NCBI GenBank assembly: GCA_903840355.1
Contig: CAIMFJ010000005.1
Span: 372,001-436,000 of the forward strand
DNA: 64,000 nucleotides
Direction of reading: 5' to 3'
Source of the DNA: an uncultured Opitutia bacterium
Lineage (GTDB): Bacteria; Verrucomicrobiota; Verrucomicrobiia; Opitutales; UBA953
Positions 1 to 64,000 of this stretch are shown one piece after another (position 1 is the first letter of the stretch; each line of letters begins with the position of its first letter). Below the pieces are notes generated by a model that saw only the letters and a list, made by a program, of their open reading frames with translations, was not told where the DNA came from and did no database searches. The position numbers were made by a program, and so were the translations under genes.

Positions 1-2
1 AA

Positions 3-2042
3 CCCGATTTAAAAAATGGGGTGGGTGCTTTGCGGGATGTTCAGGGCTGTATTTGGCTGGCCCGCATTGCCCGTGGCGGGGTCGGCGTCGAAGCCCTCGG
101 CAGTTCAGGCTTTTTGCCTACGAATGATTTTCAAAAGTTCGTGCAAGCCCGGCAGTGTCTCTTGCGCCTGCGATGTGAATTACACTTTCAAGTCACGCGC
201 CCCACGGAACAGCTTTCGCTGGAACGCCAAGATACGATTTCCGAAGCCTTGGGATACACCGGTTCGCTGACCGCGCGTATTGGTGGATTGATGCGGGAGT
301 ATTTTGATGCCGCCGATCACGTGCGCCGTTGCGTCGAAATTGTGGAAGGTGGAGTCATGGGTGAGCCCGAGCCTAAAGGGTGGGGCGACCCCATTCTGGT
401 AGATGGTTTCCGCGTGGTCGCGGGCGGTATCGTTTCGGCCACCCACCGTTTTATTTTTGAAGAAGACCCGGGGCGCTTGATTCGGCTTTTCCGCCTCTGC
501 CAACTCCACGAAGCCCAACCTGACCGGGCGCTCTCACTCTTAGTACGCGAACGGGCACATTTGCTGACCTCGGAAATTGCCCAAACCGAGGACTGTCGCA
601 GTGCGATGCGTGCCTTGCTGACCGAAGGGGGCAAGGTCTATCAAGCGATTCATGGACTGCGGGAACACGACCTGCTCTACCGCATCATCCCTGAATTCGC
701 AGGGTTGCACTGCTTGGTGCAATTCGAGTTTTACCACCGATGGACTGCCGATGTGCACACCTTGCGTTGCCTTTATGAATTGGACCAAATTTACGCCGGG
801 GCTACGACGATTGATCAGCGTTACCGCGATGTCGTGATTAGCAGCGAAGCTCCTTCGTTACTCTACGCTATTTTATTTTTACACGATATCGCCAAGTCGG
901 GTGGGATTGAAGGCCATGCGGAACGAGGTGTTCCGATTGCGGATGCCGTACTCGAACGTTTAGGGTTCGACCACCGGGAGCGTGCCATTGCCAGTGGGGT
1001 GATTCGAAACCACTTAATCATGGGACTCTACTGGCAACGTCACGACATCGACGACCCTGCCAATATCGAACGCTTTGCCCAACTCGTCGGCGACGAGCAA
1101 GTACTCCACGCCTTGCATGTGCACACGCGGTGCGATGCCCGTGCGACCTCGCCTGATTTATGGACGGACTTTAAAGATGGCCAACATTGGCTCCTCTACC
1201 GTCGCACACTGGCTAAACTGGCGGGTGAAACGGAAACGGATCATCATACAGCCGCCGATAAACTCCACGAAGCCACGGCCAAAATTCTGGGAGACCGCCT
1301 ACCGCAGGATGAAGTGGAAGCCCATTTCAGTTTAATGCCCCGTGGCTATTTCTCACACGCCTCGGCGGAAGATGCTGCCTATCACTTGGAGCTTATTCAC
1401 CAACTCATCACCTCTGTCTTTTCGGATGATGGTGAAAATTCCCTTCGCCCGATTGTCGATTGGCATGACGACCTAGGCTCGGCTCAGTCCTTGGTAACCG
1501 TAGTTACGTGGGATCGTCCAGGGTTGTTTAGTCGCATGGCAGGCGCGTTTGCGGTGGCCGGGATTAATATTATTTCTTGTCGGGCGTTTTCGCGTGAAGA
1601 CGACGTCGCCATCGACTTTTTCAAAGTCGCCTTGCCCATTGGCAATGAAAAAGCCAGTAAAGCCAAGTTTACGGATTACCTCGCGAAATCTCTACTCGAG
1701 GGGTCAGACTTGACGGAAGAAGTCAGTGCCGAGGAAAAGAAAGCGGCCCAAACTTGGCCGCGCCGTCGTCCGTATGTCCCCTTAGCTTCCAAGGTAGAAG
1801 TCTACTACGAAGCTGACCTGCACCGCACGGTGGTGGAATTACAATGCAATGACCGTCTAGGCCTGCTTTTCCACGTAGGCCGGGTGATTCGGGAGTCGGG
1901 CTATACCATCACCTTTGCCAACGTAGCGACCGAGCAAGGCTTTGCTCTAGATACCTTCTACTTGGCCCCAGAACGCGATTTAGTGACCGCCCCGGAGCCT
2001 CCCGAGGTGTTAGCGGACCAATTGCGTCAAATCGTGTCTTAA
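3..2042 (+). CDS. glnD: [Protein-PII] uridylyltransferase/uridylyl-removing enzyme GlnD, 5' end outside window
   Basis: Bifunctional cytoplasmic nitrogen sensor of the GlnD family, which adds and removes UMP on PII proteins in response to glutamine. The reading frame is open from the left edge and already reads as family sequence (PDLKNGVGALRD), so the gene starts upstream and the GTG at 21 is internal. About 679 residues are present; full GlnD is about 850-940, so most of the N-terminal nucleotidyltransferase catalytic part is missing from view. Visible in order: the PII-uridylyltransferase helical region, an HD phosphohydrolase domain (LHDIAKSGG, His294-Asp295 counting from base 3) for UMP removal, then two C-terminal ACT domains (about 498-575, TWDRPGLFSRM; about 608-679, CNDRLGLLFHVGR) that bind glutamine. 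The next gene, msrA, follows after 49 bp with no obvious functional link. Confidence 0.93.
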   Translation, partial: PDLKNGVGALRDVQGCIWLARIARGGVGVEALGSSGFLPTNDFQKFVQARQCLLRLRCELHFQVTRPTEQLSLERQDTISEALGYTGSLTARIGGLMREYFDAADHVRRCVEIVEGGVMGEPEPKGWGDPILVDGFRVVAGGIVSATHRFIFEEDPGRLIRLFRLCQLHEAQPDRALSLLVRERAHLLTSEIAQTEDCRSAMRALLTEGGKVYQAIHGLREHDLLYRIIPEFAGLHCLVQFEFYHRWTADVHTLRCLYELDQIYAGATTIDQRYRDVVISSEAPSLLYAILFLHDIAKSGGIEGHAERGVPIADAVLERLGFDHRERAIASGVIRNHLIMGLYWQRHDIDDPANIERFAQLVGDEQVLHALHVHTRCDARATSPDLWTDFKDGQHWLLYRRTLAKLAGETETDHHTAADKLHEATAKILGDRLPQDEVEAHFSLMPRGYFSHASAEDAAYHLELIHQLITSVFSDDGENSLRPIVDWHDDLGSAQSLVTVVTWDRPGLFSRMAGAFAVAGINIISCRAFSREDDVAIDFFKVALPIGNEKASKAKFTDYLAKSLLEGSDLTEEVSAEEKKAAQTWPRRRPYVPLASKVEVYYEADLHRTVVELQCNDRLGLLFHVGRVIRESGYTITFANVATEQGFALDTFYLAPERDLVTAPEPPEVLADQLRQIVS

Positions 2043-2059
2043 GCCATCCCCCCTTGATT

Positions 2060-2080
2060 CCTTAAAGAAAACTCTTAAGG
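2060..2080 (+). terminator. Weak hairpin between glnD and msrA
   Basis: A 6-bp inverted repeat CCTTAA/TTAAGG (2060-2065 and 2075-2080) with a 9-base loop sits 18 bp after the glnD stop. There is no T-run after it, so it is only a marginal terminator candidate; it may equally be a leader structure of msrA. Confidence 0.2.
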
Positions 2081-2091
2081 GTAGAGATGTT

Positions 2092-2697
2092 ATGACTACA
2101 GCGACCTCCGCTTTGCGTACCTTATTCTTGTCCCTTTTGGCGCTAGCTTCGCTTCCCGCGGCCGAGACGCCTGCTGCCAATACTGCCACTTCTCCTGCTC
2201 CTATGCCTACTCCTAAAATTGAAAAAGCTACTTTCGGCGCTGGTTGCTTCTGGGGCGTCGAATATAATTTCCGTCGGGTGCCAGGCGTGATTGATGCCGC
2301 TTGTGGCTTCGCGGGAGGCGACGTGGATCACCCCTCTTATCGCCAAGTCTGCACGGACAAGACTGGCCACGCCGAAGTGGTCCAAGTAACTTTTGACCCC
2401 AGCAAAGTTTCCTACCGTCAGTTAGTAGACTTCTTCTTCAGAATGCACAACCCCACGCAGGTAAATCGTCAAGGTCCAGATTACGGCACCCAATACCGTT
2501 CGGTTGTTTTCGTTCATTCCCCTGAACAGCGTAAGGTTGCTGAGGAACTAAAGGCTGCGCTGGAGGCGTCGAAAAAATACGCCGAGCCTATCGCCACGCA
2601 AATTGAAGAAGCTAAACCTTTTTGGAAGGCTGAAGAATACCACCAGCGTTACTTTGAAAAGAACGGTGGCCCTACCTGTCACGTGACCGAATTTTAA
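2092..2697 (+). CDS. msrA: Exported peptide-methionine (S)-S-oxide reductase MsrA
   Basis: Reduces methionine-S-sulfoxide in oxidised proteins. The 201-residue product carries the MsrA signature GAGCFWG with catalytic Cys52, and the core fold continues through FDPSKVSYRQLVDFFF, HNPTQVNRQGPDYGTQYRS and the C-terminal EEYHQRYFEKN. Unlike cytoplasmic MsrA it begins with a hydrophobic segment (residues 8-24) ending in LPAAE and an Ala/Pro/Thr-rich linker to about residue 42, so it is probably secreted or anchored outside the cytoplasm. No MsrB domain is fused or adjacent. The rarA gene begins 2 bp after its stop, which suggests co-transcription. A purine-rich GGGTAGAG lies just before the ATG. 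The window is rich in extracytoplasmic oxidases and haem proteins, so protection of exported proteins from oxidation is a reasonable role, but that is inference. Confidence 0.93.
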   Translation: MTTATSALRTLFLSLLALASLPAAETPAANTATSPAPMPTPKIEKATFGAGCFWGVEYNFRRVPGVIDAACGFAGGDVDHPSYRQVCTDKTGHAEVVQVTFDPSKVSYRQLVDFFFRMHNPTQVNRQGPDYGTQYRSVVFVHSPEQRKVAEELKAALEASKKYAEPIATQIEEAKPFWKAEEYHQRYFEKNGGPTCHVTEF

Positions 2698-2699
2698 TC

Positions 2700-4055
2700 G
2701 TGGCTGACTGGCACCAGGAACCGGAGCATGCACTTCCTGGCTTAAGTGGAGAAGGGGAGTCTACACTCCCACCGCTTAAAAAGCCCTTGGCGGCTCGCAT
2801 GCGACCGGAGCGACTCGCAGAAGTTGTGGGTCATGCGAGTTTATTAGGCCCGCAAGCCTTGCTGCCTCGTTTGATCCAGAGCGACCAGTTTGGCTCGCTG
2901 ATTTTTTATGGCCCTCCCGGATGTGGCAAAACCACCTTAGCCGAAGTCATCGCGCAAGAAACGCAGTCCAAAGTCGTGCGGGTTAATGCGGTACTCTCGG
3001 GTACGCCTGAACTCCGCGAAATTCTCCATCGGGCACGTCATCATCCGCAGGATAAGACGTTGCTCATCATCGATGAAATCCATCGCTTTAATAAAGCCCA
3101 ACAAGACTTACTGTTACCCGATATTGAATCTGGGGTGGTGCGACTCATCGGCTGCACCACGCACAATCCAGGAATTTATGTGACGCCCGCCTTGTTGAGT
3201 CGGAGTCATCTGTTCCGGTTGGATCCGTTATCTACCCAAGAGATTGCTGGGTTTCTGCAGCGTGCCTTGACGGATAAAACGGTGGGTCTGGGAGCTCTCG
3301 GTATCGGAGCTTCCGAACAAGTTTTACTGCAAGTTGCCGAGATGAGTTCCGGTGACTTACGTCGGGCCCTGAATTGCCTCGAAACGCTGGTCTTATCTGC
3401 ACCCGCGCTGGGGCAAGTGACCCCTGAAGCCGTGGGCTCCTTTGCTCGTGAACGTCGCCTGCGCTACGATGATGGAGGCGATGACCATTATGATACGGCT
3501 TCCGCTTTCATTAAATCCATTCGTGGGAGTGATCCCGACGCCGCGCTCTATTGGCTCTTTGTGATGTTAGAAGGTGGCGAAGATCCGCGTTTCATTGCCC
3601 GCCGGCTCGTCATTTGTGCCTCGGAAGACATCGGCTTAGCCGATTCTCGAGCCCTCGGTCTAGCCACCGCCGCGTTTCAAGCCTGTGAGTTCGTGGGACT
3701 ACCGGAGTGCGAATACGCTTTAGCACATGCGACTTTATTTTTAGCGCTCTCGCCCAAAAGTAATAGTACGACCTTGGCAATCGGTGCGGCGAAAGAAGCC
3801 CTGCAAAAAGCTCCGCGGCAAGAAGTGCCCCTCCACCTGAAAGACTCGCACACCGTTTTGGCCAAGCGTCTAGGGCAGGGGAAGAGTTACCTGTATAGCC
3901 ATAACTACCCTCAGGGTATTAGTGGCCAGGATTACCTGAGTAAGCCTCTCGAACTTTATCATCCTTTACCTCATGGTGCAGAAGCGGCTTTGGCCGAACG
4001 TTTGGCCCAGTTGCGCCAACTGAAAGCCAACCTGCGGAAGCAAGCGAAGGAATAA
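2700..4055 (+). CDS. rarA: Replication-associated recombination protein A (RarA/MgsA), AAA+ ATPase
   Basis: RarA-family AAA+ ATPase acting at stalled replication forks (E. coli RarA/MgsA, eukaryotic WRNIP1). The 451-residue product has Walker A GPPGCGKT at 71-78, Walker [16 protein letters not shown] from 121, a sensor region IGCTTHNPG...LLSRSH typical of the family, and the C-terminal tetramerisation region ([29 protein letters not shown], YLPxxL-type end [12 protein letters not shown]). The start is a GTG at 2700, two bases after the msrA stop; the next Met is residue 34, directly before the conserved [11 protein letters not shown], so the GTG start is favoured but the first 33 residues could be non-native. 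dus follows 4 bp after the stop, so msrA-rarA-dus look like one transcription unit. Confidence 0.93.
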
Positions 4056-4059
4056 GCAC

Positions 4060-5061
4060 ATGGCTCACGCCCCCCGATTACCTTGGTTTCAGTCCCAGGC
4101 CGTGCCGCTTTATTTAGCACCCATGGCGCGGCATACCGACCAAGCCTTTCGACAAATTTGTAAAGAGCAGGGCGCCGATGTGATGGTAACGGAGTTTGTG
4201 CAATCTGAGGCGCTGATTCGCGATAATGTAAAGGCTTGGGAGATGGTAGATTTTACCGAGTCGCAACGCCCCATGGGCGTTCAAATTTTTGGTGCTACCC
4301 CCGCATCCATGGCTCGGGCAGCTCGATTGATTTGCGACCGAGTCCGTCCCGATTTCTTAGACCTTAATTTTGGTTGTCCCGCCCACAAGGTCATCGAACA
4401 GAACGCAGGGTCGGGCTTATTGCGCTGTACCCCGTTGTTGTATGACTTGGTGAAAGCCGTCAAAGATGCGATGCCGGACGTGCCCTTAACCGCCAAGATG
4501 CGCCTCGGCTGGGATCATGCCACCATTGTAGCCGTCGAAGTCGCTGGTCGGCTAGAAGAACTGGGGGTCGAAGCTTTAGCCGTGCACGGACGCACCAAGG
4601 AGCAGGGTTATAGTGGCCAGGCCCACTGGGGCTGGATTGCCAAGGTTGCCGCGGCGGTTGATATTCCCGTGATTGGCAATGGGGATGTCCATGACGGACC
4701 TTCGGCCTTGGAGCGTTTGAACACTTCTGGGGTCTCGGGGCTCATGATTGGTCGGGCAGCCCTCAAGAATCCCTGGATTTTTAAAGAATTAAAAGCCACC
4801 CTCACGGGTGCCCCCTCCAGTGCGGCCACCGTTTCGCTCCAAGAACGTTGGGATACGTTGCTACGGCTGGCAGAGTTAACCCTAGAGGTTTATAAGAGTC
4901 GCTTAGGCGATCGGGATGTGCGCTGGATGCTCGACCGCTTACATCCCCTGACGCAGGGGCTGCCTGGTTCTCGTCGACTGCGCGACCAGTTCCAACATTG
5001 CTACACATTGACAGACTTGCGACGGCTCCGTGACCATCACTTGGCAGAGTACCCTCTGTAA
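4060..5061 (+). CDS. dus: tRNA-dihydrouridine synthase, DusB-like
   Basis: FMN enzyme reducing specific uridines in the tRNA D-loop to dihydrouridine. The 333-residue TIM barrel has the Dus signatures: APMARHTDQAFR at the N-terminus, DLNFGCPAHKV with catalytic Cys106, TAKMRLGWD, AVHGRTKEQGYSG and VIGNGDV plus GLMIGRAALKNPWIF for FMN phosphate binding. The HGRT and NPWIF segments resemble DusB more than DusA or DusC, but the exact target uridine cannot be told from sequence. A Shine-Dalgarno-like GAAGGA precedes the ATG by about 8 bases, one of few good ones here. It ends the msrA-rarA-dus run; the non-coding stretch before dnaA follows. Confidence 0.92.
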   Translation: MAHAPRLPWFQSQAVPLYLAPMARHTDQAFRQICKEQGADVMVTEFVQSEALIRDNVKAWEMVDFTESQRPMGVQIFGATPASMARAARLICDRVRPDFLDLNFGCPAHKVIEQNAGSGLLRCTPLLYDLVKAVKDAMPDVPLTAKMRLGWDHATIVAVEVAGRLEELGVEALAVHGRTKEQGYSGQAHWGWIAKVAAAVDIPVIGNGDVHDGPSALERLNTSGVSGLMIGRAALKNPWIFKELKATLTGAPSSAATVSLQERWDTLLRLAELTLEVYKSRLGDRDVRWMLDRLHPLTQGLPGSRRLRDQFQHCYTLTDLRRLRDHHLAEYPL

Positions 5062-5445
5062 TTTTCTCCTGTGTTTATTAGGGTTTTTTTCTCTGTTACG
5101 GAGATGCAACAGAAAGTTTAATTTCTTATCCGCAGGCCCTTGTGAATATCCTGTGAAAGGAATCAATTTGTCGGTGGGCAATACCGCTTCATCAAGGAGT
5201 TCAATTTAACCCCGGCGATCGACCTTTAAACTCATTTTATACAGGTTCTCAGTCGTAACATATCACCCACAATTTTAATCCACTCTCAGTCAATGACTTA
5301 CAATTTAAAGATTTCAGGATTTAACGTTCCAGTTAACGACGCTGTCCGGTCCTAACTCTCAACCTTAATCCTACCTAACGAAAATATTTCACTTTCGGGC
5401 TTTCCATAAGCCTGTGAACAACCTTTCTAAACCATCCCACTTTTT
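5062..5445. other. Non-coding stretch upstream of dnaA, candidate oriC
   Basis: The longest gene-free stretch in the window (384 bp), between dus and dnaA. It is AT-richer than its surroundings and holds DnaA-box-like 9-mers: TTATCCGCA at 5126-5134 (one mismatch to TTATCCACA), TGTGAATAT at 5141-5149 and TGTGAACAA at 5413-5421 (reverse orientation, one to two mismatches). CAATTT occurs four times (5164, 5202, 5270, 5301) and TTAACG is directly repeated with a 12-bp period (5321-5326, 5333-5338). Bacterial origins often lie beside dnaA, so an origin is plausible. The boxes are imperfect and few and dnaN is not adjacent, so it may be just the dnaA promoter with autoregulatory boxes. Confidence 0.35.
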
Positions 5446-6813
5446 ATGGCCAGCCCCGTAAGCCACCTTTCCCTTTGGGAGACTACCAAAAACGAACTGC
5501 GTAATGTTTTCTCACCTTCTGACTTCGATTCTTGGATCTCGACCCTTCAAGCCATTGGTTACTCCAACGACCAAACTCTCCTGCTCGAAGCGCCTACTGT
5601 CTTGGCCGAAGCCTGGGTATCCAGCAATTTCGCTGACTCGATCCGTCGTCAGTTAACTTTAGCAGCTGGTCGGAACATGAATTTCGAGATTAAGGCTCCG
5701 AAACAATCCGATGTCCGTGAGGCAACAAACGTCGGGGAGACGACCCGAACCACACGTGCAAGTCGTTCCTCCGCAGCCGCGACGCCTCCTGCCATCAAGG
5801 CCACCAACACCTTCGAGAACTTTATCGTTGGTCCCGAAAATGAAATGGCTCATGGCGCCTCCATCGCCGTGGCGAAAGACCCGGGTCATGTCTACAACCC
5901 CTTATTCATTCATGGCCCCACGGGATTAGGTAAAACCCACTTGATGCACGCGATTGCCCATTCGCTCTACGCCTCCAATCCCCGCGCTCGCATCGCTTAT
6001 ATTTCTTCCGAAACGTTTGTGAACGATTTCATCAGCTCGCTCCAATCGGGCAGCGTGGCACCTTTCCGCCGGAAGTATCGTGAGCTAGACCTGTTGCTCA
6101 TCGACGATATTCAATTCCTCGCGGGCAAGGAATCGACCCAAGACGAATTTTTTCACACCTTTAACGAACTGTTGAATAACCATAAACAAGTGGTGCTCAC
6201 CAGCGATCGTCCAGCTTCGGAAATTGCGAAACTCCAAGAGCGTTTAGTGTCTCGCTTCCAATGGGGCATGGTAGCTTCCATCCAAGCCCCAAGCTTGGAA
6301 ACTCGCATTGCCATCTTGCGCAAGAAAGCCCAAGCCCGCGGCATGGAATTGCAGCCTGAAATCGCCGAATTCATTGCTTCCCGCATCGCTCGTAACGTCC
6401 GCAACATTGAAGGCGCCGTGACCCGTATTGTCGGCCTTTCCGGCATGCAGCGTAAGCCCCTCGACTTGCCTCAAGTTGAAAAACTTTTGCACGACATTTT
6501 AGTCGAAGAAGCCAGCCACACCCTCACAGTAGAAGTCATTCAACGTAAAGTTGCTGAACACTATCGGATTCAGATGTCCGACATGACCTCGAAGCGTCGC
6601 ATGCAAAACATCGCCTTTCCCCGTCAGGTCGCCATGTACCTCGCCACGCAATTGACGAGCATGTCCTTAGTTTCGATTGGCGAAGCCTTTGGAGGTCGCG
6701 ATCACGGCACGGTGATTCACGCTCGTAAGACCGTGACAAATCAAATGGAAGTGGACGCCAATGTGCGCCGTACGGTCGAATATTTACGCGGCCATCTTTC
6801 GACTAATCGCTAA
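5446..6813 (+). CDS. dnaA: Chromosomal replication initiator protein DnaA
   Basis: AAA+ initiator that binds DnaA boxes and opens oriC. The 455 residues show domain I (1-80, LWETTKNELRNVFSPSDFDSWI), a short Ser/Thr/Ala-rich domain II (about 85-120), domain III with NTFENFIVGPENEMAH, Walker A GPTGLGKT (157-164), Walker B LLLIDDIQFLAGKESTQDEFF and the sensor LVSRFQWG, and domain IV with the DNA-binding signature SIGEAFGGRDHGTVIHA (usually DHTTVxHA). The ATG at 5446 has no Shine-Dalgarno sequence before it (CCCACTTTTT). The stop overlaps the convergent cutC end by 4 bp. The 384-bp leader holds candidate DnaA boxes, consistent with autoregulation. Confidence 0.97.
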   Translation: MASPVSHLSLWETTKNELRNVFSPSDFDSWISTLQAIGYSNDQTLLLEAPTVLAEAWVSSNFADSIRRQLTLAAGRNMNFEIKAPKQSDVREATNVGETTRTTRASRSSAAATPPAIKATNTFENFIVGPENEMAHGASIAVAKDPGHVYNPLFIHGPTGLGKTHLMHAIAHSLYASNPRARIAYISSETFVNDFISSLQSGSVAPFRRKYRELDLLLIDDIQFLAGKESTQDEFFHTFNELLNNHKQVVLTSDRPASEIAKLQERLVSRFQWGMVASIQAPSLETRIAILRKKAQARGMELQPEIAEFIASRIARNVRNIEGAVTRIVGLSGMQRKPLDLPQVEKLLHDILVEEASHTLTVEVIQRKVAEHYRIQMSDMTSKRRMQNIAFPRQVAMYLATQLTSMSLVSIGEAFGGRDHGTVIHARKTVTNQMEVDANVRRTVEYLRGHLSTNR

Positions 6814-7580
6814 GGTTTTTGTAACTTAAATAATAACTGAATCAAGGCAGCCACTTGGGCCCGATTCGCTACGGGGATGGCATCGCTCTCCCAGTTTGGA
6901 CTGGCACCGAGGGCGACTTCCGCCGGGCGAACTTCCATCGTCGTCGCCTGCACGCCCCGCAAGGAAGCATGCAATTCTCTAACGCCGGTTTGCTGGATGA
7001 TTGCTAGAGCATTGTGCGGACCTACACCACCGCCTGCCATGATCTGACAACGGTCACCCGCTTGCTGGACTAATTTGGCAATCAAGGGTGCCCCCGCCAA
7101 GGCATGGCTCGCTTGGCCAGAGGTTAAAACCCGCTGACACCCTGCTTGAATAATGGCTTCTAAAGCATCGCTCGGTTGGTGTGCCCAATCGAAGGCTCGG
7201 TGGAAAGTGGTCGATAGGCCCTGTGCCGCTTCCACCAACTCCCTTACCCGAGGTTGATCTACCGTGCCATCTGGCGACAGGACGCCAAAGACAACCCCAT
7301 CGGCACCGGCTTGTCGTGCTAGGGCAATATCGCGCAACATAATTTTAAACTCGGCAGGAGTGTAATGAAAATCGCCCCCGCGGGGACGAATCATCACATG
7401 CAACTTAACACCCGGTAGGGCTCGGGTAGCCTCCATCGTCCCTAAACTCGGAGTCGTCCCGCCTTCGGCACAATTCTCACAGAGTTCGATACGATGCGCC
7501 CCACCCAGTTGAGCTTCCAGGGCGGAAGCATAAGAATAAGCAACAATCTCCAATAAAGCGGGCAGGGCAGGCATCTTCAT
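6810..7580 (-). CDS. cutC: CutC family protein (copper homeostasis-type TIM barrel)
   Basis: The 256-residue protein matches the CutC family along its length: LEIVAYSYASALEAQLGGAHRIELCENCAEGGTTPS in parts, VMIRPRGGDFHYT, ADGVVFGVLSPDG, TFHRAFDWA, VLTSGQA, IMAGGGVGPHN and ELHASLRG. CutC is a cytoplasmic TIM barrel first linked to copper tolerance in E. coli; its biochemical role is still debated. Three closely spaced possible starts exist (GTG 7586, ATG 7580, ATG 7574); ATG 7580 is chosen, with low certainty among them. It is transcribed toward dnaA and their 3' ends overlap by 4 bp. No copper-related genes are nearby. Confidence 0.9.
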   Translation of the reverse strand: MKMPALPALLEIVAYSYASALEAQLGGAHRIELCENCAEGGTTPSLGTMEATRALPGVKLHVMIRPRGGDFHYTPAEFKIMLRDIALARQAGADGVVFGVLSPDGTVDQPRVRELVEAAQGLSTTFHRAFDWAHQPSDALEAIIQAGCQRVLTSGQASHALAGAPLIAKLVQQAGDRCQIMAGGGVGPHNALAIIQQTGVRELHASLRGVQATTMEVRPAEVALGASPNWESDAIPVANRAQVAALIQLLFKLQKP

Positions 7581-7687
7581 CCCCACAAGATAGCCGCTTC
7601 GCCCAGCTTGAGAATTCTAAAGCTACCTCATCTCCCTTCTTGCCTACGCCCATCAGCCTGTCTTCATCAGACCGTTCCTTTTCATTG

Positions 7688-7780
7688 TTCCCAGGGGAGC
7701 CCTTAATGGGCTGAGATGAGGCTAGGCCTCGAACCCTCGTACCTGATGCGCAACCCGCGCCGTAGGAAGTGGATGATCGT
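7688..7780 (+). promoter_or_regulatory. TPP riboswitch (THI element) controlling thiC
   Basis: The conserved thiamine-pyrophosphate aptamer is readable: AGGGGAGCCC from 7693, GGGCTGAGATGAGG around 7708-7721, ACCCTCGTACCTGAT ending at 7747, and GTAGGAAGTGG around 7762-7772. It lies about 70 bases before the thiC ATG on the same strand. TPP binding would reduce thiC expression. No clear terminator hairpin with a T-run follows, so control of translation initiation is more likely than premature termination; that part is inference. Confidence 0.95.
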
Positions 7781-7803
7781 TTCGCACCCATTTCGTCTGG
7801 TAG

Positions 7804-9729
<1,926 letters not shown>

Positions 9730-9731
9730 AC

Positions 9732-10547
9732 ATGGCCCGTCAGCGTACCGCCGCTACGACGAAATCGTGGTACGATACTCCATTGTATTACGATATGGTG
9801 TATGCTGACTACACCTACCGCGAAACGAAGTTTATTTTAAAAACGCTGCGGACTTTTGCGCCTCAATTAACTGCACCCTACCGCATTCTGGAACCGGCGT
9901 GTGGTTCAGGTCGTCTTTTGGAGTCGCTCGCACGAGACGGGCATCAGGTCGATGGGTTTGATATTAATCCGCGAATGTTAAAGTTTGCTCGCCAACGACT
10001 CCGCAAGCAAAAGCTGAAGGGGAAAGTTTGGACCAGTCGCTTGGAGCATTTTACGGCCCCCGAGCGGGCCAGCTACGACTTGGTACACTGCTTAGTCAGC
10101 ACCTTTAAATACATTTTAACCGAGCGCGGGGCGGTTTCCTTTTTGCGTCGAGCAGCCGAGGTGGTCCGCCCCGATGGCCTTCTGCTGCTTGGCATTCACC
10201 TTACGGATTATCGCAACAACCCACCCGATCATGAACGCTGGGTTGGGCGCCAAGGCGACCTTCGCGTTGTGAGTGAAACCTGGTCGCATCCCGCCCAACG
10301 CTCCACTCGCACCGAACGCATGCAAACGCGGATGCACATCACTCAAGGTCAGCGGAAAGAAATTACCGATACCTTTTGGAAGTTTCGCACCTACTCGGCC
10401 CCCGAACTACACCAACTTATTAAAAAAGTCCCAGCCTTCCGTTTAGTGAAATGCTACGACTTTCGGTATGACTTTAAGCACCCTCGTAAGCTCGACCACG
10501 CTCATTCGGATATTATTTTAGTGCTCCAACGGCGGTCCGAGCCCTGA
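9732..10547 (+). CDS. Class I SAM-dependent methyltransferase, substrate unknown
   Basis: A 271-residue protein with a Rossmann methyltransferase fold: motif I ILEPACGSGRLLESLA (about 52-67), an acidic motif II VDGFDINPRMLKFARQRL, a motif-IV-like YDLVHCLVSTFKYI and a post-motif segment VVRPDGLLLLGIHLTDY. The N-terminus (WYDTPLYYDMVYADYTYRET) resembles small-molecule methyltransferases whose substrate-binding lid starts with a WYD/YYD motif. It begins 2 bp after the thiC stop and so is probably controlled by the same TPP riboswitch, though no thiamine-pathway methyltransferase of this kind is known to me. A terminator-like hairpin follows at 10587-10609. Substrate cannot be assigned. Confidence 0.85.
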   Translation: MARQRTAATTKSWYDTPLYYDMVYADYTYRETKFILKTLRTFAPQLTAPYRILEPACGSGRLLESLARDGHQVDGFDINPRMLKFARQRLRKQKLKGKVWTSRLEHFTAPERASYDLVHCLVSTFKYILTERGAVSFLRRAAEVVRPDGLLLLGIHLTDYRNNPPDHERWVGRQGDLRVVSETWSHPAQRSTRTERMQTRMHITQGQRKEITDTFWKFRTYSAPELHQLIKKVPAFRLVKCYDFRYDFKHPRKLDHAHSDIILVLQRRSEP

Positions 10548-10586
10548 TAAGCGTCCCCCAGAGACTTATCCTCCTTGCGTTCTTAC

Positions 10587-10609
10587 ATGGGTTTCTTTAC
10601 CCATTTTTT
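10587..10609 (+). terminator. Intrinsic terminator abutting the SGNH hydrolase start codon
   Basis: Inverted repeat ATGGGT (10587-10592) / ACCCAT (10599-10604) with loop TTCTTT, followed by a run of six T (10604-10609). This is the classic stem plus U-tract, placed 39 bp after the methyltransferase stop, so it probably ends the thiC transcript. The last T is directly adjacent to the ATG of the next gene at 10610. Confidence 0.6.
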
Positions 10610-11581
10610 ATGTCCAAAGTTGCTCTCCCCACTGTGCTCATGTTGCTTTCTTTGGCAGTCCATCCATTGCAAGCCATCGATGTTGACCTGAACCCTGCGA
10701 AGAAGACCGTCACGCTCTCTCCTGAGAAACCCAATGAAGTCATTCGCTACACTTTAGATGGTCGCGACCCAGACTTCGCTTCCGGCGTATACCTTGCCCC
10801 GATTGAGTTACCCCAAGGCGGCGTGGTGAAAGCCGCGGTCTTTGACGACAATAAGCGCGTGGGACAAGTCATCACCCGCACCATCAACGGTGCGAGTTCT
10901 GATCTCATTAATTCTGCGGAACTCCCCGTAACCCAAAACCGCGATTGGCGCACCTACGATTGGGTTAAGCGTCACCAAGACGTCCTTGAAATCGTCAAGA
11001 CGACCCCCGCCTCGGCCCAAGTCGTTTTCGTGGGTGACTCGATTACGCACTTCTGGGGTGGCGAACCCAAAGCCCAACGCGTGGCCGGCCCCGTGTCATG
11101 GGAGAAATACTTCGTCCCCCGTAAAACTTTAAACTTAGGGTTTGGCTGGGATCGTACCGAAAACGTTCTCTGGCGCCTCCGCCATGGTGAAATCAAAGGC
11201 CTCAAACCCAAAGCCTTTATTGTCTTAATTGGCACGAATAACTTCAGTTCCAACTCAGTGGCGGAAACGGCAGAGGGTATTCAAGCCGTGTGCCAAGAGA
11301 TTCGCAATCAAGCGCCGGGTGCTAAAATTCTTCTCCTAGGGGTCTTACCTCGTTCGGAACGCCCTGATGCGTATCGTGCCAAGGCCATCGACACCAACGC
11401 CATCCTCGCCAGTCGCTCCAGCAAATTTGCCGATCGTTTCCTCGACCTCTCTGATAAGTTGGTCAACCCCGATGGTCGTATCACCAAGACGATGATGTCC
11501 GATTTTCTTCACCCCACTGAAAAGGGTTATGAAATCATCGGTGCCGCGATTGACCAAGTCCTGCGTGAGTGGGGACTTTAA
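10610..11581 (+). CDS. Exported SGNH/GDSL hydrolase with N-terminal chitobiase-C-like domain
   Basis: A 323-residue secreted esterase-like protein. A signal peptide (residues 1-22, ending HPLQA) precedes a small beta-domain with the IRYTLDGRDPDFASGVYLAP pattern typical of chitobiase/beta-hexosaminidase C-terminal (CHB_HEX_C_1) modules (about 24-92). The catalytic SGNH domain follows: FVGDSITHFW with nucleophile Ser144, LNLGFGWDRTENVLWRL (Gly block), VLIGTNNF (Asn block) and DFLHPTEKGY with Asp298 and His301. The arrangement is like PAF-acetylhydrolase-type GDSL enzymes, often acetyl-esterases on polysaccharides; the substrate is not evident. It has no room for a normal ribosome-binding site because a terminator T-run abuts the ATG. 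Its 3' end overlaps lexA by 4 bp, convergently. Confidence 0.88.
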   Translation: MSKVALPTVLMLLSLAVHPLQAIDVDLNPAKKTVTLSPEKPNEVIRYTLDGRDPDFASGVYLAPIELPQGGVVKAAVFDDNKRVGQVITRTINGASSDLINSAELPVTQNRDWRTYDWVKRHQDVLEIVKTTPASAQVVFVGDSITHFWGGEPKAQRVAGPVSWEKYFVPRKTLNLGFGWDRTENVLWRLRHGEIKGLKPKAFIVLIGTNNFSSNSVAETAEGIQAVCQEIRNQAPGAKILLLGVLPRSERPDAYRAKAIDTNAILASRSSKFADRFLDLSDKLVNPDGRITKTMMSDFLHPTEKGYEIIGAAIDQVLREWGL

Positions 11582-12237
11582 ATCTGTTTTAAAACAGATT
11601 TCGCAATTCCCTGAATCACTAACTCCGTAACGGGGTAGAGTTCAGGGTAATTTTGGTTTTCCGCTTTCAGGTAAGTCTTGTTCCCTTGCTTGATGAGGCG
11701 CTTCAAGGTCGTCTCACCATCGATTAAAGCTGCCACAATATCGCCGTGCTTAGCCACCCCTGGCTCGATGACTACGGTGTCGCCATCATGAATGTCCGCA
11801 TCGATCATGGAGTCGCCGCGAACGCGAAGGGCAAAGGATTGAGGAGGGCGGCGACGGCTGCCGGCTGGGATGGCAGCCTGCATGCTGGCCACGGCACCCG
11901 TCGATTCCGTGTAATCCGGGAAACCTGCGGCAATCGATCCCATCAAGGGCAGGGATTCGAGGTTCTCGGCTTCTTCGTTGGGACCTTCGTAGCGAATGAC
12001 CGTCTCAGGGGTGTCCACCGTGGCCTCAGGGGCGATTTTATAGGCTCGGGCGGCTCCTGGGATGCGTTGGAGCACTCCCTTGCGCTCTAGAGCCTGCAAA
12101 TGGCCAAAAACGGCATTGGTACTGGCGAAGTGGAACTTGCCTTGAATATCGCGAATACTGGGCCAATACGAGTGCTGGGCCACAAAGCCCTTCATGTAAT
12201 CGAGGATGGCTTGCTGTTTTTTAGTGAGACCTTGCAT
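11578..12237 (-). CDS. lexA: LexA repressor, SOS master regulator
   Basis: A 219-residue LexA with an N-terminal winged helix (LTKKQQAILDYMKGFVAQ, WPSIRDIQGKF, STNAVFGHLQALERKG) and a C-terminal S24 self-cleavage domain. The cleavage bond is Ala104-Gly105 in GSIAAGFP, the nucleophile Ser143 in RVRGDSMIDADI and the general base Lys179 in TTLKRL. RecA on single-stranded DNA normally triggers cleavage. The linker between the two domains is longer than in E. coli LexA (202 residues). A perfect palindrome TGAAC-N4-GTTCA lies directly upstream of the start, suggesting autorepression. It is downstream of menH on the same strand (66-bp gap) and overlaps the SGNH gene end by 4 bp. Confidence 0.96.
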   Translation of the reverse strand: MQGLTKKQQAILDYMKGFVAQHSYWPSIRDIQGKFHFASTNAVFGHLQALERKGVLQRIPGAARAYKIAPEATVDTPETVIRYEGPNEEAENLESLPLMGSIAAGFPDYTESTGAVASMQAAIPAGSRRRPPQSFALRVRGDSMIDADIHDGDTVVIEPGVAKHGDIVAALIDGETTLKRLIKQGNKTYLKAENQNYPELYPVTELVIQGIAKSVLKQI

Positions 12238-12239
12238 AG

Positions 12240-12253
12240 TGAACGGATGTTCA
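12240..12253 (-). promoter_or_regulatory. Putative LexA operator (SOS box)
   Basis: TGAACGGATGTTCA at 12240-12253 is a 14-bp inverted repeat, arms TGAAC/GTTCA around a 4-base spacer, two bases upstream of the lexA ATG (12237 on the minus strand). It fits the GAAC-N4-GTTC form of LexA box known from Bacillus and Actinobacteria. Its place at the lexA start supports autoregulation; binding is inferred. Confidence 0.65.
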
Positions 12254-12303
12254 ATGAAAGTTTGCTCACTGTCAAGCCTCGGCTGCTTTAGGCACTTTCT
12301 ACG

Positions 12304-13032
12304 CTAATTTCGCAATAACTGAGCTAAATCTTCAGGTTTTTCGAGATGCACCGCATGTCCGGCACCCTCGACCACACTTAAACGCGCCCGGGGAAGTCTT
12401 TCACCCATGCGATGGGCGATGGTCGTAAACTTGGGGTCGTACTCTCCGGTGACCAAATCCACTCGGCTCTTGAGTTCTCCTAAGCGATCCCAGAGCGAGG
12501 GCAGGGAGCCGGTGCCGACATGCTTGAGGCTGAGGGCTAGGCCGACAGGGTCATTGGCTTGTCGCCGTTCCATCAGGGCGTTGTAGCGCTCGGGTGGCAA
12601 TTGCTGCAGCGAACTGAAATAGGGCTGGTTATACCAATACTTATAAAAGGCCTCTAATCCTTTGGAGTGAATGAACTCTGCTAAAGCCTGATCACCCCAT
12701 ATCCGATTTTGTCGTTCTTGCGGTGACTCCAATCCAGGGCTTGCACTCACCAGCACCAAGCGAGCCACGCGCTCAGGGTTTTGCAGGGCCCAATGTAAAG
12801 CCAAACGACCTCCCATGGAATAACCCACCAGGGTAAAAGCTCCGAGGCCTTCGGCCGCTTGACTGATTAAGTCTAGGTGCGCTGGCAGGGTATAAGCTGC
12901 GGGCTCTCGCAAGCCTTGGCGCGTGCCGTGCCCAGGAAAGTCTGTGGTGTGGAGCTTTTGCCCGTACGCCTGTTGTAAGGGCTCCCAGTCCAAGGCGGAC
13001 CCCGTAAAGCCATGCAGGGCGACAATCTCCAT
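12304..13032 (-). CDS. menH: Alpha/beta hydrolase, MenH-like (SHCHC synthase)
   Basis: A 242-residue alpha/beta hydrolase resembling MenH, which eliminates pyruvate from SEPHCHC to give SHCHC in menaquinone synthesis. Shared features are HGFTGSALDW at the N-terminus, DFPGHGTRQ, the nucleophile motif VGYSMGGRLALHWA with Ser72, the following LVLVSASPGL block characteristic of MenH, TGEYDPKF with the acid residue, and GAGHAVHLEKPE with His226. No other men gene is visible in the window, so the assignment rests on the protein alone; a related C-C hydrolase or esterase is possible. It is transcribed toward lexA and diverges from the flavin-reductase-like gene. Confidence 0.75.
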   Translation of the reverse strand: MEIVALHGFTGSALDWEPLQQAYGQKLHTTDFPGHGTRQGLREPAAYTLPAHLDLISQAAEGLGAFTLVGYSMGGRLALHWALQNPERVARLVLVSASPGLESPQERQNRIWGDQALAEFIHSKGLEAFYKYWYNQPYFSSLQQLPPERYNALMERRQANDPVGLALSLKHVGTGSLPSLWDRLGELKSRVDLVTGEYDPKFTTIAHRMGERLPRARLSVVEGAGHAVHLEKPEDLAQLLRN

Positions 13033-13179
13033 GTCACAGCCTTAGGGGGCTTAAGTTGCAGGGTAAATATTTAAAAAAACCGGGAACAAATTTCGCTTTT
13101 ACCCTCCTGCTTCATAAAAAAATAATTAAGAGCAAAGGCCTGATTTTATGGCTCTAAAACGGAACAATTAAAAAATTAG
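13033..13179. promoter_or_regulatory. Divergent intergenic region with a long inverted repeat
   Basis: 147 AT-rich bases between menH (minus) and the flavin-reductase-like gene (plus), which must hold both promoters. An inverted repeat GGGTAAA (13061-13067) / TTTACCC (13098-13104) is extended by GCA (13058-13060) / TGC (13108-13110) across a 3-base bulge. It may be a regulatory site or a leader structure; no clear -35/-10 pair can be named. Confidence 0.3.
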
Positions 13180-13683
13180 ATGGTCAATATTAGCACTATG
13201 TCAGGCATCCGTATTAAACCCTGGAACCGCGTCGATAGCCCGGTTTACAGTTTGGCCACCTCGCACCAAGGGAAAGGCAACCTGAATATTTGTAGTTACG
13301 TCACCCCGATTTCGATGAAGCCCAAAGGTTTTATCATCGGGGTTTACAAAGACACCAAAACGCTTGCCAACTTAGAAGCTAACCCAGTGGGGTTGTTGAA
13401 CTACTTGGCTGAAGATCAAGCCAAGCACGTTAAGCTACTCGGCAAGAAGACGGGCTTTAACGTGGATAAAATTGCGCAGCTCAAACAAGACGTCGAATTT
13501 GTGAGTGATGGGCTCTTTCGCATTAAGGGCGCCATTGCGGTAGTGCATTTGCGATTCCGCGAACGAATGGACTGCGGCGATCACTGGGCGTGGTTTGCCG
13601 AGGTAGACTCGTATGAGAATCTTCGTGAGGCCCCACCGCTCACGCTCAGTGAACTGAAACGTTTAAAAATTATTTTAGCCTGA
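13180..13683 (+). CDS. Flavin reductase-like protein (FMN-binding split barrel)
   Basis: A 167-residue protein with the layout of flavin reductase-like domains: an N-terminal strand VYSLATSHQGKGNLNICSYVTPISMKPKGFIIGVYKDTKT, the segment ANLEANPVGLLNYLAEDQAKHVKLLGKKTGFN, and C-terminal strands with DHWAWFAEVDSYENL. Such proteins bind FMN and often supply reduced flavin or act as small oxidoreductases. Partners and substrate are not evident. A second in-frame ATG at 13198 (MSGIRIKPW) is an equally plausible start. The 3' end overlaps speA convergently by 9 bp. Confidence 0.75.
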   Translation: MVNISTMSGIRIKPWNRVDSPVYSLATSHQGKGNLNICSYVTPISMKPKGFIIGVYKDTKTLANLEANPVGLLNYLAEDQAKHVKLLGKKTGFNVDKIAQLKQDVEFVSDGLFRIKGAIAVVHLRFRERMDCGDHWAWFAEVDSYENLREAPPLTLSELKRLKIILA

Positions 13684-15633
13684 GCCTTTAGGTTTCTTGG
13701 CCTTGGCTTTGGCCTTCTGCTCGTGATTGGGAATCAGGTACGTGCGACCCGCAATCAGGCGCTCGTATAAATCCACCATCGCCACGCCTTCGCGAGGACG
13801 CACAGAGTCGGCCTTCGTGGCTTTATCGACTTGGCGTTTCATCATGCGGCACAGGTCTTCAGCATTATACTGAATCATGCCCAAGATGCGTTCGACGGAA
13901 TAACCGGGGATACTCTCTTCGATATAGAAACCGTCCTCTTCATCGTCTTCTAAAAAGACGTGGGCTTCATTCACCCGACCGAAGAGGTTGTGTAAGTCGC
14001 CCATGATATCTTGGTAGGCCCCCACCATGAAGGCACCGATATAATAGGGTTGGCCTTCTTTTAAAGTATGGACCGAGAGGGTCCGACGGACGTCTTCCAA
14101 ATCAATAAAGTCGTCGACCTTGCCATCCGAGTCACACGTGATATCGACTAAGGTAGCTTGGACTTGGGGGCGCTCATTCAAACGATGAATCGGTGCGATG
14201 GGGAAGAGTTGATCGAGCGCCCAGTGATCGAGCAGCGACTGGAAGACCGAGAAGTTACAGACGTACTGCTCGGCTAACATGGATTCGAGACGGGCCAGTT
14301 CATCAGGAATGTCTGGTGTGTTCGCCAAGTCTTTCTGAATCTGGCGACAGATATTCCAAAAGAGTTGGTCCGCCTGAGCCCGTTCTTCGAGCTTCAAGTT
14401 GCCGAGGCTAAAACGTGCATGCGCTTCCTCCCGCTTGGCCTTGGCATCGTGGTAACGCTCCAGCGGATCAAACTTACCCTTATTCTTTCGAATTGAATCT
14501 AATTCTTTAAGAATCGGGTGGGTCGCCTTCTTGAGGGGCTCGTGCTGGGGCGTGTCGCGGGTAATGCGATCCACGGCTTCAAAGATTAAAATGGAGTGAG
14601 GTGCGACTAACGCCCGGCCGGATTCCGAAACGATATCCGGGAGGGCGACGCGACTTTCCTGACAGATTTGCTTAATGTTCGCCACGACGTCCCGGGCGTA
14701 AACTTCCATGCTATAATTCATGGAGGATTCGTAAGCCGAGCGGCTGCCGTCATAATCGATACCCAAACCGCCGCCGACATCGAGGATGCCCATGGGGAAG
14801 CCCATGCGTTTTAACTCACAATAGAAACGGGTGGCCTCAATCACGGCTTTCTTAATCGTGCCGATGTTGGGGACCTGAGAGCCGATGTGGAAGTGTACCA
14901 AGCGGAGAGCTTGCTTCATCTTCGCTTGGGCTAATTTATCGGTGACCTGCACAATCTCAGCGGCCGTTAAACCGAACTTGGCATTCTCACCGGTACTGTC
15001 AGCCCACTTACCTTCGCCGGCGGTGGTTAATTTGACCCGCAGCCCGATGTGAGGCTGCACGCCCATCTTGCGCGCAATACGAATGATATTATCAATTTCC
15101 GAAACTTGTTCGACCACAATGATGGTTTGCTTGCCGAGGCGTCGTCCCATCAAGGCCAACTCAATATACTCTTCATCTTTATAACCGTTGCAAATCAGCA
15201 GGGCTTTACGGTTTTCTAAAAGCGCCATCGCAATGATGAGCTCGGGCTTCGAACCCGCTTCTAAACCAAAATCATACTCCTCACCCGCATCGAGGATTTC
15301 CTCCACCACTTCGCGCAGTTGATTCACCTTAATGGGAAACACGCCGCGGTAACGACCATCGTAACCTTCTTCTTGGATAGCCTTGCGGAAGGCCTCGTTG
15401 ATTTGCGTCACGCGGTGGCGCAATAAATCTTGCACGCGAATCGTGAGCGGAGGTTTCAAGCCTGCGGCTTGGACTTCCTTGACGATATCCATAATCCGGA
15501 TTTTCCGGTGGTCACCTTTGGGGTGCACACAGAGACATCCCTGCGGATCTACGGAGAAGTTGTTACCTCCCCATCGTTTGAAGCCGTAGTAATCGTCGGC
15601 GTCTTTAATTGTCCAAGGCTGCGGTTTGCTCAC
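13675..15633 (-). CDS. speA: Biosynthetic arginine decarboxylase SpeA
   Basis: PLP enzyme making agmatine from arginine, the first step of one putrescine route. The 652-residue length and architecture fit the SpeA family: N-terminal WTIKDADDYYGFKRWG, the PLP-lysine segment GVFPIKVNQLREVVEEI (Lys102), GLEAGSKPELI, a barrel with HFHIGSQV and the phosphate-binding DVGGGLGIDYDG, a helical insertion (about 360-460), ESGRALVAPHSILIFE, and the C-terminal beta domain with VDITCDSDGKVDDFID and YYIGAFMVGAYQDIMGDLHNLFGRVNE. The start is a GTG; the next Met is residue 48, inside conserved sequence. No agmatinase or agmatine deiminase gene is adjacent. Its stop overlaps the flavin-reductase-like gene end. 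Confidence 0.96.
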   Translation of the reverse strand: MSKPQPWTIKDADDYYGFKRWGGNNFSVDPQGCLCVHPKGDHRKIRIMDIVKEVQAAGLKPPLTIRVQDLLRHRVTQINEAFRKAIQEEGYDGRYRGVFPIKVNQLREVVEEILDAGEEYDFGLEAGSKPELIIAMALLENRKALLICNGYKDEEYIELALMGRRLGKQTIIVVEQVSEIDNIIRIARKMGVQPHIGLRVKLTTAGEGKWADSTGENAKFGLTAAEIVQVTDKLAQAKMKQALRLVHFHIGSQVPNIGTIKKAVIEATRFYCELKRMGFPMGILDVGGGLGIDYDGSRSAYESSMNYSMEVYARDVVANIKQICQESRVALPDIVSESGRALVAPHSILIFEAVDRITRDTPQHEPLKKATHPILKELDSIRKNKGKFDPLERYHDAKAKREEAHARFSLGNLKLEERAQADQLFWNICRQIQKDLANTPDIPDELARLESMLAEQYVCNFSVFQSLLDHWALDQLFPIAPIHRLNERPQVQATLVDITCDSDGKVDDFIDLEDVRRTLSVHTLKEGQPYYIGAFMVGAYQDIMGDLHNLFGRVNEAHVFLEDDEEDGFYIEESIPGYSVERILGMIQYNAEDLCRMMKRQVDKATKADSVRPREGVAMVDLYERLIAGRTYLIPNHEQKAKAKAKKPKGSG

Positions 15634-15737
15634 GTGTTAAAGTCGCAACTTTTAATTCCTCGGCCAGAAGCGCAAGGGGAAATCTTCTAGAAATGGTTCC
15701 GACTCGACCCCGCCAGCGACTTCTCCTTGGCTAGGGC

Positions 15738-16469
15738 ATGCCCACCGAACGCGTCATTCAAGCCACGATTAGGTTACGGCAAGCGTTGGCCCCCCTGAAG
15801 TTTCCGAGCCCCGCCGATTATGTTTATCAGCCCCTCGATTACGCCTGGAGTGCCCATGAAGCCTACTTACGTCGCTATGCTGCTTCAGGCCCCAAGCGAG
15901 TGCTGTTTCTCGGCATGAACCCTGGCCCCTTCGGGATGGCACAAACGGGCGTCCCGTTCGGCGAGGTCGCCGCCGTCCGCGATTGGCTGCAATTAGCCCA
16001 ACCCATCGGCCAACCGCCCCGCGAGCACCCCGGCAAACCCGTCCGCGGCTTCGCCTGCCATCGCTCTGAAGTCAGCGGGCGCCGTCTCTGGGGTTTCTTT
16101 CAAGAACGCTTTCAAACTCCCGAAAAGTTTTTTGCCGAACACTTAGTGCATAATTACTGCCCCTTGCTTTTTTTAGAAAATACTAAACTCGGACGCAACG
16201 TGGTGCCGGAAGAATTACCCGCCGAAACGTTACAACCCCTACAGCAACATTGTGATCAATTGTTGCGCACGATGGTCGAAGCCCTCGGTGTCACCACCGT
16301 GGTGGGAGTAGGAGGGTATGCGGAAGAGCGTTCGCGCCTCGCTTTGGAAGGACTGCTGATTCATTACGCCAAAATTCCCCACCCCAGTCCCGCCAACCCC
16401 GTGGCTAATCGCGGTTGGTCGGCCGCCGCCACCCAAGCCTTAGTCGCCCAAGGAGTCTGGCCTGCCTAA
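15738..16469 (+). CDS. SMUG-type single-strand-selective uracil-DNA glycosylase
   Basis: Base-excision repair glycosylase removing uracil and oxidised uracils from DNA. The 243-residue protein shows SMUG1 family motifs: FLGMNPGPFGMAQTGVPFGEV (motif 1 with the water-positioning Asn and the Gly-Met-Asn-Pro-Gly loop, 59-71), FFAEHLVHNYCPLLFLE with the pyrimidine-recognition Asn, VVGVGGYAEERS, and the intercalation loop HPSPANPVANRGW with catalytic-site His215. The length is typical of bacterial SMUG. It starts 104 bp upstream of nothing else on its strand but is followed by a methyltransferase gene after 1 bp, so the two are probably co-transcribed. Confidence 0.9.
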   Translation: MPTERVIQATIRLRQALAPLKFPSPADYVYQPLDYAWSAHEAYLRRYAASGPKRVLFLGMNPGPFGMAQTGVPFGEVAAVRDWLQLAQPIGQPPREHPGKPVRGFACHRSEVSGRRLWGFFQERFQTPEKFFAEHLVHNYCPLLFLENTKLGRNVVPEELPAETLQPLQQHCDQLLRTMVEALGVTTVVGVGGYAEERSRLALEGLLIHYAKIPHPSPANPVANRGWSAAATQALVAQGVWPA

Positions 16470-16470
16470 C

Positions 16471-17271
16471 ATGGGCCTCCTCGAAGCCGTCCTCCGTAGT
16501 CCCACTTGGCGACAACGTCTTTGGGCCTGGTGGTACCCGTTTTTCACGCGTCGCATTCGCGACCAGAAAATCGATTTTCTAAATTATTCTTTTGCGACGT
16601 CTTCCCACGCACCCCTGGCTCTGCAGCCTGAGGACGAATTAAACCGCCCTAATCTGCAACTCTACGCCCACGTCACCGCAGGAGCGCCCTGGACGGGCGC
16701 TCGCGTACTCGAAGTGAGTTCAGGCCACGGTGGCGGAGCTTCTTACCTGACACGCACCTACCAACCTCTCAGTTATGTGGGCTTAGACCTCAATCCCGCA
16801 GCGGTGCAATACTGTGAAGCCCGCCATGTCGTTACAGGGCTGACATTTAAGCGCGGTAATGCACTCGCCTTACCGTTTCCCGATCGAACGTTCGACCTCG
16901 TGATTAATGTCGAGGCCTCGCATTGCTACCCTGATTTCCCCAAATTTCTCCAAGAGGTTGCCCGGGTCTTAAAACCTCAGGGTGCTTTTTATTACGCTGA
17001 TTTACGTCCAGCAGACGAAGTTGAAGGTTGGCTCCAAGACTTAACGAGTGAGCCCGCCTTACGACTCGAACGCATGCAACTGATTAACCCTGAAGTACTC
17101 GCTGGTATGCGCCTTAACACGCCTCGTTATACTGCGATGGTGGAACGGGCCTTCCCCAGTTACCTGCAAAAGATTACCCTCGATTTCGCCGGCGTCGAAG
17201 GCTCACGAATTTACAACGAGTTAGCCGCTGGCAACCTAAGCTATCGTTCATTTCGCCTGCAACGGCTCTAA
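16471..17271 (+). CDS. Class I SAM-dependent methyltransferase, Methyltransf_11 type
   Basis: A 266-residue methyltransferase with motif I RVLEVSSGHGGGASYLTR, acidic motif II YVGLDLNPAAVQYCEARH, GNALALPFPDRTFDLVINVEASHCYPDF (motif IV region) and VARVLKPQGAFYYADLRP. The SSGHGGG variant and the NVEASHCYPDF segment resemble the phthiotriol/sterol-like lipid methyltransferases (for example Rv2952-type), hinting at a lipid or aromatic acceptor; this is a similarity of pattern only. It begins 1 bp after the SMUG gene stop, an odd pairing with no obvious shared pathway. Its 3' end overlaps the convergent c-haem dehydrogenase gene by 24 bp. Confidence 0.83.
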   Translation: MGLLEAVLRSPTWRQRLWAWWYPFFTRRIRDQKIDFLNYSFATSSHAPLALQPEDELNRPNLQLYAHVTAGAPWTGARVLEVSSGHGGGASYLTRTYQPLSYVGLDLNPAAVQYCEARHVVTGLTFKRGNALALPFPDRTFDLVINVEASHCYPDFPKFLQEVARVLKPQGAFYYADLRPADEVEGWLQDLTSEPALRLERMQLINPEVLAGMRLNTPRYTAMVERAFPSYLQKITLDFAGVEGSRIYNELAAGNLSYRSFRLQRL

Positions 17272-18840
17272 AATCAAGAGACGTCCGGGAGTGCTCGTGC
17301 CCGCTGCTAACGAATTACCCCGACAATATTCAGCAATTAAGATCCGATGCCCTGGTAGGGTAATCATGGAGATGGGACGCGCTAAGGGGGCGGCCAAGAT
17401 TTGAGTATGAATGGCTTGATGTTCGAAATCGATATGGACCTGTAAAAGGTCGAAACCACTTTGATCTTTGAGGTAATTACCGAAGCGCGTGATGAGAAAA
17501 CTATCACCCAGAGGTGCCGGCCAATCTTTGCCTAATTGCACAATCGCAGAAGGCGAGGAGTGCGGGGTGAAGGTCGCTTGGCCACCTCGGTCATTGGCAT
17601 CAGGTCCAAGATTTTTGAACGGACGCACGAATTTCAAATCCTTGGGGGCATCAGGGGTGTAAGGGTAGGGCTTGGTCGTCCAATCACCAAACTCATAAGG
17701 GAAACCATAATGTTTGCCGCGTTCGATCAGATTCAACTCTTCCGGCGTGTCCGCATCGGTACCATTTTCTACCCCTAATAAACGCTGCTGATTATCCCAC
17801 ATGAAGTGGTACGTATTACGCAGACCTTGAGCAAAAATTTCAATATTAGGAAATTCCTTCGTCGGATTCAGACGCCACAGGCAAGCCGTCAAAGGATTCT
17901 CGCCTGACTTATCGTAGTTAGGGGACTGACCGGTTTCGCCCCCATCCGTGCGAGAGCCGCTACTCACGTACATCAGACCATCCGGACCTTGGGCAATATG
18001 ATTAACCCCATGATTATAAGGGCCGACGCCAAAATTATAGGAGGTCATGAGCCAGGCTTGCGGCTTAGTCCACGAAGATTCGCCGTGCCAAGGTTCCGTC
18101 CGCCAAATGGTCACTTCATTCACCACCGGGGTTTTAGTTTTATTCCCTTGATTGCTCACCATGTACAGACGTCCGTCGCGATCGGTCCCTAGGCCCAAGC
18201 AAGTCGCATCGCCCAGTTGGGGGTTCATGATTTCCTTACCCAGCCAGAGTAACTTAATCTCATGGGTCGTAGTATCCCATTGCCAAATATCACCATTCGC
18301 GGCGAGCACGAGGACATGCTTGCCATCAGGGTGAGTCGTCAGGCGGGTGGGTTGAAAGTCTAAGGAAGCCCCGACGACGAAGTGCCAGCCTGCAGGTGCG
18401 GGAGGCAAAACCTCGGGAGCCATCGCGGCTAATAATTTTTCGAAGGACGGGTACTTGGTTTGGGCCCGCAGTGCTGTGATTTCGGTGAGCGTGGTCGGGG
18501 TGATTTGATTCCCCCAACTGCTAAAAACATAATTAAAAACTGCGACCACTTCCTCATCCCGTAAGGTCACGGGAGGCATCCAGCCATTAAAGGTCTGACC
18601 GGCGACCACGATTTTTTCTTTTAAACCTTCTAAAGGTGCCCGAAGGGCTTTCTCGCGCTGTTGTTGAATAAAATCACTGCCCGCGAGGGGCGGGAAAGCC
18701 TGAGGGATGCCTCGGCCTTCCTGTCCGTGACAGGCGGCACAATACTGACGGTAAAGCTCGGCGCCGTTGGGCTGCCCGTGAAGTGACGACTTCTGGCCAA
18801 CTCCCAGCAGCAAAATTAAGAGCAGTAAACAACGCCACAT
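17248..18840 (-). CDS. Exported c-haem PQQ/sorbosone dehydrogenase-like beta-propeller protein
   Basis: A 530-residue periplasmic oxidoreductase. A signal peptide (1-22) is followed by a monohaem cytochrome c domain (24-115) with CAACH at 34-38 and a likely axial Met in FNGWMPPVTL, then a beta-propeller of the glucose/sorbosone dehydrogenase type (about 145-530): TRLTTHPDGKHVLVLAANGDIWQW, GLGTDRDGRLYMVSNQGNKT, QGPDGLMYVSSGSRTDGGETG, GLRNTYHFMWDNQQRLLGVENG and HYGFPYEFGDW. The fusion suggests sugar or aldose oxidation with direct electron delivery to the haem; the cofactor (PQQ or none) is not provable. ATG 18840 is chosen over the GTG one codon upstream. It diverges from a sulfatase across an 83-bp region with a palindrome. 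Confidence 0.85.
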   Translation of the reverse strand: MWRCLLLLILLLGVGQKSSLHGQPNGAELYRQYCAACHGQEGRGIPQAFPPLAGSDFIQQQREKALRAPLEGLKEKIVVAGQTFNGWMPPVTLRDEEVVAVFNYVFSSWGNQITPTTLTEITALRAQTKYPSFEKLLAAMAPEVLPPAPAGWHFVVGASLDFQPTRLTTHPDGKHVLVLAANGDIWQWDTTTHEIKLLWLGKEIMNPQLGDATCLGLGTDRDGRLYMVSNQGNKTKTPVVNEVTIWRTEPWHGESSWTKPQAWLMTSYNFGVGPYNHGVNHIAQGPDGLMYVSSGSRTDGGETGQSPNYDKSGENPLTACLWRLNPTKEFPNIEIFAQGLRNTYHFMWDNQQRLLGVENGTDADTPEELNLIERGKHYGFPYEFGDWTTKPYPYTPDAPKDLKFVRPFKNLGPDANDRGGQATFTPHSSPSAIVQLGKDWPAPLGDSFLITRFGNYLKDQSGFDLLQVHIDFEHQAIHTQILAAPLARPISMITLPGHRILIAEYCRGNSLAAGTSTPGRLLILEPLQAK

Positions 18841-18923
18841 CACGTCCTTTATGGCTTAAATTCCCCAGGCTGTCCAGCCTAGCAAATGCCCTCGTCAGTG
18901 TGAAAATTTAATATTAAGAATAA
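18841..18923. promoter_or_regulatory. Divergent promoter region with perfect palindrome
   Basis: 83 bp between the c-haem dehydrogenase (minus) and the sulfatase (plus). AGGCTG-TC-CAGCCT at 18867-18880 is a perfect 6+6 bp inverted repeat near the middle, the position expected for a shared operator. The sulfatase side ends in an AT-rich run (TTTAATATTAAGAATAA) directly before its ATG. No regulator gene is adjacent. Confidence 0.4.
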
Positions 18924-20357
18924 ATGATGCGACCCCTAGCATGGCTCTGTTTCAGTTTTTTAACCCTCGCCACCCCAACGTCAGGAAGCACCCATCCTAA
19001 CATTGTTTTTATCCTGACCGACGACCAAGGCTACGGCGATTTAAGTGCCCACGGTAATCCCATACTTAAAACTCCCAACCTCGATCAACTGCGCCAAGAA
19101 AGCGTTCATTTTGAAGATTTCCATGTCTCCCCCACCTGTGCTCCCACGCGGAGTGCATTAATCACCGGACGGCATGAATTTAAGAATGGCGTAACGCATA
19201 CCATTAGCGAGCGAGAGCGGATGACATTGGATGCTATCACGCTCCCCCAGGTCTTAAAAAAAGCGGGCTATCGCACCGGCATTTTTGGCAAGTGGCATTT
19301 GGGGGATGAAGCTCCTTATCAACCCGATCAGCGTGGATTTGACGAGGTGTTCATTCATGGAGCTGGAGGCATTGGACAGTCTTACCCCGGCAGCTGCGGG
19401 GACGCTCCGAATAATTCTTATTTTAACCCCGTCATTCTTCATAACCGAAAATTCGAAAAAACCTCTGGTTATTGCACCGATGTTTTCTTTACCCAAGCCA
19501 CGACGTGGATGGATGCCCAAGTCCAAAACCATCAACCGTTTTATTTGTACTTAGCCACCAACGCACCGCACGCACCTTACATCGCTCGACCCGAAGATGC
19601 GGCCCTTTACCTCAATAAAACACCCTCCAGTGACGTGGCCCACTTTTTTGGCATGATTCATAATATCGATGAAAACGTCGGTAAATTTCTCAAGCACCTA
19701 GAGCAACTTGGAATCGCCCAAGACACGCTCGTCGTTTTCATGAATGATAATGGCACTTCTAATGGTCAGAAGGTTTTTAATGCTGGCATGCGGGGTTCTA
19801 AAGGTACGGCATTCCTCGGCGGAACCCGCGCCATGGCTTTTTGGCGTTGGCCCCAACACTTTAAGCCGCACAGCGTGAATGCCCTTACCGAACACATTGA
19901 TTTTTTCCCGACCATTTGTGAACTTACTGGAATCCCGTTAACTCCCGAAGTCCAAAAACAGGTCGAAGGCCGCAGTATGGCACCGTTGCTTTGGCAAGAG
20001 GTCGCTCCATGGCCTGATCGAAAATTAGTCACTCACGTAGGTCGCTGGCCCCAAGGTCAAGCACCGGAGACGTTTAAATACACCCAATGCAGCGTGCGCA
20101 CCGCAACCTGGCACCTCGTTGCCAACCCCAAAAATAATACCAAAAGCCATCATTGGATGCTCTTTGATTTAACCCAAGATCCAGGCGAGCAACAGGATGT
20201 AGCCGACACACATCCCGAAGTCGTTAAAAGCCTCAGTGAGTATTTTGAAACTTGGTGGCAAGAGGTCCGCCCGATGATGTGCAACGAAACCGCCGTCCCA
20301 CCGGCAGAGAACCCCTTTAAAGTCCTTTATCGCGAACAAATGGGGACAGGGAAGTAA
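18924..20357 (+). CDS. Exported type I sulfatase (arylsulfatase family)
   Basis: A 477-residue secreted sulfatase that would hydrolyse sulfate esters, probably on glycans. After a signal peptide (1-22) come the family motifs: PNIVFILTDDQGYGD with metal-binding Asp pair (33-34), the formylglycine site CAPTRSALITGR with Cys72 and Arg76 (a CxPxR motif, the Cys type modified by formylglycine-generating enzyme), GYRTGIFGKWHLGD, PHAPY, and VVFMNDNG with metal ligands Asp-Asn. The C-terminal EGRSMAPLL and FDLTQDPGEQQDV are typical of S1-family sulfatases. No sulfatase-maturase gene is in the window. Diverges from the c-haem dehydrogenase and is convergent with the DUF1080 operon across a 79-bp gap. 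Confidence 0.93.
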   Translation: MMRPLAWLCFSFLTLATPTSGSTHPNIVFILTDDQGYGDLSAHGNPILKTPNLDQLRQESVHFEDFHVSPTCAPTRSALITGRHEFKNGVTHTISERERMTLDAITLPQVLKKAGYRTGIFGKWHLGDEAPYQPDQRGFDEVFIHGAGGIGQSYPGSCGDAPNNSYFNPVILHNRKFEKTSGYCTDVFFTQATTWMDAQVQNHQPFYLYLATNAPHAPYIARPEDAALYLNKTPSSDVAHFFGMIHNIDENVGKFLKHLEQLGIAQDTLVVFMNDNGTSNGQKVFNAGMRGSKGTAFLGGTRAMAFWRWPQHFKPHSVNALTEHIDFFPTICELTGIPLTPEVQKQVEGRSMAPLLWQEVAPWPDRKLVTHVGRWPQGQAPETFKYTQCSVRTATWHLVANPKNNTKSHHWMLFDLTQDPGEQQDVADTHPEVVKSLSEYFETWWQEVRPMMCNETAVPPAENPFKVLYREQMGTGK

Positions 20358-20392
20358 TTCCTTTGTTAAGTTACCAGAGAGGTAAACGAACA

Positions 20393-20409
20393 GGGAGGCT
20401 AAGCCTCCC
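20393..20409. terminator. Hairpin between convergent sulfatase and DUF1080 genes
   Basis: GGGAGGC-TAA-GCCTCCC at 20393-20409, a 7-bp GC-rich stem with a 3-base loop, in the 79-bp gap between two convergent genes. Neither side has a strong T-run, so it is a weak-tailed, possibly bidirectional terminator. It is the only sizeable convergent gap in the window. Confidence 0.45.
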
Positions 20410-20436
20410 CGTGTCCGCCTTTATGAACCAAAGGTC

Positions 20437-21741
20437 CTATTTGCCATCAAGGCGTTTAATGTAAATCTCCCGGAAGCCGACAGGGTCGTTGTGGCCCGCA
20501 AACCCGAAGAACCCATTGGTGCGATCCTTGCCAGGGTGCGCCGCCTTACCCATGACGGTGGCGAGGTCGACCTTACTTAAATCGGCGTCGAGGATGAGGT
20601 AACCGTTGAGCTCACACTTGATGGTCGAGCCTTTGACGGTGACTTCTTCGAAATTCCATTGGCCCAAGGGACGTTGGTAACCGCGCTGGGCCGCCACCAT
20701 GCCGTAAGCCGAACCGTGAGCCTGACGAGGGTCGATTTTGCTATGCGTATTGAGCTCGTAATTATCATCGAGCACTTGGCACTCACACATGCCCACATAG
20801 GCGGTGTCGCCCTTGCCGGGGTAACGAATGCAAAGGCCGTTATTTCCGCCCGGGGGTAACTTAAACTCTAAGCGGGCCACAAAGTCCGTTAAATCGTCCT
20901 TATGGTAAAGGTTACCGCCTTTGTGGGGCATGCAATAGATGGCACCGTCTTCAATTTTATACTGATCAACCGCCCCGCGCCAGTCGTTGAAGGTTTTGCC
21001 ATCAAAGATAGAATAGAAGCCTTCTTTGTTCTTCGAGGCGAGGTAGCGATTGGCTTCTTCGCCCCCAATCTCGCGAATGAAAAGATTGCGCCAGCGAATG
21101 GGCGCTCCGTGCGTTTGCAGGTTCAACGGGCCTTTCGCCGGAATGCAAAGTTTCCGGTTATAGTAATTTTCTAAAATCGCATGGTCGACCGTAAGCTTCC
21201 CGTTCAACCAAACCGTCACGCGCGAACCGACCATGATGACCCGCAGCGTATTCCACTCGCCGGGCTTGTTATCCGCTAATACCAGCGGGTCCTTACCTGG
21301 GGAGCCAGGTGAATTATTCCAGAGCCCGCCGCTCCCTTTCTGAGCGCCATTCTTAAATTCTTTTTCATTATTAGGATCCCAGATTTGCACCTGAGGAACG
21401 TTGCGTAGGTAAACGCCCGAATCGCCCAACGGGGCCATGTTATACTCTAACAATAACTCGATATCGCCGTATTCCTTATCGGTGGTGGCATACTTGCCGT
21501 GACCGTCATTCACCAGTTCGCCATCGACGACTTTCCAATGCTTCCGCATGTCCTCCGTCCAAGCTTTATCACGCGCCTCCCGTTTTTCTGGAGGTAACGC
21601 CAAGTAAGCTCGGTAGTCGGCCGTATCGCCCCCGACCCAACCAGTTAAATCTTCCCCATTAAAAAGGGCTTTAAAACCTTCGGGAGGAGTCGGTGCTGCA
21701 GCGAAAAGACCAACGGTTAAAAACGTGAGGAGGGTTTTCAT
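20437..21741 (-). CDS. Exported protein with two DUF1080 (3-keto-disaccharide hydrolase) domains
   Basis: A 434-residue secreted protein made of two DUF1080 domains in tandem. Signal peptide 1-16. Domain 1 (about 20-220) reads GFKALFNGEDLTGWVGG, WKVVDGELVNDGHGKYATTDKEYGDIELLLEYN, DSGVYLRNVPQVQIWD and GEWNTLRVIMVGSRVTVWLNGKL. Domain 2 (about 240-434) reads GFYSIFDGKTFNDWRGA, GAIYCMPHKGGNLY, ARLEFKLPPGGNNGLCIRYPG and FEEVTVKGSTIKCELNGYLILDADLS. DUF1080 is a jelly-roll domain common in PVC bacteria and Bacteroidota; characterised members act on 3-keto-glycosides. Domain 1 keeps the QIWD segment common in the family while domain 2 has CQVLDDN, so the two halves may differ in substrate. It is the last gene of the minus-strand run from 34.7 kb. 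Confidence 0.88.
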   Translation of the reverse strand: MKTLLTFLTVGLFAAAPTPPEGFKALFNGEDLTGWVGGDTADYRAYLALPPEKREARDKAWTEDMRKHWKVVDGELVNDGHGKYATTDKEYGDIELLLEYNMAPLGDSGVYLRNVPQVQIWDPNNEKEFKNGAQKGSGGLWNNSPGSPGKDPLVLADNKPGEWNTLRVIMVGSRVTVWLNGKLTVDHAILENYYNRKLCIPAKGPLNLQTHGAPIRWRNLFIREIGGEEANRYLASKNKEGFYSIFDGKTFNDWRGAVDQYKIEDGAIYCMPHKGGNLYHKDDLTDFVARLEFKLPPGGNNGLCIRYPGKGDTAYVGMCECQVLDDNYELNTHSKIDPRQAHGSAYGMVAAQRGYQRPLGQWNFEEVTVKGSTIKCELNGYLILDADLSKVDLATVMGKAAHPGKDRTNGFFGFAGHNDPVGFREIYIKRLDGK

Positions 21742-21746
21742 AAAAA

Positions 21747-22412
21747 TTATTTCGTCAGGGGTTCAAGGGTAACACGGCGCACTTCAAAAATTGCCCCTTC
21801 CGATTGGAGCCCAATAAAGCCTTCGGAGAGGTTTAAGCCCGAAGCCTTATTCACGACTTGGTCATTCACCAAAATTGTCACCGACTCCGCATCGCATACT
21901 GTCGTGAAAGTGTTCCATTCACCAGGAGGCTTTTCCGCATCCGGGGCTGGACGAGCAATTTTATAACCCCGAATCGTGCCGTCTTTAGCTTTGAGTGGGG
22001 TGCTGTCTTTCGCGGTGGCGCCCGACCAGAAATAAAAGTCACCTTGGTACTTATGCATCCCTTGGCACTCAATGCTCTTAGGCCAAACCGCGTCTGGCAG
22101 CGTCATGTGCACGATGACACCTGTGTTGCCAGCCTTCACAAAGCGCCACTCCACCGTGCACTTATAATTCTTAAACGTTTTCTCGGTGCGCAGGTAGCCA
22201 TTGGGGGCCCCCGTGCAAACGATACTACCATCTTTCACCGACCAGGTTTTATCGGCGGGCGCATCATTTTTTAAATGCGACACCCAACCACTTAAATCTT
22301 TACCGTTAAATAATTCTAACTTCGCAGTCGGAGCAACGGCGTCGGCTGCCTGCACCAAGCATTGGAGCAGACCAAGACTTAAAGTTAATATGAAACGTGG
22401 GGCAGGGGGCAT
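21747..22412 (-). CDS. Exported single DUF1080 (3-keto-disaccharide hydrolase) protein
   Basis: A 221-residue secreted protein with signal peptide 1-22 and one DUF1080 domain: LELFNGKDLSGWVSHL, TWSVKDGSIVCTGAPNGYLRTEKTFKNYKCTVEWRF, NTGVIVHMTLPDAVWPKSIECQG, and GEWNTFTTVCDAESVTILVNDQVVNKASG. The IECQG segment and the early FNGKDLSGW strand are the usual family hallmarks. It is separated from the following double-DUF1080 gene by 5 bp and from the DUF1501 gene upstream by 53 bp, so all are probably one transcript. Together the two genes give three keto-glycoside hydrolase-type domains in tandem. Confidence 0.9.
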   Translation of the reverse strand: MPPAPRFILTLSLGLLQCLVQAADAVAPTAKLELFNGKDLSGWVSHLKNDAPADKTWSVKDGSIVCTGAPNGYLRTEKTFKNYKCTVEWRFVKAGNTGVIVHMTLPDAVWPKSIECQGMHKYQGDFYFWSGATAKDSTPLKAKDGTIRGYKIARPAPDAEKPPGEWNTFTTVCDAESVTILVNDQVVNKASGLNLSEGFIGLQSEGAIFEVRRVTLEPLTK

Positions 22413-22465
22413 GGCGTGAAATTAAAGCCCCTTGCTGAGATGAGAAGCGTAAAATCAGCCATTCC

Positions 22466-23905
22466 TTAAGCCATCAGATCTTTCACGACATTACCGGCGA
22501 TACCCGTCAGACGCACATCCAGCCCCTGATACTTCACGCTGAGTCGGGTATGCTCGATACCCATCAATGCCAGCATGGTCGCATGCAAGTCATGCACGTT
22601 TACAATCTTATCGACGGAACGGTAACCAAGCTCGTCGGTCGCCCCATAGGTCGTCCCCGCTTTCACGCCACCACCAGCCATGAAAACACTGTAACCTAAA
22701 ATATGGTGATCGCGTCCCGAACCTTGTCCCATCGGTGTACGCCCAAATTCACCACCCCATAAAATAAGGGTGTCCTCTAACATACCGCGTTCCTTCAAAT
22801 CGCTGATTAAAGCGGCGGTAGCTTGGTCGACGTCCTTGGCCGCAGAACGCATCCCATCTTCAATGCCACCATGGTGATCCCAGGCACGGTGATAGAGTTG
22901 AATCATCCGCACCCCGCGTTCGGCTAAACGTCGCGCCATTAAACAATTCGAGGCGAATGACCCATCGCCGAATTCCTTAATGCCATATTTTTCCATGGTC
23001 TTGGTCCCTTCATTTTTAAAATCCAATAATTCGGGAACACTAGACTGCATCTTAAACGCTAATTCATACTGGGCAATCCGCGTGGCAATTTCGGGATCAA
23101 CCGTATCTTCAGCCAAGTAACCATTCAAACGTTGGACTTCTTCCACCACTTGGCGTTGTAAGCTTTGACAGACGCCTTGCGGGTTACCGATGTAGTGCAC
23201 GGCTTCACCCTTAGACTGGAAAAGAATCCCTTGATACTTGCTGGGCAAAACGCCACTCGACCATTGCCGAGCAGAGATAGGCTGAAGTCCCGTTTTACCC
23301 GTAGAGGTCAACACAATGTAACCAGGTAGGTTTTCGGCTTCGGAGCCTAGACCATAGAGCAACCACGAGCCCATACACGGACGTCCTTTAATAATCGAAC
23401 CGGTGTTAAAGAATGCATGGGCGGTATCGTGATTGATTTGCTCCGTCTGCATCGAACGCACTACGCAGAGGTCATCGGCCATCCCACCGATGTGCGGGAA
23501 GAGATCGCTGACTTCGATGCCGGATTTGCCGTATTTCTTATAATCCACAAACGAACCCCGCGCTTTGAGCACCGTGTTCTGCAATTGGGCTAACTGTTGA
23601 CCTTTGGTAAAAGACTCGGGGAAGGGCTGCCCATCCATCTTCTTCAAGAGCGGCTTCCAATCAAAAGTTTCTAAATGTGAGGGCCCACCTGCCATGCATA
23701 GGAAAATAACCCGCTTGGCTTTTACGGGATAATTCGGACTCTTCAAAACACCTTTAGAAAAAGCGGCCCCCGACGATGGGCTGGCATGCAACAACGAGGG
23801 CTGTAAACAAGCTAAGGCAGCCGCACCTAAGCCATACGCGCTATTAGTCAGAAACGTGCGGCGATTAATCGACAGGGCATGAGCAATGGGATCGTAGGGA
23901 CGCAT
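22466..23905 (-). CDS. DUF1501 protein, Tat-exported (copy 1)
   Basis: A 479-residue member of DUF1501, an alkaline-phosphatase-superfamily-related family of unknown function found mostly in PVC bacteria. The twin-arginine signal INRRTFLTNSAYGLGAAALA near residue 14 suggests export folded with its cofactor. Family signatures: [101 protein letters not shown] and VNVHDLHATMLALMGIEH. It starts 1 bp after the stop of the haem-protein gene, the pairing seen for all three DUF1501 genes here. Confidence 0.9.
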   Translation of the reverse strand: MRPYDPIAHALSINRRTFLTNSAYGLGAAALACLQPSLLHASPSSGAAFSKGVLKSPNYPVKAKRVIFLCMAGGPSHLETFDWKPLLKKMDGQPFPESFTKGQQLAQLQNTVLKARGSFVDYKKYGKSGIEVSDLFPHIGGMADDLCVVRSMQTEQINHDTAHAFFNTGSIIKGRPCMGSWLLYGLGSEAENLPGYIVLTSTGKTGLQPISARQWSSGVLPSKYQGILFQSKGEAVHYIGNPQGVCQSLQRQVVEEVQRLNGYLAEDTVDPEIATRIAQYELAFKMQSSVPELLDFKNEGTKTMEKYGIKEFGDGSFASNCLMARRLAERGVRMIQLYHRAWDHHGGIEDGMRSAAKDVDQATAALISDLKERGMLEDTLILWGGEFGRTPMGQGSGRDHHILGYSVFMAGGGVKAGTTYGATDELGYRSVDKIVNVHDLHATMLALMGIEHTRLSVKYQGLDVRLTGIAGNVVKDLMA

Positions 23906-23906
23906 T

Positions 23907-26900
23907 TTAGTAGCGGGTGATGACTTCGTGGGTGTTCAGAATCACGCGACAAACTTCGGTGAAAGCGGCGAGTTCTGGAGTTAAAGTAGGGGGAGATGGG
24001 GCGTAGCCAACTTGGAGCAGCTTTTCCGCCTCGGTTGGATTAGCCTGATAATACTTAAGTTGTTCGTTATAGAAAGTCGTCAGGCTAGTGACTTCTTTTA
24101 CCTTGGGTTCACGGTTCAAGGCCTGCAGGTAGGCTGCTGTTAGATGCTCCGCCAAGGTCCCTGGCTTTTGATTCAGATGCTCCGCCCAAACGCGGGCGGC
24201 TTCGACGAACGTGGGATCGTTCAACAAGGTCAGGGCTTGTTGCGGAGTATTACTCACAATCCGCAGCGCCGTGCACTCATCGCGCGTAGGTGCATCAAAG
24301 TTCACCAGCATGGGATGCAAGAAGGTCCGTTGCCAATGCATGTATAACCCCCGACGCCATTGTTCGTTATCTTTACTGGCTACATAGCGACGATTGGGGA
24401 ACTGAATTGGTTCATAATAACCGTCGGGCTGGTAGGGCTTCACACTCGGACCTCCGATATCCTTGGCATTTAATAATCCGGCAATGGCTAAGGCGTTATC
24501 GCGCACAAATTCGGCCTCGAGGCGACGGGGGTTTTGCGAGGCTAGCAAACGGTTATTAGGATCACGGTCTTTGTACTCGGAGCGCAGACTGCTATTCTGA
24601 CGATAAGTGCGACTGGTCACAATCAGGCGAATCATGTTTTTAACATTCCAACCATGATCTCGGAACTGCACGGCCAACCAATCAAGCAATTCTGGATGAG
24701 AAGGCCATTCGCCTTGCGACCCTAAGTCATCGAGCGCCGCACTCAAACCAGTCCCAAAATAAATCTGCCAAAGGCGGTTCATCACCGTGCGACTGGTGAT
24801 GGGATTCTCAGCCGAACAAATCCAGTGTGCTAAATCTAAACGGGTCAGCCGATGTTGCTCCGTGCTTTTTTGGTAGCGGGGCAGGAAAGAAGGGGTGGCG
24901 GGTAACACGATGGGGCCTGACTCATCCTGCCAATTACCCCGAGGTAACACCCGAATGGTCAGCGGTGCCATCACTTCGGTGACCATGGACCAAGTTTCCC
25001 CTCGACGGCATTCGCGAATACGGGCGACCAAGGTTTTAAATTTATCCTCCGCCCGTAATGCCGGAGAACTAAGCATCCACTGAGCTTTCAAGACCGACTC
25101 CGTGGGGTGCTGCGTCAACTTCATCAACTCAGCCGTATCCAGCAAACTCAGCGGTTCGCCAGTAGCTAGATCCGTCACGGCCAACTTAAAGGGCAGGGCC
25201 TGCCCCACGTCGAGACTCACGATAAGCGTATCCTGATCATTAAGCTCCAAGGGAGCATCCAACAACCACACCGCGGCCTCGGACTTGCCGGTCGTGGTGC
25301 ACGACCACGTATTCGCAATGCCAATTACTTCGGCACCACTGACATGCTTAGGCGTCTTAATCGAGGCATCTGACATCGTCAGTGCTAGCTTACGTTCTTT
25401 GCCAGCGGCATCGCGCACGCTTAAGGCTAAGCCAAAATTCACTTTCGTTCCTGCAGCTACTTTCTCATCCAGGCTCAATTTAAGGGCCGTGAGATGCATC
25501 GCTCTCGGCTTGAGCTCAACCAGCATTTCTTGTCCCTTCGCAGGAGTTTTCTGTAATTTAATTTCCTGCCCCTCCTTGAAGGCAACGATCTCATCCTTCA
25601 CGTCTGTAACTTTAGCGGTCGCTTCCATCTTACCCTTAACAGCCGGTTTCTTGGGCGGAACTGCCATCCCGGCCTTAAAGCAATACTGTCCGGCAGGCAC
25701 CAACCATCCATCAGGATGAGCAGTTAAAAAGGCCTGCGCGTTCTTAAGCCATGATTCATAGGCTTCTTTTTGTTTGGAGTTCTCCCATAACTTATCCGCA
25801 GCTGCCTCGAGGTATGTTTGTAGCTCCGCACGTAGCTCCGCATCTCGTTTTACTAAATAGGGGCTCGTGACTTTGATTTCAGGCGGGAAGGGCGAATCAT
25901 TATTATAGCCCGCCAACTCTGGAACCGGAGTATAACCGTAAGTGGCGTAGATACCCCACTGCTTGACGTCGGCAAAGAAAGATTCCAGCGAGTAGAAATC
26001 AGCCGATTTAATCGGGTCGAATTTGTGGTCATGACACTCGGCACAGCCGAAGGTGCTACCTAACCAAGCGGAGGAAACCGAGCGAACGCGTTCGGCACCG
26101 TATTTAGCCAAATATTCCTTGGCTTGGGCCCCGCCTTCTCGCGTCATCATGTTCAAACGATTGTAGCCCGAAGCGACTTTTTGTTCTGCAGTCGTATTGG
26201 GCAATAAATCACCCGCCAACTGTTCCGTCGTAAAGAGGTCGAAAGGCTTGTTCTGATTAAAAGCATTAATCACATAATCACGATAGGGGAAGATGCGTTG
26301 ATTTTGGTCGCCGTGAAAACCAACCGTGTCGGCAAAACGGGCCACATCTAACCACCAGACCGCCATGCGCTCGCCAAAGTGCAGAGACTCTAAGAGACGC
26401 GTGACTTGTTTTTCATAAGCCTCGGGTGACGTGTCCGCCAAGAAACTTGCTAACTCATCCGTAGTGGGAGGTAAACCCGTCAAATCTAAGGAGAGCCGAC
26501 GCAAGAGTTTCTCCTTCGAAGCCTCGGGCGAGGGGCTCATGCCTTTCTCGGCTAACTTTGCCCCAATAAACGCATCAATCGGATTACGTCCACCTGCTGG
26601 CATGGGCGGAACGACCGGGGCCTTTAAAGGACTGTAGGACCAATGAGGCTCATAGACGGCACCTTCTGCAATCCAGCGACGGAACAGCTGCCGTTGGGCT
26701 TCCGTCAAAGTCTTATGGGACTCTTTGGAAGGCATGACCTCGTCCTCATCTTTTGAAAATAGTCGCTTAATCACTTCACTCTCATCGGGCTTGCCCGGCA
26801 CAATCGCTAGGGCACCGCTCTTACCCGCCTTCAGAGCCTCTTCCCGAATATCGAGACGCAACTTCCCTTTACGTGACTTGGCATCAAAACCGTGGCAGTG

Positions 26901-27023
26901 AAAGCAGGTATCCGACATAATCGGGCGGATATCACGGTTAAATTGGACTGGATCTTCCGCTGCCATCAGTCCACCGACCGCAGCACAGGCGAGGATTCCA
27001 CTCCATACTTTTGAAACGCACAT
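23907..27023 (-). CDS. Planctomycete-type c-haem protein, PSCyt1-DUF1549-DUF1553 (copy 1)
   Basis: A 1038-residue exported protein. Signal peptide 1-22; PSCyt1 domain with CFHCH at 40-44 and MPSKESHKTLT; DUF1549 (about 150-360) with [33 protein letters not shown] and a second haem site [12 protein letters not shown] at 327-331; then a beta-rich insert of about 230 residues (roughly 440-660, starting with a Lys/Pro-rich KKPAVKGK linker); then DUF1553 (about 720-1030) with NPITSRTVMNRLWQIYFG, FRDHGWNVKNMIRLIVTSRTYRQ, RRLEAEFVRDNALAIAGLL and NTPQQALTLLNDPTFVEAARVWAEH. The family is a presumed extracytoplasmic redox or degradative protein with no proven reaction. Followed by its DUF1501 partner after 1 bp. 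Confidence 0.9.
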   Translation of the reverse strand: MCVSKVWSGILACAAVGGLMAAEDPVQFNRDIRPIMSDTCFHCHGFDAKSRKGKLRLDIREEALKAGKSGALAIVPGKPDESEVIKRLFSKDEDEVMPSKESHKTLTEAQRQLFRRWIAEGAVYEPHWSYSPLKAPVVPPMPAGGRNPIDAFIGAKLAEKGMSPSPEASKEKLLRRLSLDLTGLPPTTDELASFLADTSPEAYEKQVTRLLESLHFGERMAVWWLDVARFADTVGFHGDQNQRIFPYRDYVINAFNQNKPFDLFTTEQLAGDLLPNTTAEQKVASGYNRLNMMTREGGAQAKEYLAKYGAERVRSVSSAWLGSTFGCAECHDHKFDPIKSADFYSLESFFADVKQWGIYATYGYTPVPELAGYNNDSPFPPEIKVTSPYLVKRDAELRAELQTYLEAAADKLWENSKQKEAYESWLKNAQAFLTAHPDGWLVPAGQYCFKAGMAVPPKKPAVKGKMEATAKVTDVKDEIVAFKEGQEIKLQKTPAKGQEMLVELKPRAMHLTALKLSLDEKVAAGTKVNFGLALSVRDAAGKERKLALTMSDASIKTPKHVSGAEVIGIANTWSCTTTGKSEAAVWLLDAPLELNDQDTLIVSLDVGQALPFKLAVTDLATGEPLSLLDTAELMKLTQHPTESVLKAQWMLSSPALRAEDKFKTLVARIRECRRGETWSMVTEVMAPLTIRVLPRGNWQDESGPIVLPATPSFLPRYQKSTEQHRLTRLDLAHWICSAENPITSRTVMNRLWQIYFGTGLSAALDDLGSQGEWPSHPELLDWLAVQFRDHGWNVKNMIRLIVTSRTYRQNSSLRSEYKDRDPNNRLLASQNPRRLEAEFVRDNALAIAGLLNAKDIGGPSVKPYQPDGYYEPIQFPNRRYVASKDNEQWRRGLYMHWQRTFLHPMLVNFDAPTRDECTALRIVSNTPQQALTLLNDPTFVEAARVWAEHLNQKPGTLAEHLTAAYLQALNREPKVKEVTSLTTFYNEQLKYYQANPTEAEKLLQVGYAPSPPTLTPELAAFTEVCRVILNTHEVITRY

Positions 27024-27086
27024 TGGGGTTAAAGGTTAGACAACTTCCCCACACCTAAGTTTCAAACCTAATCAGCCACCCGAAGC

Positions 27087-29195
27087 TCAACGTGCCTGCC
27101 AATTAACGGCATCAATCACCACATAACCATTGGCTCCTGGATTACTCACCACCACGGCAGCAGGCTGTGCTGGGGAAAAGTTGTAAATTCCTAAAGAAAG
27201 CAAGGTGCGAGTAACTTCGGTCTTACCAGACTGAGCAGGCAATTTACTTAAATCTACCTTCAACTCCGTAACGCCTTTAAGATGGTGAATCTGGACCGTG
27301 GCATTGGTAGCGCGATTAGCATGGGGTACCAAGGCCAGGAACACTTCATAGGGACGCGCTTCAGGTAAGGAGGTCGCAAAGCGCGCCGAGAGGAGCCCAT
27401 GTTCGCCTTTACCGTCATGACGGTAGCCAGCACTAATATAAAAACCTGCGGCAGCACTCGGTGTCCATTCGCCCACTAATTGCGCATCGTCATCATCCAC
27501 GGTGATACCCGGTAAATCTCGGGGATTAATTTTAGCCGGCAAAACTCGTCCAGTATGAGGAACAGGGGCACGGTCTAAAACTTGTCCCTGAGCCAATAAT
27601 ATTTTTTGTAAATCTGCATAGGGCAGATCTTGCACCTTGATTCCTTTCTCTAATGACAACACGGCGGCCGTAGCGGCGGATTGCCCTAAGATCATGAAAA
27701 CCGGCTCCATCCGGACCGAGCCGTAAGCAATGTGGGTCGCACTCACACAGACGGGTACAACTAAATTAGTACACTCGTCCGCTTTGGGAATCAGGGCCCC
27801 GTAATCAATCGGGTAGGGGCCTCCGGGATTAACTTCCACATCACCTTCATTCCGCACGTAAGCTCGTCCGTCGGCATCTTTTGCCACGTAGCGCTGCGTG
27901 TTATGCGAATCCATATTATAGGAACCCATGCCTACAGAACGGAGCGTCGGGGTTTCGCGGCGAAGGTGTAATTCACTGAGCACGAAATCAGCCACCATGC
28001 GCCGCGCTTCGCGCACATAAATTTGATGGGGCCAATGATGATTATCTTTAAACTCATCAGCGGCGAGCCCCCACTCCGCAAACTTCTCACGCACAGCCGG
28101 AGGGACCAAGGCATCATGGGATAAGAAGTAAAAATAGCCTGCTTGATACTGATAATGTTCCACTAAGATTTCACGGCGTCGGGCATAACTGGCCTCAGGG
28201 TATTCGTAATTCATCCCGATGTTATCGGTACTAAAAGCCCCATGGTTATTAGTATCAGTTTTACCATTCGGGATGGCATCAAACTTCCCAAAAACATGTT
28301 GCGAGCCAGCCTGCAAGGTGCGTGCTAATAACGCGTATTGCTTGGCATCGTAACCAGGAGGGGCTGTAAACGGGACGCGATTCTCCGGCACCTTCGTTAA
28401 GCACATCCGATAATTGTAAGCCTGAATGCGTTGGTCTGCTTGGCCTTCCGTTCCAGGACCACCGAGTTGAATTTTAGGTAACAACCCACTACTGGGGTCG
28501 CCGGGAATAACGTAAGGGTCAATTTTACTCTCAAATTGGTGAGACTTAGCTCGAGCCACTTGGACGCCATTCAAGGTTTCATGGTATTGAGCATTCGCCT
28601 CGCGACCTACGGTGTAATGCACCCCTGCGGCGGCCATTAAGTCTCCTTCGTACGTGGCATCGATGAACATCTTCCCCTCGTACACTTTACCACTTAAAGT
28701 TCTAAAAGAGACGACGTTCGTGCCGACTTTTTCAACTCCATGTTCGCGATCCAACCACTCATCGCGCACCACGGTTAACTGAAACTCCTTAACATAATCC
28801 TCAAAAACGTTTTCAGCGATATGCGGTTCGAAAATCCACATCGTGCGTGAACCTTGATCCATCGCCACCGTGCCTTGTCCTTTATTGCCAAACGCCTCGC
28901 GCGCTTGAAATACCCAGGTCTCGGGGCGTTGATAATAAGTCCAGACGCGATGGTAAAAATCTCGCGAGAGTCCGCCGATGACCGATTTGTCCCCCGAGTC
29001 GGTGAAACCTAAGCCACCACTCGATAAACCGCCTAAATGCTTGTCAGGGCTCACCACGATGACGGACTTGCCCATCTGCTTGACTTGTACCGCTGCAATC
29101 ACTCCGGCCGAGGTTCCCCCATAAACCACCACGTCATATTTTTCTGCCCAAACAGTGGTTAGTAAACCAAGGTAGCAGAAGAATAATCGGCTCAT
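27087..29195 (-). CDS. Exported FAD-dependent oxidoreductase with golvesin-like C-terminus
   Basis: A 702-residue protein with signal peptide 1-17 and a dinucleotide-binding N-terminus YDVVVYGGTSAGVIAAVQVKQMG, followed by LGGLSSGGLGFTDSGD, typical of the FAD_oxidored (Pfam 12831) family that includes secreted xanthan-lyase-like oxidoreductases. FIDATYEGDLMAAAGVHYTVGRE and VCVSATHIAYGSVRMEPVFMILGQSAATAA complete the FAD domain. The last about 130 residues (ITVDDDDAQLVGEWTPSA, FYISAGYRHDGKGE, YEVFLALVPHANRATNATVQI) look like a golvesin C-terminal-like beta domain, possibly for carbohydrate binding. It sits between an esterase and a haem-protein gene on the same strand (15 and 63 bp gaps). Confidence 0.85.
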   Translation of the reverse strand: MSRLFFCYLGLLTTVWAEKYDVVVYGGTSAGVIAAVQVKQMGKSVIVVSPDKHLGGLSSGGLGFTDSGDKSVIGGLSRDFYHRVWTYYQRPETWVFQAREAFGNKGQGTVAMDQGSRTMWIFEPHIAENVFEDYVKEFQLTVVRDEWLDREHGVEKVGTNVVSFRTLSGKVYEGKMFIDATYEGDLMAAAGVHYTVGREANAQYHETLNGVQVARAKSHQFESKIDPYVIPGDPSSGLLPKIQLGGPGTEGQADQRIQAYNYRMCLTKVPENRVPFTAPPGYDAKQYALLARTLQAGSQHVFGKFDAIPNGKTDTNNHGAFSTDNIGMNYEYPEASYARRREILVEHYQYQAGYFYFLSHDALVPPAVREKFAEWGLAADEFKDNHHWPHQIYVREARRMVADFVLSELHLRRETPTLRSVGMGSYNMDSHNTQRYVAKDADGRAYVRNEGDVEVNPGGPYPIDYGALIPKADECTNLVVPVCVSATHIAYGSVRMEPVFMILGQSAATAAVLSLEKGIKVQDLPYADLQKILLAQGQVLDRAPVPHTGRVLPAKINPRDLPGITVDDDDAQLVGEWTPSAAAGFYISAGYRHDGKGEHGLLSARFATSLPEARPYEVFLALVPHANRATNATVQIHHLKGVTELKVDLSKLPAQSGKTEVTRTLLSLGIYNFSPAQPAAVVVSNPGANGYVVIDAVNWQAR

Positions 29196-29210
29196 AAATG
29201 GGAAACGCGG

Positions 29211-30062
29211 TTAGCGTATCTCGGAAATTTTTTGGATAAAATTTAAAACCGCTCGATGGGCAGGATCATCCGACTGACGCAAACCATGGCCTACGCTGGC
29301 GTGGTCGCGCTCCGAAACTCTTAAAGAAGAGGTCGCGGGGTGTCCGGCAGACTTCAACATGGCAATCAGGTACTGATTTTCTTCGGCCCGACCGATCATA
29401 TCATTATCGGCGTAAATGGATAAGATAGGGGGCAGGGTGCGCTTAACGTAAAATGCCGGCGCCGCTTCGTCGGCAATGGTTTGATAACGTTTTAGTCCGC
29501 GCTCTTCGCGAACAGTATAGTGCGTAAACACTTGGCCACTCACTTGAGCAATGCCTGCAACATCTGACAAACTTAGGTTAAAAGGGGCTAAGAGTTTTTC
29601 GTCAAAGCCCACCATCATCGCTAAATAACCTCCCGCTGAATGGCCACCGATGAAAACTTTATGCGGGTTGCCTCCGTATTGGGCGATATTCCGCACCGTC
29701 CAAGCAAAAGCAGCGGCCGCATCATCTACATACGCCGGGTAAGTGACTTTAGGATTTAAGCGATAATCTGGCGTCACGACCGCCACGCCTTCGCGGGCAA
29801 AAGCTTCGGCAATTGCGATACAATATTCCGAGGCGACGTCTTTACTGCCAGCCTTCAAACTCCCGCCGTAAAACCAAACGTAAGTCGCAAAGCCTTTGCC
29901 TTCTGCGGGAGTTACTAAATTTAACTTACAACGCTCAGCTTCGTAAGTTTGTGGCACCGCTTCAGGGCGATAAGAGAGGTCTTTGTAAATCTTAGGGCTG
30001 ACTGCGTCCGCTGCCAGCAAGCAGGACACCGAACTAACCAGAGCAAAAATCCAAGCGCGCAT
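29211..30062 (-). CDS. Exported alpha/beta hydrolase (BD-FAE/carboxylesterase-like)
   Basis: A 283-residue secreted esterase. Signal peptide 1-18, then an alpha/beta hydrolase fold: oxyanion region YVWFYGGSLKAG (the usual HGG is YGG here), EGVAVVTPDYRLNPKVTYPAYVDDAAAAFAW, nucleophile motif GGHSAGGYLA with Ser142, IYADNDMIGRAEENQYLIAML with the acid, and SERDHASVGHGL with the catalytic His. The DYRL and DDAAAAFAW pattern is typical of hormone-sensitive-lipase and BD-FAE type esterases, which often remove acyl groups from plant or algal glycans. It begins 1 bp after the DUF1501 gene and is embedded in the eight-gene run; the substrate is unknown. Confidence 0.85.
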   Translation of the reverse strand: MRAWIFALVSSVSCLLAADAVSPKIYKDLSYRPEAVPQTYEAERCKLNLVTPAEGKGFATYVWFYGGSLKAGSKDVASEYCIAIAEAFAREGVAVVTPDYRLNPKVTYPAYVDDAAAAFAWTVRNIAQYGGNPHKVFIGGHSAGGYLAMMVGFDEKLLAPFNLSLSDVAGIAQVSGQVFTHYTVREERGLKRYQTIADEAAPAFYVKRTLPPILSIYADNDMIGRAEENQYLIAMLKSAGHPATSSLRVSERDHASVGHGLRQSDDPAHRAVLNFIQKISEIR

Positions 30063-30063
30063 C

Positions 30064-31500
30064 TTAAGCTATCAACGGGTTGACGATTTTACCATAAACG
30101 TCGGTAAGACGATAATCTCGACCCGCATGGCGGAACGTAAACTCTTCGTGATTAAAGCCCAACAGCCGTAAAAGAGTCGCATGTAAATCGTGTACATGCA
30201 CGACATCCTTAACGGATTTAAAACCAAACTCATCGGTCTCGCCGTGGACATAGCCAGGCTTCACGCCACCGCCGGCAAGCCACATCGTAAAACCGTGATT
30301 ATTATGGTCACGACCATTAATTTTTCCGGCATTCGACCCCGGGGTGGGTAATTCAACCGTGGGAGTCCGACCAAACTCACCACCCCACATGACCAGCGTC
30401 TCATCCAATAAGCCTCTTTGCTTCAAGTCGGTTAACAAGGCGGCGGTGGGTTGATCAGATTCATGGGCTAACTTGCGGTGTTGGACCTCCAAGTCATCAT
30501 GGCTATCCCACGGCTGACCGGCTCCATGCCAGAGTTGGACAAAGCGAACCCCACGTTCGATTAAGCGGCGGGCAATCAAGAATTGACGTCCCTGCACCGT
30601 ATCACCGTACATCTCGCGAACGGAAGCTGGCTCACGGCTAATATCAAAGGCGTCCGTGGCTTCGAGCTGCATTCGATAAGCCATCTCAAAGGATTGCGCC
30701 CGGGCTTCCAGTGCCATGTCCTGGGGACGTGCGGCTTGGTGCTCGGCATTCAAACGAGATAGCAGGTCGAGCTGACGACGCTGAGCGGGACGCGACAAAC
30801 CATGATTGCGAATATTTTCGATGAGTTCGTCCACCGTGCGCTTGGAGGAATCGACGTAGTTACCTTGATAAACCCCTGGTAAGAAGCCGCACTGCCAATT
30901 TTGGGTTTCTTGAATCGGATACCCACCCGGACACAGGGTAATAAAGCCAGGAAGGTTTTCGTTCTCGGTGCCTAAACCATAAGTCACCCAAGAACCAAAG
31001 GAGGGACGCACCTGACGTGCCTCGCCGCAATTCATCAACAGTAACGAAGGCTCATGGTTCGGCACATCGGCCTTCATCGAGCGAATCACACACAGATCAT
31101 CCGCAAACGCCGCAGTCTTTTCAAAAAGTTCGCTCACTTCGAGGCCGCTCTTGCCGTAACGCTTAAAGTTAAATGGCGAGCGATAAGCGGCGCCCGTTTT
31201 GCGTTCCGTAGCAATATAATCCCCCGGCAGTTTCTGCCCATGGTATTTATCCAACATCACCTTGCGATCGAAAGTGTCGACATGCGAAGGCCCACCATTA
31301 GCAAAGATATGAATCACATGCTTCGCCTTGGCATTAAGCGGCGGACGACGTGGGGCCAAGGGATGCAAGGGGTCAATCTTGGGCTGCGCCGCCAGTAAGT
31401 CGCGTTGCAACATGGCAGCCAAGGCTGCCGCCCCAAAGCCCATGCCACACTGCCGCAGAAACTGGCGTCGGCTATGCTGAAAAAGTTCTTCGGGAGTCAT
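30064..31500 (-). CDS. DUF1501 protein, Tat-exported (copy 2)
   Basis: A 478-residue DUF1501 protein with twin-arginine signal HSRRQFLRQCGMGFGAAALAA (split across residues 9-29). Signatures: [78 protein letters not shown], a longer loop with GSNAGKINGRDHNNHGF, MWLAGGGVKPGYVHGETDEFGFKSV and VHVHDLHATLLRLLGFNHEEFTFRHAGRDYRLTDV in parts. It keeps the same putative metal-ligand residues (GGEFGRTP, GRDH, HDLHAT) as copy 1. Gap of 5 bp from its haem-protein partner upstream and 1 bp to the esterase downstream. Confidence 0.9.
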   Translation of the reverse strand: MTPEELFQHSRRQFLRQCGMGFGAAALAAMLQRDLLAAQPKIDPLHPLAPRRPPLNAKAKHVIHIFANGGPSHVDTFDRKVMLDKYHGQKLPGDYIATERKTGAAYRSPFNFKRYGKSGLEVSELFEKTAAFADDLCVIRSMKADVPNHEPSLLLMNCGEARQVRPSFGSWVTYGLGTENENLPGFITLCPGGYPIQETQNWQCGFLPGVYQGNYVDSSKRTVDELIENIRNHGLSRPAQRRQLDLLSRLNAEHQAARPQDMALEARAQSFEMAYRMQLEATDAFDISREPASVREMYGDTVQGRQFLIARRLIERGVRFVQLWHGAGQPWDSHDDLEVQHRKLAHESDQPTAALLTDLKQRGLLDETLVMWGGEFGRTPTVELPTPGSNAGKINGRDHNNHGFTMWLAGGGVKPGYVHGETDEFGFKSVKDVVHVHDLHATLLRLLGFNHEEFTFRHAGRDYRLTDVYGKIVNPLIA

Positions 31501-31505
31501 GGGAG

Positions 31506-34500
31506 TTAGTCAGCAAAGTTAAATTCATTACACTCAAGCAGGACTTGAGCTAAAGCCGAGAGGGGGGTTTGCACCTGAGAAACTTGGCCGAATTCACCAG
31601 CGGCACTACTCACGACCTCGCCGGTTTTAGCGTCCTTAATCACGGGCGACCATGTAAAGCCATCGCTATTCGGACCCTTCCAATCGTCTAAAATAAAATC
31701 GATTACTTCCTGTGGGGCTAACGCCACCGAAGGCAAGGTCACGGACTTCGTCTCACCGCCTACCACAGTCCATTCGCCTAAAAGCCCACGCACGCTGCTC
31801 ACAATGCGTGCTCGGACGCCTTGGCTAACCTTACTAGGTACATGCAAATCACCCTCAATCTTTACGGTGACGGCGGTGCTCGCATTCCAACGACGAATCA
31901 CGGCTTCGGTTTCGTGATTACCAGGATGGCCTCCGGCGCTCGTTAACATCGCATGGCCATAAAAGGGATCCGGGAATTGGTCTGTGGGAGTCAGGCGACC
32001 TTTGAGGTTTACCTTCATAGGCGTGAAGGAGACTTGCTTCGTCACCGCATTCCAACCTCCGACGCCGTTTTGCCACGAAGAGGGCACGGGGAGCAGAGCT
32101 TCTTCTCGGAGGAAATCAACCGCCAGCTTGAGCTCTTGCGTGGTTGGGTTGCGCCCCAGCACCTTACGGTAAAGGCTCGTCACTTGTTGTTCAGCCGTAG
32201 GTAATTTTGCAAAACGCTGGGCGAGGCTGTCCGACAAACTGCGCACAAATGGATGGTTAATCATCCACAAAGCCTGCTGCGGGGTGGTCGTTTGATTCCG
32301 CTTGGGTACGTGGTAATCAGGATTGGCGAAATCAAAAGTACGGAAAACAGAAGGCAAATTTTGACGGTCAATAAAACCATACACCGTCCGTCGCGAATTC
32401 GTGAAATCACCAATTAAATCAAAAGGCTGTCCCCCCGTTTTAAAATCTAGGCGGTCGCTCAAACGCAACATACTGTCACGCATGGCTTCAAAATCGAGGC
32501 GACGTCGATTCATGTGACTCAACAGGCTATTATCAGGGTCTTTGTTGACATTGGTAATTGCGGCGGACTGACGGAACGTCGCGGACAACACCATCGTGCG
32601 AATCAGCTTTTTCATGGACCAACCTTGGTTCATGAAGTCGCTCGCTAAATGATCCAAAAGTGCTGGGTTGCGCGGGGCAGGTGTGCGTACGCCAAAGTCA
32701 CTCGGCGTTTCGACGAGCGGTTGCCCAAAGACTTGATTCCAAACCCGATTAACCATCACCCGTGCCGTCAGCGGATTATTCTTATCCGCAATGGCATTCG
32801 CTAAATCTAAACGTCCACTTCCATGCTGGAACGGTTGGCGCGTGGTGGATGATAAAATAGCCAAGTACTGACGAGGTACGGATTTGCCAGGTCGTCCGGC
32901 ATTGCCGCGCAAAAAGACCGTTCCATTGACGGGATTGGGTTTGTCTTGCATCACCATCGCCCGGGGCGGGCTCTTGGGGCTCGTGGCTTTATAAGCCTCA
33001 GCTTCGCGCACCAGTTTACGGTAACCTTGAACATCAGGCACCGAATAACTTGCAATCAGGGACTCGGGTTTGGGAGAGAGCGGTCCACCTTCGGCCGACC
33101 AGAAACTCGCCCAAATCTTTTGCGGTGCTACCTCTGACTTACCACGTGCATTGACCAACGTCTGCGCGTAGGCGGCCAGCACATCAGTAAACTTGAGCAA
33201 TGGTTTGGCTTTAAGGTTTTCTAAGAGAACTGGATCTAATCCCACGGGATTGGCTAACAGTTCCTTGGCTTTGAAGGCAAATTGCGCTTCGGGAACCTCA
33301 CGCAGTTGCCACCAAAAGCCCCCCACGGCGTCATTAGGCTTCAAATGGGTGCTTAACGCTTTCTCCCAACCATGATACACGGGCGGGTAAAGGGCTTGGC
33401 GCTTGGTTTCCAAATCAACATTCAAACCCTTTTCTAAGAAACTGCGGTTGAGAATCGTTAAATACGCCGTGGTCTTTTCTAAACTGAAAGAACCTTCATA
33501 GCGTGCTTTTACCATATCGGACGCTTTAGCTTCGAGGCGGGCTAATTCTTGATCGAATTCCTGCGAATCTTTCGTGGGCGTAAAAGGCTTAAGCAAAGGC
33601 TTCTCTTTAGGCTCCTCCGAAGAATTAAACACGGCGTAGAGCGAGTAGTAATCCGTGGTTGGAATCGGATCGAATTTGTGGTCATGACAACGCGCACAGC
33701 CCATGGTCAACGCTTGCGTGCCGCGCATGACGACATCCATCCGGTCATCAATAATGTCCTGCTGATTGTTTAAGAAACGACGGCCTAAGGTTAAGAAACC
33801 AAGGGCTGCCAGGTCATGATTATCCTCACCGGTGACCAAACGGTCGGCCGCGATTTGCAACCGGAGAAACTGGTCGTAAGGCAAATCACGATTAAAAGCC
33901 GCTACCACCCAATCACGATAAGTATAGGCATAAGCATAACGTCGCTCTTCTTCAAAAACGTAACCCTTGGTGTCTGCGTAACGGGCGACGTCTAACCAAT
34001 GACGTCCCCAACGCTCCCCAAAAGCGGGATTAGCCAAGAGTTGATCGACCAGTTTCTCCGTGGCCTGTGGATTCGTATCATGAACAAAAGCCTGAATCTC
34101 ATCATCCGTCGGCGAGACACCCCATAACGTCAGATAAAGCCGTTTGGCTAAAACCTCTTTAGGCACTTCGGGCGATAAACTCAGCCCCTCGTGTTCTAGT
34201 TGAGCTAAGACAAAATAATCCAAAGAAGTTTTAACCCGCTCCTTGGCTTTAACCTCAGGCAGGGCAGGGGCTTTAACCGGTTGAAACGCCCAGTGCTGAC
34301 GAGGATCATGAGCTACGGGGGCCGCTTCCGCAGGCCAAGGCAGACCTTGCTTCACCCATTCGGTGATGGCCGCAATCGCCCGGGGCGAAAGCTTGTCGTC
34401 TTCCCCAGGCATCGGCTCCACATCCTTCGCCTTCACATGGTTAATTGCCTTGATGAGACGACTGGCTTCGGGATGTCCCGGCACGACGACCTCACCGACT

Positions 34501-34709
34501 TCATCCCCCTTTAGGACAAAATCGCGGGCATCGAGACGGAGACTGGCCTTTTGCTTCTTCTCCCCGTGGCATTTATAACAATTTTCGACGAGAACCGGAC
34601 GGACTTCCTTTTCAAAAAACTCCAATTGGGCAGCCGTCGGCACAGGCCCCTCTGCCAGACCAGTCAAAGTCAGGGTAAAAGAGAAGAAGATGCCAAGACG
34701 CGACCACAT
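31506..34709 (-). CDS. Planctomycete-type c-haem protein, PSCyt1-DUF1549-DUF1553 (copy 2)
   Basis: A 1067-residue exported protein from ATG 34709 (the frame is open to a TTG at 34730). Signal peptide 1-20; PSCyt1 with CYKCH at 44-48 and EPMPGEDDKLSPRAIAAI; DUF1549 with LTLWGVSPTDDEIQAFV, RWGRHWLDVARYADTKGY and the second haem site [12 protein letters not shown] at 338-342; DUF1553 with NPLTARVMVNRVWNQVFGQ, MNQGWSMKKLIRTMVLSATFRQ and TTPQQALWMINHPFVRSL. Unlike copies 1 and 3 it lacks the large mid-protein insert but carries about 180 beta-rich residues near its C-terminus (NGVGGWNAVTKQVSFTPM through FTWSPVIKDAKTGEVV), placed inside the end of DUF1553. First gene of the minus-strand run, partner of the DUF1501 gene 5 bp downstream. 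Confidence 0.9.
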   Translation of the reverse strand: MWSRLGIFFSFTLTLTGLAEGPVPTAAQLEFFEKEVRPVLVENCYKCHGEKKQKASLRLDARDFVLKGDEVGEVVVPGHPEASRLIKAINHVKAKDVEPMPGEDDKLSPRAIAAITEWVKQGLPWPAEAAPVAHDPRQHWAFQPVKAPALPEVKAKERVKTSLDYFVLAQLEHEGLSLSPEVPKEVLAKRLYLTLWGVSPTDDEIQAFVHDTNPQATEKLVDQLLANPAFGERWGRHWLDVARYADTKGYVFEEERRYAYAYTYRDWVVAAFNRDLPYDQFLRLQIAADRLVTGEDNHDLAALGFLTLGRRFLNNQQDIIDDRMDVVMRGTQALTMGCARCHDHKFDPIPTTDYYSLYAVFNSSEEPKEKPLLKPFTPTKDSQEFDQELARLEAKASDMVKARYEGSFSLEKTTAYLTILNRSFLEKGLNVDLETKRQALYPPVYHGWEKALSTHLKPNDAVGGFWWQLREVPEAQFAFKAKELLANPVGLDPVLLENLKAKPLLKFTDVLAAYAQTLVNARGKSEVAPQKIWASFWSAEGGPLSPKPESLIASYSVPDVQGYRKLVREAEAYKATSPKSPPRAMVMQDKPNPVNGTVFLRGNAGRPGKSVPRQYLAILSSTTRQPFQHGSGRLDLANAIADKNNPLTARVMVNRVWNQVFGQPLVETPSDFGVRTPAPRNPALLDHLASDFMNQGWSMKKLIRTMVLSATFRQSAAITNVNKDPDNSLLSHMNRRRLDFEAMRDSMLRLSDRLDFKTGGQPFDLIGDFTNSRRTVYGFIDRQNLPSVFRTFDFANPDYHVPKRNQTTTPQQALWMINHPFVRSLSDSLAQRFAKLPTAEQQVTSLYRKVLGRNPTTQELKLAVDFLREEALLPVPSSWQNGVGGWNAVTKQVSFTPMKVNLKGRLTPTDQFPDPFYGHAMLTSAGGHPGNHETEAVIRRWNASTAVTVKIEGDLHVPSKVSQGVRARIVSSVRGLLGEWTVVGGETKSVTLPSVALAPQEVIDFILDDWKGPNSDGFTWSPVIKDAKTGEVVSSAAGEFGQVSQVQTPLSALAQVLLECNEFNFAD

Positions 34710-34829
34710 GAATAAGTACTTAACAGCCAACTTGTAGCGAGGTTCCTTTTAGGGTCAAACTTGGTCATATAAAACCCGTCATTTCTTTTGCAACCTTTGC
34801 CCATTCAAGCCGTCTATATAGCCATCCCC
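34710..34829. promoter_or_regulatory. Divergent promoter region of two sugar-oxidation units
   Basis: 120 bp between the eight-gene minus-strand run and the plus-strand NPCBM/dehydrogenase gene. It holds an AGGTTCC (34740-34746) and a GCAACCT (34790-34796), which are the two halves of the palindrome found upstream of the third haem-protein gene at 60107-60122. A TATAAA at 34768-34773 could serve the plus-strand gene. No clear Shine-Dalgarno sequence precedes the ATG at 34830. Confidence 0.35.
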
Positions 34830-37800
34830 ATGCCCACCACCCCCCTTAAGTCTCGTTTAAGCCTTGGTGTAACCGCCGCAGCCTTCCTCTTAGCCAGCCC
34901 CATCCTGACCTGGGGCCAGAAAGCCAAAGACGCTGAAGCGCCTATCGCCCAATCGGCAGACATCACCACCCATAGTAAAACGCGCCTCTCTGACCTCACG
35001 GCCGACCTCCATGGAGCCAAAGAGCTCTACCTGATGGTCTCCGACCTAGGAGATAATAATTGCGACTGGGCGGATTGGGTCGAGCCCACGCTCACGACCG
35101 CCGATGGTCGCACGCTTAAACTAATCGACTTGAAGTGGAAATCCGCCACCTCCGCACACGGCCAAGTGATGATCGGCAAAAATAATTCCAATGGCCCGCT
35201 GTCCGTGGACGCTAAAGTTTACGCCAACGGCATCGGCACCCATGCGAACTCCCTAATTGCTTATGATCTGCCGGAAGGGGTCGTAAGCTTTAAAGCTAAG
35301 GTCGGCATTGACGATGGTGGCTTTGAGCGCGGTGGCAAACGTTCTCCCGCCTCGGTGCGCTTCTTGGTGTTCACCAGCAAACCTAAAGAATTTCCTGCGG
35401 GTGTGATGGACAGCGGTCCAACCCTGGTGCCACCCGAAATGTTTACCGTGGCCGATGGTTTAGAAATCACGGTGTGGGCCACTTCGCCTCAATTGTATAA
35501 CCCAACGAATATGGACTTCGACGAGAAGGGTCGACTCTTCGTCGCCGAGGGCGTGAACTACCGTGGCAAAGCCGGACGACGCAAAGAAGGCGACCGCATC
35601 GTTGTCCTCGAAGACACCACGGGTGCAGGTAAAGCCGATAAGACCACCACCTTTGTACAAGAAACTAACTTGGCTGCTCCCTTGGGTGTCGCCGTCATCG
35701 ACGGCAAAGTCATCGTCTCGCAACCCCCTGATTTAATTGTCTACACCGACACTAATCGTGATGGCGTTTTTGATGCGAACACCGAAAAACGGGAAGTCTT
35801 GCTCACGGGGTTTAATGGCCGACAACACGACCACAGCTTACACAGCGTCACCGTCGGGCCCGATGGTAAATGGAACTTCAACCAAGGTAACACCGGGGCA
35901 CAATTCACCGATAAAGCAGGGCGCCATTTCTACATGGGTAGCCCTTACATGCTCGGCAACATCGCCGGCAAACGCAGCGATGATGGCAATATCTGGATTG
36001 GCGGTTTCTCGGTACGCATGAATCCAGATGGCTCCGACCTTAAAATCGTCGGTCACAACTACCGTAATAGCTACGAGCAATCCGTGAGTTCGTTCGGCGA
36101 CATGTTCCAGAGCGACAACGACGACCCACCCGCTTGTCGAGTGAGCGTCGTTATGGAAGGCGGCAACGCTGGTTTTGCTTCGGCCGATGGTAAGCGTTCT
36201 TGGGGTGCCGATAAACGCCCTGGTCAAGACACTCCCACCGCAGAATGGCGCCAAGAAGATCCGGGCACGATGCCAGCTGGCGACGTGTATGGTGGTGGCG
36301 CGCCTACTGGAGTCGCAATTTATGAAAATGGTTCCTTAGGTGATAAATGGAATGGCCTGCTCTTGGCCTGCGAATCGGGCAAGAATGTAGTCTACGGTTA
36401 TTTCCCCAAAGCCCAAGGTGCGGATTTTAAATTAGAGCGGTTTGATTTTCTCACCTCTAACACTCAAAAACAATGGGCGGGCTCGGACTTCATCGGCGGA
36501 CCTTCGATGGGGGCGTTGCATACCTATTTCCGCCCTGCCGATGTGTGCGTGGGACCAGATGGTGCCATTTACGTTGCAGACTGGTTTGACCCTGGCGTGG
36601 GAGGTCACGGCACGCGGGACAATCGATACACGGGCACGATTTATCGCATCGCCCCCAAAGGCTTTAAATCCGTAGTCCCCAAGATCGACCTCAATACCAC
36701 CGAGGGACAATTATTAGCCCTACAAAGCCCAGCGGTGAACGTTCGTGCCGGCGGCTTCTACCGACTCCGTGCTCAAGGAGCGGCCGCGATTCCTGCCGTC
36801 TCAACCTTACTCCATCACGCAAATCCATATGTCGCTGCTCGTGCGGTTTGGCTCTTGACCCAACTGGGAGAGCAGGGCGCTAAACTGGTCCAATCGGAAT
36901 TAACCTCTACTAATGATACCCGCCGTCTCGTGGCCTACCGAGCCCTGCGTGCCGCTAACTACCAAGTTATGGCGATGGCTACTAAAATGGCACGGGATGC
37001 CTCACCGGCGATTCGTCGCGAAGTCGCCCTGACGATGCGCGACTTTAAAACGCCTGAAGCCGTGGCGAATCTGGCTACGGCAGCAGAGCAATTCGATGGG
37101 GTAGATCGTGCCTACCTCGAAGCCATCGGCTTAGGCTCCACTGATCGTGAAGCCCAAGTCTACGCCGCCATTACGGCCAAGATGGGCAGCGAACCTGCGC
37201 AATGGAGTAAGGCTTACGCCGCACTCACTTGGCGCTTACACCCTCCTCAGTCAGTCGAAGGGGTCCGCGCACGCTTACTCTCCGGCAAACTCACCCCAGC
37301 AGAATCCAAAGTCGTGCTAACAGGACTCGCTTTCACCACGAGCGCTGCTGCCGCGAATACGATGGTCGAATTAGCCCTCGACAAAAACTTCGTGCACCAC
37401 GACCTCGCCAACTGGTGGCTCATGAATCGCAAAGGAAATGACTGGAAACCTTATGACGTGGAGAAACTCATGAAGTTGCGCGGCCTTTACGATCCCGACA
37501 AAGTCGTGCTCCATGGCTTTGAACTCCCCCCCGAACCCGCCGACGCCAAACCGTTGTCTTCCGTCGAAGTGATTAGTAAACTAAAGGGCGACCCCGAACG
37601 CGGCAAAATGGCCGTCAATGTTTGCTACACCTGCCACCGTATCGGCGAACAGGGCGTAGATTACGGTCCCAACTTAACTAGCTACGGACGCCAGCAATCT
37701 ACTGAAACCATCGTCCTCGGCATCTCGCAACCCTCCGCCGAAATCTCCCACGGCTTCGAAGGCTCGCGCCTCGTAACCACCGACGGGATTATCATCACGG

Positions 37801-37985
37801 GCATGCTCCTCTCCCAAGGGGACCCCGTATTCATGAAGTGCATGGGAGGGGAAGTGCAGACCGTTCCGCGGGCGCGCATCAAAGAGATCAAGCCTTTGAC
37901 CCGCTCCTTAATGTTTTATCCCTCGCAGTTGGGTCTCACCGACCAAAGCGTGGCCGATATCGCCGCCTACCTCAAAAGCCTCTAA
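34830..37985 (+). CDS. Exported NPCBM/PVC-type dehydrogenase/HEAT/c-haem multidomain protein
   Basis: A 1051-residue protein from ATG 34830 (a TTG at 34788 extends the frame but lacks signal-peptide character). Signal peptide about 1-30; NPCBM-type carbohydrate-binding domain (about 45-190) with LYLMVSDLGDNNCDWADWVEPTL and ANGIGTHANSLIAYDLPEG; a beta-propeller PVC-type membrane-bound dehydrogenase domain (about 210-610) with NMDFDEKGRLFVAEGVNYRG, VGPDGKWNFNQGN, GGFSVRMNPDGSDLKIVGHNYRNSYE and VGPDGAIYVADWFDPGVGGHG; HEAT-like repeats (about 620-880); and a C-terminal haem domain with CYTCHRIGEQGVDYGPNL, CYTCH at 932-936. Such proteins are presumed periplasmic sugar oxidoreductases with built-in electron transfer. 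Confidence 0.88.
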   Translation: MPTTPLKSRLSLGVTAAAFLLASPILTWGQKAKDAEAPIAQSADITTHSKTRLSDLTADLHGAKELYLMVSDLGDNNCDWADWVEPTLTTADGRTLKLIDLKWKSATSAHGQVMIGKNNSNGPLSVDAKVYANGIGTHANSLIAYDLPEGVVSFKAKVGIDDGGFERGGKRSPASVRFLVFTSKPKEFPAGVMDSGPTLVPPEMFTVADGLEITVWATSPQLYNPTNMDFDEKGRLFVAEGVNYRGKAGRRKEGDRIVVLEDTTGAGKADKTTTFVQETNLAAPLGVAVIDGKVIVSQPPDLIVYTDTNRDGVFDANTEKREVLLTGFNGRQHDHSLHSVTVGPDGKWNFNQGNTGAQFTDKAGRHFYMGSPYMLGNIAGKRSDDGNIWIGGFSVRMNPDGSDLKIVGHNYRNSYEQSVSSFGDMFQSDNDDPPACRVSVVMEGGNAGFASADGKRSWGADKRPGQDTPTAEWRQEDPGTMPAGDVYGGGAPTGVAIYENGSLGDKWNGLLLACESGKNVVYGYFPKAQGADFKLERFDFLTSNTQKQWAGSDFIGGPSMGALHTYFRPADVCVGPDGAIYVADWFDPGVGGHGTRDNRYTGTIYRIAPKGFKSVVPKIDLNTTEGQLLALQSPAVNVRAGGFYRLRAQGAAAIPAVSTLLHHANPYVAARAVWLLTQLGEQGAKLVQSELTSTNDTRRLVAYRALRAANYQVMAMATKMARDASPAIRREVALTMRDFKTPEAVANLATAAEQFDGVDRAYLEAIGLGSTDREAQVYAAITAKMGSEPAQWSKAYAALTWRLHPPQSVEGVRARLLSGKLTPAESKVVLTGLAFTTSAAAANTMVELALDKNFVHHDLANWWLMNRKGNDWKPYDVEKLMKLRGLYDPDKVVLHGFELPPEPADAKPLSSVEVISKLKGDPERGKMAVNVCYTCHRIGEQGVDYGPNLTSYGRQQSTETIVLGISQPSAEISHGFEGSRLVTTDGIIITGMLLSQGDPVFMKCMGGEVQTVPRARIKEIKPLTRSLMFYPSQLGLTDQSVADIAAYLKSL

Positions 37986-37995
37986 GTTAAGGTTT

Positions 37996-38019
37996 TTTAT
38001 AATATAATCTTATTATAAA
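37996..38019. repeat. AT-rich inverted repeat after the NPCBM/dehydrogenase gene
   Basis: TTTATAATA (37996-38004) and TATTATAAA (38011-38019) form a perfect 9-bp AT-only inverted repeat with a 6-base loop. It contains TATAAT on both strands (plus at 37998-38003 and 38003-38008), so it may be a promoter element of the Sel1 gene rather than a terminator. Confidence 0.45.
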
Positions 38020-38022
38020 GCA

Positions 38023-38043
38023 CCCTGAGGTCTTGCCTCAGGG
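38023..38043 (+). terminator. GC-rich hairpin upstream of the Sel1 gene
   Basis: CCCTGAGG (38023-38030), loop TCTTG, CCTCAGGG (38036-38043): a perfect 8-bp stem 37 bp after the dehydrogenase stop and 24 bp before the Sel1 ATG. No T-run follows, so it is a terminator without tail or a structured 5' leader. Confidence 0.4.
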
Positions 38044-38067
38044 ACGCTAACTATTTACTTTGCATCA

Positions 38068-38907
38068 ATGAAATGGCTCCTCTGGTTAGGTTTTAGTGCG
38101 CGACTGCTCGCCGCAGAAGCTCTGGTAATTCCGGAATACCGCGAAGCGGAATTAGGCAATGCCGCGGCGCAAGTTAAGGTGGGCACTTACTACGTTAACA
38201 TGTATGCCAAAACTAAAATCGGCGATAACCTGACGGAAGCGGCGGATTGGTTCAACAAGGCAGCGAAACAAAAGAACCCCGAAGCCATATTCAATTTGGC
38301 TAAACTTTACGGACGTCCCGAACCGGAAGTTCATAATACTGCCGAATCTTTTCACTGGTGGGACGAGCTCTACGATCGCAACCAAATCGCCACGGAGTGT
38401 AATTTTGAACTCTGCCGGATGTATGCGACCGGGACCTACGCTGAACCCGCCGGCAAACCAGACTTCTTCAAAGCCTACTACCACTTACTCCTGCAGCGGG
38501 CTGCAGGGATCGAACCCTCTGAATGTCGCACCTACGAAAACCTGGCCTTAAAACAACTGTCGCCCTCCCAAATTAAAGATGCGAAAGACCGGGCTTTCCG
38601 CTGGATTGAAGACCATAACAAGCCCCGCTTTAAATTAGAGGACGAACTTAATGCCCGTAACAATGGTGGAAACGGTAATAATAATAAGAGCAATAATGAT
38701 AATAATGACACCCGCCCCACCGCTAAAGAACAAGCGGTCGATACTTCTGACAAGGCGTTAGCCTTAGCCCAAAAGAACGCTCAAGAGAACGCCCGCCTCG
38801 TGAATCCTTTGGGTAAAAGCAAGAAGTACCAATTACCTGGGGCCGACCAAGACTCCAACAGTAAGTACCAATTACCTGGGGCCGACCAAGACTCCAACAA
38901 GAAGTAG
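38068..38907 (+). CDS. Exported Sel1-like repeat protein with Asn-rich linker and C-terminal duplication
   Basis: A 279-residue protein with a short signal peptide (1-16, ending LLAAEA). Sel1/TPR-like helical repeats cover about 25-190 (EAELGNAAAQVKVGTYY, LTEAADWFNKAAKQKNPEAIFNLAKLYG, ATECNFELCRMYATGTY), a scaffold usually used for protein-protein binding. A disordered Asn/Gly/Lys linker (about 197-213, NNGGNGNNNKSNNDNND) and a helical segment lead to the tail, where KYQLPGADQDSN occurs twice in tandem. The DNA encoding that repeat is identical over 37 bases. Function unknown. The stop is 2 bp from the convergent uup stop. No Shine-Dalgarno sequence is seen before its ATG. Confidence 0.75.
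   Translation: MKWLLWLGFSARLLAAEALVIPEYREAELGNAAAQVKVGTYYVNMYAKTKIGDNLTEAADWFNKAAKQKNPEAIFNLAKLYGRPEPEVHNTAESFHWWDELYDRNQIATECNFELCRMYATGTYAEPAGKPDFFKAYYHLLLQRAAGIEPSECRTYENLALKQLSPSQIKDAKDRAFRWIEDHNKPRFKLEDELNARNNGGNGNNNKSNNDNNDTRPTAKEQAVDTSDKALALAQKNAQENARLVNPLGKSKKYQLPGADQDSNSKYQLPGADQDSNKK
38824..38899 (+). repeat. Tandem 39-bp repeat, two units, inside the Sel1 gene
   Basis: Two copies (38824-38860 and 38863-38899) identical over 37 bases with a 39-base period, so in frame: each adds 13 residues (KYQLPGADQDSN plus Ser or Lys). Identity extends through all synonymous positions, pointing to recent duplication. Confidence 0.95.
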
Positions 38908-38909
38908 CG

Positions 38910-40718
38910 TTAGAGTGCCCTACGGGCATCCAAGTCTGTCCAGCGTTGCCAAGCAGTAGCGTGATCCTCCTCGAGTTGATGTAACTTTTTTTGTAAGGCA
39001 GACGCTTGGCTCCCCCCGTCTTTGTAAATTTCTGGGTCCGCCAGTTGAACCGTGATTTCTGCCTGTTGGGTTTCAATCTCTTCAATTTTCTTCGGCAGGA
39101 CTTCCAACTCCTGACGCTCTTTGTTCGACAACTTGGTGCCAGTGGCTGGCGTAACCTTAGCAGCCGCCACCGGGGCGGCTACAGCAACCGTGGCTTTTTG
39201 GCGCTTAGCTACCGCGATGCGAGCCAATTCCTGACGCCAATCGGTATAACCTCCTACGTGTTCCGTGACCAAACCATTACCTTCAAAAACTAAAGTGCTC
39301 GTCACGACATTATCCAAGAAAGCACGGTCGTGACTGACCATGATTAAAGTCCCATTATAATCCACTAGGATATCTTCGAGAACATCCAACGTCTCGGCAT
39401 CGAGATCGTTGGTTGGTTCGTCGAGGACTAAGACGTTGGCAGGCTTAGTAAATAAGCGAGCGAGCAAGAGGCGATTGCGCTCCCCACCAGAGAGGACCTT
39501 GGCCTTGGAGCGAGCTCGCGTGGGCTCAAAGAGGAAATCTTGGAGATAGCTAATCACGTGACGTGAGCGACCTTGGACTTGCACCTGATCCGAATCACCT
39601 GCGATGTTCTCGGCGACCGTCTTGGAATCGTCGATTTGCTCGCGCATTTGATCGAAATAAACCACTTCCAACTTAGTACCTAACTTCAAACTCCCCGACG
39701 TGGGTGCTAATTGTCCCAGCAAGAGCCGGACTAATGTCGTCTTACCCGCACCATTGGGGCCAATCAGGCCTACCTTATCCCCGCGATTTAACACCAAACT
39801 AAAATCTTTAATCATCAGCTCGCTACCGGGATAACCAAAGGAAATTTTCTCAGCCTCCACCACCCGTACGCCCGAACGTTCCGCTTCGCTAATTTCCATC
39901 TTAGCCGAACCCGTCGCATTACGTTGTAAAGTGCGCTGCTCACGCATCTTCTTCAACGCTTCCATACGGGCATTCGATTTCGTCCGCCGAGCACCCGGGC
40001 TCCGTCGCGACCAAGCTTCTTCCTGCGAAAGTTTCTTATCAAAAGCAGCTCGTTGCCGTTCCTCGGCCACAAAGAGTTCTTCTTTGCGGGCTAGGTAACT
40101 ATCGTAATCGCAGGACCAACTGGAAAGTTTACCGCGGTCTAACTCGATAATCCGATTCGCCATACGACGTAAAAAAGCCCGGTCGTGCGTCACAAAGAGT
40201 AGCGAGATTTTCTCGCCCAACAAAAACTCTTCCATCCACAGGATGGACTCTAAGTCCATGTGATTGGTCGGTTCGTCTAATAAGAGCAATTGGGGTTTAG
40301 CAGCCAACGCTTTGGCGAGCAGACAACGGCGCTTTAAACCACCTGAAAGGTGATCGAATAAACTCTCCTCGGCCAAACTTAAGCGCGCCACTAGGTCATC
40401 AACCCGCAAATCTTTCTCCCAGTCCTCCGCATGATCATCATCGCGCAAACCGCTCGCCACAATCTCCCGAACGGTCCCAGGCAACGAGTCAGGAATCTCT
40501 TGGGTCAGACGAGCCAAGCAGACCCCATCAGGCACGGTGACCGTTCCGGAGTCAGGCTGGGCTTCACCCGCCGCAATCTTCATCAAAGTCGTTTTGCCAG
40601 CCCCATTACGACCCAGCAAACAGACGAGTTCACCTTCTTCGACTTGCAAATTGAGGTGATCCAAGACGGGCGGCCCGCCAAAACTGACATAGACATCAAG
40701 TAAACTGAGTAGCGCCAT
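38910..40718 (-). CDS. uup: ABC-F family ATPase, Uup-like
   Basis: A 602-residue cytoplasmic ABC-F protein from ATG 40718 (MALLSLLDVYVSFGG); the frame runs on upstream but without family sequence. It has two nucleotide-binding domains: Walker A LLGRNGAGKTT, signature LSGGLKRRCLLAKAL, Walker B LLLDEPTNHMD in the first; LIGPNGAGKTT, LSGGERNRLLLARLF and VLDEPTNDLDAETLDVLED in the second, joined by a charged linker (RRSPGARRTKSNARMEALKKMREQRT). TSTLVFEGNGLVTEHVGGYTDWRQ followed by a C-terminal coiled coil (about 535-602) is typical of Uup, which binds ribosomes and branched DNA and lowers precise transposon excision in E. coli. No transmembrane parts. Its 3' end meets the Sel1 gene end. Confidence 0.92.
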   Translation of the reverse strand: MALLSLLDVYVSFGGPPVLDHLNLQVEEGELVCLLGRNGAGKTTLMKIAAGEAQPDSGTVTVPDGVCLARLTQEIPDSLPGTVREIVASGLRDDDHAEDWEKDLRVDDLVARLSLAEESLFDHLSGGLKRRCLLAKALAAKPQLLLLDEPTNHMDLESILWMEEFLLGEKISLLFVTHDRAFLRRMANRIIELDRGKLSSWSCDYDSYLARKEELFVAEERQRAAFDKKLSQEEAWSRRSPGARRTKSNARMEALKKMREQRTLQRNATGSAKMEISEAERSGVRVVEAEKISFGYPGSELMIKDFSLVLNRGDKVGLIGPNGAGKTTLVRLLLGQLAPTSGSLKLGTKLEVVYFDQMREQIDDSKTVAENIAGDSDQVQVQGRSRHVISYLQDFLFEPTRARSKAKVLSGGERNRLLLARLFTKPANVLVLDEPTNDLDAETLDVLEDILVDYNGTLIMVSHDRAFLDNVVTSTLVFEGNGLVTEHVGGYTDWRQELARIAVAKRQKATVAVAAPVAAAKVTPATGTKLSNKERQELEVLPKKIEEIETQQAEITVQLADPEIYKDGGSQASALQKKLHQLEEDHATAWQRWTDLDARRAL

Positions 40719-40846
40719 TGAGCCGATAAGTGAGCCAGCGGAAGGGGAGATGCGAGAAAAATGGCATTCTAATCTAAAAAACACCGCTTTCTTAAAGGAA
40801 CACTTGAGGTCAGGGTGGGTCGTAGTCTAAAGCTTTGCCCATCCCC
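40719..40846. promoter_or_regulatory. Divergent intergenic region between uup and the ThuA-fusion operon
   Basis: 128 bp that must carry promoters for uup (minus) and the four-gene operon (plus). Only modest AT-rich segments (CTAATCTAAAAAACACC, GCTTTCTTAAAGG) are seen; no convincing palindrome, riboswitch or Shine-Dalgarno sequence before the ATG at 40847. Confidence 0.3.
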
Positions 40847-43800
40847 ATGAAATTCCGTTTGCTCCTATTATTAGTGGCTTCTGTGGTCGTAGCCGCCCCC
40901 CTCAAAGTTGTTGTGGTAAGCGATCAGGATAGCATCGGCGCCAGCCTCAGGGCGGCCCTGGTCAAAGGGGGTGCAGAGGTCATGCAAAAGAAAGTCCTCG
41001 AGGCCAACGACCTTAACCAAGCCGACGTCACCTTATTGTATCAAACAGACTTCAAACCCTACAGTGCGGATGCCCAAAAGGCCCTAGCGGATTTTGCCAA
41101 AAAAGGGCATGGTCTCGTCGTCATCCACGGAGCACTCGCCGGTCTGGAAGCAGGGTGGAGTAAAGAAAACCTTGGTGCGAGCTGGAATGCCGACAGTCAA
41201 AAATTCCATGACATCATCATGATGAATTTACGAACGGACTCGCACCCGCTCACCCAAAGCATGTCTACGTTCGATGTGACGGATGACACGGTCTATGACC
41301 TCAGCTTTAACGAAAAAGTTTTCGTCCTCTGCTCTTCGTTCACTCCCAAAGTCACTAACAGCAAAAAGAAAGCGCTGAATGACCGCATTTCCGTTTACGA
41401 CATCGAACCCCAGTGGTGGGCACTGGAAGCACCCGATCACCGAGCCGCGGTTTTGTTACAAGGCGATGCTCAAACGCTCCAACACCCCAGCGTGGTTACC
41501 TACTTAAAACGAGCCGTGGCTTGGACGGCCCACCGCACTGAGGTTAACGAACTATGCAGCGCGACGGATTTAGCCGATTTGCGTTATCCCGTGGGCGGTC
41601 CGCGCCGTCCCAAGGATGCCATCGCCCAATTTAAATTACAGCCGGGCTTCAAAACCAGCGTCCTTTGCAGCGAACCTTTAATCAATAAACCCATCGCCAT
41701 TCAATGGGATGAAAAGGGCCGTCTGTGGGTCGCCGAAACACCCGAGTACCCGAACGGTCGCCGCCCCCTGACCGCAGACTCTTGGAAAGAAACCGGCGTC
41801 CTCGTGCCTGGTAGTTACGATCGCCCCGCCCAAGATAAAATCTCCGTGCTCATCGATTCACAGCACCGTGGCGTCTTTGATAAGAAAGTTATTTTCCATG
41901 AAGGCCTCGAACTCATCACCGGCTTCTGCTTCTACCGCGATGGCGTGATTGCCGTAGCCCAAAACGGCATCTATTGGCTCCGCGACACTAAGGGCACGGG
42001 CAAAGCCGATCAGGAAATCCTTCTCTACGGCGGTTTCCGCCCCGGGGACACCCACTTCGTACCCAACCACTTCATCGTGGCTCCCGACGGCTGGATTTAC
42101 GCCTCGAATGGCGGCGGTGCCTTGGCTACGAACGGCAAGACCGGCGAACTGATGGCCAAAATTAGTCCTGGAACTTTCCGGTTTAAGCCTGACGGTTCAG
42201 CGATTGAACAAGTCGCCTCGCAAGGTGGTAACAGCTTTGGCAATGAAGTCACCAGCGACCTTGAACTCTACCATGGTAAAGCGACTAACGGCAACCCCGT
42301 GCAACACGTCGTTCTCCCTGAAACTATTTTAGCTAAAGTTCCTGGCACGAACGCCAAAGCGTTCCACTCCGTCAACCCTGGTCGTGCCGTGGCCCGCACT
42401 GACATGCCCGACCGTGCTCCTTTAATGCAAATTGACCAAGTAGGTCACTACTCCGCCGGTTGTGCATGTTCCGTTTACGAAGGAGGCGCTTGGCCCAAGG
42501 AATACAACGGGACGGTCTGGATGACCGAGCCCATCCTCGACGTGATTCACCATGAAAAACTGAACCTCAACGGGGTTACGTATGAAGGTGAATTAATGCT
42601 CCAAGGCCAAGAATGGCTACGCTCGATGGATCAATGGTTCTGTCCGATTGACGTTTCTTTCGGTCCAGATGGGGCGATGTATATTTTAGACTTCTACACC
42701 GCCGTCGTAGCGCACAACGACACGCGTGGTCCGATGCATAGCAAATCAGGCGCCTCGGTCCGCCCTGACCGCGAACACTACTTCGGTCGCATCTACCGCA
42801 TCCAACATGACCAAGCTCCGAGTTTGGTCCACCCCGACCTCACCACGGCCGATGCCGTGGGCTTAGTCGAAGCCTTTAAGCACCCCAGCAAAGTGGTGCG
42901 CTTTAATGCCATTCGCGTGCTCATGGATCGCGATGCCGCAACACAGCAAACGGCGGTCGCACCTTTAGTCGAACTCGCCCAAAGCCTAGCCATTCCTGAA
43001 GCCCGCATTCAAGCACTCTGGGCCCTACAACGTCTGGGCAAGCTCGACCAAACGTTGCTCGCCCAAGCAGCCAAGGATAGTAATGCCTCCGTTCGGAAGA
43101 ATGTTTTTCTGATTGCTGAGGCCGGTAAAATCGCATTGCCGACTGCAATCTTCAAGGCGGGCTTAAGCGATGAAAATGGCCGCGTCCGCCTCGCAACCCT
43201 TCGTGCCATGGGCACCGCCCCCTTAAGTGCCGATGCCGGTACCTTACTCCTCGAAAGCCAAAAGACTTTTAACGACGACTGGTCCAAGGCGGCTGCGGCG
43301 GCCGCCGCGGCTTCGAATCCCGTGCCCACGATTGAAGCCTTACTGTCTGCGGATACCACTCCGCAAAATATTAATGAAGTGGCAGGCTTCCTCAAAAGCC
43401 TCTCCGCCAGCCTAGCGGGCGCTAATGACCCCGCCGGCAATTTACGTGCCCTCGCTGCCGCCGCGAAATGCGCCGACGGACACCTGGCCACCATCGTCTT
43501 ACGTGAATTGGCTGACCGCAAAGCGGTTACGCCAACCGATCGGGCCAGTACGCAAGCCCTACTGCAGACCGTTCTTAGTATTAAAGATATCAAGGAAGCA
43601 GGCACGGGAGCTTCGCTCACCGTCGCTTGGGGCTTTAATCAAGCCCTGCAAAGCGAATTAAACACTCTGGGGGCTCGACTCATTCAACCCTTGCAAGACA
43701 GCAACCTATCTAACTCGGTTCGGGCCACCGCCGGCATCACGTTGGTGGCTTTGCGTGATAATCAACCTTCGTTCGCCAAGGCCATCCATGACGCACTCCT

Positions 43801-45946
43801 TGCGGTAGACACACCCGAAGAAGTTAAACGTGCCCTGATTGATGCCTTAGTTGCCACGAATGACGTCAAAGTAGGTAGTCTTTTAATTGAGACTCTCCCC
43901 AAAACTTCCGGCATCCTGCGCAACTCGCTCTTTGCCGCTTTAGTAACGCGGACGGATTGGGCACAACTCATCTTAAATGCCCTCGAGGCGAAAAACCTTT
44001 CACCCCTTTCCCTCGGGCCTATCCAAATCTCGCAACTGACCCGTCACCCTGACGATGCCGTATCCAAACGAGCGGCAGCAGTCTTGGCTAAACTTAATGC
44101 GGGCTCTAACCCCGCTAAGGATGAAATCATCAATCGCCTCCGTCCCCTAGTCGAAGAAAAAGCTGGTGACCCTGCTAAGGGTAAAGAACTCTTCACGTCA
44201 ACCTGTGCCGTATGCCACAAAGTAGGGGAGGTCGGAAATGAATTCGGGCCCAACCTTCAAGGCATCGGATCTCACCCCGTCGTTGAACTCTTAGTGCACA
44301 TCATCGACCCTAGTCGCATGGTCGATGACGAGCACCGGACGTGGAATTTCAAAACCAAAGACGGCACTTTATACTCCGCCATCATCGCCAGCGAAAATAA
44401 TTCCGTGGTAAAACTTCGCCAACCCGGCGGGATTATCATCGAGTTAAAGCAATCCGACATCGCAAGTCGCCAACGCATCGAGACGTCGCTTATGCCGGAA
44501 GGTTTTGAAGCGCTCGGTGCCGAAGGCTTACGCAACATCATTGCTTACCTCAAAAGCGTGGCCGTGACCGCCAACGGGATTACCGTTGGTCGCTTCCAAT
44601 TACTAAACCTCAGCAATGCCTTCACGGCTGACACCCGCTGGGGCTTATACGCCTCGCGCCAAGCCCGGTCGGACACGTTGCCCTTTATCAAGTTTGGCCA
44701 AATCACAGCTAATGGCATTCCTTTTGAAGTGATTGATCCTGCACAGACCAAGGATGGGAAAAATGTCATTGTGCTTAAAGGCGGAGGTAAAGGCAGCTTC
44801 GCCCACAGCCTAGCCCAAAGCGTAGAAATCCCCGTGGGCACGGCCGCAACGCGTTTGCACTTGCTCGGGGGAGTCGGTGGTTGGGGCAGCCATGGAGATG
44901 GTCAAACCGTCGCCATGACGGTCGACATCCATTTCCTCGATGGCAAAACTCAATCCGTCAAACTCTACGCTAACCGCGACTTTACGGATTACTTCGGACG
45001 CGATGGCAATGTTCCAGGTTCGAAACTCGTCGAAGGTGTCCTCAAAGATCACCAAGTACGCACCCTCGTGATTCCGGTAGAAAATGTCGCCGTTATCGAA
45101 AAAGTCGTGCTGTCCAGTCCTGACAACCAAGTTGCACCGACCACCGTAGCCATCACGGCCGAAATCGGAGGCGATCCCAATCCACCTCGCAAAGAATCAA
45201 AGTCAGCAGCTGGCAAGAAAGCCGTGGAAACGCTGAATTCCCCCAATACCACCATGGCGTTCGGGCAACACTTCGCCACACGCCAAGCCGGCGTGCAACG
45301 CGTCCTGCTCTTAGGTGCCGGCAGTTCGCACGATTTCCCTAAATTCTTCCTAGGCCAAGATGCGGCCACGATTAAAGCTACCAGCAAATATGACACCGTA
45401 TCTTCCCCCAACCTTGCTGAAGCGCTAGCCCTCTTGCCAATGGCTGATCTGCTGGTCTTCAGCGGCAACCACGCCCAATACGGCACGGCGGAATTCCAAA
45501 CGGCGCTCAATGCTTTCGCTGATGCAGGGAAGGGCATTGTGATTGTGCATGCAGGTGCTTGGTATAACTGGCCCGCAGCCTCCAATTACAACGACCGTTT
45601 CGTGGCCGGTGGTGCACGCGGACATGGTCACAGCGAATTCACCGTGACGGTCACCAAACCTGAACACCCGATTCTTCAAGGTGTCCCGGGGACCTTTAAA
45701 ATCATGGATGAAAGTTACCAAACGGTTTTAAGTCATCCCGAGAACGCCGAGATTCTGGCCACGCTTCCTGGACCGGCCTTGAAGGGCCAGCCTGGCCCAA
45801 CGCAAACCTTCCCGACAGTGTGGATCGTCAAAGACAGCCACACCCGCATTGTCAATATCACCCTAGGACATGCGCTGGAGGCACACTCTAACCCTGCTTA
45901 CCAAACTATCCTGTTGAACGCCCTGCAGTGGGTCTCCCAAAAATAA
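40847..45946 (+). CDS. Giant exported ThuA-dehydrogenase-HEAT-c-haem-ThuA fusion protein
   Basis: A 1699-residue protein from ATG 40847 (a TTG four codons upstream is less likely). Signal peptide 1-17 (LLLLLVASVVVAAP). Domain order: ThuA-like (about 18-230, VVVVSDQDSIG, GHGLVVIHGALAGLE, HPLTQSM); PVC-type dehydrogenase beta-propeller (about 260-640, PIAIQWDEKGRLWVAETPEYPNGR, GFCFYRDGVIAVAQNGIYWL, FGPDGAMYILDFYTAVVAHND); HEAT-like repeats (about 650-1090); c-haem domain with CAVCHKVGEVGNEFGPNL, CAVCH at 1120-1124; a beta-sandwich of NPCBM-like character (about 1240-1410); and a second ThuA domain (about 1435-1699, GSSHDFPKFF, GIVIVHAGAWYNW, GARGHGHSEFTV, HPILQGVPG). ThuA is linked to 3-keto-trehalose-type metabolism in rhizobia. 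First gene of a tight four-gene operon (6-8 bp gaps). Confidence 0.88.
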   Translation: MKFRLLLLLVASVVVAAPLKVVVVSDQDSIGASLRAALVKGGAEVMQKKVLEANDLNQADVTLLYQTDFKPYSADAQKALADFAKKGHGLVVIHGALAGLEAGWSKENLGASWNADSQKFHDIIMMNLRTDSHPLTQSMSTFDVTDDTVYDLSFNEKVFVLCSSFTPKVTNSKKKALNDRISVYDIEPQWWALEAPDHRAAVLLQGDAQTLQHPSVVTYLKRAVAWTAHRTEVNELCSATDLADLRYPVGGPRRPKDAIAQFKLQPGFKTSVLCSEPLINKPIAIQWDEKGRLWVAETPEYPNGRRPLTADSWKETGVLVPGSYDRPAQDKISVLIDSQHRGVFDKKVIFHEGLELITGFCFYRDGVIAVAQNGIYWLRDTKGTGKADQEILLYGGFRPGDTHFVPNHFIVAPDGWIYASNGGGALATNGKTGELMAKISPGTFRFKPDGSAIEQVASQGGNSFGNEVTSDLELYHGKATNGNPVQHVVLPETILAKVPGTNAKAFHSVNPGRAVARTDMPDRAPLMQIDQVGHYSAGCACSVYEGGAWPKEYNGTVWMTEPILDVIHHEKLNLNGVTYEGELMLQGQEWLRSMDQWFCPIDVSFGPDGAMYILDFYTAVVAHNDTRGPMHSKSGASVRPDREHYFGRIYRIQHDQAPSLVHPDLTTADAVGLVEAFKHPSKVVRFNAIRVLMDRDAATQQTAVAPLVELAQSLAIPEARIQALWALQRLGKLDQTLLAQAAKDSNASVRKNVFLIAEAGKIALPTAIFKAGLSDENGRVRLATLRAMGTAPLSADAGTLLLESQKTFNDDWSKAAAAAAAASNPVPTIEALLSADTTPQNINEVAGFLKSLSASLAGANDPAGNLRALAAAAKCADGHLATIVLRELADRKAVTPTDRASTQALLQTVLSIKDIKEAGTGASLTVAWGFNQALQSELNTLGARLIQPLQDSNLSNSVRATAGITLVALRDNQPSFAKAIHDALLAVDTPEEVKRALIDALVATNDVKVGSLLIETLPKTSGILRNSLFAALVTRTDWAQLILNALEAKNLSPLSLGPIQISQLTRHPDDAVSKRAAAVLAKLNAGSNPAKDEIINRLRPLVEEKAGDPAKGKELFTSTCAVCHKVGEVGNEFGPNLQGIGSHPVVELLVHIIDPSRMVDDEHRTWNFKTKDGTLYSAIIASENNSVVKLRQPGGIIIELKQSDIASRQRIETSLMPEGFEALGAEGLRNIIAYLKSVAVTANGITVGRFQLLNLSNAFTADTRWGLYASRQARSDTLPFIKFGQITANGIPFEVIDPAQTKDGKNVIVLKGGGKGSFAHSLAQSVEIPVGTAATRLHLLGGVGGWGSHGDGQTVAMTVDIHFLDGKTQSVKLYANRDFTDYFGRDGNVPGSKLVEGVLKDHQVRTLVIPVENVAVIEKVVLSSPDNQVAPTTVAITAEIGGDPNPPRKESKSAAGKKAVETLNSPNTTMAFGQHFATRQAGVQRVLLLGAGSSHDFPKFFLGQDAATIKATSKYDTVSSPNLAEALALLPMADLLVFSGNHAQYGTAEFQTALNAFADAGKGIVIVHAGAWYNWPAASNYNDRFVAGGARGHGHSEFTVTVTKPEHPILQGVPGTFKIMDESYQTVLSHPENAEILATLPGPALKGQPGPTQTFPTVWIVKDSHTRIVNITLGHALEAHSNPAYQTILLNALQWVSQK

Positions 45947-45952
45947 GTTTCT

Positions 45953-47965
45953 ATGTATCGTTCGTTGCTTTGCCTGTCTTTGCTCTCCCTCAGCCTCTGG
46001 GCTGATGGACCCAAAGATAACTTACCTGATGCCGTCCGACCGATTCCGCCTCCAGGCATGCCGGTACCGGAGTCGGAAAAGAAAATCATGCAACAAGGTC
46101 TAAGCGAACTTCGGGTGGCGATTGATAACGCTACGAAAGCCCAAGCCAAGAATCCCCGCTTAGAGGAATTACTTCCTGACATTGAGATTTACTACAAAGC
46201 CGTCGATTGGGCGATGCGCTACAACGAGTTCTATAAGAACACGGAATTTAAAACTGCCAGTGAACTCATCCTTGAAGGCAAAGCCCGTGCGTCCGCTTTC
46301 TACCACGGTGATCACCCTTGGACGGAACAAAAGGGCTTAGTCTTGCGAGCATACCGTTCCCGCATTGATGGCTCCATCCAACCTTACGGCATGGTCATTC
46401 CCGAGAACTACAGTGGAGCTCCGATGCGACTCGACTTTTGGTGTCACGGGCGCGGCGAAAACCTGAGTGAACTCGCTTTCGCCCAAGATCGTCGCAAGAA
46501 TATCGGCCAAATCCCGGCCAATAACCGCTTAGTACTCCATCCTTACGGACGGTACTGCTGTGCCAATAAATTCGCCGGAGAAATTGATCTTTGGGAAGCT
46601 TACGAGCACGCCCGCAAATCTTATGCCATCGACGAGGATCGGCTCTTTATTCGTGGCTTCTCCATGGGAGGCGCCGCCGTCTGGCAATTCGGAGCTCACT
46701 ACACCGACCGCTGGTGTGCGATTAACCCTGGGGCCGGTTTCGCCGAGACGCCCCACTTCCTAAACATCTTCCAAGCGGAGGATCTTTCCAAGATTCCAAC
46801 CTGGCAGCAAACGCTCTGGTCTTGGTATAACGCCACCGACGTTGCGGTTAACTTCTCGAACGCTCCCACCATCGCTTACAGCGGCGAAATCGATAAACAA
46901 AAGCAAGCGGCGGACATCATGGCGAAGCAGTTACGCGCTGAAAACATCGAACTGGTTCATATTATTGGCCCCCAAACCGCCCATAAAATCCATCCTGACT
47001 CCATGGCTGAAATCGAACGTCGTCTAGACTCGATTGCGACCATTGGTCGCGACCGCACGCCGCGCGAAGTTAGTTTTGCGACTTATTTTCTTCGCTACAA
47101 CCGGATGCATTGGGTCGAAATTAATCGTCTCTTCACGCATTGGGAACAGTCGCGCATTCAAGCAGCGGTCGACAGCGAAAACCTCGTAAGCGTCAAAACT
47201 GTCAATATCGCGGCTTTCACCTTAGACATGACGTCAGGGCATTCGCCCTTATCCCAACATGGGAAAGTAACCGTTCGCATCGACGGGCAAGACCTCGATG
47301 CCCCACGTCCCGCCTCAGATCGCTCCTGGACGGTACACTTCACGCGCAACAACCCGAACGGCAAATGGACCTTGGTGAAAGAATTTACCGATGTAGGTTC
47401 AAAACAACACGGTCTGTCTGGACCGATTGACGATGCATTCATGGATGCTTTCTTGTTTGTTTCGCCCACTGGCAAACCCCTGTTTGAAAAATCGGGAGCC
47501 TGGGTGAAGTCTGAACTCGAACGCGCTAACTGGGAATGGCGCCGTCAATTCCGCGGTTTTGCCCCGATTAAACCTGATCGCGACATTACCGATGCGGACA
47601 TCGCTAAAAATAATTTAGTCCTCTGGGGTGACCCCCAGAGCAACGCAATCTTGGCTAAAATCATCAACAAACTCCCCATCAAGTGGAATGGCACTCAGTT
47701 AGTCGTTAACGAGAAAGCGTATAGTCCGGAAGATCACCTGCCCGTGATGATTTTCCCTAATCCGTTAAACCCCCAAAAGTACGTCGTGCTGAATAGCAGT
47801 TTCACTTATCGAGAATACGACTACCTGAACAACGCCCGCCAAGTGCCTAAACTCCCTGACTGGGCCGTGATTAATTTAAAGACCCCTGCCAACAGCCAAG
47901 CCCCTGGAGGGATTGATGAAGCTGGATTCTTCAACGAAAGCTGGAATTTTAACCCCAACCGCTAA
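45953..47965 (+). CDS. Exported alpha/beta hydrolase, prolyl-oligopeptidase-like
   Basis: A 670-residue secreted hydrolase. Signal peptide 1-17 (LCLSLLSLSLWADG), a helical N-terminal segment, then an alpha/beta hydrolase fold: LDFWCHGRGENLSELAF (oxyanion region), ANNRLVLHPYGRYCCANKF, DRLFIRGFSMGGAAVWQFG with nucleophile Ser237, TIAYSGEIDKQKQAADIM with a candidate acid residue and PQTAHKIHP with the His. The about 300 residues after it include a beta-rich part (VKTVNIAAFTLDMTSGHS, VTVRIDGQDLD) and end in KLPDWAVINLKTPANSQAPGG. Families of this layout in PVC bacteria are annotated as peptidase S9-like but probably act on esters or glycans. Overlap-free in the operon, 6 bp after the giant fusion gene. 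Confidence 0.78.
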   Translation: MYRSLLCLSLLSLSLWADGPKDNLPDAVRPIPPPGMPVPESEKKIMQQGLSELRVAIDNATKAQAKNPRLEELLPDIEIYYKAVDWAMRYNEFYKNTEFKTASELILEGKARASAFYHGDHPWTEQKGLVLRAYRSRIDGSIQPYGMVIPENYSGAPMRLDFWCHGRGENLSELAFAQDRRKNIGQIPANNRLVLHPYGRYCCANKFAGEIDLWEAYEHARKSYAIDEDRLFIRGFSMGGAAVWQFGAHYTDRWCAINPGAGFAETPHFLNIFQAEDLSKIPTWQQTLWSWYNATDVAVNFSNAPTIAYSGEIDKQKQAADIMAKQLRAENIELVHIIGPQTAHKIHPDSMAEIERRLDSIATIGRDRTPREVSFATYFLRYNRMHWVEINRLFTHWEQSRIQAAVDSENLVSVKTVNIAAFTLDMTSGHSPLSQHGKVTVRIDGQDLDAPRPASDRSWTVHFTRNNPNGKWTLVKEFTDVGSKQHGLSGPIDDAFMDAFLFVSPTGKPLFEKSGAWVKSELERANWEWRRQFRGFAPIKPDRDITDADIAKNNLVLWGDPQSNAILAKIINKLPIKWNGTQLVVNEKAYSPEDHLPVMIFPNPLNPQKYVVLNSSFTYREYDYLNNARQVPKLPDWAVINLKTPANSQAPGGIDEAGFFNESWNFNPNR

Positions 47966-47972
47966 AACTTTT

Positions 47973-49754
47973 ATGCCGATTATTTCGGAGCAAAATTTAC
48001 GCGATGATTACGATGTCATCGTCGTGGGTTCAGGGGCAGGGGGAGGGCAATCCGCCTTCACCTTAACCATGGCCGGAGTCAAAGTGCTCATGCTGGAATC
48101 GGGTCGAAACTATGACCCGCTCACCGAGACAGCAATGTTCCAAACTCCCGACCAAATGCCGCTGCGTGGCATTTCTACGGTCGAGAAGCCTTTTGGCTTT
48201 GCGGATGCGACCGTTAACGGTGGTTGGCAAGTTCCCGACGAACCCTACACCCAAGCCAATAACAAGCCCGAAGAGCGTTTTTGGTGGTGGCGGGCACGCA
48301 TGTTGGGGGGGCGTACTAATCACTGGGGTCGTATTTCGCTGCGCAACGGTCCTTACGACTTCAAACCATACTCACGCGATGGTTTGGGCTTCGATTGGCC
48401 CATCGCTTACGAAGACGTGACTCCTTATTACGACAAAGTTGAATTACTCGTGGGCGTCTACGGTTCCAATGAAGGTCTCGAAAACACGCCCGACTCGCCG
48501 AACAACACGTTGCTGCCTCCGCCCAAAGCCCGCGCCGGTGAACTTTATTTTAAAAAGCATGTAACACCATTGGGGATTCCCGTGATTCCAATTCACCGGG
48601 CCGTGCTCAGCACGCGCCAAGATCACACTACCATTCCTCAACGCCTCTTCCCGCAAAATCCCACCGCTCAAAAATTAACGGCGGAGTCGATGAAAGCCCG
48701 CGCCGCTTGTTTCTGGGCCACGGATTGCGGACGCGGTTGCAACATTCGCGCTAACTATCAGTCGACCACGGTTCATTTGCCTCCAGCATTAGCCTCTGGC
48801 AATCTTGACATCTTACCCAATGCCCATGCCCGAGAAGTGGTACTTAACGAGCAAGGCAAAGCGACGGGTGTCACTTACATCGACAAAACAACTGGCAAGG
48901 AACGCACCGTCAAAGCCCGGGCAGTCATTTTAGCCGCTAGTTCAGGCGAGACGGCCCGCATTCTGCTCAACTCTAAGAGTGCGAAGCACCCTGATGGCAT
49001 CGCCAATTCCAGTGGACTCGTCGGCAAGTACATCATGGACACCGTCGGGGCGGGCCTCGGCGGACGCGTTCCGGCGTTCGAAGGCTTGCCGCTGCACAAT
49101 GAAGATGGTGCCGGTGGCCACGTCTACGTTCCTTGGTGGCTCTACCAACAGCAACACGCTGGTAAACTCGATTTTGCCCGCGGTTATCACATTGAATTTT
49201 CTACCGGACGTCATGCCCCGAACCTCGGAGTCGCGGGCCCTGCTGGCCCCGGCTATGGCTCCAAGTTTAAAGAAGAACTACGCCGCACCTATGGTTCCTT
49301 CATCGGTTTCTCCGGACGTGGTGAAATGATTCCGAACAAAGATTCCTACTGCGAATTAGATCCCGAGGTAAAAGACAAGTGGGGAATCCCAGTGCTTAAA
49401 TTCCACTGGAAGTGGTCGAGCCATGAGATCAATCAAGCCGCTCACATGCAAAAGACCTTTGCTGCTATGATTGAGGCGGCGGGCGGCATACCCAACCGTG
49501 TTGAAACGGGGGAAAAAGCCATTAAGCCCGGTGGCTTCATCATCCACGAAGTCGGGGGTGGTATCATGGGAGCAGATAAAAATAAATCCGTCACCAATCG
49601 CTGGAATCAATGCTGGGACGTCCCGAACCTTTTACTCAACGACGGTTCGGCCTTCTGCAGTAATGCCGATAAAAATCCGACGCTGACCATCATGGCCCTC
49701 GCCTGGCGGGCCTGCGATCACTTGATCGAAGAAATGCGCCAAGGAAACCTTTAA
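47973..49754 (+). CDS. GMC-family FAD oxidoreductase (glucoside/gluconate dehydrogenase large subunit-like)
   Basis: A 593-residue FAD oxidoreductase from ATG 47973; an earlier in-frame ATG (47913) would overlap the previous gene by 53 bp. The FAD-binding GSGAGGGQSAFTLTMAG (19-35) and LESGR are followed by MLGGRTNHWGRISLRNGPYDF (GMC signature region), DCGRGCNIRANYQS, RAVILAASSGETARILLNS, and a C-terminal GMC_oxred_C domain with SAFCSNADKNPTLTIMALAWRACDHL. It resembles the large subunits of gluconate-2-dehydrogenase and glucoside-3-dehydrogenase, which need a subunit-3 partner and a c-haem acceptor. Such a subunit is the next gene, 7 bp downstream. No signal peptide of its own, so it may be exported by riding with its Tat-signal partner. 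Confidence 0.9.
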   Translation: MPIISEQNLRDDYDVIVVGSGAGGGQSAFTLTMAGVKVLMLESGRNYDPLTETAMFQTPDQMPLRGISTVEKPFGFADATVNGGWQVPDEPYTQANNKPEERFWWWRARMLGGRTNHWGRISLRNGPYDFKPYSRDGLGFDWPIAYEDVTPYYDKVELLVGVYGSNEGLENTPDSPNNTLLPPPKARAGELYFKKHVTPLGIPVIPIHRAVLSTRQDHTTIPQRLFPQNPTAQKLTAESMKARAACFWATDCGRGCNIRANYQSTTVHLPPALASGNLDILPNAHAREVVLNEQGKATGVTYIDKTTGKERTVKARAVILAASSGETARILLNSKSAKHPDGIANSSGLVGKYIMDTVGAGLGGRVPAFEGLPLHNEDGAGGHVYVPWWLYQQQHAGKLDFARGYHIEFSTGRHAPNLGVAGPAGPGYGSKFKEELRRTYGSFIGFSGRGEMIPNKDSYCELDPEVKDKWGIPVLKFHWKWSSHEINQAAHMQKTFAAMIEAAGGIPNRVETGEKAIKPGGFIIHEVGGGIMGADKNKSVTNRWNQCWDVPNLLLNDGSAFCSNADKNPTLTIMALAWRACDHLIEEMRQGNL

Positions 49755-49761
49755 TCCGACC

Positions 49762-50433
49762 ATGTCCGACTTTAACCCTGAACCTGTGAACCGTCTGCCT
49801 CGTCGCGAAGCCCTCAAGTGGCTCGCGACGGCGGCGGCGGGTCTTAGCCTAGCCCAGCTCGATGCGGCCTCCCCCACGATTCCCCCGAGTGGCACCCCTC
49901 CGTTTGCTCCTCATGGTAAACGCATTGGGGCTGATCCCGTCTTAAATAAAACCTATCACCCCGGCGAGCTGTGGCCGCTTTCGTTCACCGTAGAACAACG
50001 TGCCGCCGCGGCGGCACTGGCTGACCTGATTACTCCACCTGAAAAAGGAGACTTACCGCCTTCGGCCCTGGGCGTGCCAGATTTTATCGATGAATGGATT
50101 AGTTCGTACTACGATGAAACCATCAAAGACCGCCCGATTATTTTAGAAGGCTTAACCTGGATCGACCAAGAGAGTCAGCGTCGTTACCAAAAAGTTTTCG
50201 CCCAACTTAGCCTCGAACAACAAAGTGCGATTGCCGATGACATCTGCGGCGTGAAACCCGTGAAGAAAGAACTGCGGCCGCAAGAAAACTTCTTCAAACG
50301 CTTCCGCCACCTCGCAGCAGGGGGTTATTTCACGACCCCGCAAGGCATGCGCGACCTCGGCTATCGCGGTAATCGACCCAGTGCGACCTTTGAGGGGCCG
50401 ACCCCAGAAGCCCTCCGCCACCTCGGCTTATAA
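49762..50433 (+). CDS. Gluconate-2-dehydrogenase subunit-3-like protein with Tat signal
   Basis: A 223-residue small subunit. A twin-arginine signal LPRREALKWLATAAAGLSLA (Arg14-Arg15) is followed by the gluconate_2-dh3 domain: FTVEQRAAAAALADLITPPEKGDLPPSALGVPDFIDEWIS and later RYQKVFAQLSLEQQSAIADDICG. In known systems it escorts the signal-less GMC subunit through the Tat pathway and is needed for activity. Its place directly after the GMC gene fits that hitchhiker model. The stop meets the convergent PL9 lyase stop with a 1-bp gap. Confidence 0.9.
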   Translation: MSDFNPEPVNRLPRREALKWLATAAAGLSLAQLDAASPTIPPSGTPPFAPHGKRIGADPVLNKTYHPGELWPLSFTVEQRAAAAALADLITPPEKGDLPPSALGVPDFIDEWISSYYDETIKDRPIILEGLTWIDQESQRRYQKVFAQLSLEQQSAIADDICGVKPVKKELRPQENFFKRFRHLAAGGYFTTPQGMRDLGYRGNRPSATFEGPTPEALRHLGL

Positions 50434-50434
50434 T

Positions 50435-51709
50435 TTACTTAGCAGCCGGGAAAGCGGTGTAACCCAATTCCCCGAGCTTATCGGTGGCCTTGGGTTGCAG
50501 GAACCCGGTCTTGGGTAAACTGCCATCAGGGGCGCGTGGCCCAGTCAGCAAAGCTTCGTCTACGTTCACAAACATGTCTTCCGTCAGCTTTAGCCCTAGG
50601 CTAAAGCTGTTGGGCTTGCCGTTGATATCATCAGCCAGATGGGTGACCAAACGGCCCTTAAAAGCCAAATTATACATAATCACGTGACCAGCCCCTTCAA
50701 TGTCCTTCGCATTATCAGGGGTACGCTCTAAGAAGTTAAAATTAGTACCATTCCCGGTCGCCGAATTATAAAACCAATCGCCCCCCCCCAGGTGGTGGTT
50801 GGCATAGAAGCCGCTGGCTTTATTGCGGACCGCTAAGCAACCGCGGACGATGTGACGGGGGACCACTTTGGGCAAACGCTCTACGGGGGTCGCACCGTAG
50901 CCACCGGCTTTAAAACCATTACCGTCCCCTAACTTTTCGAATTTCGTACCGTAGCCATTATACATGGCCCAGCATTGCTCAAACACCACGACCTCTTGAG
51001 CGGAGATGCAATCGTAGCCGTCATCGCTATTGAACCACGCACGGCAGCCGCGGAAGACATTGTCAATCGAACCTCGCGTCGGGTGACAGCCAAAACCGTC
51101 TACATTACCCCCGCGGTGATCTTCCGACGTGTAGTCGTAATTATTATAAGCGTCGCAATTAAGGAATAAATTATGAGCCCCGCTTAAGGCGTAAATCCCG
51201 ATGGCTTGGCTATCATGTAAACTCAGTCGCTCAAAAATATTATGACTCCCGTGATTCTCCACCGAACACGATTGCCCATGCCCCATGAAATTGACTTGGA
51301 CACCAATCACTTCGAAGCCGCGGAAGTGCAACCAAGAGCCCATTACTTGAAAGGCGTTGATACGGACGTCGGGCGTCTTGATAGCGGAAAAGTCAAAAAC
51401 GGGGTGTTCATCTTTGTAAGCCCAATAACGAATGGGGGCTTCGGCCGTACCGCTCTTATTGAAATAATATAAATAAATCCAAATGCGCTCCGCCCGTGCT
51501 AACTGGGTTGCGGGGATTTTATAGACCCCCCCGCGCAGCCAGACCGTGTCCCCCGGGTTAGCCAGTTCCTGGGCCTTCTGTAGCCCCGCCAAGGGCTTTT
51601 CCAGGGTGCCTGCGGCAGCATCATCCCCATTAGGGGCAACAAAGATCTCTTTGGCCTGCAAGCAGGGCAGGAAAGCCGAAAAAAACCACAGCAGGCAAAT
51701 ACGGTGCAT
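50435..51709 (-). CDS. Exported pectate lyase-like protein, polysaccharide lyase family 9
   Basis: A 424-residue secreted right-handed beta-helix. Signal peptide 1-19, then KEIFVAPNGDDAAAGTLEKPLAGLQKA and GDTVWLRGGVYKI, the usual start of these lyases. The residue pattern fits PL9 pectate lyases such as Dickeya PelL: Asp204 (GNVDGFG), then Asp229-Asp230-x2-Asp233 (NSDDGYD) as calcium ligands and Lys267 (GNGFKAGG) as the catalytic base; in PelL as I recall these are Asp209, 233, 234, 237 and Lys273, with nearly the same spacing. It would cleave polygalacturonate by beta-elimination. A run of nine G bases on the coding strand (50781-50789) encodes LGGGD. It follows the Tm-1-like gene on the same strand (37-bp gap). 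Confidence 0.85.
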   Translation of the reverse strand: MHRICLLWFFSAFLPCLQAKEIFVAPNGDDAAAGTLEKPLAGLQKAQELANPGDTVWLRGGVYKIPATQLARAERIWIYLYYFNKSGTAEAPIRYWAYKDEHPVFDFSAIKTPDVRINAFQVMGSWLHFRGFEVIGVQVNFMGHGQSCSVENHGSHNIFERLSLHDSQAIGIYALSGAHNLFLNCDAYNNYDYTSEDHRGGNVDGFGCHPTRGSIDNVFRGCRAWFNSDDGYDCISAQEVVVFEQCWAMYNGYGTKFEKLGDGNGFKAGGYGATPVERLPKVVPRHIVRGCLAVRNKASGFYANHHLGGGDWFYNSATGNGTNFNFLERTPDNAKDIEGAGHVIMYNLAFKGRLVTHLADDINGKPNSFSLGLKLTEDMFVNVDEALLTGPRAPDGSLPKTGFLQPKATDKLGELGYTAFPAAK

Positions 51710-51746
51710 GACTTAACGGAGTCGGCTTAATGAAAGAAATCAACCT

Positions 51747-52952
51747 TTACCGCTGGGCCTGCATCAAACCGATGAGTTTACGGGCACAGGCTTGGGCAAA
51801 CTCGGGCTGGTTAATTTCTAGGTCAAACTCCTCCACCGGCAACTTGGTCTCGGCTTTCAGTGTGCTAAACAACGCTTCATCCGCCGCGGCATCATGGAAG
51901 GGCTGGCCAGGGGCACTAATGACACTAATCGCTCGACGGGGAATCATTAAAGCGGCCGGCGCGGTGTAGCGGTTAATTTTTTCGGCGATGATTTTGCCTA
52001 ATTGCTGAGACTCCGCCACGCTGGTGCGCATCAACGTTATTTGGGGATTATGCTGATAGAATAAACGTCCCGCAAAGCGTTCGGGCACCGAGGCACGTTC
52101 CCCAAAGTTCACCATATCAAGGCAGCCTGGGGCAATCACAGCGGGGACCCGGGCTTTAGCCACGGCATCCAATCGTTCCGGGCCAGCGGTGAGGACTCCG
52201 CCCACTAATTCATCCGCCCATTCCGTTGTGGTGACATCCAAGACACCTGCGACGATGCCACTTTCAATGATACTTTCCATGATCCGACCCCCGGCGCCCG
52301 TAGCGGCAAAAACTAAAACTTCGTAACCCGCGGCTTCCAAAACTTTCTTTGCTTCTGAAATACAAGCAGTTGTATTGCCGAACATACTCGCCACGACCAA
52401 GGGCTTGGCCGCACCCAAGACTGGCTCACTTTCAACCATGCCACAAATCGCCCCTGCGGCCCGGGTAAAAATCACACGAGAGAGCCGATTCAAACCAGCG
52501 ACATCGGCAATACTTGGCATCATCGTGATATCCTTGGTCCCGAGGTAGGGTGCCACGTTGCCAGCCGCGAGGGTTGAGACCATCAATTTGGGAAAACCTA
52601 AGGGGAGGGCCCGCATCGCGGCCGTGGCAATCGCCGTTCCGCCACCACCACCCAATGAAATCACCCCTTGAATTTTACCTTCAGCGACTAACTTAGCTAA
52701 AAGTCGCGGGGCGGCCTGCGTCATGGCAATGACACACTCTCCGCGGTCTTTTTTGGCCATGAGTTTGGCCAAATCGAGACCGGCAGTTGCCGCGACTTCT
52801 TCGCGGGTAACGGCGGGTACTACGGTAGGTGGCCCAACTGTGCCCACATCAATCAATAAAGCCTGATGTCCACGTTGCTGAATTAACGCCGCCAGAAAAG
52901 CGTGCTCTTCACCCTTGGAATCCAGAGTGCCTAGAACTGCAATCGTGGCCAT
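51747..52952 (-). CDS. Tm-1-like ATP-binding protein (UPF0261)
   Basis: A 401-residue cytoplasmic protein of the UPF0261/Tm-1-like family: IAVLGTLDSKGEEHAFLAAL, QGVISLGGGGGTAIATAAMRALPLGFPKLMVST, YLGTKDITMMPSIADVAGLNRLSRVIF, ASMFGNTTACISEAKKVLE, VFAATGAGGRIMESIIESG, DVTTTEWADELVGGVL and PAVIAPGCLDMVNFGE. In tomato Tm-1 the same domain binds ATP and blocks tobamovirus replication proteins, but the bacterial function is unknown. It lies 13 bp downstream of the TIM-barrel gene, and the two together equal the two halves of plant Tm-1. The pectate lyase gene follows. Confidence 0.88.
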   Translation of the reverse strand: MATIAVLGTLDSKGEEHAFLAALIQQRGHQALLIDVGTVGPPTVVPAVTREEVAATAGLDLAKLMAKKDRGECVIAMTQAAPRLLAKLVAEGKIQGVISLGGGGGTAIATAAMRALPLGFPKLMVSTLAAGNVAPYLGTKDITMMPSIADVAGLNRLSRVIFTRAAGAICGMVESEPVLGAAKPLVVASMFGNTTACISEAKKVLEAAGYEVLVFAATGAGGRIMESIIESGIVAGVLDVTTTEWADELVGGVLTAGPERLDAVAKARVPAVIAPGCLDMVNFGERASVPERFAGRLFYQHNPQITLMRTSVAESQQLGKIIAEKINRYTAPAALMIPRRAISVISAPGQPFHDAAADEALFSTLKAETKLPVEEFDLEINQPEFAQACARKLIGLMQAQR

Positions 52953-52965
52953 AACAAGATCTCGT

Positions 52966-53838
52966 TTAGAAGAATTTCCGCTTCACCGGAATCTGTTTAA
53001 AGCGGCGCGTCAGATCCGTGAGTGATTGCTCTACGGCCATCCGCTCTAAACTCGAAGCTCCCACGAAACCATCGGTGTCCGTGTGTTCGTTGATATAAGC
53101 GGCATCTTCAGGCGTGTTGATCGGGCCACCGTGACTGAGATAAATCATATCGGAACGCACCGACTTAGCCGCATCGATGATAGCTTGGGTCTGCTTCGCC
53201 GCCTCGGCCAACGACATCGTGGCATTGGTTACGCCAATAGAGCCGCCTACCGTAGTACCTACGTGAGCAATGATGACATCCGCCCCCGCCTTCGCCATCG
53301 CTTGGGCTTCCGCGGGCGAACCGACGTAAACAATGGTGAAGAGATCCATCTTTCGGGCCAGGGCCACCGTCTCAAATTCCTTCTGCACGCTCATACCCGT
53401 TTCTTCAAGAATCTGGCGAAACTTACCATCAATGATGGTGTGGGTCGGGAAATTGTTAATCCCGCTAAAGCCCATGTCTTTAACTTTACCGAGCCAGTGC
53501 CACATCCGCCGGCGAGGGTCGGTAGCATGGACCCCGCAAATCACGGGAATCTCTTCGACTACAGGCAGCACCTCATACTCCCCAATCTCCATCGCCACGG
53601 CATTAGCATCGCCATAAGCCATCATCCCGGCCGTCGAGCCGTGGCCAGCCATCCGGAAACGTCCGGAATTATACACAATCACCAAATCCGCCCCGCCGCG
53701 TTCAATAAATTTCGCACTGATGCCGGTGCCAGCACCGGCCGCAATAATGGGCTGCCCCTTCGAGATCGTGTTCCGCAGGCGCTCAATCACTTCGGTGCGC
53801 GTGTAAGGGTTACCTTTTCCAGTCCAGGGGTTTGGCAT
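52966..53838 (-). CDS. PEP-hydrolase-family TIM-barrel protein
   Basis: A 290-residue TIM-barrel of the phosphoenolpyruvate hydrolase-like family (Pfam PEP_hydrolase). Family segments are RTEVIERLRNTISKGQPIIAAGAGTGISAKFIERGGADLVIVYNSGRFRMAGHG in parts, EIPVICGVHATDPRRRM, GFSGINNFPT, AGADVIIAHVGTTVGGSIG, and YLSHGGPINTPEDAAYI. ATG 53838 is taken as the start; a TTG lies six codons upstream. It is the first gene of a unit with the Tm-1-like and pectate lyase genes, divergent from the Dabb gene. The reaction in bacteria is not established. Confidence 0.87.
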   Translation of the reverse strand: MPNPWTGKGNPYTRTEVIERLRNTISKGQPIIAAGAGTGISAKFIERGGADLVIVYNSGRFRMAGHGSTAGMMAYGDANAVAMEIGEYEVLPVVEEIPVICGVHATDPRRRMWHWLGKVKDMGFSGINNFPTHTIIDGKFRQILEETGMSVQKEFETVALARKMDLFTIVYVGSPAEAQAMAKAGADVIIAHVGTTVGGSIGVTNATMSLAEAAKQTQAIIDAAKSVRSDMIYLSHGGPINTPEDAAYINEHTDTDGFVGASSLERMAVEQSLTDLTRRFKQIPVKRKFF

Positions 53839-53866
53839 AGTGAACTTAAACTTCAATAATTAGGGC

Positions 53867-53910
53867 AGTGGGGCAACCCCGAAAATCGGGCACTTGGGCT
53901 TGCCCCGAGG
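53867..53910 (+). promoter_or_regulatory. Structured leader upstream of the Dabb gene
   Basis: Nested inverted repeats in the 99-bp divergent gap: GGGGCA (53870-53875) pairs with TGCCCC (53901-53906), and inside it CCCGA (53878-53882) pairs with TCGGG (53886-53890) with a 3-base AAA loop. The stack lies 32 bp before the Dabb ATG. It may be a leader RNA structure or an operator; it matches no riboswitch known to me. Confidence 0.4.
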
Positions 53911-53937
53911 GTCCTTATCGCAGATATAAAAACTACT

Positions 53938-54234
53938 ATGGTCTATCACTACGGTACCTTTGTTTTCAAAAAAGGCATCACCCCAGCACAGATTAACCAT
54001 TGCTTTGCGGAGATGAAGGGCATGGTCGGCAAAATTCCCGGACTCCTTTCGATGCAACACGGCAGCTATCAAAGCCCCGAAGGCCTTAACGACGGCTTTA
54101 CCCACGGGTTTGTGATGACCTTTGATACTCCACAAAGTCGCGACGCCTACCTGCCACACCCTGAACACGAACGCGTCAAAGACATCGTCGTACCCAACCT
54201 CGAGCGCGTGTTAGTCTTTGATTTTACGGTTTAA
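53938..54234 (+). CDS. Dabb-domain (stress-responsive alpha/beta barrel) protein
   Basis: A 98-residue single-domain protein of the Dabb/A-B barrel dimeric family: an N-terminal strand MVYHYGTFVFKKGITPAQ, helix FAEMKGMVGKIPGLLS, QHGSYQSPEGLNDGFTHGFVMTFDTPQSRDAYLPHPEH and the final strand LERVLVFDFTV. Members are small dimers, some catalytic, many of unknown role, and are common next to sugar-catabolic genes. The structured leader lies upstream. The 3' end overlaps the convergent CLC gene by 11 bp. Confidence 0.85.
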   Translation: MVYHYGTFVFKKGITPAQINHCFAEMKGMVGKIPGLLSMQHGSYQSPEGLNDGFTHGFVMTFDTPQSRDAYLPHPEHERVKDIVVPNLERVLVFDFTV

Positions 54235-55429
54235 TTTCCTGATCATACAAACCATGGCGGCCGGCAATAAGCGCACTCAAGTAGCACGCTAATAAGGCAT
54301 AGCCCAAAAGGCCGGGATGAAAAGCTTCCGCTGCTAAAACGGCACAGCTTAAGGGTACATTTCCTACGCCTGCGAAAACTGCGACAAAACCCAGCCCCGT
54401 ACAAATAACAAGGGGCAGCGGTAAGAACGTACAGAGCGCACTACCCAAAGTCGCTCCTACAAAAAAAAGTGGCGTCACTTCTCCACCACGAAAACCTAGT
54501 CCGACACAGATGACAGTCAGGCTGAATTTTAAAATCCAAACTCCCAGTGGCATAACTTGGCAAAAAGCGGCATCAATGATAGGTAACCCGAGCCCCGTAA
54601 AATCATAAAGTTTTCCAGGAATAATCCAGATTCCGAAAATAAAACTCGCGAGGAGAATACGGTAATAAGGATTAGGGTAGTTTTTCAAAAGTTGTCCGGG
54701 CCATTGGACGCCTTTTAAATAAAGGCGCGCAACCAATCCTGCTACCGCCCCAATCATCACAACACTTGCTAAGCCACCCCAAGTGAATTCCGCCCCAAGT
54801 AGAAAGTGCACCTTGTAATCCCAATGAACCGCCCCCACCCAATGTTTGCCAATATAATTTCCAGCAAAGGACGTCAGCAAACAACACAAGAAAGTTAAGT
54901 AATGACGTACTTTAACAAACTCAACGGCAAAGACCGCGGCGGCAATCGGTGCACCGAACACGGCGGAAAACCCTGCGCTGACCCCACAAAGCAGTAGAGT
55001 TTGCCGCTCTTTAGAACTGAGATTAAAAAAACGAGAAAACTGATCAGCTACACCACCGCCCAACTGCAAAGCAGTTCCTTCGCGTCCCACCGAGGCACCC
55101 CCAAGGTGCGACACCAAGGTCGTACAAAAAATCAAGGGGGCCATCATGACCGGCAAGGGGGTAGTAGGGGTTTTAATTTCTGCTACCAAAAGTCTAACCC
55201 CTTGAGCGCTCTGCCCCCCCCAGCGCTGATAAAGCCATACACTCAACACTCCCCCTACTGGAAGCGTGTAAATCCATATAGGGTTGGCCTGAAACTCTTT
55301 GGTAACCCAACTGAGGGAGCGTAAAAAACAACCTCCTAAAAGCCCCACGGTGATGGAGACTAAAGTTAATAAAACCAACCAACGGATAAGAAAGGGCAGG
55401 CGGGAAGTGGGCCCGACAACAAGAGTCAT
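54224..55429 (-). CDS. CLC family chloride/fluoride transport protein
   Basis: A 401-residue integral membrane CLC protein with about ten membrane helices. The gating-glutamate motif is GGASVGREGTALQLGGG (Glu117), where Cl-/H+ exchangers have GREGP, and GVSAGFSAVFGAPIAAAVFAVE follows. The selectivity segment reads GGQSAQGVRLLVAEI instead of GSGIPQ. The GREGT form and the changed filter resemble the fluoride-exporting CLC-F (sycA-like) subgroup, so fluoride export is plausible but unproven. No fluoride (crcB) riboswitch is seen upstream of its start. It lies 49 bp after the DUF1501 copy 3 gene on the same strand and could be co-transcribed with it. Confidence 0.83.
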   Translation of the reverse strand: MTLVVGPTSRLPFLIRWLVLLTLVSITVGLLGGCFLRSLSWVTKEFQANPIWIYTLPVGGVLSVWLYQRWGGQSAQGVRLLVAEIKTPTTPLPVMMAPLIFCTTLVSHLGGASVGREGTALQLGGGVADQFSRFFNLSSKERQTLLLCGVSAGFSAVFGAPIAAAVFAVEFVKVRHYLTFLCCLLTSFAGNYIGKHWVGAVHWDYKVHFLLGAEFTWGGLASVVMIGAVAGLVARLYLKGVQWPGQLLKNYPNPYYRILLASFIFGIWIIPGKLYDFTGLGLPIIDAAFCQVMPLGVWILKFSLTVICVGLGFRGGEVTPLFFVGATLGSALCTFLPLPLVICTGLGFVAVFAGVGNVPLSCAVLAAEAFHPGLLGYALLACYLSALIAGRHGLYDQEIKP

Positions 55430-55478
55430 AGAAGAGCGATGACAGGACGGTCGCCGTGGAGCAATCGCACAAGCGCAA

Positions 55479-56933
55479 CTATGCTAAAATCTTTTTAATG
55501 ACTTTCGCCGGTTCAACGCCGGTTAAACGCTGATCGAGGCCTTGATACTTGAAGAGCAAACGTTCGTGATCCATGCCAAAGCGATTCAGAATCGTGGCAT
55601 GTAAATCGCGCACGTGCACGGGATCTTTGACGATATTATAAGAATATTCATCGGTCTCCCCGTGGACAATACCTCCTTTAACCCCAGCTCCGGCCATCCA
55701 AATGCAGAAATTGCGCGGGTGGTGATCACGACCATAATTCGTCTTGGTCAGTGTGCCTTGGGAGTAAACCGTCCGACCGAATTCACCGCCCCAGACGACT
55801 AAAGTATCTTCCAATAAACCACGCTGCTTCAAATCTTGAATCAAAGCATAAGACGCTTGGTCGATATCTTTACACTGTTGCTTAAGGTCGTTAGGCAAAT
55901 TCCCGTGTTGATCCCAACCCCGGTGGAAAATCTGGACAAACCGTACGCCACGTTCAACTAAGCGCCGAGCCGTGATACAGCTATTTGCAAAAGTGCCCCG
56001 TTCCTTCGCATCCGGGCCATAAAGGTTGAAGGTAGCTTCAGACTCTTTACCTAAATCCGCTAACTCTGGAACCGAGGCCTGCATCCGGAAAGCCATCTCG
56101 TATTGTTTCAAACGAGCCGCCGTTTCGGGATCACCGACTTGTTGATAGGTGAGTTCATTCAACTGTGCCAAATGATCCAACATCTCCCGACGAACACTGC
56201 GACTGACACCATCAGGATCACGCAAGTATAACACGGGATCACCTGCCGAACGGAAAGTCACCCCCGAGTGTTGGGTAGGCAGAAAGCCAGACGACCATAA
56301 GCGCGCGGAGATTGCCTGGACATTGGAGCCGGGATTAGAGTGCCGAGCATGCAGAACGACGAAGGTGGGCAGGTCATCGTTCGCACTCCCTAAGCCGTAA
56401 GAGAGCCAAGAACCGATTGAGGCCTTACCTGGCACCATGTTACCCGTGTAAGACAACATGTTGGCAGGTTCATGGTTAATCGCATCGGTGTGCACGGTCT
56501 TAATAATGGCAATGTCATCAACCATCTTGGCGATGTTAGGCAGGATTTCGGACACCCAGGCGCCTGATTTACCATATTGCTTAAAACTATAGACCGAAGG
56601 AGCGACCGGGAAGCGCTTCTGTCCTGAAGTCATGCCCGTGATGCGTTGGCCATTACGAATCGAATCGGGCAAGTCCTGGTCAAAACGCTTCGCTAATTCA
56701 GGCTTATAATCAAAGGTCTCAAATTGCGAAGGAGCACCAATCATCGACAAGTAAATGCAGCGCTTCGCCTTGGGCGGAAAATGCAACGGAAAAGCCCCAG
56801 GAGTCGTGGCTGCCCCTAACGATTTGGCCAGAATCGAACCGAGCGCCACACCTCCCAGGCCCATGGCGTTGTGACGGAAGAACTGTCGGCGATTAATCCG
56901 AAAGTTATGTTCAAGAGCATCAAAAGGATTCAT
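55479..56933 (-). CDS. DUF1501 protein, Tat-exported (copy 3)
   Basis: A 484-residue DUF1501 protein from ATG 56933, 4 bp after the stop of its haem-protein partner. Twin-arginine signal [21 protein letters not shown]. Signatures: [142 protein letters not shown] and [19 protein letters not shown]. The FGRTVYSQG and HVRDLHAT forms differ from copies 1 and 2 (FGRTP, HVHDLHAT), so it belongs to a separate subfamily. Confidence 0.9.
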
Positions 56934-56937
56934 GGGA

Positions 56938-59900
56938 TTATTTATTAAGGGTTTCGTCACGATTTAACATTTCCGAGGCTACTAAAGTCCACGCGGCTAC
57001 TTCAGGGGCCGGAAGTTTTGAATTCACCGGCCATTCCCCATACTTCGCCAACTTAGCCGCTTCGGTAGGTTGGGTGCTGTAATCCTGACGGAAGGTGGCG
57101 ACGGCTTTTAATAGAATCTTCTTCTCCGTATCAGTGGTGGGCCGCGACAGGAAAAGCCAGCTCAACCGATCCACACGTGCCTCATCGGTCGTTTGCTCGG
57201 TCAACAGTTTCTCGGCAAGGACGCGACAGGGTTCAATAAACTGAACATCGTTGATTAAATTCAAGGCCTGTAGCGGGCTATTAGAACGATCCCGACGAGT
57301 ACAGAAAACCTCCCGTGACGTAGCATCAAAATTCAACATCATTGGGGGAGGTGCCGAACGCTTGAGGAAAGTATACATCGAGCGACGGTATAAACCTTCG
57401 CCTTTATCTTGAGTGTAAAAACGCGTATTACTCACCGTCATAGCCACATCACTCCAAATGTTTTCGGGTTGGTACGGGCGCACCGAGGGTCCCCCCACTT
57501 TATGGACTAATAAACCTGAAACAGACAGGGCCGTATCGCGAATAATCTCGGCATCGACGCGATAACGTGGCCCCCGCGAGAGCCAGCGATTACGGGGATC
57601 TTTCTCTAATTTCTCGGGCGTAAAAGCCCCTGCTTGTTGGTAAGTTTTAGAATTCACCAAGAGCCGCACCATATGGCGAATGTCCCACTTGGAATCCATA
57701 AACTCCACGGCCAACCAATCTAAGAGCTCGGTGTGTTGTGGCTTCTCGCCCATGATACCCAAGTTCTCCGTCGTTTCCGATAACCCGGTTCCAAAGAACT
57801 GATACCACAGACGATTCATGGTGACGCGGGCCGTCAACGGATTGTCGCAGGAAACTAACCACTTGGCTAAATCCAAACGATTGGCACTAGCCCCAGCCAT
57901 CTTCAGTGGAGGTAATACTTTAGGAGTGTTGGCAAAAACTTGCTCCCCTGCATCTAAATACTGGCCACGCTTCAGGACCTTAGCAGAGGCGGGGGTGCCG
58001 TTCTCTTTCATGATAAGTGTCATCGCCCCCTTGGCCTTCAAACTATCAAGTTGGCCATTCACCGCTTTAATTTTCTGTAAAACTGATTTATCAGACTGAT
58101 CGACCCTCTGGTCATAATAATTACGCAACAAGGCAACTGTAGTAGGCTTAGCCTTCATCCCATCCTTGCCCAAGGCCTGACGTAGCTCGTCAACTTTACC
58201 TAAGGTTGCAATGTCTGCACTCGGCACGGTAGCGGGAATAATATAAGCTTCTTGTACCGACACTCCTGCGGCCCCAGAAGCAGCACTGCGTGTGCCAATT
58301 CTAAACGGTACCGCGGTCCGCAAACTTTCTTTAACCGTAAAAGGTGCATTCACTTCGGGAGCGGCGGGCACCATGTCCCCATCCACGTAGAATTTAATAC
58401 CCTCTGCCTTACCACTACCGTCATAAGTCACCACCAACTCAACTTCCTTATTTAAGGGCAGGGAATTGGCCGCGACCATTTTCAGCGCCTTATCGGGCCA
58501 ATGACTGATGAGGTGCATCGCCGGACGACCAGCTTGCACCCAAACATCCCAACCTCGGAAGTCATGCCCCTCGTCCATGCGAGCTAAGACGGCACCGTCA
58601 GCCCCCTTGGTCATCTTAAGCATTAAGCGCACCGTGAAACCTTGGTTGATTTCGAAATCTCCCACCTCCGGTGTTTCGTAGGCACTTTTACCGTCAATGG
58701 CAAAACCACCATAACGCTTTTCAGTCGCGGGAATGCCGATAACTTTCAGACGCAGATTCGCACCTGTCGGAGATTTCATCACTTGAGGTTTCTCGTAAGC
58801 AAAACTCCACCCGGCAGGTAAAACTGGTTTTTGGATTGCTTCGGGCAAAGTTGCCGTGCGCCAGGCGGCAAAAGCCTTGTCGGCTTTAGATTTTCGGGCG
58901 GCGTCTTCTTTTTGTAAAACCGCCAATTGAGCTTCTAGCTCTTGGTATTTCGGACGTTCCGCGGGAGGTAAGACTAGCATCGAAGGGGGATGGTTCGCAT
59001 TATTACCATCCAGGGGATACATCGGAGTGTTACGGAAAAAAGCGGAGAGTTGGTAAAACTCACGCGTAGAAACGGGGTCAAACTTGTGGTCGTGACAAGC
59101 AGCACAACCCAACGTCAAACCCAGCCAAACGGCCCCCATCGTCTCGACCTGGTCCTTAGCATAATTGGCCATAACCTCTTCTGGAATGGCCCCACCTTCG
59201 CCGGTAGTAGGCAAACAACGGCAGTAACCCGTAGCAACGATTTGATCGACCGTAGCATTAGGAATTAAATCCCCACCGACTTGCTCAATCGTAAACTGAT
59301 CGAAGGGCATATTTTTCTTAAAAGCACTGATTACCCAGTCACGGTAAGGGTAAATATTTCGCGCATTATCAATGTGAATGCCGTGCGTGTCGGCATAACG
59401 CACCGCGTCCAACCAATGACGGGCCATTTGCTCCGCATGTTCGTCCGTGCCCAACATTTTTTCGACGGCACGCTCATAAGCCTGAGGTGAGGGATCAGCC
59501 AAAAAGGCCTTCACGGCTTCGGGCGTAGGAGGCAAACCAGTCAAATCCAACGACAAGCGACGGAATAAACGGGCACGCTCTTCAGGAGGATTAGGCTTAA
59601 GTCCCTGTTGAGCCAAACGATTAACAACAAACTGATCAATCGGGCTGTGGGTCCACTGGGTAGCATCGACGGGTGGGGCAGGGCGTTGCGGGGCAATGAA
59701 GGCCCAGTGTTCTTGATATTGTGCCCCTTCTTTAATCCACTGCTTAAGCAAAGCGACTTCGCGTGGGGTCAGCGACTTGTGTGACTCAGGCGGAGGCATG
59801 ACATCATCGGGATCGGACGTCGTGACCCGCTTAATGATGGTAGACGTTTCCGGTGAACCTTTGACAATCGCCACTTCACCACTCTTGGCTTTTTGAAACG

Positions 59901-60072
59901 CAAATTCCGGACGATCTAAGCGCAGCTCTGCCTTACGCGCCGCCGAATCTGGTCCATGGCAATGGTAACAGTTCTCCGAGAGGATGGGCTGAATGTCGCG
60001 ATTAAAAGACACTGTCTCAGCCCCGACCAAGGAGAGGCTAATAAATAAGGGGAGTAGAAATGCGGGACGCAT
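56938..60072 (-). CDS. Planctomycete-type c-haem protein with concanavalin-like insert (copy 3)
   Basis: A 1044-residue exported protein from ATG 60072 (a TTG four codons upstream is less likely). Signal peptide 1-18; PSCyt1 with CYHCH at 35-39 and [22 protein letters not shown]1549 with [39 protein letters not shown] and the second haem site [12 protein letters not shown] at 323-327; a concanavalin A/LamG-like insert (about 440-630) with [29 protein letters not shown] split across strands, [19 protein letters not shown] and [11 protein letters not shown]; then DUF1553 with [37 protein letters not shown] and [24 protein letters not shown]. The insert is a likely glycan-binding module. Confidence 0.9.
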
Positions 60073-60106
60073 TGTATAGCACAATCAGACAATTTACCTG
60101 CGTTTT

Positions 60107-60122
60107 AGGTTCCATGCAACCT
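60107..60122. promoter_or_regulatory. Imperfect palindrome upstream of haem protein copy 3
   Basis: AGGTTCCATGCAACCT: arms AGGTT/AACCT around a CATG core, one mismatched pair, 35 bp upstream of the ATG at 60072. The position fits an operator or activator site of the minus-strand haem-protein/DUF1501 unit. Its half-sites recur in the divergent region at 34740 and 34790. Confidence 0.4.
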
Positions 60123-60128
60123 ATCAGA

Positions 60129-60153
60129 AAAAACCCTCAATTTGAGGGTTTTT
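60129..60153 (-). terminator. Intrinsic bidirectional terminator after the NIPSNAP gene
   Basis: AAAAACCCTCA (60129-60139), loop ATT, TGAGGGTTTTT (60143-60153): an 11-bp stem flanked by A-run and T-run, so it works on either strand. On the minus strand it ends the rbs-NIPSNAP operon 28 bp after its stop and insulates the next gene, whose start is at 60072. Confidence 0.85.
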
Positions 60154-60180
60154 GTAGGATGCTATTAGAGGCTCAGTTAC

Positions 60181-60957
60181 TCACTTCACGGGTGAATAAT
60201 CGGTCGGGACAATGAACTCCGACTTAACGCCATCGCTGACGGTCAAAGACCCGCCCGCCTTCTTTTCCGAGGCTTCCTTGGCGGCTACCCAGTCAGGGTC
60301 AGCACGGAAGGCATCAAAGTTGGCCTTCGCAGCTTCGGGACTCTTATGGGTCAGCAAGTAAACCAAGGTGTTACCCGCAACCAAGGGGGACTTGGCACCC
60401 TTTTGGTCGGCGGCTAAATTCCAATAGCAAACGTTGGTCATGCCATGCTTTTCAAAAAGCTTAACAGTATGATCGCGAAAACGCGCATTCAAGTTTTCGA
60501 GACGACCATTCTCGGTCGTGTAAGTCCGCAATTCAAACACTCCTTGATGGTAATCCTTGGCCTCAGCGAGGTAGGAGTAATCCGTCGCGGTCAGGAAAGC
60601 ATTTTCGACGCGTTGTACGAGTTTACCGTTTTTCTCGGATTCGCTCGCCGCCTTTTTCCACTCGGGGTCAGCTTGAAAAGCCTTCCACGAGGCATCGCGA
60701 GCGGCCCGGTCTGAGTAGGCCAAGAAGTAAATCAACTTATGCTCGGGATTTGCACCTACCGGCACGAAATAACCTAAGTTGGTCATGCCATGCTTCTTAA
60801 AGAGTTCCATCGTGTGATTGCGAAACCGGGCGTGCAAATCATCGAGTTTACCTTCGTTAGCATAATAAACGCGCATCTCAAACAAGCGGGTGTCAGGAGC
60901 GGTGGCTGCTGAAAGGTTCAGCAAGCCGAGGGTTAAGAGGGCGAGGATGGTTTTCAT
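60181..60957 (-). CDS. Exported double-NIPSNAP domain protein
   Basis: A 258-residue secreted protein. Signal peptide 1-19, then two NIPSNAP domains of about 105 residues that are clear internal repeats: FEMRVYYANEGKLDDLHARF with NHTMELFKKHGMTN in the first, FELRTYTTENGRLENLNARF with DHTVKLFEKHGMTN in the second. Each ends in a YFLAYSDRAARDASWKAFQ or YLLTHKSPEAAKANFDAF segment with DPEW/DPDW. NIPSNAP domains are dimeric alpha+beta barrels of uncertain function. It is the last gene of the rbsA-rbsC-rbsB-like operon (8-bp gap after rbsB), so an exported sugar-related role is likely by context only. Confidence 0.88.
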   Translation of the reverse strand: MKTILALLTLGLLNLSAATAPDTRLFEMRVYYANEGKLDDLHARFRNHTMELFKKHGMTNLGYFVPVGANPEHKLIYFLAYSDRAARDASWKAFQADPEWKKAASESEKNGKLVQRVENAFLTATDYSYLAEAKDYHQGVFELRTYTTENGRLENLNARFRDHTVKLFEKHGMTNVCYWNLAADQKGAKSPLVAGNTLVYLLTHKSPEAAKANFDAFRADPDWVAAKEASEKKAGGSLTVSDGVKSEFIVPTDYSPVK

Positions 60958-60965
60958 GGATAAAA

Positions 60966-61922
60966 TTATTTAGCGAGGAATTGGTCGACGTTTTGACGCG
61001 TCACGACTTGGAAAGGTATGAGCACATCTTTCGCAAAAGGTTCCTTTTTGGCGATTTTAATCGCTAAGTCGACCGCCCCATGTCCCTGACCCTCGGCATC
61101 TTGAAAGACCGTAGCATCTAAGCGACCTTCTTTAACAGCAGTGAGAGCTTGGGCAATGGCATCCACCCCGATAACAAAAACTTCTTTCTTTGCGCCCGCA
61201 CGCTCCAAGGCTAACAGAGCACCCATGGCCATCTCGTCATTCTGCGCAAAAATCGCCTGGAAATTTCCGCGGTGGGCCTGCAACCAATTTTCCGTTAAAG
61301 CCATCGCTTTGGCCCGATCCCAACCGGCGGTTTGTTGGTCGAGTAATTTTAATTGCGGATATTTTGCCAAAACTCGCCGAGCCCCAGCATCCCGTTGCAA
61401 TTGTGCCGACTGACCCATAATCCCATGAATCATTAATACGTTTCCTTTACCGTTTAATTTTTGGGCAATCACTTCCATCGCCATCACGCCAGCCTCTTCA
61501 TCATTGGAGCCCACGTAAGCATCAGGCGTCGCTTTTGTCACAGAATTCACATTGACCACGGGAATCTTTGCCGCCTTGGCGCGCTCCACAGCGGGAGAGC
61601 TGGCTTCAAATTCGCAAGGATTCAAAATGATCACATCCACCTTCTGCGAAATGAAATTCTCGGTCTGACTGATTTGCTTTTGAGCATCAGCTTGGGCATC
61701 CACTAAGACCAAACGCACGTTGCGAACTTTACCTTGGGCCACAATGGCCTCGGATAACTTCGCCGTGTATTCGGCGGACATATCCCGCGAAGAATAACCG
61801 ATAAAAATCTCTCCAGGCTGACGAGGTTCGGACTTCTTGCATCCCCCTAAACCAAGAACAGCCAATACGAGCGTAGCAGTCCAAAGGCAGGGGCGTACCT
61901 GGAAACGGGGAGCGGGGCGCAT
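60966..61922 (-). CDS. rbsB: Sugar ABC transporter substrate-binding lipoprotein, RbsB-like
   Basis: A 318-residue periplasmic-binding protein of the ribose/galactose (PBP type I) family. The N-terminus has a lipoprotein signal with lipobox LGGC (Cys28) and then FIGYSSRDMSAEYTAKLSEAIV, LVDAQADAQKQISQTENFISQKVDVIILNPCE, IPVVNVNSVTKATPDAYVGSNDEEAGVMA, GNVLMIHGIMGQSAQLQRDAG and FAQNDEMAMGALLALERAG. Sugar specificity cannot be read from sequence; the symbol reflects the family, not proven ribose binding. It lies 9 bp after rbsC. Confidence 0.85.
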   Translation of the reverse strand: MRPAPRFQVRPCLWTATLVLAVLGLGGCKKSEPRQPGEIFIGYSSRDMSAEYTAKLSEAIVAQGKVRNVRLVLVDAQADAQKQISQTENFISQKVDVIILNPCEFEASSPAVERAKAAKIPVVNVNSVTKATPDAYVGSNDEEAGVMAMEVIAQKLNGKGNVLMIHGIMGQSAQLQRDAGARRVLAKYPQLKLLDQQTAGWDRAKAMALTENWLQAHRGNFQAIFAQNDEMAMGALLALERAGAKKEVFVIGVDAIAQALTAVKEGRLDATVFQDAEGQGHGAVDLAIKIAKKEPFAKDVLIPFQVVTRQNVDQFLAK

Positions 61923-61931
61923 ATCCCAGAT

Positions 61932-62864
61932 TTAGGAACGAGCCTGCTGGCGGTCGAGCCAAACCGCACCCACAATAATCAGTCCCTTAATCACCGCTTG
62001 GTAGTACGAAGAGACCATCAGAAGATCGAGTCCGTTATTAATGACTCCGATTAATAGCACCCCTAAAATCGTTCCTAAAATCGTCCCCACACCCCCCGCC
62101 AAACTCGTCCCCCCGATGACCACCGCGGCAATGGCATCCAATTCGTAAGCCATGCCTGCATTAGGTTGCCCCGTGGTGATTCGGGCGGCCAAGACGACCC
62201 CAGCTAGGCCCGTTAAGAGGCCGCACAAGGTATAGGCAAAGAGTTTAACCCGGGTAACGGAAATGCCAGCGACCCGGGCGGCATTTTCATTGCCCCCCAC
62301 GGCGTAAATATGACGACCTAACTGGAAATTCTTTAAGAACACACTCGCCGCGAGGGCGACTAAGGCAAAGCAAAGGACCGCAATCGGGATTCCGGCCACA
62401 TCCCCCGCTAAATTTGTCAGTGTCGGACTCATATTCGCCACGGGCTTACCATCACTAAAGATTAGGGCCAAACCACGAGCCACGGTCATCATTCCTAATG
62501 TCACAATAAACGGGGCCACGCCTCCGCGGGTAACTAAGAGACCATTAAAACAGCCGCAGAGACCTCCCGTAGCAATGCCTAGTAGAATTGGCACTAACAC
62601 GGGATACTGGCTAGGATGGGCAAAGGTAGCACAAACCACGCCACTCAAGGCCACGACCGACCCCAGCGATAAATCCACCCCAGCGGTTAATAAAACAAAC
62701 GTCACGCCCACGGCCAAGATGCCATTGATAGAAACCTGGCGAGCTACATTGGTAAGATTAGAAAGCGTCCCAAAACTTTCAGTGCTCACCGACAACGCGG
62801 TGATTAAAATGCCCAAGACAAAAATAATCCCGAAGCGGTGAAAAAAATCGCGGTTAAATTTCAT
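61932..62864 (-). CDS. rbsC: Sugar ABC transporter permease, RbsC-like
   Basis: A 310-residue inner-membrane permease with about ten helices, close in pattern to E. coli RbsC: INGILAVGVTFVLLTAGVDLSLGSVVALSG, FIVTLGMMTVARGLALIFSDGKPV, the EAA-type LGRHIYAVGGNENAARVAGI, YELDAIAAVVIGGTSLAGGVGTILGT, and GVINNGLDLLMVSSYYQAVIKGLII near the C-terminus. It works as a dimer with one RbsA-type ATPase. The gene starts 2 bp after the rbsA stop. Confidence 0.92.
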   Translation of the reverse strand: MKFNRDFFHRFGIIFVLGILITALSVSTESFGTLSNLTNVARQVSINGILAVGVTFVLLTAGVDLSLGSVVALSGVVCATFAHPSQYPVLVPILLGIATGGLCGCFNGLLVTRGGVAPFIVTLGMMTVARGLALIFSDGKPVANMSPTLTNLAGDVAGIPIAVLCFALVALAASVFLKNFQLGRHIYAVGGNENAARVAGISVTRVKLFAYTLCGLLTGLAGVVLAARITTGQPNAGMAYELDAIAAVVIGGTSLAGGVGTILGTILGVLLIGVINNGLDLLMVSSYYQAVIKGLIIVGAVWLDRQQARS

Positions 62865-62866
62865 AA

Positions 62867-64000
62867 TTAAAGAGGCATGGCATTGCTTAGGACTTTTTCT
62901 GGGGTCGCGGCGGAGGCTGCAAGTTCGATAACTAAATCACCTTGGCGTAAAACCAAGATACGATGACTCAACGCCAGCACTTCTGGTAATTCCGAAGAGA
63001 CCAATAGCACGGCTTTACCGACTGCCGTGAGTTGGCCGATCAGGGCATAAATTTCGGACTTAGCTCCGATATCGATACCCCGAGTTGGTTCATCTAAAAT
63101 CACAATCTCAGGAGCATCGAGCAACATTCGAGCCAGCAAAACCTTCTGTTGATTGCCCCCTGATAACTCCCGAATCGGTTGAGTCAGCCCGCGGGCCTTA
63201 ATCTTAAAGCGCGTCACTTCGGCTTGGGAGACTTGCTTCTCTTGGGCCCCCAAGATGAACCCCGCTTGCGTGAAGCGATGGAGGGCTGTAAGGGTGAGGT
63301 TCTGTTGCACGCTCAGGCCAGGGATAATGCCCAAACCTTTACGATCTTCAGTCACCATACCCACACCATGAGCTAGTGCATCCGCTGGATTCCGCAGTAC
63401 AACAGGCTGACCTTTGAGGGTTATCGTTCCACTCGTAGCGGGCAATAAACCATAAAGCGCGCTGACTAATTCGGTGCGTCCTGCTCCCATCAAGCCAGCC
63501 AAACCTAAGACTTCACCACGATGGAGTTGGAATGTAACCTTTCTAAAATAAGGCTCCCGGGTTAAGGCTTGAACCTCTAATACGACTTCTGGAGATGCAG
63601 GAGTTAGGGCAGGGAAGACGGTCGCTAAATCTCGACCGACCATGTGACTGATTAAACTCGCGGGCGTAAAATCCGACGCCGGCTGAGTCGTGACCCATTC
63701 GCCATCACGTAAGACTGTAATCCGGTCAGCCAACTGAAACACCTCGTCCATCTTATGCGTGGTGTATACCACCGCGACCCCGCGTTGGCATAACTGGCGA
63801 ATCGCCTTAAAAAGAGCCGTACACTCATGGTCAGATAAGGCAGCCGTAGGTTCATCCATCAAGATTACATCGGCTCGACGCCCCAAGGCCTTAGCAATTT
63901 CGACCACTTGTGTTTGGGCCACCGTCAAATCCCGCATCCTGGTTTGGGGATCGAGGTGGCAGTCGAGAACCTTAAGCCATGCAACCGCTTCCGCTTGCAG
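62867..64000 (-). CDS. rbsA: Sugar ABC transporter double ATPase, RbsA-like, N-terminus outside window
   Basis: The frame stays open through the right edge, so the start lies outside; about 377 of roughly 500 residues are present, and the Met at 63937 is internal (LQAEAVAWLKVLDCHLDPQTR precedes it, split). What is seen: the end of the first ATPase domain with its signature LTVAQTQVVEIAKAL, Walker B VILMDEPTAAL and VVYTTHKMDEVF; then the second domain with the degenerate Walker A GLAGLMGAGRTELV, signature LSGGNQQKVLLARML and Walker B VILDEPTRGIDIGAK. This duplicated arrangement is specific to CUT2-type sugar importers (ribose, galactose, xylose). The missing part contains the first Walker A. 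First visible gene of the rbsA-rbsC-rbsB-NIPSNAP operon. Confidence 0.92.
   Translation of the reverse strand: MQAEAVAWLKVLDCHLDPQTRMRDLTVAQTQVVEIAKALGRRADVILMDEPTAALSDHECTALFKAIRQLCQRGVAVVYTTHKMDEVFQLADRITVLRDGEWVTTQPASDFTPASLISHMVGRDLATVFPALTPASPEVVLEVQALTREPYFRKVTFQLHRGEVLGLAGLMGAGRTELVSALYGLLPATSGTITLKGQPVVLRNPADALAHGVGMVTEDRKGLGIIPGLSVQQNLTLTALHRFTQAGFILGAQEKQVSQAEVTRFKIKARGLTQPIRELSGGNQQKVLLARMLLDAPEIVILDEPTRGIDIGAKSEIYALIGQLTAVGKAVLLVSSELPEVLALSHRILVLRQGDLVIELAASAATPEKVLSNAMPL

Follow-up and report, generated by a model that had tools for sequence, protein, structure and literature searches.

The window (the whole stretch of 64,000 nucleotides analysed here, from an uncultured Opitutia bacterium) encodes a redox protein with an export signal and a ThuA domain at each end, and the genomes that carry this fusion family also carry, without exception, genes for the UPF0261 and PEP_hydrolase-like families. 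This exceptionless association is the new point of our analysis, the double-ThuA fusion itself being an established architecture of its class. We propose that the fusion is a self-contained periplasmic enzyme that oxidises a sugar or glycoside and then processes the product, as part of a new oxidative glycoside pathway, a proposal to which we give an even chance.

The whole fusion, 1699 residues long, is encoded by a single open reading frame on the forward strand (40835 or 40847 to 45946). Homologues from the same genus align with it over nearly their full length at 58–66% identity, which rules out a chance reading frame or a chimeric assembly, and the near full-length homologues found across many genomes also exclude a frameshift. 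The reading frame of one genus copy (G016:C17:25271-27103) is broken by TGA and TAG codons and by frame shifts, through either sequencing error or decay. On the forward strand, the signal peptide (residues 1–17, MKFRLLLLLVASVVVAA, 40847..40897), whose hydrophobic N-terminus is kept in relatives, is followed by a first ThuA domain (ThuA1, residues 18–236, 40898..41554), a six-bladed DUF7133/TIGR02604 propeller with a fold like that of PQQ sugar dehydrogenases (residues 255–655, 41609..42811), a HEAT-repeat region (residues ∼673–1090, 42863..44116), a TIGR02603 c-type haem domain (residues 1107–1237, 44165..44557), a beta-rich domain (residues 1243–1446, 44573..45184) and a second ThuA domain (ThuA2, residues 1484–1698, 45296..45940). 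Pfam profiles recognise both ThuA domains, DUF7133 (255–655), HEAT_2 (PF13646, 673–753) and Cytochrom_C (1110–1142), whereas NCBIfam places TIGR02604 at 267–655 (196.3 bits for a cut-off of 122.2) and TIGR02603 at 1107–1237 (117.3 bits for a cut-off of 68.15) in the same chain. PF02985 also matches the HEAT-repeat region, the remainder of which was delimited from its position and from alignments. The arrangement given in the initial annotation, a redox core with a ThuA domain on either side, is confirmed.

The core, its order and its haem domain are identical in kind to those of the PVC-type heme-binding CxxCH proteins (TIGR02604 plus TIGR02603, or DUF7133-HEAT-cytochrome c), to which the fusion adds a ThuA domain at both ends and the beta-rich domain before ThuA2. 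This last domain, about 204 residues long and conserved in at least 21 relatives, has no match in Pfam and no sequence match in the PDB. It was modelled poorly, with low confidence, so that its absence from the fold searches is uninformative on its fold. A second TIGR02604 protein of 1065 residues (NPCBM-DUF7133-HEAT-cytochrome c, 34788-37985) is encoded 3 kb upstream of the fusion. Elsewhere in the window, ORFs of about 480 residues lie beside ORFs of about 1040–1074 residues at 22466-27023, 30064-34730 and 55479-60084; one of the three smaller ORFs is a confirmed DUF1501 protein and another clusters with a DUF1501 ORF. Paired exported gene families are common in PVC bacteria, and these three pairs resemble them.

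The fusion family was found in 44 of 286 genomes sampled across the class, distributed over 15 families. Both ThuA ends are reached in one open frame in 34 genomes, and blastp on the fetched loci added four more (G154, G195, G238 and G271), bringing the complete architecture to at least 38 of 286. A sparser sample of 240 genomes across the phylum yielded 10 genomes with the fusion, all in the class of the window. The architecture can therefore no longer be called unusual, as it had been at the outset; nevertheless, we found no description of it in the openly licensed literature.

Natural variants of the fusion were also recovered. The beta-rich domain is missing from three of them (L074, L076, L078) and ThuA2 from two others (L069, L088). 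At locus L070, ThuA2 is a separate gene downstream, and at L118 it is the upstream neighbour of a protein made of ThuA1 and the core. Conversely, L122 (5876-7417) and L123 (6633-8267) encode ThuA1-ThuA2 tandems of 513–544 residues without the redox core, whose halves are 52% identical to the ThuA1 type and 80% identical to the ThuA2 type, in genomes that also carry UPF0261 and PEP_hydrolase genes. These tandems, together with the neighbouring ThuA2 genes, indicate that the two ThuA domains are partners. A more distant arrangement occurs in a Gemmatimonadetes locus (L042, 1801-5418 and 1-693), where the C-terminal domain of a protein of the order ThuA-DUF7133-HEAT-CBM is a plastocyanin-like cupredoxin in place of a c-type haem domain. 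Adjacent to it are a free ThuA2-type protein and a PEP_hydrolase-like gene recognised by its likeness to that of the window. This locus (27% identity) had been considered as a candidate double-ThuA fusion and was rejected, the ThuA domains being on two separate genes. The variants keep the same parts in other arrangements, which supports the idea of a working set.

The nature of the propeller was addressed by structure comparison, using models (six sequences) of mediocre quality, with a mean pLDDT of 59 for the N-terminal model and of 56 for the other. The 16 structures that best aligned with residues 261–657 are all PQQ sugar dehydrogenases or their homologues. The soluble glucose dehydrogenase (sGDH) of A. 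calcoaceticus aligns with a Z score of 22.6 (302 residues, rmsd 4.6, 20% identity) and AA12 enzymes with a Z score of about 21.5, aldose sugar dehydrogenases being also among the best matches; the hedgehog-interacting protein scored 19.4 and unrelated propellers 18–19. Foldseek agreed with this result. sGDH, the AA12 pyranose dehydrogenases and the aldose sugar dehydrogenases are thus the closest folds, but they share only about 12–20% identity with the propeller and none carries a ThuA domain or HEAT repeats. No Pfam PQQ family matched the propeller in 25 relatives, which gave only DUF7133 and weak matches of NHL-type and other families, and the propeller profile had no meaningful match among the sequences of the PDB. 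The propeller contains a DTHxV...GxDGWIYxxxG motif that may resemble the catalytic-histidine stretch of sGDH. The haem domain carries the only CxxCH motif of the fusion, CAVCH (residues 1120–1124), and a conserved methionine, Met1216, within SLMPEGF; both cysteines, the histidine and Met1216 are invariant in 40 of 40 relatives. The replacement of this domain by a cupredoxin in L042 fits a role of the haem module as electron acceptor.

The main counter-evidence to oxidation comes from Lac161_ORF7, a Chthoniobacter TIGR02604-HEAT-cytochrome c protein that, once purified, was reported to act as a beta-galactosidase, releasing glucose from lactose with a Km of 1.8 mM and a kcat of 13.2 per s (PMC5342196). 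It shares its core domains with the fusion and acts on a disaccharide, but it is a 109 kDa protein for which no ThuA domain was described. The propeller core could, by analogy, be a glycoside hydrolase that releases sugars directly, with the haem and the ThuA domains in accessory or regulatory roles. We consider this quite unlikely: such a reading depends on one ThuA-less protein whose published assay followed glucose release and not oxidation (PMC5342196), the best folds for the propeller are PQQ dehydrogenases, and neither an invariant c-type haem nor its cupredoxin substitute in L042 would make much sense in a hydrolase. A sugar-oxidising propeller remains the reading that we retain.

The two ThuA domains differ markedly. 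In a genome scan with PF06283 (cut-off 33.4 bits), the C-terminal domain scored 90.7 bits and the N-terminal one 54.3–55 bits. All 26 tested relatives of ThuA1 were ThuA by Pfam, so that the possibility that the first region is not ThuA was discarded. Residue conservation was counted over 40 relatives and, for ThuA2, over the 37 in which it is present. The ThuA2 signature (H1495, H1568, W1572, N1582, H1593, D1621, E1622, Y1624, G1674, H1675 and H1680) is conserved in 37 of 37. The corresponding polar pattern (H, HxxxW, N, DExY, GH) is complete in the window, and is mostly common to 4E5V and partly to 4JQS. ThuA2 superimposes on 4E5V with a Z score of 21.6 (209 aligned residues, rmsd 2.6). The ThuA-like structures 1T0B, 4E5V and 4JQS/4PXY (PF06283) have its fold (Z scores of 20–21.6) and most of its signature residues in common; however, they are free-standing proteins without an assigned function, whereas the ThuA2 of the window is part of a fusion. 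Outside the genus of the window, ThuA1 retains H94 and E147 in 30 of 30 relatives and the GH histidine (GH207) in 25 of 30. Inside this genus (n = 8), the polar signature is lost, with H94 found in two sequences, E147 in one and the GH histidine in none. The GARGHGHSEFTV loop had correctly been noted as present in the second ThuA only, and this difference points to the decay of ThuA1 in the genus.

With one signature lost and the other whole, only ThuA2 is likely to be catalytic in the window's protein, and its ThuA1 is probably not an enzyme, judging from these residues. The initial annotation had implied two working ThuA domains, a view that the loss of the ThuA1 signature in the genus does not support. 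If both were catalytic on different steps or substrates, the chain would be a three-step enzyme. Each domain is indeed ThuA by profile, most relatives outside the genus retain the signature residues in both, and a stand-alone ThuA1-ThuA2 tandem exists; given the residue counts within the genus, we nevertheless find this highly improbable. The ThuA domains might instead serve mainly in sugar binding or oligomerisation, the protein being simply a sugar dehydrogenase linked to a cytochrome, with other enzymes acting on its product. The full-length retention of a degenerate ThuA1, the forms devoid of ThuA2 (L069, L088) and the grouping of ThuA-like proteins with the class I glutamine-amidotransferase-like folds would agree with such a role. 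It appears unlikely to us, since the polar signature of ThuA2 (His, Asn, Trp, Asp-Glu, Tyr) is kept in 37 of 37 distant relatives and resembles an active site. We therefore favour a catalytic ThuA2, for which the openly licensed literature gave no direct support in the form of a ThuA reaction.

Clustering of the neighbours of the fusion, which covered 42 loci, gave UPF0261 and PEP_hydrolase-like genes time and again; AraC regulators, a cupin and a Dabb protein were also identified. In the window, the two recurrent genes lie on the reverse strand: a UPF0261 gene of the Tm-1-like N-terminal family (51747..52952, PF06792 and PF23189) and a PEP_hydrolase-like TIM barrel of the Tm-1-like C-terminal family (52966..53856, PF09370, 360 bits). 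In all nine genus loci with enough flanking sequence (L039-L041, L081-L086), the UPF0261-PEP_hydrolase pair has the fusion and an AraC gene as neighbours; no AraC gene adjoining the fusion was seen in the window. Both families are present in 44 of the 44 genomes with the fusion family, against 18 of 242 (PF09370) and 19 of 242 (PF06792) of the others. A naive Fisher test gives a p value of about 1e-37, a figure that is inflated by relatedness and carries no phylogenetic correction; the fusion and the pair also co-vary within families f1 and f14. In 12 of the 44 genomes, no more than about 7 kb separates the PEP_hydrolase gene from the fusion. A general co-occurrence with DUF7133 was rejected as the cause of this link: among the 101 genomes with DUF7133, PF09370 occurs in 15 of the 57 that lack the fusion, compared with 44 of 44.

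In plants, the UPF0261 and PEP_hydrolase families each make up one half of the Tm-1-like proteins (PMC5028733), and the gene pair near the fusion belongs to these same two families. The pair is thereby related to a virus-resistance protein of plants. We found no description in the literature of a link between Tm-1-like families and sugar oxidation. Sugar ABC transporters adjoin the pair on plasmids of rhizobia and Paraburkholderia, where a cupin is often present as well, and on a haloarchaeal plasmid the pair is likewise accompanied by a cupin. In S. meliloti and R. etli plasmids (L124, L126), a UPF0261-PEP_hydrolase-cupin-Xaa-Pro-peptidase run is divergent from a sugar ABC transporter, and this run is possibly an easier system in which to find the substrate of the pair.

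The genes that follow the fusion in the window may bear on the fate of an oxidised sugar. An exported alpha/beta-hydrolase gene (Peptidase_S9/PHB-esterase-like, 45953..47965) starts 6 bp past the fusion stop on the forward strand and has homologues in L040 and L086. It is followed on the same strand by a GMC oxidoreductase with LacA-type domains (47913..49754, PF00732/PF05199), which has genus homologues and whose start is probably inside the listed ORF, and by a gluconate 2-dehydrogenase subunit 3 family protein of LacC type (49762..50433, PF13618, 75 bits), whose N-terminus, PRREALKWLATAAAG, is a Tat-like RR signal. LacA and LacC are likewise made of a GMC and a subunit-3 domain. The two genes occur together in the window (47913-50433) and also in L040 and L086, where the hydrolase-GMC-subunit-3 trio lies about 5–6 kb upstream of the fusion. 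When 45953-53856 of the window is compared with L040 (85-15085), the fusion gene is seen to have moved, relative to L040, to the front of the run formed by the hydrolase, GMC and subunit-3 genes.

Sister loci connect the same core to keto-sugars. In six of them (L104, L105, L106, L107, L111 and L112), a PF06439-DUF7133-LamG-cytochrome c protein, mostly with recognisable HEAT repeats, was found, and in two others (L110, L113) ThuA and PF06439 are joined to the same core. Proteins combining this core with PF06439 (3-keto-disaccharide hydrolase) sit in PEP_hydrolase and/or UPF0261 loci devoid of the fusion; the Pfam scan detected no PF06439 in the fusion of the window. Members of PF06439 include the 3-ketotrehalose hydrolase BT2157, and the use of lactose by Caulobacter through LacABC requires a PF06439 gene, a route that is genetically supported (PMC9007349). 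Our proposal resembles the LacABC and DUF1080/PF06439 route (PMC9007349) in its periplasmic oxidation followed by processing of a keto-glycoside, and in the GMC and subunit-3 genes that adjoin the fusion in the window. It differs in that ThuA takes the place of PF06439, which is confined to sister loci, and that oxidation is assigned to the propeller. The occurrence of PF06439 in the place of ThuA and the LacA/LacC-type pair downstream support the idea of a keto-sugar. The suggestion, made at the outset, that a sugar is oxidised and its keto product then processed thus receives indirect support from these two features and from the propeller fold.

Taken together, the propeller, with its PQQ sugar-dehydrogenase fold, would oxidise the sugar and pass electrons to the fused c-type haem, with the HEAT repeats as a putative scaffold, and ThuA2 would then process the oxidised (keto) sugar. 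ThuA1, intact in most relatives and decayed in the genus of the window, probably persists in a structural or substrate-binding role. Further handling of the product would presumably fall to the UPF0261 and PEP_hydrolase-like proteins, whose genes are nearby; in the genome of the window, the fusion also heads a run with a GMC/subunit-3 (LacA/LacC-type) dehydrogenase. In this scheme the domains, their conservation, the linkage and co-occurrence of the genes and the export signal are established by the analysis, from which the cofactor, the substrate, the order of the reactions, the activity of either ThuA and the part played by the gene pair are inferred. That the fusion and the Tm-1-like pair form one oxidative glycoside pathway, with periplasmic oxidation, processing by ThuA and breakdown of the product by the pair, is a tentative reading whose chances we put slightly short of even. 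The ThuA, DUF7133/TIGR02604 and Tm-1-like families are all widespread, and no reaction has been established for any of them. The union of ThuA and DUF7133/TIGR02604 in one chain, always in the company of the Tm-1-like pair, makes a concrete and testable pathway of them, and may explain why a 'dehydrogenase-like' protein has been reported as a beta-galactosidase. If true, the single pathway would assign reactions both to ThuA and to a protein family whose conservation extends from archaea to plants.
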